NCBI GenBank assembly: GCA_017303655.1
Contig: JAFLCE010000035.1
Span: forward strand, 1 to 37,756
Source: Anaerolineae bacterium
GTDB taxonomy: Bacteria > Chloroflexota > Anaerolineae > Anaerolineales > Villigracilaceae
Length of the DNA: 37,756 nt
Reading direction: 5' to 3'
Shown: positions 1 through 37,756 of the stretch, one piece after another
Layout of the letters: each line of letters begins with the position of its first letter
Position numbering within the stretch: the first letter of the stretch is position 1
Translations under genes and position numbers: made by a program
Notes under the pieces: generated by a model
Database searches by the model: none
What the model was told of the DNA's origin: nothing
What the model saw: only the letters and a program-made list of their open reading frames with translations

Positions 1-333
1 TTATATGAAGAGACCATCACTCCGATCAAGGAAGGCATGATCGGACTTCGCATCGAAGGCGGCACGTTCGGACCCGAAGTCCGCAAGATGTCGTTGGTTA
101 CAAATCAATGGCAGGCATGGGCAACGGACGATTCTGAGATCGTGGGCAGTTATTCCCTCAGCGGCGGACGTGCCCTCAGCGGACAGTTCTACCACCGTGA
201 AGCGCATCTGCGCTGCTGGCGGCGCGAAGTAGTGACGCTCGACGGTTCGCGCAAAGCCGTCGTCCAGCATTGGTATCGCGGCGGACAGAGAGTCGGCTCG
301 CAGTTTGGTGTGATGGAGTTTGAAAGCGCGTGA
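1..333 (+). CDS. C-terminal part of a beta-rich protein, cut by window edge
   Basis: An open frame enters from the left edge and stops at 331-333; its start lies outside the window. The visible 110 residues alternate short hydrophobic and polar stretches, as in a beta-barrel, with no signal peptide or membrane segment. Its end resembles the end of the protein at 4802-5740: both have GRAL, then an aromatic-rich Q-x-FY or QHFY stretch, then R-R/G-E followed by a hydrophobic V(V)xxW/FY segment and FGV near the terminus. I infer that the two are paralogs. The stop overlaps the GTG start of the next gene by 4 bases, so they are probably translationally coupled. No known function; the context suggests a role in the tetrapyrrole-type cluster that follows. 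Confidence 0.7.
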   Translation, partial: LYEETITPIKEGMIGLRIEGGTFGPEVRKMSLVTNQWQAWATDDSEIVGSYSLSGGRALSGQFYHREAHLRCWRREVVTLDGSRKAVVQHWYRGGQRVGSQFGVMEFESA

Positions 334-1103
334 CAACTCCCTCCTTCCTCGGCGACTGGCTTGTGAGCGAATATGTCTACACTCCTGCGGGCGAATATGC
401 AGGTGTGATCCATCAACGCCGAAAACTCCAGCCGCAGGGAGAAGTGATCCGCGTGATCCAGATTTGCGAGCCGGTCAAAGTCGCGGATGGAATCTCGGAG
501 CAAGCGAAGTCAGTTGTTGCAATAATGAATAAGCGTGTGGGTGAATTTATTTTTGATCTGAAGGTCGTTGGCAAGGCTCGGCATTATCTCGGTGAGGATG
601 TGGTTGGCGGCGGGTTCTCGTGGCGTGATGGTGTTCTAACCGCGCGCGGCATGTGGACGCACTTTGGCTATAACTTCACTTCTTTTTCGATGCTGGTCAA
701 CCCGAATAGACAGGTCACCGGCGGAAAGTTTTTCAATGCCAATGAAGAAGTCGCCACCATCGTCGGTGTGGGTGTCCCTGAGAACGAAGGCTTTCCGATT
801 TTGGAGCCGACCCAGCCAAGCGGCGATTATCACGGTGAACGATATTTGATTTCACCTGATGGTGAGTTGATTGAAACCATTGCCATCACCGCAAACGATG
901 TGACCTTCAACGAAACCGAAGGCATGCGTGGACGTCAAAAGCAATACGGCGCTTTGCGCGAGATCGAAGCCGTGACTGCGCCTGGTGAAACGGTTTCATG
1001 GTTGGAAGTGAAAGACGAAACGACAGGCATGGTTGCGGGTCTGTGTAAATGGAACCGCGACGAAAAACTACATCATGTGCATGTGTATCTTTTGAGGAAA
1101 TAA
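330..1103 (+). CDS. Beta-rich, possibly lipocalin-like protein of unknown function
   Basis: This 257-residue protein starts at GTG 330, overlapping the previous stop in a GTGA junction, with GGAG at 315-318. It appears to hold two calycin-like halves. The first begins GDWLVSEYVYTPAG, a WxxxEyxYxPxG pattern like the first strand of lipocalin-type barrels; the second begins GDYHGERYLISPDG around residue 169. This internal similarity suggests tandem half-repeats. No transmembrane segment, lipobox or cysteine motif is visible. The middle (HYLGEDVVGG) weakly resembles HYFEGPDVFG in the protein at 4802-5740. The stop is directly followed by the ATG of the RCCR-like gene. I do not recognise a named family. 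A binding protein for a tetrapyrrole or a breakdown product would fit the neighbours but is speculation. Confidence 0.75.
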   Translation: MTTPSFLGDWLVSEYVYTPAGEYAGVIHQRRKLQPQGEVIRVIQICEPVKVADGISEQAKSVVAIMNKRVGEFIFDLKVVGKARHYLGEDVVGGGFSWRDGVLTARGMWTHFGYNFTSFSMLVNPNRQVTGGKFFNANEEVATIVGVGVPENEGFPILEPTQPSGDYHGERYLISPDGELIETIAITANDVTFNETEGMRGRQKQYGALREIEAVTAPGETVSWLEVKDETTGMVAGLCKWNRDEKLHHVHVYLLRK

Positions 1104-1919
1104 ATGTCTGCATCTACTGTGAAAACACTGTTCGAATTGCTCGATGAAAACCCCACCCAAGACCGCTCTCAATTTTTTGAGCAGTTGTGGGGCATCATGG
1201 GCGAACTTCGCACCAAGGTGGATGCTCACTTTAACCTCACTCCCGACCCATCGGTTGCAGATCTGCAACCGTATCAATCGGCAGATGGCAAGGCGAAAGG
1301 ATTGCTCAGCGCTTTTGCAGGGAAAGAGATCGACTGGATGGTTCATTCGTACATCGGGATACCGACCCAGTCGTTCACAAACATGCATCTGACCATCTGG
1401 CTTGGACCTCACATCCGTGCGCCTCATTTTGGGATGGCGATGGGTACCATGCCAGATATCTTTTTCTACATGGATTACATCCCGCGCGTGGATATTATGT
1501 CTGACCTTGAGTATCTCGACCGCTACTACGAGCCGGTCAACGAGAGTTATCTCAAACTGCGTAATGACTCGCGCTTCTCGCCGTTTGTAAGCAAGACCCT
1601 TTACATGCGCCAATCTGTCTCGCAGACGGGGCATGTTTACCTCACCAAGCCGACGCAGGAGATGGTAGATGTCTTGCATGACCTCTCGCATGAGATGCTT
1701 GACCGTTGGCTGAAGTGTGTGGACGATGCAGAACCTGTCCCTGCAGAAGAACGTGCTGCACTCGCTGCCCGTGACTTGCATATTCGCCGTGCAATCGCAG
1801 AACGTGACCCGGCGAATCCCATTGGCGCGAAGTTGTTTGGCGAACAAATGGCAGACCGTTTGGTGCGTGGTTTGTGGGGCGGGGATCGTCAACTCCCGCG
1901 TGCAGGAGAAAATGCGTGA
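1104..1919 (+). CDS. Red chlorophyll catabolite reductase-like protein (copy 1)
   Basis: This 271-residue protein resembles plant red chlorophyll catabolite reductase, a member of the ferredoxin-dependent bilin reductase superfamily. In plants RCCR reduces the open-chain product of pheophorbide a oxygenase. Similarity, judged from memory of the plant sequences, is spread over the C-terminal two thirds: an IPT segment near residue 90, a hydrophobic strand ending in a DYIPR-type turn where plants have DLPHR, then LEYLDRYYEP (plants have an x-DYLKEYY pattern), SPFVSKTLYMRQSVS (plants V-SPSLFVRSAFS), a long helix ending in WLKCV, and RDLHIRRAI followed by K-LFGE near the end (plants have RRK-I and MFGEE). 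GAGGA at 1094-1098 precedes ATG 1104. The stop overlaps the next start. Substrate and reductant are not shown by the sequence; a general bilin-reductase-fold role is the safe reading. Confidence 0.75.
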   Translation: MSASTVKTLFELLDENPTQDRSQFFEQLWGIMGELRTKVDAHFNLTPDPSVADLQPYQSADGKAKGLLSAFAGKEIDWMVHSYIGIPTQSFTNMHLTIWLGPHIRAPHFGMAMGTMPDIFFYMDYIPRVDIMSDLEYLDRYYEPVNESYLKLRNDSRFSPFVSKTLYMRQSVSQTGHVYLTKPTQEMVDVLHDLSHEMLDRWLKCVDDAEPVPAEERAALAARDLHIRRAIAERDPANPIGAKLFGEQMADRLVRGLWGGDRQLPRAGENA

Positions 1920-2863
1920 TTAGAGCCCTCTTCCACGCCACGACTCTTCCGAATGCAAGCGCGCCGTATAACGTGCTGCATTTGAAAGTTTATTATCCCG
2001 CCGCGCCGACCAATAGCGACGTGGAACGGATGAGCGGCGTAATCCCCGCAGATAAAACGTCCGTGCCGATGCCTGTGGTGATTTTCTTCAATGGAATCAA
2101 TGTGGGCATTGAAAGCTATCACTGGCTGGCGGTGAAACTGGCGGAAGCGAACATTGTCACGGTGATGTACACGCATGTGGCAGAGACGTTGCCCGGTGTG
2201 ATCGGACTGACGCCTGCGATTGATCTATCGAAAGTAAAACCTGAAACATACGGAAGTGGCGCAACCTGCCCAGCTATTCAACCGATCCTTGATTCGCTGA
2301 TGCAGTTGAATAATGATGAAAAGAGTCCTTTGTATCAAGCATTGGATTTGAATCACATCATCCTTGGCGGACATTCTGCGGGCGGAACGGTCGCTTTGCA
2401 GAATGCGCAATTCTTTGAGCAGGTGAAGGCGGTCTTTTCGTATGCGGGGCATACGATGGCATCCACCATGTTGGGGTTTGCACCAAACACTGTATTGAAT
2501 GTAGGCAGCAAGTCGGTAATGCTGATGCGCGGTGATAAGGATGGCGTGATCGCGGCAAGCCGCGTCCGCTATGGGACGGGTGAGCAGAGCCAAGACCCAG
2601 TGGAGAAAACGTTCGACGAAGCGTGCCAACCGTCGGCGGGGGAAGAGGCGTACGATGTCCTCTTGCAAGGCGCGAATCATTTTGCCATCACGCATCCGCT
2701 GGACGAGACGACCGGTCGCTTTTTTCTGGATATGGAAATGACAAGACCTGAAGATGAAATTCGGAATGAGATCGCAGGTCTTGTGAAGTCGTTTATAGAT
2801 AAGCACGTTCGTGGACAACTTTTAGAACTTCAGGCAAAGTACGCTGTCATTCGTAAAAAATAA
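1916..2863 (+). CDS. Alpha/beta hydrolase, chlorophyllase-like
   Basis: This is a 315-residue alpha/beta hydrolase. I place the start at GTG 1916, overlapping the upstream TGA by 4 bases, because AGGAG at 1904-1908 has ideal spacing; a longer reading from 1874 would overlap the RCCR-like gene by 46 bases. Visible features are an oxyanion-side strand (MPVVIFFNGIN), the nucleophile elbow GGHSAGG, an acid candidate in RGDKDG and the histidine in GANHFAI. Plant chlorophyllases, which remove phytol from chlorophyll, belong to this superfamily and carry a comparable GHSxGG elbow. No signal peptide is seen, so it is probably cytoplasmic. The chlorophyllase assignment rests on fold type plus neighbours; a dienelactone-hydrolase-like or other esterase is possible. 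Confidence 0.7.
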   Translation: MIRALFHATTLPNASAPYNVLHLKVYYPAAPTNSDVERMSGVIPADKTSVPMPVVIFFNGINVGIESYHWLAVKLAEANIVTVMYTHVAETLPGVIGLTPAIDLSKVKPETYGSGATCPAIQPILDSLMQLNNDEKSPLYQALDLNHIILGGHSAGGTVALQNAQFFEQVKAVFSYAGHTMASTMLGFAPNTVLNVGSKSVMLMRGDKDGVIAASRVRYGTGEQSQDPVEKTFDEACQPSAGEEAYDVLLQGANHFAITHPLDETTGRFFLDMEMTRPEDEIRNEIAGLVKSFIDKHVRGQLLELQAKYAVIRKK

Positions 2864-2876
2864 CAAGGAGAAAATC

Positions 2877-4010
2877 ATGTTAAAGAATTTTTGGTGGCCC
2901 CTCGAATTTTCGCACGTAGTGAAAGACAAGCCGATGCGCGTGACAGCGTTGGAGCAGGAGTTCGTTTTGTATCGCACGCCTGATGGCGCGGCACATGTGT
3001 TGAGTGATCTGTGCGTTCACCGCGGCGGTGCCTTGTCGGATGGTTGGATGAGCGGCGATTGTATTGTGTGCCCATACCACGGCTGGGAATATAAAGCCGA
3101 TGGCGCGTGTGTGAAGATTCCCGCGCAGCCTGATCTGGCTGTGCCGAAGAAGGCGCGTGTTGATTCGTATCCGACCGTTGAAAAGTATGGATACATTTGG
3201 GCGTTTCTCGGCGATCTGCCCGAAGCCGAGCGACCTGCATTGCCTGACCTGCCGCACTTCGATAACCCCGATTTCAAAGTGGTGCGCGGTACATTTGAGT
3301 GGCCCGTCTATTACGAGCGCGCATTGGAAAATAGTTTGGATGCCGCGCACGCTCCGTTCGTACATGGCGGTGCGTTCGGCAATCGTGATGAACCATCCAT
3401 TCCGGATTATGAAACCACATCGCATCACCTCGGCGCGGAGATGATCGTGACGCTCAAGCCGCAGAGAAAAAACATTCCCGGCTTATGGAAGCGTTTGTAT
3501 AAGCAGGAAGAAGAACCCAAGGGTGTTCGCACCCGCGCCGCATTTTGGATGCCATGCATGACCCTGCTCGAAGTATCCCTGCCGATGGGCTTGATGGTGT
3601 TATTCAACTTCCATGTGCCGGTCAACGAATACAAGACCATCACCAAGTGGACTCAGCTGCGCACCTTCTTCAAAGGCAATTGGGCAGATGGCGATGCACT
3701 CAAGCGTGTGTTGAAGATATTCAATCAAGATTATCCCATCGTGCTTTCGCAGCGCCCCGAACTTCTGCCATACGACATTGGTGCCGAACTTTCTGTGAAG
3801 TCCGACGGCATTCAGATCGCCTATCGCAAAATGCGCCAGCAATATATAGACAAGGGCTGGCAGATCGACATCCATCGTATTAAAAAAGAATATGGTCGCC
3901 AACATGCGGTGGTCATTCCTTCGCCCGCGCGCAAGGAAGTTCCCGAGCTCGCCAAGGCATGGGTCTTGAATGAAGTGCCGACGGTAGAAGTGAAGAAGTC
4001 TGGCGATTAA
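2877..4010 (+). CDS. Rieske non-heme iron oxygenase, pheophorbide a oxygenase-like
   Basis: This 377-residue protein is the alpha-type subunit of a Rieske oxygenase. The [2Fe-2S] site is Cys46-x-His48 and Cys65-x2-His68 (LCVHRGG and CPYHGWEY). The mononuclear iron site is Asn152-x2-Asp155-x2-His158-x4-His163. Plant pheophorbide a oxygenase, which opens the chlorin ring with O2, has the same order of sites and a comparable NxxDxxHxPFxH pattern. Unlike the plant enzyme it has no C-terminal CxxC motif and no C-terminal membrane helices, so it looks soluble. AGGAG at 2866-2870 gives a strong start. It lies between the hydrolase and the second RCCR-like gene. A separate ferredoxin/reductase is needed and is not in the window. 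Other Rieske substrates (demethylation, ring hydroxylation) cannot be excluded. Confidence 0.85.
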   Translation: MLKNFWWPLEFSHVVKDKPMRVTALEQEFVLYRTPDGAAHVLSDLCVHRGGALSDGWMSGDCIVCPYHGWEYKADGACVKIPAQPDLAVPKKARVDSYPTVEKYGYIWAFLGDLPEAERPALPDLPHFDNPDFKVVRGTFEWPVYYERALENSLDAAHAPFVHGGAFGNRDEPSIPDYETTSHHLGAEMIVTLKPQRKNIPGLWKRLYKQEEEPKGVRTRAAFWMPCMTLLEVSLPMGLMVLFNFHVPVNEYKTITKWTQLRTFFKGNWADGDALKRVLKIFNQDYPIVLSQRPELLPYDIGAELSVKSDGIQIAYRKMRQQYIDKGWQIDIHRIKKEYGRQHAVVIPSPARKEVPELAKAWVLNEVPTVEVKKSGD

Positions 4011-4011
4011 G

Positions 4012-4066
4012 TTTCTTTCCTCTTTCTTCTTTAATCATCACTAAAGAATGAGGAAAAAAGAAAGAT
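4012..4066 (+). repeat. Pyrimidine/purine hairpin repeat, copy A
   Basis: Just after the oxygenase stop lies TCTTTCCTCTTTCTTCTTT (within 4012-4032), followed at 4043-4066 by a purine-rich stretch (AAAGAATGAGGA then AAAAAAG) that is roughly its inverse complement. The two can form an imperfect hairpin. The same pyrimidine string recurs nearly unchanged in the gap at 15147-15166 and in shortened form at 6562-6579. It separates the first RCCR-like/oxygenase block from the second block, so it may act as an attenuator or processing site, or be a mobile micro-repeat. Confidence 0.6.
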
Positions 4067-4082
4067 TTGGATTGGAGAACTC

Positions 4083-4802
4083 ATGTCTTTACCACAACAA
4101 CTTTCGCTCGGTGCTTTAGAGAAGATAAAAACCCGCTTCGGACTCACCGAAGTCGGGTCGCCATATATGAGCCTTTCTTCCCCGATGAGCCCTGCTCCTG
4201 TTGGCTCAGTCCGCTTGTTCAGCGGTGACAAGGTGCATAAGGTGGTCTATATCGGCTTGGTCGTCCCGCCCATCGGGCTGGACTCACATATGATCTTCGC
4301 CTTCACCAAGCCTGAGAGTCACATCCCGCACTTCACACTGGACTCGGTGATGGCGGGTCCGTACTTTGCTTTTCACCTTGACCTGATTCCCCGTGCAGAT
4401 TTGGGCGCGAACCTCAAATATCTCAATGCTGTCTTCGATAGTTTAACTCCCATCTTTGAAGAAGCCAAGAAGATCGAAGGTCTCACCGCTGCGCAGTTGG
4501 GACCCAAGCAGTACGCACTCATGTCCCCGTGGATGCTGGCGTATCGCGCAAATGAATCCGCGTTCGAGCAGATTCAGACTCCTGTGAATGGCTACCTCGA
4601 CCATTGGTTTAACCTTGTCGAGAATGGCGTTCCTGCGGATGCTGTGCCTACTGGCGATTTCGCCGTCCGCGACCAACTTAATCGTAATGCCATCTTCGAC
4701 CCCGAAGTGGACAAGGTCTGGGCGCAGGTGGAACGTCTCGTTGGGGCGGAGACGGGTGCGAAGTTGCGCGAGATCTTGAAGAATCAGAATGTAGAGAAGT
4801 AA
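4083..4802 (+). CDS. RCCR / bilin-reductase-like protein (copy 2, divergent)
   Basis: This 239-residue protein looks like a diverged paralog of the protein at 1104-1919. Shared features are a strand ending in HLDLIPRADL (copy 1 has YMDYIPRVDI), the following NLKYLNAVFD helix (copy 1 LEYLDRYYEP), a C-terminal helix ending in HWFNLV (copy 1 RWLKCV), and a final VRDQLNRNAIFDP stretch (copy 1 RDLHIRRAIAERDP). The N-terminal third, present in copy 1, is shorter. Two RCCR-family genes flanking the oxygenase suggest two successive reductions, or a catalytic plus an accessory subunit. GGAG just upstream supports ATG 4083. The stop shares one base with the next start (TAATG). Family assignment is moderate; activity is inferred only. 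Confidence 0.6.
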   Translation: MSLPQQLSLGALEKIKTRFGLTEVGSPYMSLSSPMSPAPVGSVRLFSGDKVHKVVYIGLVVPPIGLDSHMIFAFTKPESHIPHFTLDSVMAGPYFAFHLDLIPRADLGANLKYLNAVFDSLTPIFEEAKKIEGLTAAQLGPKQYALMSPWMLAYRANESAFEQIQTPVNGYLDHWFNLVENGVPADAVPTGDFAVRDQLNRNAIFDPEVDKVWAQVERLVGAETGAKLREILKNQNVEK

Positions 4803-5740
4803 TGACCAATCAACCCTCCAACTGGCAGCAAAAAATCGAAGGTGAATGGCACGGACTACCGTCCATCTTTGATGTGCATGGAAATCATTCTGGCTATAAC
4901 AAGGTCTATCGTTCCTCTGTTTTCAAGGACGGGCAGACGACCTACATGATGAATACGAAAATTCAAGAAGGCTCGAATGAACTGCTTCCGCGCCTTGAAG
5001 TCTCCGATATCTTCTCCTTCGGCGTTGTGGACAGTGACCAGGATCGAATTTATCTCGGACCCGATTTCATTGGCGCGGGTCATCCTTATGGGACTCTTGT
5101 GGATGCCCACTACTACTCTCCCGGCTGGACGGGCGACCTGCGCACGATGGTTCACATCCTGCCTGATGGTGAGACGCAAGTATATTCGTCGCTGATTTTC
5201 GATGGACCTGCTTTATTTACAGTTTTCAATGGTATTTATAAAGTCGCTTTCGACTATCACACCAACCCCGAAACCAAAGCCCGCATTGACGCTCACTGTG
5301 AAGGTGAAAAAGTCAACGGACGCAAACCGCACATCCTGCCATCCAAGAAAAGCGGCGCATGGGATGGCGAGATGATCGTATACGGGGCTGACCAGCAACA
5401 GGTGGGCGTTAACAAAGTCCACATTGATTACAAACCACTGGACTTACTTCGTGCAGAAATGACTGTAGAAATTTCAGGTGCCTTCAACAAGAAGTACACC
5501 TTCAAACGCTATCGCAACCACAGCAAGCATTACTTTGAAGGTCCAGATGTATTTGGTAACTCAATGGGATATGGACGCGCGTTGTACACGTCACAGCATT
5601 TTTACGGCGAAGCGCTCAAAGTCAAGGGACGTGAGTTCATCATTGACGATAACTTCAACATGAGTGTGGTCTGGCAGTTTTACAAGTCTGACCGGATGCA
5701 GTACACGACCTTTGGCGTGCTGAATTGGACAGAAGCATGA
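4802..5740 (+). CDS. Beta-rich protein with two barrel-like repeats, unknown function
   Basis: This 312-residue protein is rich in aromatic and beta-forming residues, without signal peptide, membrane helix or cysteine motif. It seems to contain two similar halves: the first starts with EGEWHG and GYNKVYRSS near residues 13-40, the second with WDGEMIVYG and GVNKVHIDYK near residues 186-210. The C-terminal 55 residues resemble the end of the truncated protein at 1-333. I know no named family with confidence; tandem lipocalin/calycin-like barrels are the best structural guess. Its start overlaps the upstream RCCR-like stop and its stop overlaps the SDR start (ATGA), so its product is probably made together with these enzymes. 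A carrier for a hydrophobic or tetrapyrrole intermediate would fit. Confidence 0.75.
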   Translation: MTNQPSNWQQKIEGEWHGLPSIFDVHGNHSGYNKVYRSSVFKDGQTTYMMNTKIQEGSNELLPRLEVSDIFSFGVVDSDQDRIYLGPDFIGAGHPYGTLVDAHYYSPGWTGDLRTMVHILPDGETQVYSSLIFDGPALFTVFNGIYKVAFDYHTNPETKARIDAHCEGEKVNGRKPHILPSKKSGAWDGEMIVYGADQQQVGVNKVHIDYKPLDLLRAEMTVEISGAFNKKYTFKRYRNHSKHYFEGPDVFGNSMGYGRALYTSQHFYGEALKVKGREFIIDDNFNMSVVWQFYKSDRMQYTTFGVLNWTEA

Positions 5741-6534
5741 GCAAAGTCATTGTTATTACTGGTTCCACCAAAGGCATTGGCTATGGGCTAGCCGAAGAAT
5801 TTCTCAAGCTTGGGCAGAGAGTTGTGGTCAGCGGACGCAAACAAGATGCGCTCGATCAAGCGGTTGCGAAGTTATCTGTAGCATATACCGACAAAGTAGT
5901 GGGCTGTTTGTGTGATGTTTCCAAGCTGGAAGATCATGAGCGATTGTTTGCCTTCGCCAAGGAAAAATTCGGGCGAGTGGATTATTGGATCAACAACGCG
6001 GGTGTGGCTCATCAACAGCGCAATCTGTGGGAGTTGTCCAATGAGGTCGTGGAGACCGTCGTGAAGTCGAACGTCTTGGGTTCGTTATATGGAACGCGCA
6101 CGGCATATAACGGAATGATGGCACAAGGCGGCGGCTGGATCTATAACTTTGAAGGCTTTGGCTCAAATGGGAATGTCCGTGAGGGCATCACACTGTATGG
6201 CATGACCAAGGCTGCGATTGCATTCATGGGGAAATCGTTGGCAGTGGAGTTGAAAGACTCGCCTGTCAAAACTGGTTTGATACAGCCTGGTATGGTCATC
6301 ACTGACATGGTCACAGGTCAATATAGTGACCCGCAGGAATTTGCAAAGGTGAAACCCATATTCAATATCATCGCCAGTCGCTTGGAAGATGTTGTGCCAG
6401 TGCTTGCCGAAAAAATATTGACCAATGAAACGAATGGCGCGCGGATCGATTTCCTGCCGCGCTGGAAGTTAATGATGAGATTTTTTACAGCACCTTTTGT
6501 AAAGAGGAATGTGTTCGACGATAAACAGAAATGA
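5737..6534 (+). CDS. Short-chain dehydrogenase, chlorophyll b reductase (NYC1/NOL)-like
   Basis: This is a 265-residue classical SDR. It has the cofactor glycine motif TGSTKGIG, the NNAG motif, and the active-site tyrosine and lysine in YGMTK. Specific resemblance to plant NYC1/NOL, which reduce the 7-formyl group of chlorophyll b, is visible in the opening VITGSTKGIGY, the WINNAG segment, the NFEGFGSNG strand before the active site (plants have N-I/M-DGAGSxG, where most SDRs have NxSS), QPGMVITDM (plants SPGMVTTDL), and the C-terminal FLPRWKLMMRFF segment (plants have a similar FL...K stretch). I chose ATG 5737, which overlaps the previous stop by 4 bases. Reduction of a tetrapyrrole carbonyl is the inferred role; another carbonyl substrate remains possible. 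Confidence 0.8.
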   Translation: MSKVIVITGSTKGIGYGLAEEFLKLGQRVVVSGRKQDALDQAVAKLSVAYTDKVVGCLCDVSKLEDHERLFAFAKEKFGRVDYWINNAGVAHQQRNLWELSNEVVETVVKSNVLGSLYGTRTAYNGMMAQGGGWIYNFEGFGSNGNVREGITLYGMTKAAIAFMGKSLAVELKDSPVKTGLIQPGMVITDMVTGQYSDPQEFAKVKPIFNIIASRLEDVVPVLAEKILTNETNGARIDFLPRWKLMMRFFTAPFVKRNVFDDKQK

Positions 6535-6579
6535 AAGAAGAAAGAGGAAGAACGAACGCAATTTCTTTCCTCTTTCTCC
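6533..6579 (+). repeat. Purine/pyrimidine hairpin repeat, copy B
   Basis: Directly at the SDR stop a purine arm (GAAAGAAGAAAGAGGAAGAA, from 6533) faces a pyrimidine arm (TTTCTTTCCTCTTTCTCC, 6562-6579). The core AGAAAGAGG pairs with CCTCTTTCT across a loop of about 10-17 bases. It is the second copy of the element at 4012-4066 and 15109-15166. There is no clear U tract, so it is not a standard intrinsic terminator. Confidence 0.6.
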
Positions 6580-6606
6580 AAAGATTACATACGAAAGTAA
6601 ACGCAA

Positions 6607-7989
6607 ATGACCTTCGACCCTTCTGATTTCAAACGTGCCATGGGACAGTTCGCTTCGGGCGTGACCGTGGTCACGTCCAAGCATGGCGAGACTCCTATTG
6701 GTATTACGGCGAGTTCGTTCACCAGCCTGAGCCTCGACCCGCCGCTGGTGCTGGTTTCGCTCAATAAAAAATTGTTCACGCATAACGTCATCGCCGAGAG
6801 CGGATATTTTGCGGTGAATGTTTTGTCTGCGCGGCAGCTTGAGATCGGCATGCGCTTTGCGGGCATGAAGCCTGAGATCAAAGATCGCTTTGCCGGGTTG
6901 AAGACTCACACGGCGGTGACGGGCAGTCCGCTGCTGCCTGATTCGCTGGCGTGGGTCGATTGCACCGTTTGGGCGACATATGATGGCGGCGATCACACCA
7001 TCTTTGTGGGTGAGGTCAAGGACTTGTTTGTATCAGAGTTGGATATGCCGCTTCTTTATCACAACAGGCTCTGGCGTCGTAGCGAAGCGTTGGAAGTCCC
7101 CACTGTGCCGATGGAAGTTAATTTGGTCGAAGTCGGTTTGCGGGATGGCATCCAGCGTGAGGAGAAGTTCATCCCCACTGATATGAAAGTGGAATACGCC
7201 TCTCTCCTAGCTGACGCCGGACTCAAGAATATTCAGGTTTCCTCGTTTGTGAATCCGAAGATCGTCCCGCAGATGGCGGACGCTGCTGAAGTGTTTGCAC
7301 GTTTGCCCAAGCGCGATGACGTGACCTTTAGTGCCTTGGTGTTGAATTTGAAAGGTGTGGAGCGCGCGATAGCGGCGGGCGTGAAGCAGTTGGAAATGGG
7401 CGTGCCTGCCAGTGAAACGCTTGCTAGGAAAAATGCCAACACGACCGTTGAAGATGGCATTGTTGAAACTGCCGAGATGGTGAAGATGGCGCGTGAGCAT
7501 GGCGTGAAAGTTCGCGTGGGGGTGCAGGTGGCGTTCGGTTGCGCGTATGAAGGCAAGATCGAACAAGCAAAAGTTGTTTCGATGGCTCGTCGATTTTTGG
7601 CGATGGGCATTGATGAACTCTCGCTTGCGGATTCGGCTGGGCTTGGCAACCCGCAGTTGATCCGCCGCATTGTGCAAGAGGTTCTGCCACTGGCAGGGAA
7701 CGTGCCTGTAGTTCTGCACTTGCACGACACGCGCGGACAAGGCTTAGCGAATTTGTTGTCCGCGTTGAAATCGGGCGTGACGATGTTCGATACATCCTTC
7801 GGCGGTTTGGGTGGATGTCCATTCATTCAGACGGCGAAGGGCAACGTCGCTACCGAAGATACGGCAAATATGCTGCACGAAATGGGCATTCAAACCGGCG
7901 TTGATTTGAAAAAGGTCGCAGAGTTGTCGCGACGGATGGAAGAATTTTTGGGCAAGGAATTGCCTGCGAAGATGCATAAGTTGATTTAG
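6607..7989 (+). CDS. Flavin reductase domain fused to HMG-CoA lyase-type lyase
   Basis: This single 460-residue frame joins two enzymes. Residues 1-160 form a flavin reductase of the FMN-binding split-barrel type (ITASSFTSLSLDPPLVLVSL signature), which supplies reduced flavin to a partner monooxygenase. Residues about 169-460 form a full-length HMG-CoA-lyase-like TIM barrel: LRDGIQRE carries the Arg-Asp pair, VLHLHDTRGQ the metal histidines, and GLGGCPF followed by GNVATED the catalytic-cysteine signature. HMG-CoA lyases cleave 3-hydroxyacyl-CoAs to acetyl-CoA or similar plus a keto acid. An internal ATG at 7111 lies at the junction but has no good ribosome site at proper spacing, so a true fusion is more likely. 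The fusion suggests that flavin-dependent oxygenation and CoA-thioester cleavage belong to one pathway. Confidence 0.88.
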   Translation: MTFDPSDFKRAMGQFASGVTVVTSKHGETPIGITASSFTSLSLDPPLVLVSLNKKLFTHNVIAESGYFAVNVLSARQLEIGMRFAGMKPEIKDRFAGLKTHTAVTGSPLLPDSLAWVDCTVWATYDGGDHTIFVGEVKDLFVSELDMPLLYHNRLWRRSEALEVPTVPMEVNLVEVGLRDGIQREEKFIPTDMKVEYASLLADAGLKNIQVSSFVNPKIVPQMADAAEVFARLPKRDDVTFSALVLNLKGVERAIAAGVKQLEMGVPASETLARKNANTTVEDGIVETAEMVKMAREHGVKVRVGVQVAFGCAYEGKIEQAKVVSMARRFLAMGIDELSLADSAGLGNPQLIRRIVQEVLPLAGNVPVVLHLHDTRGQGLANLLSALKSGVTMFDTSFGGLGGCPFIQTAKGNVATEDTANMLHEMGIQTGVDLKKVAELSRRMEEFLGKELPAKMHKLI

Positions 7990-8018
7990 CTACTCGACCA
8001 CTAGAGTATTGATAAAAC

Positions 8019-9245
8019 ATGGCTCAAACCATCTCTGAAAAGATCCTCTCCAAGCACGCAGGCAAGCCCGTGAAAGCGGGAGATATTGCCGTTGTCCACG
8101 TGGACGGTGTGATGGCGACCGATGCGACATCACCGTTTGCGATCAAATCCTTCCGCGCGATGGGTGGCAAGAAACTTTGGGACAGCGAGCGCGTGTCGTT
8201 GATTATTGACCACGCTTCGCCCGCACCAAATGAAACGGTTGCAAATTTACATAAGCTCATGCGCGATTTTTCGGCAGAGATGGGTTGCAGGCTGTATGAT
8301 ATCGGCGAAGGGATCTGTCACCAGTTGATGGTGGAAGATGCACACGTGCGACCCGGTGATCTTTTCCTCGGCGCGGACTCGCACACGCCCACCTATGGTG
8401 CGTTGAACGCCTTCGGGATCGGCGTCGGTTCGACGGATCTAGCTGCGACGATGGTAACAGGCAAGACCTGGCTGAAAGTCCCGAAGACTATCAAGATCAC
8501 ATTGAATGGTGAACTAAAAAAAGGCGTGACCTCTAAAGACTTGGTCCTCTTCCTTGTCAAAGAACTTGGCGTGGAAGGTGCGAATTATCAAGCCGTTGAA
8601 TTCACAGGTGAAACGGTCAAGTCTATGACGCTTGCCAGCCGTATGGCTATCGCCAATATGAGTTCCGAAATGGGCGCGAAGACAGGTTTGGTCGACCCGA
8701 CGGGACTCGACCTTTGGTATCCCTTCGAGCCGACCTTCGCAGACAGCGGCGCGGAATACGTTCGCGAGTTGACCTTCGATGTGTCCGCGCTTCGCCCGCA
8801 GATTGCCAAGCCGCACTCGCCTGAGAACGTCGTCGCCATTGACGAAGTGCTGGGCACAAAAATCCATTACGCCTTTATTGGTTCCTGCACCAATACCCGC
8901 CTCGAAGATCTGCATGCCGCGGCAGATGTCTTGAAGGGCAAGAAACTTTCCAGCGGCGTGCGCCTCATCATTGCACCCGCGTCCAAAAAAGTTTTCAACG
9001 ACGCACTCAAAGATGGCACGATCGGAATTCTCTCCGATGCTGGCGCGACCTTCATCACTTCGGGTTGTGGTCCCTGCGTGGGTTCACATCTCGGCGTGCC
9101 AGGCGATGGGGAAGTGGTCATCTCATCCACCAATCGCAATTTCCAAGGGCGCATGGGCAATCCCAGAGCACAGGTCTATCTCGGTTCGCCCGCTGTTGTG
9201 GCGGCGTCTGCGTTGGCGGGAGAAATCATGGAGCCGACCGAATGA
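8019..9245 (+). CDS. Aconitase-family hydratase, large subunit (LeuC-like)
   Basis: This 408-residue protein has the [4Fe-4S]-cluster cysteines of the aconitase/isopropylmalate isomerase family: one in GSCTNTR near residue 289 and two in SGCGPC near 349-352, with ADSHT near 125. Length and pairing with a separate small subunit match the LeuC/HacA branch. The family isomerises or hydrates di- and tricarboxylic acids. There are no leucine-pathway genes beside it; it sits with a CoA-transferase, an HMG-CoA-lyase-type lyase and a cyclic amide hydrolase. I therefore infer a catabolic hydratase, for example of an alkyl- or dialkylmaleate or citraconate, as with dimethylmaleate hydratase of nicotinate fermentation. 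Biosynthetic leuC cannot be excluded. It overlaps the small-subunit gene by 4 bases. Confidence 0.88.
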   Translation: MAQTISEKILSKHAGKPVKAGDIAVVHVDGVMATDATSPFAIKSFRAMGGKKLWDSERVSLIIDHASPAPNETVANLHKLMRDFSAEMGCRLYDIGEGICHQLMVEDAHVRPGDLFLGADSHTPTYGALNAFGIGVGSTDLAATMVTGKTWLKVPKTIKITLNGELKKGVTSKDLVLFLVKELGVEGANYQAVEFTGETVKSMTLASRMAIANMSSEMGAKTGLVDPTGLDLWYPFEPTFADSGAEYVRELTFDVSALRPQIAKPHSPENVVAIDEVLGTKIHYAFIGSCTNTRLEDLHAAADVLKGKKLSSGVRLIIAPASKKVFNDALKDGTIGILSDAGATFITSGCGPCVGSHLGVPGDGEVVISSTNRNFQGRMGNPRAQVYLGSPAVVAASALAGEIMEPTE

Positions 9246-9727
9246 CCACTGCTTACGTTTACCCCGTCGACAACATCGACACCGACCGCATCATCCCAGG
9301 TAAATACACCAAAACTCTGGATATGTCCGCGCTGGCTTCGCATGTACTCGAAGACCTCGACCCTGAATTTGCAAAGAAGGTTCAGCAGGGCGATATCCTC
9401 GTGGCTGGAAATAATTTCGGCTGTGGCTCATCACGCGAACAAGCCCCCATTGCCATCAAAGCCGCAGGCATTTCGGTTGTCGTTGCGAAAACTTTTGCAA
9501 GAATTTTTTATCGCAACGCCATCAACATCGGTTTGCCCGTTATCGAAGTGGAACATCACAACATTCAGTCAGGTGATTCGATCTCGGCTGACCTTGAGAA
9601 TGGCATCGTCACGAATCACACTCGCAACGAAACCTATCAAGCCACCAAGATGCCGCAGCAGATGATCGACATTCTCAATGCGGGCGGGTTGGTGAATTAT
9701 CTTATCCAACACGGCGACTACGTTTAG
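9242..9727 (+). CDS. Aconitase-family hydratase, small subunit (LeuD-like)
   Basis: This 161-residue swivel-domain subunit starts at ATG 9242 inside the LeuC-like stop (ATGA). It shows the start [12 protein letters not shown] and the substrate-loop motif [11 protein letters not shown] typical of LeuD proteins, with [14 protein letters not shown] after it. It pairs with the large subunit to make the active site; the swivel domain largely sets side-chain specificity. Its substrate is therefore best tested together with the lyase and CoA-transferase nearby. It ends three bases before the CoA-transferase ATG. Confidence 0.88.
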
Positions 9728-9730
9728 AAA

Positions 9731-10909
9731 ATGACCCTTCACACTCTCTCCTCCCTCCGCGTTCTCGAATTCAGCCATGCCGTGCTCGGTCCTGCCTGCG
9801 GGCTGGTCCTCGCCGATCTCGGTGCGGAGGTCATTCGCATTGAGCCGTTGGATGGTGACCCGACACGCAAACTCAAGGGCTTTGGCACGGGCTATTATCC
9901 GTTCTTCAATCGCAACAAAAAAAGTATTGCCATCGATATCAAATCCGATGCAGGGCGTGAAGTCATTTTCAAGTTATTGGAATCGACGGATGTTCTGATA
10001 GAAAACTTTGCGCCTGGGACGATGGATCGACTTGGCTTTGGATATGAAGCCCTCGCCTCAACCTACCCGACGCTTGTGTACTGCTCCCTGAAAGGATTCC
10101 TCCCCGGACCCTATTCCTCACGCCTCGCGCTCGATGAAGTGGTGCAGTTCATGAGCGGCATCGCCTACATGACGGGACCCATCGGTCAGCCGTTGCGTGC
10201 GGGCGCATCTGTCATTGACATCATGGGCGGGTCATATGGCGCAATAGCGATCCTCGCTGCTTTAAGAGAACGCGATGCCACAGGCAAAGGTCAACTCGTG
10301 AAGAGTGCCTTGTTCGAAACCGCCGCCTTCCTGATGGGACATCACATGGCATACGCGGCTGTGACCAAGGAACCTGTCCCGCCGATGCCTGCACGAGTCA
10401 GTGCTTGGGCAATTTATCGGACATTCAATACTTGCGAGAATGAACTGGTCTTTATCGGCGTCACCAGCGACAAGCAATGGGTGCGCTTTTGTGAGTCGTT
10501 CGAGATGCACGACCTGCTCGCGGATGATCGTCTCGCCACCAATAATGGTCGCATTGACCAGCGCGAATGGCTGATCCCTGACCTGATTTCCAGAATCGCG
10601 AAGTATTCGAAAGCTGATGTGTTGCAACGCTGTGAAAATGCCGACCTGCCGTTTTCGCCTATTGCCAAACCTGAAGATTTATTCACTGATGAACAGTTGA
10701 TTCAGGGACATAGTCTGCTGGAAACCATGTTGCCCAATGGCGACACGACGCAACTTCCACGCCTGCCGCTGTTGTTGGGCGGCGAAGGCTCGCAGTTAGA
10801 GATCAATCCACCTAAGATTGGCGAACATTCCAAAGAAATACTATCCGAGATTGGGATTGACCAAGCCACAATTGAAAAACTAATTCAAGATCATATCGTA
10901 GCAACCTAA
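9731..10909 (+). CDS. Class III CoA-transferase (CaiB/BaiF family)
   Basis: This 392-residue protein opens with the family pattern LRVLEFSHAVLGP...LADLGAEVIRIEP and carries the catalytic aspartate in LALDEVVQFMSG near residue 135. Such enzymes move CoA from a donor such as succinyl-CoA to a carboxylic acid acceptor; known members act on formate/oxalate, carnitine, malate and citramalate. Lying directly after the LeuCD-like hydratase and close to the HMG-CoA-lyase-type lyase, it probably activates the hydroxy-dicarboxylate made by the hydratase for cleavage. That order is inference. The length is normal for the family and the frame is intact. Confidence 0.87.
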   Translation: MTLHTLSSLRVLEFSHAVLGPACGLVLADLGAEVIRIEPLDGDPTRKLKGFGTGYYPFFNRNKKSIAIDIKSDAGREVIFKLLESTDVLIENFAPGTMDRLGFGYEALASTYPTLVYCSLKGFLPGPYSSRLALDEVVQFMSGIAYMTGPIGQPLRAGASVIDIMGGSYGAIAILAALRERDATGKGQLVKSALFETAAFLMGHHMAYAAVTKEPVPPMPARVSAWAIYRTFNTCENELVFIGVTSDKQWVRFCESFEMHDLLADDRLATNNGRIDQREWLIPDLISRIAKYSKADVLQRCENADLPFSPIAKPEDLFTDEQLIQGHSLLETMLPNGDTTQLPRLPLLLGGEGSQLEINPPKIGEHSKEILSEIGIDQATIEKLIQDHIVAT

Positions 10910-10935
10910 AGAATTATCAATTACAGGAGTCATCC

Positions 10936-12408
10936 ATGTACGACTTACTCATCAAGAACACAAAACTCGTGCGACCCAATCAGACCTCGGTGGAAGTGGC
11001 AGATATCGCCATCAGTGGGGGGGAGGTTCAGAGGGTCGCACCAAGCATCCCTGTGGAAGAGGCGAAAGAAGTCCATGATGCGAAAGGACTTCTCGCATTC
11101 CCTGGTCTGGTGGATGGTCACATGCATGTCGGTATTTATTCGCCATTAGCCGAAGATGCGATCACGGAATCAAAAGCCGCTGCGATGGGTGGGGTGACAT
11201 CGGCGATCACATATTTTCGCACGGGCGAATATTATTTGAACAAGGGCGGCGCGTACAAGGATTTTTATCCTGAAGTGTTGGATATTTCAAAAGGCAAATA
11301 TTGGGTGGACTATGCCTATCACCTTGCGCCGATCAATCGCGCGCACATCGATGAGATGCCGATGTTGCTGAATGACTTCGGCGTGTCGTCGTTCAAGATA
11401 TTTATGTTTTACGGCGGGCATGGGTTGCATGGCAAGTCTGACCAGCAGCATAATTTTTTGAAACTTGAAGGCGACGAAAAATATGACTTTGCGCATTTCG
11501 AGTTCATCATGCGCAAGTTGAGTGAGATGATCGAAGCGAACCCGCAGCAGGCGCCGTATATCAGTTTGAGTCTGCATTGCGAAGTGGCGGACATTTTGAA
11601 CGCGTACACGTCGATGGTGCAGCGCGATGGCAAGTTGAAGGGACTGCATGCGTATAATGCGGCGCGTCCGCCGCACAGTGAGGGACTGGCGGTGTTCATC
11701 GCTTCATATCTCGCGCATGAGACGAGTTGTGCCAATATCAATCTGTTGCACCTCACATCACGCAAGGCGCTCGAAGCCGCGCTGATGATGCGTGATTTAT
11801 TTCCGCATATAAACTTTCGCCGTGAAGTAACGATTGGACATTTACTGCTCGATACCGACGAACCCAACGGCGTGCTGGCAAAGGTCAATCCGCCGATCCG
11901 TCCGCGCGCGGATGTGGAATTTTTGTGGGAGAAAGTGTTGAGCGGCGATGTCGATTGGGTGGTCAGCGACCATGCCTGCTGTTCGACCGAAATGAAATAC
12001 AACGCCGACCATCCCGATGATATTTGGATGGCGAAGTCAGGCTTTGGCGGCACGGAATACATGTTGAGCGGCTTGCACAGCGAAGGCTCCAAGCGTGGAC
12101 TATCCTTGAATCGCATGGCAGAACTCGTGTGTTGGAATCCCGCCCAGCGATATGGACTTCTCTCGAAAGGTGATATCGCCGAAGGCTACGACGCGGACAT
12201 CGTACTATTCGACCCGAATGAATCATTTGTTGTAAGAGCCGCCGAATCAGAATCAAATCAAGGCTACACACCATTTGAAGGACATGAACTCACAGGCAAG
12301 GTCAAGGCGACCTTCGTACGCGGGAACATGGTATATGAGAACGGAAAGATTTTGGGTGAAGCGATGGGACAGTATTTGCTAAGACCCATGGAAAAGCATA
12401 ACCACTAA
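10936..12408 (+). CDS. Dihydropyrimidinase/hydantoinase-type cyclic amide hydrolase
   Basis: This 490-residue amidohydrolase opens the ring of cyclic ureides or imides. Visible metal-site features are HMH in GLVDGHMHVG near residue 62, the lysine expected to be carbamylated in SSFKIFMFYGG, a histidine in SLHCE, LLHLTS and the aspartate of VSDHACC. All core residues of the family are present. AGGAG at 10925-10929 supports the start. No pyrimidine-degradation partners (dihydropyrimidine dehydrogenase, beta-ureidopropionase) lie nearby, so I infer a different ring substrate; alkyl-maleimides or related imides would suit the hydratase and lyase upstream. Its stop codon lies within a long palindrome (12400-12480). 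Confidence 0.88.
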   Translation: MYDLLIKNTKLVRPNQTSVEVADIAISGGEVQRVAPSIPVEEAKEVHDAKGLLAFPGLVDGHMHVGIYSPLAEDAITESKAAAMGGVTSAITYFRTGEYYLNKGGAYKDFYPEVLDISKGKYWVDYAYHLAPINRAHIDEMPMLLNDFGVSSFKIFMFYGGHGLHGKSDQQHNFLKLEGDEKYDFAHFEFIMRKLSEMIEANPQQAPYISLSLHCEVADILNAYTSMVQRDGKLKGLHAYNAARPPHSEGLAVFIASYLAHETSCANINLLHLTSRKALEAALMMRDLFPHINFRREVTIGHLLLDTDEPNGVLAKVNPPIRPRADVEFLWEKVLSGDVDWVVSDHACCSTEMKYNADHPDDIWMAKSGFGGTEYMLSGLHSEGSKRGLSLNRMAELVCWNPAQRYGLLSKGDIAEGYDADIVLFDPNESFVVRAAESESNQGYTPFEGHELTGKVKATFVRGNMVYENGKILGEAMGQYLLRPMEKHNH

Positions 12409-12480
12409 GGAGACAATAGGTCATAAAGGAAAACCTTTTGCTTTTAACCTTTGTGATACTTCGTGACCCTTTGTGGTAAA
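12400..12480 (+). repeat. Long imperfect palindrome spanning a stop codon
   Basis: AACCACTAAGG at 12400-12410 (including the TAA stop of the hydrolase) is mirrored by CCTTTGTGGT near 12469-12478, and TCATAAAGG near 12421-12429 by CCTTTGTGA near 12448-12456. The whole stretch can fold as one stem of about 30 imperfect pairs with an AT-rich loop. The right arm (CTTCGTGACCCTTTGTGGT) resembles short CTTxGTG-repeat palindromes that I recall from many environmental bacteria. It may terminate or attenuate transcription before the MFS gene, or be a mobile micro-repeat. Confidence 0.6.
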
Positions 12481-12500
12481 GAATTTTAGAAAAGGAACAA

Positions 12501-13685
12501 ATGAACAAACGCCTCCTGAACGTCGGTCTCATCGTCCTGGTAGACATGCTCGGCTTCGCACTCATTGTGCCGCTGTTAACTTTCTTTGCCGATTCATTTG
12601 GCGCAACGGAATTTCAGACCGGACTACTCGTTTCGTCCTATGCGCTCATGCAAATGATCAGCGCGCCCATTCTCGGACGTCTCTCCGATAAATATGGACG
12701 CCGCCCTGTTTTCCTCATCAGCATTTTGGGAACCTTTATCGGCTTTCTGATTCTTGGGTTTGCGAATTCACTGGTGTGGTTGTTTGTTAGTCGCATTCTT
12801 TCGGGTCTCACAGCTGGGAATATCTCCGTAGCGCAAGCCTACATCGCTGATGTGACCGATGAAAAGAATCGCGCTCGCGGCATGGGCATGTTCGGTGCGG
12901 CGTTTGGTATTGGCTTTATTCTCGGTCCAGCCATGGGCGGCATATTGAGTCAATATGGCTTTGCCGTCCCGGCTTTTGTTTCGGCGGCGTTCGCGTTCAT
13001 CAATTTGCTTACCGTCTTTTTCTGGTTGCCCGAATCACTCACCGATGAACGTCGTGCAGAATTGGCAACGCAAAAGAAAGCGAATATCTCATTTGCTTCG
13101 TTAGTGGCTGCACTTAATCATCCGAAGGTCGGTTCACTCTTGTGGATGCGCTTCGGGTTTGCAATTGCATTCAATTCCTTTCAAACCGTCTTTCCGTTAT
13201 ATGTGCTCAACAAGTTCGGCTTGGGCGCACAGCAGACGGGGTACATCCTTGCCTATCTTGGCATTGTTCTGGTCGTCATGCAAGGCGGGCTGATCGGTCC
13301 GCTTTCCGCGCGGTTCAAGGAGGCGAGTCTCATCGTCACCTTCCTTGGCTTTGCGCTCGTCGGCATGATTGGTTGGGCAGTCGCATCATCCATTCCATTC
13401 CTGCTCGTTGCGATGTTCCCGATGGCGGTGGGCGCGGGTTCGTTCAATGCGCTCATCAACTCCGCAATTAGTAAAGCCGTCACACGTGATGAAGTCGGTG
13501 GCATGTTAGGGCTTGGTGCAGGTCTCGAAAGCGCCACCCGTGTGGTCATGCCCGCACTGGCGAGTTATCTGCTCGGCGCGTATGGCACGTCCACGCCCGG
13601 ATATATGGGTTCGATCGTGATGGCGGTCGTGGTGATGTATGCATATGTGAATCTTATTTTAAAAAGCAACTCGGTGATTGAGTAG
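12501..13685 (+). CDS. MFS transporter (TetA/multidrug-like, 12 TM)
   Basis: This 394-residue hydrophobic protein has about twelve predicted membrane helices. The loop-2/3 signature GRLSDKYGRRPVFL and the TCR-type helix-5 pattern GAAFGIGFILGPAMGG are present. Relatives of this type (TetA-like drug:H+ antiporters) usually export, but sequence alone does not give direction. Within a catabolic cluster it may import a substrate or expel a toxic intermediate. AGGAA just upstream gives the ribosome site. It is set off on both sides by palindromic repeats, so it may be expressed separately from the enzymes. Confidence 0.88.
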   Translation: MNKRLLNVGLIVLVDMLGFALIVPLLTFFADSFGATEFQTGLLVSSYALMQMISAPILGRLSDKYGRRPVFLISILGTFIGFLILGFANSLVWLFVSRILSGLTAGNISVAQAYIADVTDEKNRARGMGMFGAAFGIGFILGPAMGGILSQYGFAVPAFVSAAFAFINLLTVFFWLPESLTDERRAELATQKKANISFASLVAALNHPKVGSLLWMRFGFAIAFNSFQTVFPLYVLNKFGLGAQQTGYILAYLGIVLVVMQGGLIGPLSARFKEASLIVTFLGFALVGMIGWAVASSIPFLLVAMFPMAVGAGSFNALINSAISKAVTRDEVGGMLGLGAGLESATRVVMPALASYLLGAYGTSTPGYMGSIVMAVVVMYAYVNLILKSNSVIE

Positions 13686-13748
13686 TGAGCGTTTCGGAAC
13701 CACCTGTTATAGGAAAACTATTAATAACAAAAATTACTTTGCTTACCT

Positions 13749-13796
13749 GCTGGTTTCGATACGCCTTCGGCTGTCGCCTCAGGCTACTCAACCAGC
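13749..13796 (+). repeat. REP-like palindrome after the MFS gene
   Basis: The sequence GCTGGTT at 13749-13755 is mirrored by AACCAGC at 13790-13796, and the interior (TTCGATACGCC and GGCTACTCAACC) matches a short palindrome type that I recall as common in extragenic regions of many bacteria. TTGAGTAG at the end of the MFS gene (about 13677-13684) is also complementary to CTACTCAA at 13784-13791, so alternative folds are possible. It sits in the 139-base gap before the acyl-CoA-dehydrogenase-fold gene. Confidence 0.55.
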
Positions 13797-13824
13797 GAGA
13801 TAAAAATAAAAAGGAACAAAACCA

Positions 13825-15099
13825 ATGACTAAACTAACCGCCGAATTTTTATTTGACGACCTCACGCCCGCCGAGCGTGCCTGTGCCGAACGGGTCGAAT
13901 CGATTCTTCCCGAGCTGCGGGCTCATGCTGAAGAATCAGATGCGAGCGGAAAATTTTATGTGCCGCACCGTGAGACGCTGGCGAAGGCTGGCTTGCTTGG
14001 GCTGGTGATCCCCGAATCTTACGGCGGACTCGGCGGTGGTTTGCGCGACCTTGCCGCTGCGACCTTTGCGATGGGTACAGCCTGCCCGTCTACGGCGCTG
14101 GCGTATTTCTTTCATTGCTCCACTTCCTCGCGTGGATTGCTCGCTCTCGATGCGATTGATGAAGGCAAGTTTACAGAAGAAGAAATCTCCGCTGTGAAAA
14201 CTTTTGCGGAAAATGTTCTGCATCGCATGGGGACGAAGAGTCAATTGCTTGGGAATTTCGCCAGCGAAACTGCCAAGTCATCGCAGAGTGCTGTTTTCAT
14301 TTCAACAGAGGCAGAGAAAGTGGACGGCGGCTGGAAGCTCAACGGCGTGAAGTCGTTCGGTTGCAATACCGGCGTCGCGGATGCGTATTTGGTGGCGGCA
14401 AAGCTCAAAGGCTACGACACGGCTGAAGGCTTGGTCATGTTCTTCGTCCCGCGTGAGGCGGTGGGCGTGAAGGAACGTCCGCAGTGGGATGCGCTTGGGA
14501 TGCGTGCCACCGCGTCGCATGGCATCATACTTGAAAATGTTTTCGTGCCCGATGACGAGTCGCTTGCCATGCCGGGTGCTTTTGTTAAGTTGATGCAGTC
14601 CAGCCGCGGCTCATTGATGGGCAATCAGCCCGCCATTTCTGCCATCTATCTCGGTGCAGCAAAGCAAGCCTATGATTATGCTCTCGAGAAAACGATGAGC
14701 ATGAAATTTGAAGATACCGGCAAACCGATTGCGACCAGCGCCTTCCATCAGGAGTTGATCGGTAAGATGACAGTCGAAATCGAAACCGCGCGCCTGTGGC
14801 TTCGCAGACAAATTGATCTGGAAACTTGTGAGCCGCCCATCGCGTCGAAGACCGAAGTGATTCAGCATTGGCGCATGGCAAAAGGGACAGTTTCCGAAAG
14901 TGCCTTCGAAGTGGCGCAACTTGCGATGAAGATGACCGGCACCAGCGGCACGGCAAATCGCGGAGTCATCGCTCGCATGCTGCGTGACATTGCCATGGCG
15001 CTCGTGATGGCATTCCCCGCCGAACGCGGACGACTCGAAGCGGCAAAGTCCATTACCGATGGACAAGAAACAAAATCATTTACGGTGAAACAAGATTGA
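13825..15099 (+). CDS. Acyl-CoA dehydrogenase-fold flavoprotein, possible monooxygenase
   Basis: This 424-residue protein has the acyl-CoA dehydrogenase fold: the N-terminal helical segment ending LLGLVIPESYGGLGGG, the beta domain GWKLNGVKSFGCNTGVAD, the LGMRATASH segment and the C-terminal GTSGTANRG helix region. The catalytic glutamate found either in a YEGT-type motif near the C-terminus or in the alternative helix position of isovaleryl-CoA dehydrogenase is not visible; the stretches there read MLRDIAMAL and SSRGSLMGN. ACAD-fold proteins without that base include reduced-flavin monooxygenases such as DszC. A flavin reductase domain is encoded at 6607, which supports this. A normal dehydrogenase role is still possible. 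AAGGA precedes the ATG. Confidence 0.8.
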   Translation: MTKLTAEFLFDDLTPAERACAERVESILPELRAHAEESDASGKFYVPHRETLAKAGLLGLVIPESYGGLGGGLRDLAAATFAMGTACPSTALAYFFHCSTSSRGLLALDAIDEGKFTEEEISAVKTFAENVLHRMGTKSQLLGNFASETAKSSQSAVFISTEAEKVDGGWKLNGVKSFGCNTGVADAYLVAAKLKGYDTAEGLVMFFVPREAVGVKERPQWDALGMRATASHGIILENVFVPDDESLAMPGAFVKLMQSSRGSLMGNQPAISAIYLGAAKQAYDYALEKTMSMKFEDTGKPIATSAFHQELIGKMTVEIETARLWLRRQIDLETCEPPIASKTEVIQHWRMAKGTVSESAFEVAQLAMKMTGTSGTANRGVIARMLRDIAMALVMAFPAERGRLEAAKSITDGQETKSFTVKQD

Positions 15100-15108
15100 T
15101 ATCAAACT

Positions 15109-15166
15109 AAAGAGGAAAGAAGAAAGAAACAGTCTGCCGCCAGCAATCTTTCCTCTTTCTTCTTTC
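15109..15166 (+). repeat. Purine/pyrimidine hairpin repeat, copy C
   Basis: AAAGAGGAAAGA at 15109-15120 is the exact inverse complement of TCTTTCCTCTTT at 15147-15158, giving a 12-bp stem with a 26-base loop; further purines (AGAAAGAAAC) and pyrimidines (CTTCTTTC) flank it. TCTTTCCTCTTTCTTCTTT here is identical to copy A at 4012-4032, and both are followed by ATCATCA. It fills most of the gap before the aldehyde dehydrogenase. Confidence 0.65.
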
Positions 15167-15203
15167 ATCATCAATTTACCAACCGCCAAAGGAGACCCAA
15201 CCC

Positions 15204-16682
15204 ATGTCCTTCCCAGAAATCAAAATGCCCCCGCTCGACGAAGTCAAAAAACACTTCACCCTCTTCGACTATATTGAAGGCGAACGCATCGCCCCGGCCG
15301 TGGACATGAAAGCCTTTGTCCACAACCCGAATACAGGTGAGAAGATCGCGCCGCAAATGGCGACCAGCCCAGAGAACATCGAACGCGCTTTGCAGGTCGC
15401 ACAACGCTTGCATGAAGCGGGCGAATGGGCAAACACCCCTCCCGAACAACGTGCCGAGATTCTCGATAATGCCGCCAATCACCTAATGGGACTCACGCCC
15501 ATGATCGCCGCGGTTGAATCCTATAACACGGGCATCGTCTTCAGCACCACAAGTTTCGTCAACGCTATCGTCTGGCTTGCCTTCAAAGCCGCCGCGGGTG
15601 TTCTGCGCAGTGGCTACGCCATCAACAAAGTGCCTGGTCCGCATGGCGATGTGGAAGTTCTCCGCAAGCCGCTTGGTGTTGCAGTTGCCATCGTGCCGTG
15701 GAATTCTCCCGCCGCGCTTGCCGCGCACAAAGTTGCCAACGCACTTGCCGCGGGCTGCCCCGTCATTCTCAAGCCCACCGAATGGGCGCCGTATTCCTGT
15801 CTCTTTCTCGTTGATGGGCTCGAAGCCGCGGGTCTGCCCAAAGGTTTGTTCCAGATCGTCAACGGCGGCGGTGATGTTGGTGCAAAACTCGTCGGCGATA
15901 AGCGCATGCGCGCCGTTTCGTTCACGGGCGGTCTCAACGGTGGTCGAGCCGTCGCGGCTGCCTGTGCCGCAGATTTCAAATCGCTGCAACTCGAACTCGG
16001 CGGCAACAACGCCATGGTCGTTCTACCAGACGCCGACATTGATAAGGTCGCCGATGGCATCGTCGCGGGTATGACCACGCTCAACGGTCAGTGGTGCCGC
16101 GCGCTCGGTCGGCTGGTCGTCCATGAATCGATTCAAGATCAGGTCGTCAACGCCGCGATGGAGAAATTCAAATTGCTCAAAGTGGGTGACGCGCTCTCGA
16201 TGGAATCCCAACTCGGACCGCTCGCCAACTCAGCCCATCACGGTCGCATTGTGGATGCAGTCAACGCGCTCAAAGCCAAAGGTGGACAAACGCATCACAC
16301 CGCCCCGACGCCTGATTCGAAAGGCTACTATCTTTCTCCCACGCTGATAACGGGAGTCGCACCCGAAGAGACACTCGAAGAGATCTTCGGACCCGTTGCC
16401 ACCGTCCACACCTTCAAGACTGATGAAGAAGCTGTGAAGCTCGCCAACCAAACTCCATATGGTTTAGGCGGTTATGTCTTCTCAAGAGACGAAGAGCACG
16501 CTCTAAAAGTGGCAAGGCAAATGAACACGGGCGGAGTCAAGGTCAATGGCGTGAGTCTGCTCGAATTAAATGTCGATGCGCCCCGTCCCGCCTGGGGACT
16601 CTCCGGTTTCGGCGAAGAAGGCACGCTCGAAACCTTCGATGTGTTCTGTGGAAAATCGATTGTGGGTGTAGCAGCGAAATAA
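15204..16682 (+). CDS. NAD(P)-dependent aldehyde dehydrogenase
   Basis: This 492-residue protein has the ALDH superfamily landmarks: PWNSPAALAAHKVANALAAG (catalytic-loop Asn), the KPTEW cofactor lysine, the FTGG glycine turn, the general base in LQLELGGNN near residue 264, the catalytic cysteine in NGQWCRA near residue 297, and EEIFGPVATV. It oxidises an aldehyde to an acid with NAD(P). The preceding GGAGA gives a strong ribosome site. It is the last gene of the + strand cluster, followed at once by a strong terminator. It may oxidise an aldehyde released by an upstream oxygenase or lyase, or phytal-type aldehydes; the sequence does not decide the substrate. Confidence 0.88.
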   Translation: MSFPEIKMPPLDEVKKHFTLFDYIEGERIAPAVDMKAFVHNPNTGEKIAPQMATSPENIERALQVAQRLHEAGEWANTPPEQRAEILDNAANHLMGLTPMIAAVESYNTGIVFSTTSFVNAIVWLAFKAAAGVLRSGYAINKVPGPHGDVEVLRKPLGVAVAIVPWNSPAALAAHKVANALAAGCPVILKPTEWAPYSCLFLVDGLEAAGLPKGLFQIVNGGGDVGAKLVGDKRMRAVSFTGGLNGGRAVAAACAADFKSLQLELGGNNAMVVLPDADIDKVADGIVAGMTTLNGQWCRALGRLVVHESIQDQVVNAAMEKFKLLKVGDALSMESQLGPLANSAHHGRIVDAVNALKAKGGQTHHTAPTPDSKGYYLSPTLITGVAPEETLEEIFGPVATVHTFKTDEEAVKLANQTPYGLGGYVFSRDEEHALKVARQMNTGGVKVNGVSLLELNVDAPRPAWGLSGFGEEGTLETFDVFCGKSIVGVAAK

Positions 16683-16722
16683 AATCAAAATCCCCGTTCA
16701 TTTGTGAACGGGGATTTTGATT
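16683..16722 (+). terminator. Strong bidirectional intrinsic terminator
   Basis: An uninterrupted 18-bp stem (16683-16700 with 16705-16722) around the loop TTTG, with a CCCCGTTCA/TGAACGGGG core and A/T-rich outer arms. It starts at the aldehyde dehydrogenase stop and overlaps the stop of the convergent gene at 16721, so it can end both transcripts. Confidence 0.9.
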
Positions 16723-16990
16723 ACTTTGAAAGATGCCCACCAGTTTCGGCTTGATCTAAAACTTCGAGGATAGTGCGGACTAGTTCCCGTGCGGCTTGCT
16801 CACTTAACTCTACAGCGACTCTGGCGCCAACGCCCTGGGCTTCATTTACAAAGTCGATATTAAGCGCATGTTCAAAAGGCGCATCAAATGGATGGTCATA
16901 CGAAACGTTGGCTTGTTCCAGTTTGAACCAGCCGTTCAGTCCTTTTCCACTTCCTTCGATTTTCACTTTTTCAACGATCATTGTGCACAT
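16721..16990 (-). CDS. DUF6295 family protein
   Basis: This 89-residue protein begins MCTMIVEKVKIEGSGKG and contains HALNIDFVNEAQG and a C-terminal helix with ELVRTILEVLDQAE. I recognise the pattern as the small DUF6295 family, whose function is unknown. AGGAG in the - strand leader (about 17000-17005) suits the first ATG; a second ATG three codons on is possible. It lies 12 bases after the dienelactone hydrolase gene on the same strand and is probably co-transcribed with it. No membrane or export signal. Confidence 0.8.
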   Translation of the reverse strand: MCTMIVEKVKIEGSGKGLNGWFKLEQANVSYDHPFDAPFEHALNIDFVNEAQGVGARVAVELSEQAARELVRTILEVLDQAETGGHLSK

Positions 16991-17002
16991 GTTGAGATTC
17001 TC

Positions 17003-17758
17003 CTAGGCAAGATGCTTTTGTAAAAACGCCCAAACTTTTTGCCAGCCATCCATGGCTTGTGCCTGACGGTACATGGCTGTGTGGTAATAAAAGAATCCAT
17101 GACCGGCGCCATCGTAGCGATGGAACTCGTAATTCTTGCCATGCTTCTTGAGCTCAGCTTCATGCTGGTTGACCTGTTCGGGCGTGGGGCTGGAGTCGTC
17201 ATTGCCAAACAAACCCAAAATGGGGCTGGTCAGTTTCGAGGTCATGTCAAGAGGCGAAACAGGCGTTTTGGAATTCAACTGGTCAGGAGCCATCACAACG
17301 CGCCCGCCCCAGCAATCCACGAGCGCATCAAAACCAGGGGTGAGACAAGCCGCAAGATAGGAATGTCTGCCGCCGGAACAGGTTCCAAAAATCCCAACTT
17401 TTCCATTTGAATATGTCTGAGAGCGGACGTAGTGCATCGCTCCCGCCAGGTCGGCAACTGCCTGCTCATCGGAGATGCCACCATCGGCGCGGACTTTTGC
17501 TGCCACATCCTCCGGCGTGCCATGCCCTGTGCGGAAATACAGATTGGGCGAAATAGTGATGTAGCCTTGATGAGCGAATTTCAGCGTCACTTCACGATAC
17601 CACTGATCCCAGCCGGGCATGTGATGTGCCAAAACCATTGCCGGATAGGGACCTGGTCCGAGCGGGCGGGCAAAGTAGGCGTTAATGACATCGCCATTGG
17701 TGCTATTGATCGAGACTGTTTCTGCGAGCAAGCCTTCGTACATGTTAGTTTGATACAT
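17003..17758 (-). CDS. Dienelactone hydrolase family protein
   Basis: This 251-residue alpha/beta hydrolase has the dienelactone-hydrolase type nucleophile, a cysteine in GTCSGG near residue 129, with the acid in FGNDD and the histidine in GAGHGFF. Other features are the substrate-side strand PAMVLAHHMPG and SPNLYFR. Family members cleave enol-lactones from aromatic ring breakdown, but many are general esterases or carboxymethylenebutenolidase-like proteins of unknown role. It is transcribed toward the + strand catabolic cluster together with the DUF6295 gene and shares a divergent upstream region with the iron operon. A possible -10 (TATACT on the - strand, near 17790) is seen without a good -35. 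Confidence 0.85.
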   Translation of the reverse strand: MYQTNMYEGLLAETVSINSTNGDVINAYFARPLGPGPYPAMVLAHHMPGWDQWYREVTLKFAHQGYITISPNLYFRTGHGTPEDVAAKVRADGGISDEQAVADLAGAMHYVRSQTYSNGKVGIFGTCSGGRHSYLAACLTPGFDALVDCWGGRVVMAPDQLNSKTPVSPLDMTSKLTSPILGLFGNDDSSPTPEQVNQHEAELKKHGKNYEFHRYDGAGHGFFYYHTAMYRQAQAMDGWQKVWAFLQKHLA

Positions 17759-17840
17759 GCAACGCTCCTGTTTTTAGGATTTGAAATATGCCCAGTATAG
17801 CATGGTGACATCCTTCCATAGAAAAACGTGACCTCTTTCC

Positions 17841-17884
17841 ATGACGAATTTTATGCCTTTCCTGGATAATAAGGTAAGCCTTAT
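17841..17884 (+). promoter_or_regulatory. feo operon promoter overlapped by DtxR-type operator
   Basis: ATGACG (17841-17846) and GATAAT (17865-17870) are 18 bases apart and read as -35 and -10. The palindrome ATAAGG-TAAG-CCTTAT (17869-17884) overlaps the -10 and the expected start of transcription. It resembles the TTAGGxTAGxCTAA type of DtxR/IdeR box. The first gene downstream encodes a DtxR-family protein, so iron- or manganese-dependent self-repression is the natural reading. Confidence 0.65.
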
Positions 17885-17905
17885 GATTTTTCAAAGGATA
17901 CCCTT

Positions 17906-18559
17906 ATGTCGTTTCGACAAATGAGCGAAAGTACGGAAATGTATTTGAAGGCGATGTCTGAGTTGGGGGATCGCGATGTTGCCATCGGGCGCCTTGCAGA
18001 ACGGCTGGGTGTGACGAACGTCTCTGCGAATGAGATGATGCGACGACTTGGCGAGCAGGGTTTGGTGACGCATACCCCATACAAAGGGGTGACGTTGACA
18101 AAAAAGGGGCGCGAAGTTGCAACCAATGTGATCCGTCGCCAGCGCTTGTGGGAAGTCTTTTTATATGAACACTTGCATCTCGAATGGTCAAAGGTTTATG
18201 AGTTGGCTTGCTCCCTTGAGCATGCAACTGCACCTGAAGTAACAGAAGCTTTGTCAACGTTTTTGAATCATCCATTGGTCTGCCCGCGTGGGAATCCCAT
18301 TCCAGATGAAAAAGGTAATTTTGTACCTTTGAATGGCATGACGTTGAGTGACGTCGAAGTTGGCAAATCAGTGACTGTGTTGGCTGTTGATGCAACTGCA
18401 ACTGATGTGCTGAAATATCTATATGATCGGAATATCCTGCCTGGGCAGAAAATTAAAGTTATAGAAGTTGCGCCTATGGAAGGTCCGCTTACGCTTTTGG
18501 TTGGCGGCAAGGAAGTTGCGCTTGGACTCTCGCTGGCGGAGTTTGTGATCGTAAAATAA
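17906..18559 (+). CDS. DtxR-family metal-dependent repressor with FeoA-like tail
   Basis: This 217-residue regulator has an N-terminal winged helix (residues 1-70), a dimerisation domain (72-140) and a C-terminal FeoA/SH3-like domain (about 145-217). Aligned to DtxR numbering, the primary metal site looks kept (Met12, Cys102, Glu105, His106 in YELACSLEH). In the ancillary site Glu83 is kept, but the usual His79 is Gln (RRQRLWE) and His98 is Tyr (KVYEL). AAAGGA at 17893-17898 sets the start. It heads the feoA-feoB-feoC-like operon and has a palindromic box at its promoter, so it probably represses ferrous iron uptake when metal is plentiful. Confidence 0.88.
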   Translation: MSFRQMSESTEMYLKAMSELGDRDVAIGRLAERLGVTNVSANEMMRRLGEQGLVTHTPYKGVTLTKKGREVATNVIRRQRLWEVFLYEHLHLEWSKVYELACSLEHATAPEVTEALSTFLNHPLVCPRGNPIPDEKGNFVPLNGMTLSDVEVGKSVTVLAVDATATDVLKYLYDRNILPGQKIKVIEVAPMEGPLTLLVGGKEVALGLSLAEFVIVK

Positions 18560-18586
18560 AATCTCGATTTTTCTTGAAAGGCATCC

Positions 18587-18838
18587 ATGTCTGAATCAAT
18601 TCAATTACATCTGCTTCAACCAGGTCAAAAGGCTACCATCACCAAAATAAATGGGAACGGTGCTTTGCGTAGGCGTTTTGTAGAAATGGGCGTTGTCAAA
18701 GGTGAAACGATCCTGATTGAACGCAATGCACCACTCGGTGACCCGGTCGAATATTTTATTAAGGGATATCACTTGGCGTTGAGAAAAGAAGAAGCGGCGC
18801 TGATCGAAGTCATGCTGCTGGGAGGCGCAAATGGCTGA
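18587..18838 (+). CDS. feoA: FeoA ferrous iron transport accessory protein
   Basis: This 83-residue SH3-like protein has the FeoA pattern: [13 protein letters not shown] at the start, [15 protein letters not shown] in the middle and [19 protein letters not shown] near the end. FeoA binds FeoB on the cytoplasmic side and helps ferrous iron uptake. AAAGG upstream gives the ribosome site. It overlaps the FeoB GTPase gene by 8 bases, so translation is likely coupled. Confidence 0.92.
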
Positions 18839-19334
18839 GATCACTATTGCACTTGCTGGGAACCCAAACGCAGGCAAGACTACTATCTTTAATGCATTGA
18901 CTGGGCTGCATCAACACACAGGTAATTGGCCCGGCAAAACTGTCGAAAAGAAGGAGGGCGAGATCGAATACGAAGGCGTCAAGATCAACATTGTGGATTT
19001 GCCCGGCACATATAGCCTTACGGCATATTCTCCCGAAGAGATCATTGCACGCGATTTCATCATCGATGGGCGACCCGATGTGGTCATTAACGTCATTGAT
19101 GCAACCAACCTGGAACGTAATCTGTATCTCACGGTTCAGATCCTTGAGTTGAATGTACCTGTTGTCCTTGCCCTCAATATGGCAGACGACCTGAAAAAGG
19201 GCGGGGCACGCATCAACATGGATCAACTTTCTCAACTGCTTGGGAACATCCCCGTCGTACAGACCACGGCAAACAAAGATAAGGGGATTTCAGAGCTTAT
19301 TCAAAAAGCCGTGCACATTGCACATGAAAATTAA
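18831..19334 (+). CDS. feoB: FeoB GTPase domain, as a separate protein
   Basis: This 167-residue protein is the N-terminal G domain of FeoB on its own. GTPase motifs are GNPNAGKTT (G1), the switch region [15 protein letters not shown] (G2), DLPGTYSL (G3) and NMADD (G4). It stops at 19334, just where the domain normally continues into the helical GDI region. The transport part follows in a separate frame at 19343. GGGAGG upstream gives a good start. The clean cut at a domain border suggests a natural split rather than a sequencing slip, although the two halves are in different frames 8 bases apart. Confidence 0.88.
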
Positions 19335-19342
19335 ACTTTGAT

Positions 19343-21028
19343 ATGAACACAAACATTCACTCACTTTTCAAACTTGACTATGGCGGAAAAATTGAGCGCG
19401 AGATCGAGAAGCTCATGGCGGCTTTTGACGGAATGAATTTCGATACCGGGCGTTATCCCAAACGCTGGTTGGCTCTCAAATTACTTGAAGCTGATGCTGA
19501 TATTCTTGAGCGCATGCAAACCGTACCGGATGGCGAGAAGATCATTGCGCTTGCTAAACAAGGTTCAGATCACGTCCAGTCTATGCTGGGAGATGAATTT
19601 GACCTGCTGACTGCCGACCGTCGTTATGGTTTTATCAATGGTATTGTGCGTCAGTCGCTTCACCGCCCCAGCATGGACCGTATCACCCTCACTGATCGCA
19701 TCGACGATGTTGTTACACATAAGTGGTTTGGCTTGCCGGTTTTCTTTGCGGTCATGTATGTCGTCTTTCGCCTTGTGATCGATGTATCCTCGCCTTTTCT
19801 GGATTGGACGGATTCCGTCATCAACGGTCCGATCGCCAACTTGTTTCGCTTCCTGCTGGACCTCGCGCCTGCTCCAGCGTGGATACATTCTCTCGTCATT
19901 GACGGAATCGTCGCCGGAGTCGGAGGCGTGCTGGTCTTTGTCCCCGGGTTATTGATCCTCTACTTTTTCCTTGCCTTGCTGGAAGACTCGGGCTATATGT
20001 CCCGCGCCGCTTTTGTGATGGATCGTTTTATGCGGGTTGTCGGGTTGCATGGGAAATCGTTCATTCCAATGATATTAGGTTTTGGTTGTGCTGTCCCTGC
20101 TATTTATGCCACGCGTACCATCGCCAGCCGCCGGGATAGAATCCTAACTGCTTTGCTTGTTCCCCTGATGTCTTGTTCTGCACGGTTACCCGTATATGTG
20201 GTCTTTGGGCTGGCGTTCTTTGGTGCGCGTGCCGGGACGGTGATCTGGGCGATGTATGCATTGGGTATTCTTGTTGCCATGCTGGCAGGTATGGTCTTCA
20301 CACGGACAATTCTCAAGCCAGACGCTTCCTCTGCATTTGTTTTGGAATTGCCACCATATCGTCAGCCTGCTTTGAAAAGTATTCTTATTCATATGTGGGA
20401 GAACACCAGTGAATTCATCCGCAAGGCTGGCACGATGATCTTTGTTACTTCGGTGGTCATGTGGTTTCTGTTGAACCTTCCCTGGGGAGTTGAAAACCAG
20501 CGTGATTCGTATTTTGGTACGGTCAGTGGCGCGATCTCACCGGTCTTTGCCCCACTTGGATTTGGCAATTGGGAGACGGGTGGCGCACTTGTGACAGGCT
20601 TTGTGGCGAAAGAGATTGTTGTCAGCACGATGAGTCAGATATACCTTGGCGGCGAAGAAGTGCTGGAAGCTGAGCCAAAAACTTTTAGCGAAGACTTGAT
20701 CGGTATTGGGCGGGGTTTCTTGGATGCCACCATCAGCTCTGGAAAAATTCTCATTAGTATCATCCCCGGCGTGAATTTGGTGGATGAAGAAACCGAAAGT
20801 GAAGATACGGCTTTGAGTCTTGCCTTACGTGAAAGTTTCACGCCATTGAGTGCGCTTGCCTTGCTGATTTTTGTGTTGCTGTACGTTCCCTGTGTGGCGA
20901 CCTTGGGTGCCATCAAGCATGAGTTTGGAACTTCCTGGGCTGTGGTCTCGGCTGTTTATCAAACTGCTGTTGCCTGGGTGGCGGCATTTATTGTTTATCA
21001 AGGCGGGCTTTTGCTGGGGTTGGGATAA
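19343..21028 (+). CDS. feoB: FeoB GDI and membrane transport domain
   Basis: This 561-residue protein begins with the region equivalent to the FeoB GDI-like spacer (YGGKIEREIEKL, YPKRWLALKLLE, about residues 1-105) and continues with the Gate-domain membrane core. Typical landmarks are the KSFIPMILGFGCAVPAI segment, the TRTIASRRDRILTALL helix, LMSCSARLPVY, and the second Gate copy with ALVTGFVAKEIVVSTM. It moves Fe2+ across the inner membrane with the GTPase protein at 18831. Start at ATG 19343, but no strong ribosome site is visible, so coupling to the upstream stop is likely. Full length for the C-terminal part of the family. Confidence 0.9.
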   Translation: MNTNIHSLFKLDYGGKIEREIEKLMAAFDGMNFDTGRYPKRWLALKLLEADADILERMQTVPDGEKIIALAKQGSDHVQSMLGDEFDLLTADRRYGFINGIVRQSLHRPSMDRITLTDRIDDVVTHKWFGLPVFFAVMYVVFRLVIDVSSPFLDWTDSVINGPIANLFRFLLDLAPAPAWIHSLVIDGIVAGVGGVLVFVPGLLILYFFLALLEDSGYMSRAAFVMDRFMRVVGLHGKSFIPMILGFGCAVPAIYATRTIASRRDRILTALLVPLMSCSARLPVYVVFGLAFFGARAGTVIWAMYALGILVAMLAGMVFTRTILKPDASSAFVLELPPYRQPALKSILIHMWENTSEFIRKAGTMIFVTSVVMWFLLNLPWGVENQRDSYFGTVSGAISPVFAPLGFGNWETGGALVTGFVAKEIVVSTMSQIYLGGEEVLEAEPKTFSEDLIGIGRGFLDATISSGKILISIIPGVNLVDEETESEDTALSLALRESFTPLSALALLIFVLLYVPCVATLGAIKHEFGTSWAVVSAVYQTAVAWVAAFIVYQGGLLLGLG

Positions 21029-21032
21029 TTCT

Positions 21033-21284
21033 ATGTTGACAATGTTGGTCGACCTGTTGGAAAAAAACGAGAACGGGCTAAGCCTTTCTGAGATCAGCCG
21101 CGCCATGAATGCGCAACCTTCTGCAGTATTATCGATGATCGAACTACTTGTGAAAAGGGGGAAATTACTGGAGATCGGTCCTGATGGTCAATGTTGTACG
21201 GTTTGCGACCTTCAGTCAGATTGCAACTTACTCGTTGCACGTGGAAAAAGATATGTTTCCGTTAAATCCCTGTTTGGGGAATGA
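21033..21284 (+). CDS. FeoC-like winged-helix protein with cysteine cluster
   Basis: This 83-residue protein has an N-terminal winged helix (LSLSEISRAMNAQPSAVLSMIELLVKRGKL) and a cysteine group CCTVCDLQSDC followed by a short beta tail. That layout matches FeoC-like proteins, in which the cysteines may bind an Fe-S cluster and which modulate FeoB. ATG 21033 is five bases after the FeoB stop. It completes a regulator-feoA-feoB-feoC order. Sequence conservation in FeoC is low, so the name rests on fold plus position. Confidence 0.75.
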   Translation: MLTMLVDLLEKNENGLSLSEISRAMNAQPSAVLSMIELLVKRGKLLEIGPDGQCCTVCDLQSDCNLLVARGKRYVSVKSLFGE

Positions 21285-21302
21285 AAGAATTCTCTTTGCT
21301 CC

Positions 21303-21330
21303 GCGAAATAATTTTCGCAAAAGGTATAAT
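21303..21330 (+). promoter_or_regulatory. Small palindrome and -10-like box before the diguanylate cyclase gene
   Basis: GCGAAA (21303-21308) and TTTCGC (21313-21318) form a perfect 6-bp inverted repeat around TAAT. TATAAT follows at 21325-21330. No good -35 at proper distance is seen. It may be a promoter with an upstream operator. Confidence 0.35.
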
Positions 21331-21367
21331 TGGTATTTAAAGAAACCGAAGATCATGAGGAATGATT

Positions 21368-22804
21368 ATGCCCGATTCGGATGACAAGGAGTATTTGGTG
21401 ACTTTGTTTGAGTATGCGCCGGTTTCACTTTGGGAGCAGGATTTTAGCGCGATCAAACGGCTTTTTGATGACTTGCGCTCGCAGGGTGTCAAGTCGCTGG
21501 ATGCGCATCTGCTCTTGCACCCCGAATTCATCGACTTATGCATGTCGCAGATTCGGGTGTTGGATGTAAACCTACAAACCGTTGCCATGCTCAAGGCGGA
21601 TTCCAAGGAGCATTTGATTGCCAATCTTGAGCAGGTCTTTCGGGACGGGATGCGCCGTCACATGCGAGATGAGTTGCGGGCATTATGGAACGGCGATGTG
21701 AAATGGTCGGGGGAGGGTGTCAACTATACGTTAAGCGGGGAGCCGGTGGATATCATCCTGCATTGGCGGATTCTTCCAGAATATGAAGAGAATTGGGAAC
21801 GGGTGCTGGTCACCATAGAAGATATTACCGCGCGCAGGCGGGCAGAGCGGCGGCTCGTGAGTCTGTTCGAAGCTTCGCCAATTTCCCTTTGGGAAGAAGA
21901 CTACAGTGCCATAAAAAATTATTTTGATGAACTCCGAGCTCAAGGTGTGACGGATCTGCGGGATTATTTGACTCAGCATCCAGAAGCGGTGTTACATTGT
22001 GCAGGAATTATTAAAGTTATAAATGTGAATCAACGCACGCTTGAGTTATTTGGGGCGGCTTCGAAAGAACATTTACTTACAAATTTGAACCGAGTCTTTC
22101 GAGATGAAATGGGTTCGCATTTTGCGAACGAATTGATCGACTTGTGGAACGACACTCTGGTCTATGAACGAGAAGGCATTAACTACTCGTTGAGCGGCGA
22201 GCCGATTAATATCCTTTTGAATTTCAGGATCATGCCCGGTCACGAACAGACGTTTGATTGGGCACTGGTGTCTATTCAGGATATTACTGCACGCAAGAAG
22301 GCAGAAGATTATCTGCAATATCTTGGCACTCATGATGTAATGACCGGTTTGTATAATCGCGCTTATTTTGAAGAAACCATTCAGAAGCTGACTATTGCAC
22401 AAACTTCAAAGGTCAGTATCGTTGTTCTCGATCTAAATTATCTCAAACGGACAAATGATTCGCTGGGGCATCAGGCTGGTGATAAATTGATCCGCCGGGC
22501 TGCCGAAGTGTTGAATGCGACATTCACTACTATAAATTCAAATTATGTAGCTGCAAGAATTGGGGGAGACGAGTTTGCTGTCATTCTGCCAGATAAGGAT
22601 GAAACCGAAACAGCTGAACTTTTGAAACAAATTCAATTATTGATCGAGATAAACAATCGCTATTATCGTGAACCTGCGTTGAGTATTTCCTATGGTGCTG
22701 CAACCAGCCAGCCAGGTATGAGCATTGAAAAGGTCATCCAGATGGCGGATGATGCAATGTATGCTAATAAGGCAGAGAATCATCGTCGGCGTAAGGATGA
22801 TTGA
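21368..22804 (+). CDS. Diguanylate cyclase with duplicated PAS-like sensor module
   Basis: This is a 478-residue protein. I prefer ATG 21368 over 21362 because GAGG at 21357-21360 spaces correctly only to the later codon. Residues about 5-150 and 155-300 are a tandem copy of the same module (APVSLWEQDFSAIKRLFDDL and SPISLWEEDYSAIKNYFDEL, both ending xDITARRxAE), a PAS-like sensor type. A GGDEF domain follows (HDVMTGLYNR, ARIGGDEFAVILPD, VIQMADDAMYANK), with an intact GGDEF active-site loop. The RxxD inhibitory site expected just before it is absent (NSNYVAAR). There are no membrane helices, so it is cytoplasmic. It makes cyclic di-GMP in response to an unknown signal. Confidence 0.88.
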   Translation: MPDSDDKEYLVTLFEYAPVSLWEQDFSAIKRLFDDLRSQGVKSLDAHLLLHPEFIDLCMSQIRVLDVNLQTVAMLKADSKEHLIANLEQVFRDGMRRHMRDELRALWNGDVKWSGEGVNYTLSGEPVDIILHWRILPEYEENWERVLVTIEDITARRRAERRLVSLFEASPISLWEEDYSAIKNYFDELRAQGVTDLRDYLTQHPEAVLHCAGIIKVINVNQRTLELFGAASKEHLLTNLNRVFRDEMGSHFANELIDLWNDTLVYEREGINYSLSGEPINILLNFRIMPGHEQTFDWALVSIQDITARKKAEDYLQYLGTHDVMTGLYNRAYFEETIQKLTIAQTSKVSIVVLDLNYLKRTNDSLGHQAGDKLIRRAAEVLNATFTTINSNYVAARIGGDEFAVILPDKDETETAELLKQIQLLIEINNRYYREPALSISYGAATSQPGMSIEKVIQMADDAMYANKAENHRRRKDD

Positions 22805-22808
22805 TTAA

Positions 22809-23414
22809 CTAATTCAGAAGTGCAAATAATCCAAACACAATGATAATTGCCCCTGAAACTCGGTTGATCCATGTCATGTGAGTCTGAGTTAAACGTTCTC
22901 GCAAGATTCCTACCCCAAAACTAAGCCCCAACCACCACACAGCCGAGCCAGTAAAGACTCCCGCAACCATCACGAGCGGGCTTCCCGTAGCTTGCCCCAG
23001 CATAGTCCCTGCAAAGATGGCGGCAAACGAGATGATCGTCATTGGATTTGTGATCGTCAGAAAGAAGGTGGAGGTATACATGCTTAGTAGATTGCCTTGC
23101 ACTGCCTGTGCCGCTTTGTCTGATGGCTTTTCAAGAAATGTCTTAATGCCCAGATAAAGCAGAAATATCCCGCCGATAATACGCAGCCAGATGGCATTTT
23201 CGACTAGTAGATTCGTAATGGCAGATAACCCGAAGGCGGCAATCGCACCATAGACCATGTCTGCACTGGCGGCACCCAAGCCAGAGACGAAGCCTGCAGC
23301 TTTGCCGTTCGCCAGCGTGCGGCGGATGCAAAGAACGCCGATCGGTCCGACCGGGGCAGCGATGGAGATACCGATGATAAAAGCGCGCAGGAAAAGGGAA
23401 AGCTGATCAGTCAT
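22809..23414 (-). CDS. LysE/RhtB-type amino acid exporter
   Basis: This 201-residue inner-membrane protein has six hydrophobic segments. The conserved LysE/RhtB opening is visible as IGISIAAPVGPIGVLCIRRTL, with GAASADMVYG in the second helix and NPMTIISFAAIFAG in the fourth. The family exports amino acids and related compounds. It lies downstream of secF on the same strand, but a terminator (23425-23454) separates them, so it is probably expressed from its own promoter or by read-through. It converges with the diguanylate cyclase gene, four bases away. Confidence 0.87.
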   Translation of the reverse strand: MTDQLSLFLRAFIIGISIAAPVGPIGVLCIRRTLANGKAAGFVSGLGAASADMVYGAIAAFGLSAITNLLVENAIWLRIIGGIFLLYLGIKTFLEKPSDKAAQAVQGNLLSMYTSTFFLTITNPMTIISFAAIFAGTMLGQATGSPLVMVAGVFTGSAVWWLGLSFGVGILRERLTQTHMTWINRVSGAIIIVFGLFALLN

Positions 23415-23424
23415 GTTCTATAAA

Positions 23425-23454
23425 AAATGGACGCCGATAAACCGGCGTCCATTT
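23425..23454 (-). terminator. Intrinsic terminator of the secD-secF operon
   Basis: AAATGGACGCCG (23425-23436) pairs perfectly with CGGCGTCCATTT (23443-23454) around a 6-base loop. On the - strand the stem is followed by a T run (TTTTTTA), as in a standard intrinsic terminator, just after the secF stop. Confidence 0.85.
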
Positions 23455-23459
23455 GATTC

Positions 23460-24374
23460 TTAGGCGTTCGCGCCACGTCCGAACCAGGTGGTCCACTCGC
23501 GCTTTTCCCATAACACCAAAATGGGAGCCGCCACAAAGATGGAGGAATAGGTTCCGCTCAACAAGCCGACCAGCAGGATGATGGCGAATTCACGCAGCGT
23601 CACACCGCCGAACATGGCGAGGGAAAGCAGAAGGAATTCTACGGTCATTAACTGGGTGTTGATGGAGCGTTGCAGAGTTTGCACGATCGAATGGTTGACG
23701 AGGGTTTCGTATTCGACCCGGCGCAAGATAGCTGAATTTTCACGAATGCGATCAAATACCACGATAGTATCCTGCATTGAGAAGCCGATTACGGTCAGCA
23801 GAGCGGTGAGGAAGAGCGAGTCAACTTCCCAGCTGAAAAAGTACGCGCCAATGCCGGTGATGCTGACGATGATGAGGATGTCGTGGATCATTGCCAAAAT
23901 GGCGCAGACACCATAACGGAAGGCATTCTCAACTTTGCGGAAAGACCAAATGATGAAAAGCACTACAAGGAGTGAGGATACCGCCACTGCGATTGCAGCA
24001 CGTTGAGTCACCTGCGCACCAATACTCGGACCGACACTATCAAACTTGAGGACGGTTATTTCGGAGCCGGAGGCTTCCCTCATTGCCGTCAAGACGACAT
24101 CGCGTACTTCGTTGGTGAGGAAGGAGGAGCGGATGATAAGCGAGCCGATTTCAGTCGAGGTGACCTGGGTATCTTCAACCTGCGCCTCTTCATAAATATT
24201 GAGGATGGCATCTGTATCCAGAGCTTTTCCATCTTCGAACTTAACTTCAAGGAAAGTGCCGCCTGTAAAGTCGAGGGAAAGTGGGATGCCCTTGATGCCG
24301 AGTAAGATCAACCCGGGGACGATCAGGACTAGGGAAAGTGCAAAAAAGAAATAGCGTTTGCCAAGAATATTCAT
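23460..24374 (-). CDS. secF: Protein translocase subunit SecF
   Basis: This 304-residue protein starts at ATG 24374, which has AGGA eight bases upstream; a longer reading to 24416 lacks a site. It has an N-terminal helix, the LSLDFTGGTFLEVKF motif of the periplasmic domain, and the C-terminal RND-like helices with GFSMQDTIVVFDRIREN, QTLQRSINTQLMT and LLVGLLSGTYSSIF. SecF works with SecD to pull exported proteins across the membrane using the proton gradient. It follows secD by 19 bases and ends at a terminator. Confidence 0.95.
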   Translation of the reverse strand: MNILGKRYFFFALSLVLIVPGLILLGIKGIPLSLDFTGGTFLEVKFEDGKALDTDAILNIYEEAQVEDTQVTSTEIGSLIIRSSFLTNEVRDVVLTAMREASGSEITVLKFDSVGPSIGAQVTQRAAIAVAVSSLLVVLFIIWSFRKVENAFRYGVCAILAMIHDILIIVSITGIGAYFFSWEVDSLFLTALLTVIGFSMQDTIVVFDRIRENSAILRRVEYETLVNHSIVQTLQRSINTQLMTVEFLLLSLAMFGGVTLREFAIILLVGLLSGTYSSIFVAAPILVLWEKREWTTWFGRGANA

Positions 24375-24393
24375 TTCATTATCCTTGCGCCTA

Positions 24394-25749
24394 TTATAGG
24401 CCGAACCATGCTTCAAGATTTTTGGGCTTGAAGGAAGTAATAAAGAGCGCCAGAATTGTGCGCGTAATATAAATGGCTGTGAAGAGTGAGATGATCACAC
24501 CCAGAGCGAGGGTAAGGGAGAAACCCTTCACGATCGTGGCACCAAAGGAAGAGCCGAACCAGAAGAGGATCACAGCGGTAATGATCGCAGAAAGATTCGA
24601 GTCGCGAATGGAAGACCAGGCACGTGTCCAGCCGAGGTCCAAAGCCTGGACGATGCTACGTCCGTTTCGAAGCTCTTCTTTGATGCGCTCAAAGATCAGG
24701 ATGTTCGCATCGAGAGCCGAGCCGGTACTGAGCAGGAAACCTGCAATGCCAGGCAGGGTGAGCGTGAAGTGAAACCATTTGAAAATGGCAAATGCAATCA
24801 ATGCATAAGTTAGGATGGAAAGCACTGCAGCAACGCCGGGCATACGATAGTAGACCACCATGAAGAGCGCCACAATTGCCATACCGATCAAACCAGCCAT
24901 GAGACTCTTATTGAGCGAGTCCGCGCCGAGAGTTGGACCAATGATGCGGGTTTCAACAACTTTCAAAGGTACAGGTAGAGAACCGTAGCGGAGTTGTACA
25001 GCAAAGGCATTGGCAGACTCAAAGGTAAAGTTACCAGAGATGCTGCCTTCACCGCCGGTAATGGCACCGTTGATGATCGGCGCAGAGATTACCTGCTTAT
25101 CTAAAACAATGGCAAGAAATTTTCCATTGTTCGCAGAGGTGTGTTCACCAAAGATCTTCGCGCCATCTGATTTCAAACGGAAATCAATCAGATAATTGGC
25201 GCCAAGCTGATCTTGTGACACTGTGACGGCATCCAGTTCGGCACCAGTCATGATAGTGTGATAGATCGTTTCACCTTCCGCGGCTTCCACGGGGGCACCC
25301 GTGGGACTGTAGTCAGTGACGAGGAAGCTGCCTTCTTCGGGAGCGAAATCACCGGTGTCAACAAACTCCAACAAGCCGGTTTGTTGAATGGTTGCCAGAA
25401 CCGATTCGGTGTCTTCCAAACCGGGGAATTCACCAACGATACGTCTGTCTCCAGCGATCTGGATGACGTTTTCGTTCACGCCCAAGGCATCGGTACGTTG
25501 CTGAACGATGACGCGGGCAATTTCCAGGGCGGCGGGGTCAATTTGCTGGTCGGCAGGAATATCTGCTTCGAGCAAGACTTGAAGCCCACCTTGCAGGTCA
25601 AGACCTAAGCGAGGCTCAACACTTTGAGAAAAGATGATGTCATCGGTCACCGGGTTACGAAATTCGATCTTGCTACTGAGGTCGATCCACAGAGCAAGCG
25701 CGAGAATCACCACAATGAAGATGATGCGATTGGTCAAGTTACGAATCAT
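24394..25749 (-). CDS. secD: Protein translocase subunit SecD
   Basis: This 451-residue protein starts at ATG 25749 with GGAG upstream; an 18-residue extension upstream looks untranslated. It has a first membrane helix ([14 protein letters not shown]), the periplasmic P1 region with [18 protein letters not shown], and the C-terminal six-helix domain with [30 protein letters not shown] and TTRT-like end segments. It forms the SecDF translocation complex with the product of the next gene. An ATTATA on the + strand at 25802-25807 (TATAAT on the coding strand) may be its -10. Confidence 0.95.
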
Positions 25750-25801
25750 GCGGGGGTATCTCCATCCACGAAAATGCCAGCCTGTGGCTGGCGCGGACGC
25801 C

Positions 25802-25807
25802 ATTATA
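25802..25807 (-). promoter_or_regulatory. Candidate -10 box for secD
   Basis: TATAAT on the - strand, 52 bases before the secD start. No convincing -35 is seen 16-18 bases upstream, so this is tentative. The rest of the 173-base gap (25750-25922) shows nothing else I can support. Confidence 0.35.
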
Positions 25808-25922
25808 CTCCGGTTGAGAGAATCTTGGGGATTTTTTTGCGGGATTCCGCTTCAGGCGTGAGAGCGGCTGGGGTGGGCTGCCCAGGCTTTCTTCCAGGCT
25901 GGAGGCGGGGCAAGGCTTGGGC

Positions 25923-26285
25923 TTAGAGTTGCTTTTTTAGGTAGGCTACGGCTTGGGCGAGGACTCCGCTTTCGTCCAGCGTATTCGTGTTGATAATGAG
26001 GTGGGCGTGTTCGTAAGCGTGGCTGAGCCGTCGAAGTTGTTCTTCGTGGTCGGCGGGCTGCCAGTTTAGTTTGCGGCGATTGGTGGAATTTTCAAAAGAG
26101 CATTCGAGGAAGATGAGAATATCGGGCTTGGTAATTACCTGCCACATGTGTTTTGCGAAGGAGTGTTCCTGCGCGATGTGACGGCAGCGATAGCCAAGAT
26201 TTTCTAACCCTGCGATCAGCGTGGATTTTCCCGCGCCACACGGACCAACGACACCGATCAAAAGGGAGGCAGGATCATTGTCCAT
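25923..26285 (-). CDS. Small P-loop NTPase, kinase-like
   Basis: This 120-residue protein starts with a Walker A loop GPCGAGKST at about residues 15-23, followed by HIAQEHSFAKHMW and ILIFLECSFE, which looks like a short Walker B strand, and an R-R pair (NRRKL) that might serve as a lid. It is shorter than ordinary nucleotide kinases. The gene overlaps the end of the channel-like gene by 11 bases and is the last of a three-gene operon. Substrate unknown. Confidence 0.7.
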   Translation of the reverse strand: MDNDPASLLIGVVGPCGAGKSTLIAGLENLGYRCRHIAQEHSFAKHMWQVITKPDILIFLECSFENSTNRRKLNWQPADHEEQLRRLSHAYEHAHLIINTNTLDESGVLAQAVAYLKKQL

Positions 26286-27333
26286 TTTCGTGAAGGATGC
26301 GGTTCAACTGGTCGGGTCCGCCGAGGATAGCGATGACATCGCCCGGCTGAATGCGAGTGTTATCGGTGGGATGCATTTCAGATTCGCCGTTGCGTCGATG
26401 TACGACGATGTTGAGGTGATAGTTATCTTCCACATAGCCGACGGTTTTTGAGGCGAATGGTGCCTCTTTGGCAATGGTCAGTCGTGCCAGGCTGAGTAGT
26501 TGACCTTCTACCGAAATGGGATTGGTTACATCCACACCTGCTGCGGCTGCAGCGAAAACAGGGGCTGCCATTTCAGTGGCGCTTAATGCAATGAAACCGA
26601 ACTGTTCCTGGAGTGCGTGAGCAAAATCATCGTCAAAAATGCGGACGACGATCTGGATCTTTGGGTTGAGTGTACGAGCCTTGAGGGCGATCTGTAAATT
26701 CATGGCGTCATTCTGACTAGCCATGATGATGGCACGCGCTTTTTTGATGTTCGCGCCTTCAAGAATGGATGGGCGGGTGGCATCGTCGTGAATGACGGGA
26801 ACACCCATATTCTTTACGGCGATGACGGTATCGGCTTCCGCGTTGAATTCGATCACTGCCAGCGGTTCGCCCATTTCGTGTAATTTGAGCGCCACGCGGT
26901 ATCCGAGGTGCCCCAGCCCGACGAGGATGATGTGATTGTTAAGTGTGGAAGCGACTGCCATTTCCCATTCCTTGTTTCTTGATTTTCGGTTGAAGAATAG
27001 ACTTCCAAAATCTGCCAGCCCTTGTGCCAGGAAGATCAACCCAATGACGGGCATGACAAAATGAAATAATTGCAGTGAGATATGTGTAGGAAAGTCGCGG
27101 TTGGGCGGTTGGAGGAAGGTGACGGTCAGAACGATATAAATGGCTTCTACCAAACTACCGACCGGCTCTTGCACCTGGTTTGATATATATTCAAATAGAA
27201 TTCCGCCACCAAGGATGGCAAAAGCAAACCAGAAAAGTGGGGCTCGAAATTCGCGTAATAAGATACCCGTATCGCGAACGGACGCTTGAATATGACGCCA
27301 GCGATGTTTATCGATACCGAAATTTTTATGCAT
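26275..27333 (-). CDS. Channel-like membrane protein with RCK (TrkA) domains
   Basis: This 352-residue protein has a two-helix membrane part (residues about 32-52 and 88-110) with a pore-loop-like segment between them (60-82), then a TrkA-N/RCK domain with the Rossmann loop GLGHLG (139-144) and acidic residue in AVIEFN, and a TrkA-C domain (about 265-348). That is the plan of bacterial K+ channels such as MthK. However, where the filter TVGYG is expected the sequence reads TVTFLQPPNRDFP, so the usual K+ filter is missing. It may be an altered channel, or a ligand sensor that kept only the scaffold. It overlaps the phosphatase gene by 8 bases. Confidence 0.82.
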   Translation of the reverse strand: MHKNFGIDKHRWRHIQASVRDTGILLREFRAPLFWFAFAILGGGILFEYISNQVQEPVGSLVEAIYIVLTVTFLQPPNRDFPTHISLQLFHFVMPVIGLIFLAQGLADFGSLFFNRKSRNKEWEMAVASTLNNHIILVGLGHLGYRVALKLHEMGEPLAVIEFNAEADTVIAVKNMGVPVIHDDATRPSILEGANIKKARAIIMASQNDAMNLQIALKARTLNPKIQIVVRIFDDDFAHALQEQFGFIALSATEMAAPVFAAAAAGVDVTNPISVEGQLLSLARLTIAKEAPFASKTVGYVEDNYHLNIVVHRRNGESEMHPTDNTRIQPGDVIAILGGPDQLNRILHENGQ

Positions 27334-28033
27334 GGATGGGTAGCCGAACTGTCATGCGCCGCACTTCATCCCCATTGCGCGGAGAAACGCGTAACACCAG
27401 CACACTGACATCATCCGCTGGGCGGTTATCGTCGAGGCGCACGGCTTCAGTCAGCAGGGTATCTGCCAGTTCTTGCGGAGTCGGGTCTTGATCTTCCAGC
27501 ACCGAGCGGATTGTCTGGCGGATGTCCATAGGCGTCCCGCGTCGTTCACCAGCATGGCTGATGCCATCCGAGAAGATGACTACCGTCAATCCGGCTTCGA
27601 TATTCAACTCGGTGATAATCGGGCGCACGTTGCGAGACGTGCCCAGCGAGATGCTTTCCTCGATGTGGGCGTCGATTTCTTCGTCCCTACAAATGAAAAC
27701 AGGGGCTGGGTTGTTACGGGTCAAAACGATGGTTTTGCTATGTAAATCTACCGAAGCAATGTTGAGGGTACAGGTTACCTTCCCTGCTTTGTCGGTAAAG
27801 AGCGCATCCGAGGCAGCGCGGGCGGCAGCCCCATCCCGTACACCTTCGGCGATCAGGCTGATGACCTTGCGCACTACCATCATTGAGACGGCTTTCGCGC
27901 CCCGTCCGCTGGTTTGTCCGTCTGCCAATACCACTGAAAGCCCGCCTGTGGGGCGTTCGATCACTTCGAGGGTATCCCCGCTTTCGGAAACCGCATACTT
28001 ATTGATTTTGGCAACTGCGATTTGGATTTCCAT
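27326..28033 (-). CDS. SpoIIE-type serine phosphatase
   Basis: This 235-residue PP2C-like protein carries the SpoIIE/RsbU phosphatase core and no N-terminal sensor. Metal-binding aspartates lie in VVLADGQTSG, VIFSDGISHAGE and RPADDVSVLVL. I chose ATG 28033 (MEIQIAVAK) as start. Such proteins dephosphorylate anti-anti-sigma factors or similar partners. It is the first gene of an operon with the channel-like RCK protein and the P-loop protein; the overlap of reading frames suggests joint function. It diverges from rpmF. Confidence 0.83.
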   Translation of the reverse strand: MEIQIAVAKINKYAVSESGDTLEVIERPTGGLSVVLADGQTSGRGAKAVSMMVVRKVISLIAEGVRDGAAARAASDALFTDKAGKVTCTLNIASVDLHSKTIVLTRNNPAPVFICRDEEIDAHIEESISLGTSRNVRPIITELNIEAGLTVVIFSDGISHAGERRGTPMDIRQTIRSVLEDQDPTPQELADTLLTEAVRLDDNRPADDVSVLVLRVSPRNGDEVRRMTVRLPIHA

Positions 28034-28059
28034 GCCTAGGATTTTACATCCATTTCGCC

Positions 28060-28088
28060 TTGACGTCACTGCCTCCCGCATATATAAT
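28060..28088 (+). promoter_or_regulatory. Sigma-70 promoter of rpmF
   Basis: TTGACG (28060-28065) and TATAAT (28083-28088) with a 17-base spacer form a near-consensus housekeeping promoter, 72 bases before the rpmF ATG. This suits a ribosomal protein gene, and it is the clearest promoter in the window. Confidence 0.88.
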
Positions 28089-28115
28089 CAGCGGGCTTCA
28101 TAATAAAACCAACCC

Positions 28116-28135
28116 AGACGGGCGCGCGCCCGTCT
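28116..28135 (+). promoter_or_regulatory. Perfect GC palindrome in the rpmF leader
   Basis: AGACGGGCGCGCGCCCGTCT is an exact 10+10 palindrome within the untranslated leader between promoter and ribosome site. No T run follows, so it is not an intrinsic terminator. It may be an mRNA-stabilising stem or an attachment point for feedback control. Confidence 0.6.
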
Positions 28136-28160
28136 GATGTATGTATAAAGGAGAACGTTC

Positions 28161-28361
28161 ATGACCCCACATCCTAAGCGCAAACATTCCAAAGGTCGCC
28201 GTGATCGCCGCCGTTCACAAGACGCGCTGACCACTGCCAACCTTGTCACCTGCTCCAACTGCGGTAACAAGCGCCTTCCCCATGTTGTTTGCTCGAACTG
28301 CGGATACTTCAAAGGACGCGAAGTGTACCAGGTCAAAAAAGAAAAGAAATCGGCTGAATAA
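28161..28361 (+). CDS. rpmF: Large-subunit ribosomal protein L32
   Basis: This 66-residue basic protein begins MTPHPKRKHSKGRRDRRRSQ, typical of bL32, and has four zinc-ligand cysteines (Cys31, Cys34, Cys44, Cys47 in CSNC and CSNC), so it is the zinc-binding form. AAAGGAGA precedes the ATG. It is followed by a terminator and then by fabD; linkage of rpmF with fatty-acid genes is common in bacteria. Confidence 0.95.
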   Translation: MTPHPKRKHSKGRRDRRRSQDALTTANLVTCSNCGNKRLPHVVCSNCGYFKGREVYQVKKEKKSAE

Positions 28362-28364
28362 GCG

Positions 28365-28393
28365 AAACGGGTCGTGACAATCACGACCCGTTT
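28365..28393 (+). terminator. Hairpin terminator after rpmF
   Basis: AAACGGGTCGTGA (28365-28377) pairs with TCACGACCCGTTT (28381-28393) around a 3-base loop, followed by GTGTTTA. It lies in the 58-base gap before fabD and may allow partial read-through because the T run is weak. Confidence 0.75.
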
Positions 28394-28419
28394 GTGTTTA
28401 ACACCGCAAAGGAGTATTC

Positions 28420-29361
28420 ATGAAACTGGACCCCAAAACCACCGCGTTCGTATTTCCTGGGCAGGGCTCGCAAGCTGTTGGCATGGGCAAAGCTTTGGCT
28501 GAGGAATATGCTGAAACAAAACAATTATTCGAGCAGGCAGATTCCATTCTCGGTTTCCCACTTTCCACCTTTATGTGGGATGGACCCGAAGCCGACTTAA
28601 ACGACACGCTCAACACCCAACCCGCTCTCTTCCTTCATTCTTTTGCTTCCTTTGAGGCATTTACCCGCCTCTTCCCTGGATTTGAGCCTGCTTCTGCTGC
28701 CGGGCATTCGCTTGGCGAGATATCGGCTCTAGCGGCGGCTGGAGCCTTCTCCTTTGCCGACGGCTTGCGCCTCGTCCGCAAACGCGGTGAGTTGATGAAA
28801 CGTGCGGGTGAACTTGCGCCCGGTAGCATGGCTGCCATCCTCGGCGTGGATATTCCGACACTGGATAAAGTCTGTGCTGAAGCCAGCACCACGAATGAGA
28901 TCGTGCAAGTGGCAAACGACAATTGCCCCGGGCAGGTGGTTATCTCAGGTGCGAAAGCGGCAGTGGAGCATGCCATGGCGGGAGCAAAAGCCGCCGGTGC
29001 CAAACGCGCCATGCCTCTGGCAGTTTCGATCGCGGCACACTCGCCGTTGATGGCATCTATTCAAGAGGAATGGAATCAAGCTGTAGACGCAGTGACTATG
29101 AACGCGCCGAAAATTCCAGTTATTGGCAACGTCCACGCAACTGTCTTGAAGACCGCCGAAGAGGCGCGTGCCGACATCAAAGCCCAAATGCAATCGCGCG
29201 TGCGCTGGACTGACAGTGTGCGAGCCATGAGTGCTGCGGGCATCACTTCTTTTGTAGAAGTTGGCACAGGTTCTGTGCTGGGCGGTTTGGTAAAACGCAT
29301 CGCCAGTGAAGCAGTGTGCTATCCACTTGGTAATCCGCAGGACTTCAAAGCCTTAGAATAA
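28420..29361 (+). CDS. fabD: Malonyl-CoA:ACP transacylase FabD
   Basis: This 313-residue enzyme moves malonyl from CoA to acyl carrier protein at the start of fatty-acid synthesis. Landmarks are FVFPGQGSQ, the active-site serine at residue 97 in GHSLGE, the substrate arginine in RKRGELM, the catalytic histidine in AAHSPLM and PVIGNV. AAAGGAG precedes the ATG. All core residues and length are normal. It lies downstream of rpmF and is the only fatty-acid gene in the window. Confidence 0.95.
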   Translation: MKLDPKTTAFVFPGQGSQAVGMGKALAEEYAETKQLFEQADSILGFPLSTFMWDGPEADLNDTLNTQPALFLHSFASFEAFTRLFPGFEPASAAGHSLGEISALAAAGAFSFADGLRLVRKRGELMKRAGELAPGSMAAILGVDIPTLDKVCAEASTTNEIVQVANDNCPGQVVISGAKAAVEHAMAGAKAAGAKRAMPLAVSIAAHSPLMASIQEEWNQAVDAVTMNAPKIPVIGNVHATVLKTAEEARADIKAQMQSRVRWTDSVRAMSAAGITSFVEVGTGSVLGGLVKRIASEAVCYPLGNPQDFKALE

Positions 29362-29390
29362 ATTTTTCTTCTGAGCAGATGCTACTTAAG

Positions 29391-29428
29391 GTGACAGCCT
29401 CTTTCCGGTACAATAAAGAGGCTGTCAC
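29391..29428 (+). terminator. Terminator after fabD
   Basis: GTGACAGCCTCTTT (29391-29404) and AAAGAGGCTGTCAC (29415-29428) form a perfect 14-bp stem with a 10-base loop, followed by TTTTGA. It ends the rpmF-fabD unit before the phospholipase-like gene. Confidence 0.85.
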
Positions 29429-29456
29429 TTTTGATTCCAGAATGTGAACCATACTT

Positions 29457-30689
29457 ATGAATAAGAAACTTGCAACCCTTCTGCTGTTTGTCTTTCTCGT
29501 CTCCTGTGCGCCGCTGGAGATCGAAACGCCATTTCCGCCCATGACGCAGATCCCGTTTTATGCTAGTGATACGCCTGCGCCTTTCATCATTCCTGTTACA
29601 GAGACACCGCAGATCATTGTTCCAGTGACCGAAACTCCGCTGGGTGAGCAACCAATTCCCATGATAGACACTCTTGTGCCTGCTCCAGTTGCTCGCTGGT
29701 GGGATGTCTATTTCACAGACCCGCTCGTCATCAACGACCCGAACAACCCAGCTGGGTCGATTGAAGAAAAGCTGATCGCACTTATTGACGCAGCACAGGT
29801 CAGCATTCATATCGCTTCTTTCGAATTCAATCTGCCGCGAGTAGCCGACGCATTGATTGCCGCCAAAGCCCGCGGTGTGGACGTGCGTTGGGTCACCGAT
29901 GATGAAAATGGATTGAATATAGATTCGAATCAAAATCGGGGGCAGTTCACCCGTCTGATGGTGGGCGGAGTCGAGGTTAAGGATGATGCGGGGCGATCCG
30001 CCTTGATGCATAATAAATTCTGGGTCTTCGACCGTCAGGTTACATGGACAGGTTCCACCAATATCACCATCAATGGCATTTACAAGCAAAATAATAATGT
30101 TATCGTTATCCGCTCGCCAGAAATTTCAGAGATTTACGAACGCGAGTGGGAGGAATTGTGGACTGCCCAACTGGGTCCGCGGGCGCCCTCATACCGCAAC
30201 AATCAATGGGCGATTTTAGAAGGCACTCCAATTCAGGTTTTATTCTCGCCAGAAGACAAAGTAGTAGATAATTTACTTGCCATATTAAATGACGCTCAAG
30301 TGAGTATTCGTTTTCTTGCTTTTAGTTTTACCGATTACCCCATGGCACAAGCCATGATCGCACGTGCCCAAGCAGGTGTGGATGTGCAGGGCGTTTTCGA
30401 AACCTTTGGCAGTAACAGCCCACGCTCAGAACTAAAGGTGCTTTGGTGCGCGGGTTTGCCAGTGCGGCAAGACGGCAACTCCAGCTTTCTGCATGATAAA
30501 GTCATCATCATTGATAACAGCATCGTGGTGACTGGCTCTTTGAATTTTTCATCCAGCGCAGATGAAGAGAATGAAGAGAATGTCGTCATTATTGATAATG
30601 CCGACATTGCCTCGCTCTATTTACAGGAATTTCAAAAGAATTGGGACCGTGCCATGAGCGTGCCAGTCAATGCCTTTACCTGCGAGTAA
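29457..30689 (+). CDS. Phospholipase D-like lipoprotein with two HKD motifs
   Basis: This is a 410-residue exported protein. The N-terminus (MNKKLATLLLFVFLVSC) is a lipoprotein signal with the modified cysteine at residue 17, followed by a Pro/Thr-rich linker. Two phospholipase D motifs follow: LMHNKFWVFD with GSTN near residues 184-203, and FLHDKVIIID with GSLN near 345-362. Both have the H-x-K...D pattern, so the active site at the interface of the two halves looks complete. PLD-type enzymes hydrolyse or transfer phosphodiesters (phospholipid, cardiolipin synthesis, DNA). Being outside the membrane, lipid or extracellular DNA are the likely targets. It has a terminator on each side. Confidence 0.88.
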   Translation: MNKKLATLLLFVFLVSCAPLEIETPFPPMTQIPFYASDTPAPFIIPVTETPQIIVPVTETPLGEQPIPMIDTLVPAPVARWWDVYFTDPLVINDPNNPAGSIEEKLIALIDAAQVSIHIASFEFNLPRVADALIAAKARGVDVRWVTDDENGLNIDSNQNRGQFTRLMVGGVEVKDDAGRSALMHNKFWVFDRQVTWTGSTNITINGIYKQNNNVIVIRSPEISEIYEREWEELWTAQLGPRAPSYRNNQWAILEGTPIQVLFSPEDKVVDNLLAILNDAQVSIRFLAFSFTDYPMAQAMIARAQAGVDVQGVFETFGSNSPRSELKVLWCAGLPVRQDGNSSFLHDKVIIIDNSIVVTGSLNFSSSADEENEENVVIIDNADIASLYLQEFQKNWDRAMSVPVNAFTCE

Positions 30690-30707
30690 AAAGATACTCA
30701 AAAAAAT

Positions 30708-30731
30708 AGCCCTGCAATTTCTCGCAGGGCT
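30708..30731 (+). terminator. Bidirectional terminator between PLD-like and SET genes
   Basis: AGCCCTGC (30708-30715) pairs with GCAGGGCT (30724-30731), with six A residues before and five T residues after the stem. It serves the + strand lipoprotein gene and the convergent SET-domain gene that ends at 30741. Confidence 0.85.
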
Positions 30732-30740
30732 GTTTTTGTT

Positions 30741-31331
30741 TTACTTGTAGAGCGTTGCTGCTACCGGCTTGGCAATCGAGCCGGTTTTTGTACTGCGCAT
30801 TGCCCGCTCGAAGGCGCGGCGTTCCGCTTTTTGTGCGTCGATCTTGCGCTGAACGTGCGGAGCAAAAAAACCCGCATAGCGTTTTTGAAGCTCGGGGCGC
30901 ATCCAGTCATTGCCACCGACCTTGCCGCGGCAGGTAGTCGCACCGCATAAACATTCGAATTCGTCATACGCCATCGTATCGCTCATGGCGTAATCGAAAC
31001 AAACTTCCTCGCCGATTTGGATGTCTCGCATTGCAACGAGTCCAATCTGGCCCGAAAGACCCGCATTCGGATTGCACGAGTGATTGACATAATCTCCCTC
31101 ACCAATGGGGCGCGGCACCAGGAAGTGACGATCTTCAACCTGAATACATAACATGCGCTCACGTTCGGGTAGGTGGATAAAGGTCTCCCATTCATATACA
31201 ACGCCGCCGAAAACAGCAATGAGATCGCCCTTATTAATGGGTTCAATGGCGAAAATGCTGTTCCCGCTTTTGTCGGCTTTCAGGCGACCTTCCAACTTAG
31301 AAGACAGATAGGAACTTGGTTGCTTGGACAT
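30741..31331 (-). CDS. SET-domain protein lysine methyltransferase
   Basis: This 196-residue protein has a SET domain. Diagnostic segments are GDYVNHSCNPNAG (residues 79-91, the SAM-binding NHSCxPN), GEEVCFDYA with the catalytic tyrosine near 114, and a post-SET-like cysteine motif CLCG...C (127-134). A basic, alpha-helical tail follows (QRKIDAQKAERRAFERAM). Bacterial SET proteins methylate lysine side chains, but their targets are mostly unknown. It stands alone between a terminator and a 311-base gap. The - strand has AAAGG ahead of the ATG. Confidence 0.85.
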   Translation of the reverse strand: MSKQPSSYLSSKLEGRLKADKSGNSIFAIEPINKGDLIAVFGGVVYEWETFIHLPERERMLCIQVEDRHFLVPRPIGEGDYVNHSCNPNAGLSGQIGLVAMRDIQIGEEVCFDYAMSDTMAYDEFECLCGATTCRGKVGGNDWMRPELQKRYAGFFAPHVQRKIDAQKAERRAFERAMRSTKTGSIAKPVAATLYK

Positions 31332-31642
31332 TCATATAATTACCTTTCGTTTTGTGGATTAAAGATGAACAGCGCCTCCCGCGGTGGACGAGCCGCGAAA
31401 AACGCCATCGATGAATGAATGATACATTAAATATTTTGCATGTAAAGGTTTTAACCCGCGCAAATTATGTTGATTTGATTAATGATTCGTTATTGTGAAA
31501 ACCTCTGCAATCCATAAACGATACTGTAAGAACTTGTTAGGTGCAGAAATGTTACAGTGGATTCAAACCCCGATTCACGCCTCATTCCCCGCTCAAAATT
31601 AATTCTAACAATTTTGCTCTTCTTTCCCCGAAAAAGATCCAC
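31332..31642. other. 311-base gap without a gene
   Basis: This stretch between the SET gene and the lipoprotein gene is AT-rich in its right part. I see a candidate - strand promoter at 31419-31446 and no convincing small gene, RNA or strong hairpin. The right portion lies beyond the end of the - strand operon. Confidence 0.5.
31419..31446 (-). promoter_or_regulatory. Candidate promoter of the SET-domain gene
   Basis: On the - strand TTTACA (31441-31446) and TATCAT (31419-31424) are 16 bases apart, which fits a sigma-70 type -35 and -10. It lies 88 bases before the SET gene start. Confidence 0.45.
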
Positions 31643-32311
31643 TTACTCTTTTATTTTTATGCTTTTTAGAAAATAATCAAACCCTTGGTCAAATTCACCA
31701 CCACGATCTTTCTCTGCGACAGAATAAATAATTTCATAAATTTGGTCACCCACTAAGAAGTAAATTCTTCTATTAAACATAATAGATGGGGAAGTTTCCA
31801 TGTCGTTTGTTAGATATTCCAATATCAGCACTTTTCTGCCATCAATTGCGATCTTGTAATCATTAAGTACAGTTATCCAAGAAGTTTGACTGTAGTTGTC
31901 TTTATGGGATGCAAGTTCGGACTCTAATGTTTCTCCCTCCTTAGAAGGCACTTCCCAAATTATGATGCTTCCGTAATCGTGAAGTGTTGGGTGATGATTA
32001 CCATAGGGCTCAGGGGTTGGCAAAGTTAGAAACAAAGGGTCTCCTATATAGACAGTGCTTATTCCGCCTTCTGTCGAGTATTCTTGTATCCACCAGTACC
32101 CTGGGTAATCAAACTCAATACCAAATTTAAACCCTCTTGAAGGCGCATAGTGAATATATTTCGGGAAATCCATTGGAGGATTGTAGTGAATGTATGGGGT
32201 TGCGCTCCACGAATCGGGCACTGGTGTATTGGTAGGTGTTACGGTAGTGCAACCCAATATCCAGAATGTAATAAAGAAAACCCAAAGATAATTCTTGAGA
32301 TTTGAATTCAT
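31643..32311 (-). CDS. Lipoprotein of unknown function
   Basis: This 222-residue protein has a lipoprotein signal (LWVFFITFWILGC, modified cysteine at residue 21) followed by a TPTNTPVP-type linker and a beta-rich domain with the strand pattern FKFGIEFDYPGYWWIQEY. The latter resembles the PsbP-like or simple periplasmic beta domains seen in many lipoproteins; I do not assign a family. Codon and base use look more AT-rich than the neighbours. It follows the kinase-fold gene by 16 bases and may share its transcript. It would sit on the outer face of the membrane, perhaps next to the propeller of that protein. Confidence 0.75.
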   Translation of the reverse strand: MNSNLKNYLWVFFITFWILGCTTVTPTNTPVPDSWSATPYIHYNPPMDFPKYIHYAPSRGFKFGIEFDYPGYWWIQEYSTEGGISTVYIGDPLFLTLPTPEPYGNHHPTLHDYGSIIIWEVPSKEGETLESELASHKDNYSQTSWITVLNDYKIAIDGRKVLILEYLTNDMETSPSIMFNRRIYFLVGDQIYEIIYSVAEKDRGGEFDQGFDYFLKSIKIKE

Positions 32312-32327
32312 AATTTCCTCCTAATGT

Positions 32328-34304
32328 TTATTCTAGCCAATTCGCGCCCCAGTCGGGTTCCGGGTCATTTGTTATTTGTCTCATCCCAGAACCGTCTGCC
32401 TCCATAATGTACAGGTCAGCCTGGTCGTTATTGCGTAATGAATTGAACACAATGAATTCCCCGTTCGGCGAATAGGATGCGCCCGCGTTATTCCCACCAT
32501 CTGTCAACTGGACGAAATTTCCCGTAGCGACATCGATCTTGAAAATATCCTTATCCCCAAAAGGACCGGCGTGTACTAGCAGAGACGTTCCATCTGGCGA
32601 CCAATCAACACTGCCGCCAATGCCCTGCAAGCCTTGCGAGATCTTTAAATGATCCCTGCCATTGATATTCATTGTGAAGATTTCATATTCCTGCGGAACA
32701 CCCGTATTCATGGCGTACGCGATCTTTTGCCCATCGGGCGACCACGCCACCGAGACGATGTCGCCTATGCCTGTATACACCAAGCGCGGGTTTAACCCAT
32801 CTGTATTAACCATCCATATCGCTGTGGGGTTGTCACCAACGCGGTTGGCAAAGATGAGGAAGCGTCCATCGGGTGAAAAATCAGGCGAGATGACATTGCC
32901 AATGCTGTTCGTGAGCTGAAAAACCTCACGCGCATTGAAATTTAAGATGAAGAAATCGAAGGCAGGTCCGCTGCGGTTGGAGGCAAATAATACCGAGCTG
33001 CCATCTAGTGTGAAAATGGGGTAATAGTTGCTTGCCGCCATGTCTGTGAGTTGCACGAGGTCTGTGCCGTCACGGTTGATCATACAAAGCTGGTTGTACT
33101 CTCCACGTGTGCAGGTGAAGACGATGCGCCCGCCATTTGTCAACGTAGGGCGTGGGGTGGGGGAGTCTGTTGGCGCAGGTGTAAAGTTGTTGGCGATTGG
33201 GGTGAAGACGATTGGAGTGGGGAGAAGCGTCTCTTCTACGGGGCGTACGAAAAAGAAAAGTGAGATAAAACCAGCCAGCAGGAAAAAAAGCAAGATTGGG
33301 AAAAAACCAAGCCGGGATGTGGATTTCTTTTTCGGAACTGAAAAGCTGGCAAGGCGTTCTTCCAGTGGAACCGCATCTGCAATAATGGATGTCGGTTTGG
33401 GTGGGGGCAGAAAGTTCCATGCGTTGTGAATGCCAGCAAGGATGGGTGTCTTTTCCTGAGAAACGCGCGGCGGTATTTTATCCAATAGGAGTTGAGCAGC
33501 CAGTGAAAGAGATGAAAGCAACTCGGTCGTTGTTTTGAGGCGCTCGTCGGGATTTTTTCGAAGTGCCCACAGGATCATGCGTGAAACATTATCGGGGATG
33601 TCTCGATTCAAAGAAACTGGAGCAGGTGGCGTTGAGTCGAGATGCGTTTTGCGGATCGTTTCGCTGGTCTTGGGGGCAGACTTTCCGTTTATCCATTTTC
33701 CGGTTAGCAGTTCATAAAGGATGACCGCGACAGCGTAGATATCTGCTGCAGGAGCAGTTTTTTGTTTAAGAAGTTGTTCGGGGGCAGTATAAAGGGGTAG
33801 ATATTTTGGAGCCTGAACGTGAACCGCATTGGCTGCTGCAATGCCGCAGACGATGATTTCGCCGCGCTGGTTAATGCGAATGAGTTCTGGCGCAAGGTGC
33901 AAGTGGACGAAGTTTTGCTTGTGCAAGGTTTGAAGCGCATCACAGATTGCTTTTGCGATGCAGAGCGCTTCTTCTATGTTGAGGCGGGTTTGCTCGCGGA
34001 TGTTGAGCAGGGAGGGTCCATCGACCCAATCTTCGAGCAGGAAAGTTTGAGTGGGCGTTTTCTGAACGCCATGATATTTGTTTAGGTTTGGGTGCGAGAT
34101 GTTTTGTAGAAAGCTTGAATTTATCTCAAGCTCCTTGAGGGCTTCGGGGTTCTCGACAATGGCTTTGGGCAGGATGGTGAGCGCGAACGATTTGTTGCTA
34201 CGTTCATCCGTGACGCGATATAAATCCCCAAGTGGCGTATTGGCAATGAATTCTTCGACCCGATATTGATTTAAAAGCGTTTTGATCGTAACCGGGGCAG
34301 GCAT
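32328..34304 (-). CDS. Membrane-anchored pseudokinase with C-terminal PD40 propeller
   Basis: This 658-residue protein has three parts. Residues 14-270 have a Ser/Thr kinase fold, with kept fold landmarks (HPNL, YTAPEQL, DIYAVAVILYELLTGKW). Catalytic residues are missing: the glycine loop is altered (IANTPLGDLY), the VAIK lysine is Thr43, the HRD motif is HLH (134-136) with Ala138 and Leu141 where the Lys and Asn belong, and DFG is CGI (153-155). A membrane helix lies near 332-352, and a linker rich in Pro and Thr leads to a six-bladed-type propeller of PD40/TolB-like repeats (SPDG, repeated). The fold suggests a pseudokinase that senses or scaffolds inside while the propeller binds outside. 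It lies in an operon with a lipoprotein and HflX. Confidence 0.85.
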   Translation of the reverse strand: MPAPVTIKTLLNQYRVEEFIANTPLGDLYRVTDERSNKSFALTILPKAIVENPEALKELEINSSFLQNISHPNLNKYHGVQKTPTQTFLLEDWVDGPSLLNIREQTRLNIEEALCIAKAICDALQTLHKQNFVHLHLAPELIRINQRGEIIVCGIAAANAVHVQAPKYLPLYTAPEQLLKQKTAPAADIYAVAVILYELLTGKWINGKSAPKTSETIRKTHLDSTPPAPVSLNRDIPDNVSRMILWALRKNPDERLKTTTELLSSLSLAAQLLLDKIPPRVSQEKTPILAGIHNAWNFLPPPKPTSIIADAVPLEERLASFSVPKKKSTSRLGFFPILLFFLLAGFISLFFFVRPVEETLLPTPIVFTPIANNFTPAPTDSPTPRPTLTNGGRIVFTCTRGEYNQLCMINRDGTDLVQLTDMAASNYYPIFTLDGSSVLFASNRSGPAFDFFILNFNAREVFQLTNSIGNVISPDFSPDGRFLIFANRVGDNPTAIWMVNTDGLNPRLVYTGIGDIVSVAWSPDGQKIAYAMNTGVPQEYEIFTMNINGRDHLKISQGLQGIGGSVDWSPDGTSLLVHAGPFGDKDIFKIDVATGNFVQLTDGGNNAGASYSPNGEFIVFNSLRNNDQADLYIMEADGSGMRQITNDPEPDWGANWLE

Positions 34305-34317
34305 GATAAAGTTTGAA

Positions 34318-34521
34318 TTAAAGTGCCCAAGCCAGCATAAGCCCGAAGATGGCGATGATCAAACCGAGATGCAGGAAGAGGTTGGTGGTCACAAGAAATG
34401 AGGCGGGAATAATAAAGGCGAGCAATAGATTGATAAAGATTAGCACCAAGCCAATGATGGGCAGCAGCCCTTTGCGGTGCGCGAGATAGTTGGACATAAA
34501 GTCGAGCAGTCTTGAGATCAT
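34318..34521 (-). CDS. Small two-helix membrane protein
   Basis: This 67-residue protein has two long hydrophobic helices (GLLPIIGLVLIFINLLLAF and LFLHLGLIIAIFGLMLAWAL) with a basic N-terminus (YLAHRKG). Its start overlaps the hflX stop by 4 bases (ATGA on the - strand), and 13 bases separate it from the kinase-fold gene. No family recognised. Position suggests a partner of either neighbour at the membrane. Confidence 0.65.
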   Translation of the reverse strand: MISRLLDFMSNYLAHRKGLLPIIGLVLIFINLLLAFIIPASFLVTTNLFLHLGLIIAIFGLMLAWAL

Positions 34522-35891
34522 ACTTCCTCCTCCAGATCTTGTTCTTCGTGGATATGCGGTGCACTGCCGTTCGATTTAATCTTCCAAGGCGCGAATTGAG
34601 CTAATAATCTGCCGGGGATGCTGCCATGAATGACGACTCCGCCGCGTTCGTGTTCCACACGTTCCACCTGCCCAAGTTCATGGAACAATGAGATGAGCGC
34701 ACCTTCTTTATAAGGCAGGCGCACGCCCACTGGTTCAAAGGCTTCGAACAACTCTGCTTGGACGAGGGAAAGTAGACTATCCATGCCCGTGCCTTTCAGG
34801 GCAGAGATGGCAACAGACTTGGGGAAGTTTTCGAGGACACGCGCCGCTTTCTCAGGGTCTTTGAGTTGGTCGGCTTTGTTCAAGGCAGTGATCATCGGGA
34901 TATGACTTGCATCGATCTCTTCTAAGGTTTCGAGCACAGCTTGATATTGTCCGAGTGCGTTCGTGTGAGAAATATCTACAATATGGAGGAGCAAGTCGGC
35001 TTCGGCAATCTCTTCAAGAGTGGCATGAAATGCAGCTACCAGAGCGGTGGGCAGCTTTTGAATAAACCCTACTGTGTCGGTGATCAATGCCAAGTTATCG
35101 CCCGGCAGTTGCACACGCCGGGTTGTGGGATCTAACGTAGCAAAGAGTTGATTCGCCACATAGACATCCGCTTTGGCGAGACGGTTCAACAGTGTTGATT
35201 TACCAGCATTCGTATAGCCAACAAGGGCGACCGTTGGAATTCGGGAACGCTTTCTCTGGGCGCGATAACGTAAGCGATGCGCCTCTACTTTTTCCAACTC
35301 GGTTTTGATATGTGAAATGCGCCTGCGGATCGAGCGGCGGTCCACTTCCAATTGAGTTTCACCAGGACCGCGCAAACCGACGCCGCCGGTTGAACCAGCA
35401 CGTCCACCGCCGCCACCTGCCTGACGTTCAAGATGCGTCCATGCGCGGGTGAGGCGGGGGAGGTTGTATTCGTACTGGGCGAGTTCCACTTGCAGCATGC
35501 CTTCTTTGGTGTGAGCATGCTGAGCGAAAATGTCGAGGATTAAGGCTGTGCGGTCGATAACGCGTATATTCTGTCCAAGGGCTTTTTCCAACTCGCGTTG
35601 GTGGCGCGGTGACAGCTCATCATCGAAGATGACGATTTCTGCCAGTGTTTCCTCAGCCAGCATTTTGAGTTCCTCAACCTTGCCGGGACCAATGTACGTT
35701 TCCACATGCGGGCGGCTGAGTTTTTGAGTGATCTCGCCGACTACATCTACACCGGCTGTATCTGCCAGGAGTGCAAGTTCGGCTAGCGAATCTTGGAGAG
35801 AAAGGATCTGCTTATGTTCGTGGAGTTCCACGCCAGCTAAAAAGGCGCGTTCACGCGGAGGGGTTGTCGGTTGGGGAATTTTCTTTGCCAC
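34518..35891 (-). CDS. hflX: GTPase HflX
   Basis: This 457-residue protein is HflX, a ribosome-associated GTPase that rescues stalled or heat-damaged ribosomes. It has the N-terminal HflX domain with GRPH-like GxGKVEELK (IGPGKVEELK), the GGVGLRGPGETQLE linker, and the G domain with GYTNAGKST (G1), DTVGFIQKLP (G3) and NKAD (G4). I read the start as GTG 35891, overlapping the histidine kinase gene by 41 bases; the ribosome site there is weak. A C-terminal extension carries HxHEEQDLEEE. Confidence 0.92.
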   Translation of the reverse strand: MAKKIPQPTTPPRERAFLAGVELHEHKQILSLQDSLAELALLADTAGVDVVGEITQKLSRPHVETYIGPGKVEELKMLAEETLAEIVIFDDELSPRHQRELEKALGQNIRVIDRTALILDIFAQHAHTKEGMLQVELAQYEYNLPRLTRAWTHLERQAGGGGGRAGSTGGVGLRGPGETQLEVDRRSIRRRISHIKTELEKVEAHRLRYRAQRKRSRIPTVALVGYTNAGKSTLLNRLAKADVYVANQLFATLDPTTRRVQLPGDNLALITDTVGFIQKLPTALVAAFHATLEEIAEADLLLHIVDISHTNALGQYQAVLETLEEIDASHIPMITALNKADQLKDPEKAARVLENFPKSVAISALKGTGMDSLLSLVQAELFEAFEPVGVRLPYKEGALISLFHELGQVERVEHERGGVVIHGSIPGRLLAQFAPWKIKSNGSAPHIHEEQDLEEEV

Positions 35892-37125
35892 TTGGTTCCG
35901 TTTCTTGTTTTTGCTGATCGAGATTGCCGAAGAATTTTAGCATCACGGGGTTGTTTGGTTCACTGCGGGTGGGCAGCAGGATGTGAAATGTAGAGCCGGG
36001 CAATTTTACTTCGTCATATCCCTGAGATTCAACCCAGATCGTGCCGCCATGCGCTTCCACGATCCCACGGGTGATGGAAAGCCCAAGCCCGGGTCCGCCG
36101 CCCTTGAATTTGACCTTGCCACTGGAGTGTAGATCCGTCCGCCCGAGCTGACCAAATTTGTCGAAGATCAGGCTTTGGTCTTCATTTGAAATGCCGATGC
36201 CAGTATCTTTGATGGTGATCTCAATAAAGCCGGGCAGCATGCGTCCACCCATACTGATGGTGCCGTGATCGGGAGTGTATTTTATGGCATTGGCAACCAC
36301 ATTGTAAAGTGCCTGATAAAGACGTTCAGAGTCGCCGTAGATCATCATTCCACTGCCTTCGAATTCCACGATATCTAAGGTCTGATTGCGTTCAGCGATG
36401 GGCTTTTTGAATTCGTTGCCGAGCAGGTTCAGCAAATGGATGACCCACATGGGCTGGATGTTCAGCGTTAGCAGATTATTGTCGATCAATGAGACATCGA
36501 TCATGTCGTCGATGATGTCGCGCAGGCGCAGGATGCCGGTATTGACTCCGCTCAGATAGTCTTTCATGGCGGCTTGTTCTGAATTTTGCACCATATCCAC
36601 CATCATGGAGGTATAACCTTCAATGAGGGTCAGTGGTGTTTTTAACTCATGTGCCGCTACCGAAATAAATTTTGATTTGTTCTGGTCGAGGGTTTGCAGT
36701 TTTTCCTGCACGCTTTGCAACTCGTTCGAGATGTGCGCAACGCGCGTCTCCATTTCGTAGCGTATCACTACACTCAAGCTGTGCGCCAGTACCGGGGTGA
36801 CAGCCGCAAGGAGTTCCAGAGCATCTTTGTTTTTCAGGTGTTCACGTGCGATTTCTATCGTTAGGGTGATCATGCGGTTCAGCACAAACGAAACGTAATA
36901 GTCTGCCTGTTCCAGATTGGTTTGGGTGGGCGAGCGTCCCCAATCATACAAGATCGGGTCGAGCCAAGCCGAGTCGCCGGTGACGAGGGTCTGTTCCAGC
37001 AGGTCGTAAAAACGTTCGAGTTGTTCAGTAAAACCCGCGCGCACACCTTCTCCCGCCGCCATTTCGCGCGAGATACGTTCCACCCAGATTGTGCGTATTT
37101 TCTTTAATGATGCCTGGATTGCCAT
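35851..37125 (-). CDS. Cytoplasmic sensor histidine kinase with RsbRD-like input
   Basis: This is a 424-residue kinase from ATG 37125; no clear ribosome site precedes it, and a longer reading would reach 37191, inside the peptidase gene. The N-terminal ~140 residues (IRTIWVERISREMA, FYDLLEQTLVTGD) resemble the RsbRD N-terminal sensor type. A coiled-coil linker (HISNELQSVQEKLQTLDQNKSK) leads to the HisKA helix with FISVAAHELKTPLT, then the ATPase domain with NAIKYTPDHG (N box), DTGIGIS (G1), FDKFGQLG (F box) and GPGLGLSI (G2). All catalytic parts are there. No membrane helices. The response regulator is not in the window. Confidence 0.87.
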   Translation of the reverse strand: MAIQASLKKIRTIWVERISREMAAGEGVRAGFTEQLERFYDLLEQTLVTGDSAWLDPILYDWGRSPTQTNLEQADYYVSFVLNRMITLTIEIAREHLKNKDALELLAAVTPVLAHSLSVVIRYEMETRVAHISNELQSVQEKLQTLDQNKSKFISVAAHELKTPLTLIEGYTSMMVDMVQNSEQAAMKDYLSGVNTGILRLRDIIDDMIDVSLIDNNLLTLNIQPMWVIHLLNLLGNEFKKPIAERNQTLDIVEFEGSGMMIYGDSERLYQALYNVVANAIKYTPDHGTISMGGRMLPGFIEITIKDTGIGISNEDQSLIFDKFGQLGRTDLHSSGKVKFKGGGPGLGLSITRGIVEAHGGTIWVESQGYDEVKLPGSTFHILLPTRSEPNNPVMLKFFGNLDQQKQETEPSGKENSPTDNPSA

Positions 37126-37163
37126 TGTCTTAAGTGTACGCCCAGTTTTGGCTTTTGACCATA

Positions 37164-37756
37164 CTATGGGCGTGCCAACTCGCTGACCCACTGCCAGATG
37201 GTCCTGCCCACGATCTCCAGGCTTTCTGCCGAGACTTTATCTGGAGTATCCTGGACAGTATGCCAGTAGGGATAATCAAAGTCAATGATGTCAACCGCAG
37301 GGATGCCTTTTTCGAGGAAAGGGGTGTGGTCATCCAGCATGCTGTATTTTTCAGTTTGAATAAAGGCTTCTTCGTAGCCTAGGCGGGCGGCGGTATCCCA
37401 GATCTCGGCGCGGATGCTTTTATCCGAATTCATTTCGTAGTGAATGTTCAAGTCGGCATCCCCGATCATATCCAGGATCACAACGGCTTGCGGTTGAATT
37501 GGAACTTCATTTACAAAGGCGCGCGATCCGAGGATCCAATCCCAGCCTTCAATGCGTCCATTATCTTCGGCATCGAAAAAGACCAGCCAAACCGGAACGG
37601 TATCCTGTGGCAGAGTCCTTGCAAGCTCGAGCAATACTGCCACGCCAGATGCGCCATCATTGGCGCCAGGCACGGGTTTACTATGATTGCTTTCGTCGGG
37701 GTCATTGTCTGCGAAAAAGCGAGTGTCATAATGCGCGGCGAGAATCACCTGTGGGG
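37164..37756 (-). CDS. M28-family metallopeptidase / glutaminyl cyclase-like, cut by window edge
   Basis: The frame runs to the right edge, so its N-terminus is outside. The visible 197 residues contain the M28 zinc ligands: AHYDTR, GANDGASGV, DAEDNG, LDMIGDAD and WHT (in DFDYPYWHTVQDTP). DDHTPFLEKGIPAVD is typical of the branch that includes glutaminyl-peptide cyclotransferases as well as aminopeptidases. The first residue visible in frame is internal to the family's conserved strand, so the true start is beyond the window. It lies 38 bases upstream of the histidine kinase gene and may begin the operon. Confidence 0.82.
   Translation of the reverse strand, partial: PQVILAAHYDTRFFADNDPDESNHSKPVPGANDGASGVAVLLELARTLPQDTVPVWLVFFDAEDNGRIEGWDWILGSRAFVNEVPIQPQAVVILDMIGDADLNIHYEMNSDKSIRAEIWDTAARLGYEEAFIQTEKYSMLDDHTPFLEKGIPAVDIIDFDYPYWHTVQDTPDKVSAESLEIVGRTIWQWVSELARP

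Follow-up and report, generated by a model that had tools for sequence, protein, structure and literature searches.

Plant chlorophyll breakdown ends at phyllobilins, and anaerobic nicotinate breakdown includes a branch of 2,3-dimethylmaleate hydratase and dimethylmalate lyase. Ferredoxin-dependent bilin reductases belong to the same fold superfamily as the proteins described here, and their pre-PcyA clusters occur in heterotrophic bacteria including Chloroflexi, with heme oxygenase, V4R proteins, an Fe-S protein and globins as further members (Rockwell 2023, PMC10151467). Chlorophyll is made and destroyed at a scale of 10^12 kg per year (PMC7318184), and the available portions of the open-licence papers hold no report of a bacterial cluster such as the one presented here, nor of a gene set for bacterial chlorophyll mineralisation. 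Judged from its sequence, this cluster, which is common to several unrelated bacterial groups, may be a route for eating chlorophyll or related pigments.

The window, the whole 37,756-nucleotide stretch of DNA that was analysed, makes up a single contig in a MAG of Anaerolineae type that is 93.55% complete. Bases 1-6534 contain eight ORFs, all on one strand, and the tight overlaps claimed for them in a first-pass annotation are borne out by the mapped junctions. The g1 and g2 genes overlap through GTGA at 330-333, g2 and g3 abut at 1103/1104, and a second GTGA overlap at 1916-1919 places the GTG start of g4 (1916) inside the g3 stop; g4 and g5 are spaced by 13 nt and g5 and g6 by 72 nt, while g6 and g7 have base 4802 in common and g7 and g8 overlap through ATGA at 5737-5740. 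The operon continues to 16.7 kb and has a second block on another contig, C101. The first-pass annotation missed the lipocalin-like families, the further RCCR locus on C101 and everything encoded at 6.6-16.7 kb; the cluster that it observed is real and larger than stated, and its plant labels hold only partly.

The RCCR-like identity proposed for g3 (1104..1919, +), a member of the RCC-reductase family and predicted linear-tetrapyrrole reductase, is upheld by a PF06405 match of 79.2 bits against a cut-off of 24.9, which the copy on C101 also exceeds (52.6 bits). Searched against the PDB, the g3 family profile retrieves Arabidopsis RCCR at E 1.2e-21 and then bilin reductases only (E<=0.01). A second RCCR-like protein had been claimed in g6 (4083..4802, +), and here profile and fold agree but Pfam does not, as the single-sequence PF06405 match (E 0.047, 13.3 bits) falls under the curated cut-off. 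The best PDB match of the g6 family profile is RCCR (E 0.0066), with phytochromobilin synthase at E 0.0097, and hhalign scores the g6 family against the g3 family at 99.1%. Foldseek with the predicted structure returns Arabidopsis RCCR for all of the top eight matches (E 1.7e-12, TM 0.77), followed by HY2, PebA and PcyA; by predicted fold, g6 is a member of the RCCR/bilin-reductase superfamily. The acidic positions 154 and 291 of Arabidopsis RCCR (numbered from the F218V entry), which we take to be the catalytic residues, align by sequence alone with an invariant Ala (Ala112) and invariant Asp235 in g3, and in g6 with Asp87 at 154 and Glu208 plus invariant Asp210 near 291. A tree with one plant RCCR row, which a branch of length 3.25 sets far apart from the bacterial g3 proteins and which drew long-branch warnings, is uninformative on the placement of plant RCCR. 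PHROG gave no match for g2, g3, g6 or g7, and in three loci a fusion of rubredoxin and rubredoxin reductase lies directly 3' of the RCCR gene.

The presence of bilin reductases among the g3 relatives in the PDB profile search would also suit a pathway of the same kind for bilins (biliverdin, bilirubin, urobilin, phycobilins) rather than chlorophyll, in which the Rieske enzyme would hydroxylate or cleave an already open chain. In the same direction point the NCBIfam matches of the g3 relatives (E<=0.001), which are restricted to three phycobilin/biliverdin ferredoxin oxidoreductase models, none of them matched by more than 5 of the 33 members, and the missing PaO domain of g5. However, g3 scores higher in Pfam with RCCR (79 bits) than with the bilin reductases (27 bits), and heme oxygenase is present in 7 of 24 RCCR-bearing genomes, so that in most of them a bilin would need an outside source; a bilin substrate is unlikely in our estimation. 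No heme oxygenase was found in the 93.55% complete MAG studied here, for which a route through its own heme oxygenase was rejected.

For g5 (2877..4010, +), a Rieske non-heme iron oxygenase of the VanA/SxtT/NdmA type (Rieske 76.8 bits, VanA_C 93.2 bits), the claimed resemblance to pheophorbide a oxygenase extends to the Rieske cluster motif and the D-x2-H-x4-H iron site, both present, but not to the PaO C-terminal domain (PF08417), which is absent from g5 and the 17 relatives scanned (E<=0.01). Rieske is matched in 17/18 members of this family and VanA_C in 18/18, and g5 as pheophorbide a oxygenase was rejected on these counts. The best PDB matches of g5 are SxtDIOX (E 1.6e-53) and NdmA (E 2.7e-49), and PaO matches occur in 3 of 24 RCCR-bearing genomes, one over cut-off. 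The GHSAGG-bearing alpha/beta hydrolase g4 (1916..2863, +) belongs at best to the chlorophyllase/PETase superfamily, and "chlorophyllase-like" survives only at that level; its best Pfam matches are below cut-off and PF07224 is not matched. Within its family (n=22 including g4), 8 members touch PF07224 and 16 touch PF12740 (E<=0.01), g4 itself only the latter, and the 42 PDB matches of g4 at E<=1e-5 include PET hydrolases and cutinases and no chlorophyllase. The short-chain dehydrogenase g8 (5737..6534, +) falls in the SDR superfamily (PF00106 130 bits), but a NYC1/NOL identity is not confirmed beyond it: Pfam and NCBIfam give generic SDR models only, the best NCBIfam one below cut-off.

The first-pass annotation had further suggested that homologs of plant SGR in Anaerolineae would fit. 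SGR (PF12638) is indeed found in 11 of 298 Anaerolineae-class genomes (10 over cut-off), but in 0 of 24 RCCR-bearing genomes, where there was no positive-control match either. None of the 11 overlaps the RCCR-positive genomes, and as the overlap expected by chance is 0.37, this by itself says little; an SGR-linked entry of chlorophyll was rejected on the missing overlap. With no PaO-type oxygenase, no SDR shown to be NYC1/NOL and no SGR found in RCCR-bearing genomes, the cluster does not duplicate the PAO pathway of plants.

Loci carrying g3 relatives were compared across five phyla. The set of 83 comprises the best 80 of 135 confirmed loci plus L014, L019 and L022, with L019/L031 and L022/L084 probably the same records (81 distinct loci); it is phylogenetically clumped, with 30 Actinomycetes and 20 Acidimicrobiia-type loci (grouped from record titles), and many loci are short. 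By tblastn, 71 have the Rieske gene, 71 g7, 65 g6, 62 the hydrolase and 55 the SDR, all five being absent from 31 control regions. Alignments drew on extended hits (g3 83, g7 72, g5 71, g6 65, g4 61), the window and some G-handle loci, left out a g3 in the g6 list and two g1 in the g7 list, and after thinning at 70% identity held 33 (g3), 28 (g6), 22 (g4), 21 (g7) and 18 (g5) rows. Several neighbouring ORF groups around the loci look antisense. Two outcomes had been named as speaking against a chlorophyll cluster: best matches outside the chlorophyll families, and no conserved co-occurrence in related genomes. Taken together they are half borne out, given the non-PaO oxygenase, the unconfirmed SDR and the lack of SGR; the RCCR neighbourhood does recur, and the co-location of RCCR-superfamily proteins with Rieske, hydrolase and SDR genes lends the earlier interpretation partial support.

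Ten of the 298 Anaerolineae-class genomes carry PF06405; g6 is found in nine of these and a g7 match in all ten, in one of them as a 25-residue stretch only. Hypergeometric co-occurrence with RCCR is 1e-14 for g6 and 2e-16 for g7, over class genomes that are not independent. PF06405 is unmatched in two genomes that do have g6 and g7 (G194 and G208), and g6 is missing from one that has RCCR and g7 (G248). In G234 both blocks lie on adjoining stretches (L131, L016) of one contig, in the order g16 down to g1, lip3, HpcH, CoA-transferase, maleate-isomerase-like, FAD monooxygenase, RCCR and C-N hydrolase, and in G213 a single stretch runs from a PF17645 protein through g16.

The recurrent g7 (4802..5740, +) is a two-barrel lipocalin-like protein of the DUF3598/BFA1 fold, its AF2 model (pLDDT 93.6) matching BFA1 (5yvf, E 4.4e-9) and DUF3598 (2o62, E 4.1e-8) in Foldseek at a TM of about 0.6. 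Homologous to it (23%, E 5e-8) is g1 (1..333, +), the 3' part of a lipocalin-like protein that has no Pfam match and is 97% identical over 110 aa to a longer ORF of 362 aa on C101 (L003:979-2067, -). The conserved g2 (330..1103, +), of unknown family and with no Pfam match over cut-off, is present in 22/83 related loci and 0/31 controls.

Downstream, g9 (6607..7989, +) fuses a flavin reductase (PF01613 162 bits) to an HMG-CoA-lyase-type C-C lyase (PF00682 147 bits; NF004283 326 bits, cut-off 246), and its counterparts in five relatives are ORFs of 460-467 aa. The LeuC/DmdA-type large subunit g10 (8019..9245, +; NF001614 542 bits, cut-off 385) and LeuD/DmdB-type small subunit g11 (9242..9727, +; TIGR02087 202 bits, cut-off 109) of a hydratase lie side by side, the g11 start overlapping the preceding gene via ATGA, and both exceed the cut-offs of NCBIfam models that also cover other substrates. 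They are followed by a class III CoA-transferase, g12 (9731..10909, +; PF02515 343 bits), with succinate-glutarate CoA-transferase as best NCBIfam match below cut-off, and by g13 (10936..12408, +), a hydantoinase/allantoinase-type cyclic amidohydrolase and predicted cyclic imidase (TIGR03178 235 bits, below the cut-off of 358; allantoinase in the PDB at E 5e-50). The set is completed by an MFS transporter, g14 (12501..13685, +; PF07690 197 bits), an acyl-CoA dehydrogenase-like flavoprotein, g15 (13825..15099, +), whose PDB matches mix acyl-CoA dehydrogenases and DszC-type monooxygenases, and an aldehyde dehydrogenase, g16 (15204..16682, +; PF00171 394 bits). The extended operon is predicted to include enzymes that act on methyl-branched C4 acids, on amides and on cyclic imides, and with this imide, amide, maleate and malate set, which the first-pass annotation did not use, the tetrapyrrole idea goes beyond mere resemblance.

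Imidase and amidase steps are also described for nicotinate breakdown (PMC9304392), and together with the SxtT-type enzymes and methylxanthine demethylases that are the nearest solved Rieske relatives, and the altered position 154 of g3, they would accommodate catabolism of a smaller N-heterocycle or alkaloid (nicotinate-, riboflavin- or pyrrole-alkaloid-like), the RCCR fold having been recruited for another reaction. We find this doubtful: the solved relatives of g3 (E<=0.01) are all tetrapyrrole enzymes, as are nearly all fold matches of g6 (E<=0.001), RCCR-type genes occur together, two to three at a time, and the annotated genes (some neighbours being unannotated) include no molybdenum hydroxylase, catechol dioxygenase or TPP decarboxylase like those of the riboflavin cluster (PMC12746152). 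Riboflavin catabolism itself was rejected.

Late catabolic genes also recur, with a C-N hydrolase in 53 of the 83 loci, a lyase in 46, an Amdase/maleate-isomerase-like gene in 34 and a CoA-transferase in 18, against 0, 1, 0 and 1 of the 31 control regions. Their types differ: hydratases are DmdA-type in 4 loci (two of these matches, L034 and L056, only 29% identical) and PrpD-type in 16, lyases are HMGL in 13, CitE-like in 31 and PrpB-like in 15, and imidase candidates are a hydantoinase in 10 and a polysaccharide-deacetylase family protein in 3. Core loci from 8 class genomes have the HMGL lyase in 8, DmdA in 7, the CoA-transferase in 7 and the hydantoinase in 6. Among the types searched, neither an imidase nor a hydratase turned up in any of the 30 Actinomycetes loci; the 20 Acidimicrobiia-type loci showed no gene of the maleate-isomerase-like kind, and 18/83 loci showed no lower-pathway gene, several loci being short. 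For what seem to be equivalent late steps, different lineages use unrelated enzymes. The many actinomycete hosts, and the frequency of SDR, Rieske, FAD monooxygenase and hydrolase genes in biosynthetic clusters generally, bring to mind natural-product biosynthesis or modification with late genes that recycle a by-product, which we hold to be highly improbable. The RCCR/Rieske core is the same in Chloroflexota, Acidimicrobiia, Halieaceae and a Myxococcota MAG; the lyases, CoA-transferases and acyl-CoA-dehydrogenase-like proteins are typical of catabolism and are accompanied by GntR/IclR regulators; and no assembly-line enzyme is among the annotated neighbours.

We regard it as an evenly balanced proposition that the operon and the C101 block form an aerobic catabolic pathway in which a tetrapyrrole is dismantled and its pieces enter central metabolism. 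A tetrapyrrole as starting compound is somewhat favoured; a chlorophyll-derived one (pheophorbide or phyllobilin) is the likeliest kind, with a bilin next, yet falls short of probable. In such a pathway g4 would remove an ester, g5 would attack the macrocycle or a bridge, and g3, g6 and the C101 copy, reductases by family or fold, would draw on one-electron donors to reduce the opened chain. Oxidation would be carried on by the FAD monooxygenase, by the aldehyde dehydrogenases and by the flavin reductase together with its partner, giving mono-pyrrolic pieces and then methyl-substituted maleimides. From these, the C-N hydrolase and a cyclic imidase, either g13 or in other loci a deacetylase-family protein, could release ammonia and a substituted maleate, which the maleate-isomerase-like enzyme, DmdAB- or PrpD-type hydratase, CoA-transferases and HMGL/CitE/PrpB-type lyase could convert to pyruvate-like and acyl units. 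Maleimides and hematinic acid are reported chlorophyll breakdown products (PMC7318184), though in a study whose own leaf samples contained hematinic acid but not maleimides, and maleimides serve as molecular indicators of ancient photosynthesis (reference cited in PMC8669743). We tentatively propose that heterotrophs of several phyla possess a complete, undescribed pathway mineralising chlorophyll-derived tetrapyrroles. In it a Rieske enzyme outside the PaO type would open or cut the pigment, several RCCR-type reductases would work on the opened chain, and every pyrrole ring would leave as a methyl-substituted maleimide to be hydrolysed, hydrated and split into pyruvate and an acyl unit. If so, RCCR-type chemistry would serve catabolism in heterotrophs, a route for maleimides could be named, and the specific, widespread cluster would be a marker for pigment recycling, testable in cultured hosts.

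Set against the known systems, the cluster shares with the lumichrome/riboflavin operon amide hydrolases, a Rieske enzyme and an aldolase ending in pyruvate, but the genes annotated here include no P450, xanthine-oxidase-type enzyme, TPP decarboxylase or catechol dioxygenase, in which they differ from that operon (PMC12746152). Compared with pre-PcyA clusters, no heme oxygenase or Fe-S protein is among the annotated neighbours, and g3 matches PF06405. The dimethylmaleate branch of nicotinate breakdown resembles it in a DmdAB-type hydratase, a lyase of the PEP-mutase/ICL superfamily and an imidase/amidase logic, but here the hydratase is DmdAB or PrpD, the lyases are of HMGL, CitE and PrpB types, and the genes are linked to RCCR and Rieske genes. 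With the plant PAO/phyllobilin pathway, of whose RCCR step the cluster would, if our reading is true, be the bacterial counterpart and possible evolutionary source, it shares the pairing of a Rieske oxygenase with an RCCR-family protein, along with an esterase-type hydrolase and an SDR. It differs in that no SGR was found, its oxygenase is of another Rieske subfamily, and it has two to three RCCR-type genes and further ring-breakdown enzymes.

The complete contig C102, whose 37,756 bases make up the window, comes from a 4.6 Mb MAG in 172 contigs (completeness 93.55%, contamination 5.82%), and no tRNA was found in the window. Bases 1-6534 hold eight plus-strand ORFs (g1-g8) whose neighbors overlap by 4 nt or 1 nt or lie no more than 72 nt apart, which bears out the overlap-joined genes described in the first-pass annotation, and this tight packing makes joint expression of g1-g8 likely. 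The operon extends downstream of g8 as far as 16,682, through g9 (6607-7989, + strand), a flavin-reductase/HMGL (HMG-CoA-lyase-type) fusion, g10 and g11, a LeuC/LeuD-DmdAB-type hydratase, g12, a class III CoA-transferase, g13, a hydantoinase-type amidohydrolase, and then an MFS transporter, an acyl-CoA-dehydrogenase-like protein and an aldehyde dehydrogenase (ALDH). Fusion-length ORFs of the g9 type also occur in the fetched loci L015, L125, L126, L127 and L131; elsewhere there are two separate genes.

The cluster holds two proteins resembling RCC reductase (RCCR), as had been proposed; g3 is recognized by its PF06405 score and g6 by profile and Foldseek searches. With 79.2 bits, g3 (1104-1919) lies far above the curated cut-off for RCC reductase (24.9), and its 26.7 bits against the bilin-reductase family lie under the cut-off of 31. 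Searched against the PDB, a 33-row profile of the g3 family has no matches at E<=0.01 other than RCCR and bilin reductases. The relationship of g6 (4083-4802) is barely detectable in a single-sequence search (E 0.047), but the top two matches of its family profile are RCCR (E 0.0066) and phytochromobilin synthase (E 0.0097), and the g6 and g3 families align with a probability of 99.1%. For its predicted model (pLDDT 96.4), Foldseek ranks 1-8 all go to Arabidopsis RCCR (E 1.7e-12, TM 0.77); bilin reductases come next, and Ycf2-FtsHi complex subunits and coproporphyrinogen oxidases rank below them. Positions 154 and 291 of Arabidopsis RCCR, which have catalytic roles, align to invariant Ala112 and Asp235 in g3, and invariant Asp87 of g6 aligns at position 154. 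In three loci a rubredoxin fused to a rubredoxin-reductase-type flavoprotein lies directly downstream of RCCR (L034:10838-12232, L035:10822-12477, L057:10896-12533); such a fusion would suit a bilin-reductase-type enzyme as its one-electron donor.

The substrate is predicted, on a balance tipping slightly in favor, to be a tetrapyrrole. Its derivation from chlorophyll is a more tentative prediction, somewhat short of an even chance: the affinity of g3 to RCCR rather than to bilin reductase and the oxygenase gene beside g3 argue for it, while the residue changes relative to Arabidopsis RCCR (Ala112 at position 154), the absence of PaO from the cluster and the failure to find SGR argue against it. 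The oxygenase g5 does have the Rieske cluster and iron ligands on which its likeness to pheophorbide a oxygenase had been based, but in a scan of 18 family members VanA_C was present in every one and a PaO domain in none, and the solved enzymes nearest to g5 are SxtDIOX/SxtT and NdmA. Similarly, g4 belongs to the alpha/beta hydrolase superfamily of chlorophyllase and PETase, as its chlorophyllase-like label implied, but no family score exceeds the cut-off and its best PDB matches are PET hydrolases; g8 matches generic SDR models, and its likeness to NYC1/NOL is seen at the superfamily level. Two Rieske genes flank g4 in L128, L130 and L132, from Anaerolineae-class genomes, which suggests two oxygenation steps. 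SGR in Anaerolineae is indeed in print (the available text of PMC8531759) and was found in 11 of 298 class genomes, but it is not tied to the cluster, with none in the 24 genomes bearing an RCCR-family gene, a scan in which the control was also silent, and none in the 10 RCCR-positive class genomes (overlap expected by chance, 0.37). A heme-derived route to the substrate would run via heme oxygenase, which is present in 7 of the 24 RCCR-bearing genomes and was not found in the source MAG, and this argues against it.

Of the 298 class genomes, 10 (source MAG counted) have PF06405, 11 have g6 and 13 have g7, with two short or weak matches for g7. Nine of the ten RCCR genomes carry g6 and all ten a g7 match, that in genome G270 of 25 residues only, giving hypergeometric co-occurrence values, with genome kinship ignored, of 1e-14 for g6 and 2e-16 for g7; G194 and G208 have both without a PF06405 match. 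A one-genome-per-species scan yielded 135 g3 relatives, the nearest named ones from Anaerolineales/Anaerolineae MAGs. The best 80 of the 135 were kept, and their hosts are Chloroflexota, Acidimicrobiia, Nocardia, Actinoplanes, Streptomyces, Halieaceae and other Gammaproteobacteria, with a few Myxococcota/Deltaproteobacteria and one Oligoflexaceae MAG. Comparison of 83 loci (tblastn, E<=1e-20, half coverage) confirmed that the core recurs, with g5 in 71, g6 in 65, g7 in 71, g4 in 62, g8 in 55, a C-N hydrolase in 53, a g16-type ALDH in 40 and g15 (acyl-CoA-dehydrogenase-like) and a PF17645 protein in 34 each. None of these appeared in the controls, 31 regions of 20 kb taken from the same genome set, where CitE-like lyase, flavin reductase and CoA-transferase had one match each. 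The g2 family (window 330-1103) and a DUF3891 protein (L003:1907-2755) each accompany part of the clusters (22/83). A TonB-dependent receptor, a possible substrate importer, adjoins the cluster in a gammaproteobacterial MAG (L101:3-2399).

A second contig of the source MAG, C101, encodes another RCCR (PF06405, 52.6 bits) together with a C-N hydrolase, FAD monooxygenase, HpcH aldolase, GntR regulator, DUF3891 protein, a PF17645 maleate-isomerase/arylmalonate-decarboxylase-like protein (best PDB match a putative maleate isomerase, E 3.9e-9) and a CoA-transferase closest to succinyl-CoA:mesaconate CoA-transferase (313 bits, below the cut-off of 700). Upstream of the window's operon, C101 (reverse strand) terminates in g1, g2 and the beginning of g4, passing from g2 directly to g4 without g3 (window 1-2121 versus L003, on C101, 1-2067), and the stretches common to both contigs start and finish in long exact matches. 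The junction is apparently an assembly bubble between strains, which may differ in carrying g3. The single-contig genome G213, of the same genus, has in one stretch PF17645 protein, CoA-transferase, HpcH, GntR, DUF3891, g1, g2 and g4-g16, with g3 absent; at a second site, away from this core, is an RCCR with 87% identity to the C101 copy beside FAD monooxygenase (94%), ALDH (94%) and C-N hydrolase (92%). In G234 the two blocks are neighbors on a single contig (L131 followed by L016), in the order g16, g15, g13, g12, g11, g10, g9, g7, g6, g5, g4, g2, g1 and then lip3, HpcH, CoA-transferase, maleate-isomerase-like protein, FAD monooxygenase, RCCR and C-N hydrolase; g8 was not seen in this cluster. 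Another Anaerolineae MAG (L029) has a similar run including g3, and Actinomycetes loci typically read C-N hydrolase, g3, g4, g5, g6, g7, g8, PF17645 protein.

At three late steps, unrelated families take the same place in different lineages: the hydratase is DmdA-type in 4/83 loci (two at merely 29% identity) or PrpD-type in 16/83; the C-C lyase is HMGL (13/83), CitE-like (31/83; its top NCBIfam match, RipC of itaconate breakdown, does not reach the cut-off) or PEP-mutase/PrpB-like (15/83); and the candidate cyclic imidase is of hydantoinase type (10/83) or of the polysaccharide-deacetylase family (3/83). The available text of PMC9304392 describes a structural relationship between a fungal cyclic imidase and the latter family. 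Core loci from eight class genomes have HMGL in 8/8, DmdA and CoA-transferase in 7/8 and hydantoinase in 6/8. No imidase or hydratase of the searched types occurs in any of the 30 Actinomycetes loci, and 18 of the 83 loci have no lower-pathway gene. The common theme of these enzyme kinds is imide, amide, maleate/fumarate, malate and cleavage, on methyl-branched C4 acids. The tetrapyrrole would be cut at its bridges to methyl-substituted maleimides, which would pass through imide, amide, maleate/fumarate and malate steps to C-C cleavage, an order we infer from families, folds and neighborhoods. According to the available text of PMC7318184, senescent leaves and lake sediments have both been reported to contain maleimides and hematinic acid, and chlorophyll has been reported to yield hematinic acid in vitro; maleimides were not detected in that study's own leaf samples.

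The predicted g7 model (pLDDT 93.6) contains a pair of beta-barrels and in this resembles BFA1 and DUF3598, and g1 is a distant paralogue of g7; these lipocalin-like proteins may, speculatively, bind or shield hydrophobic pigment. No published account of this cluster was found in the open-licence literature. In the available text, Thomas 2009 (PMC2716323) describes RCCR-like genes in Nostoc and Anabaena, and Rockwell 2023 (PMC10151467) describes bilin reductases in heterotrophs and Ca. Schekmanbacteria sequences falling with the RCCR outgroup. The bilin-reductase clusters described there differ in gene content from the present cluster.
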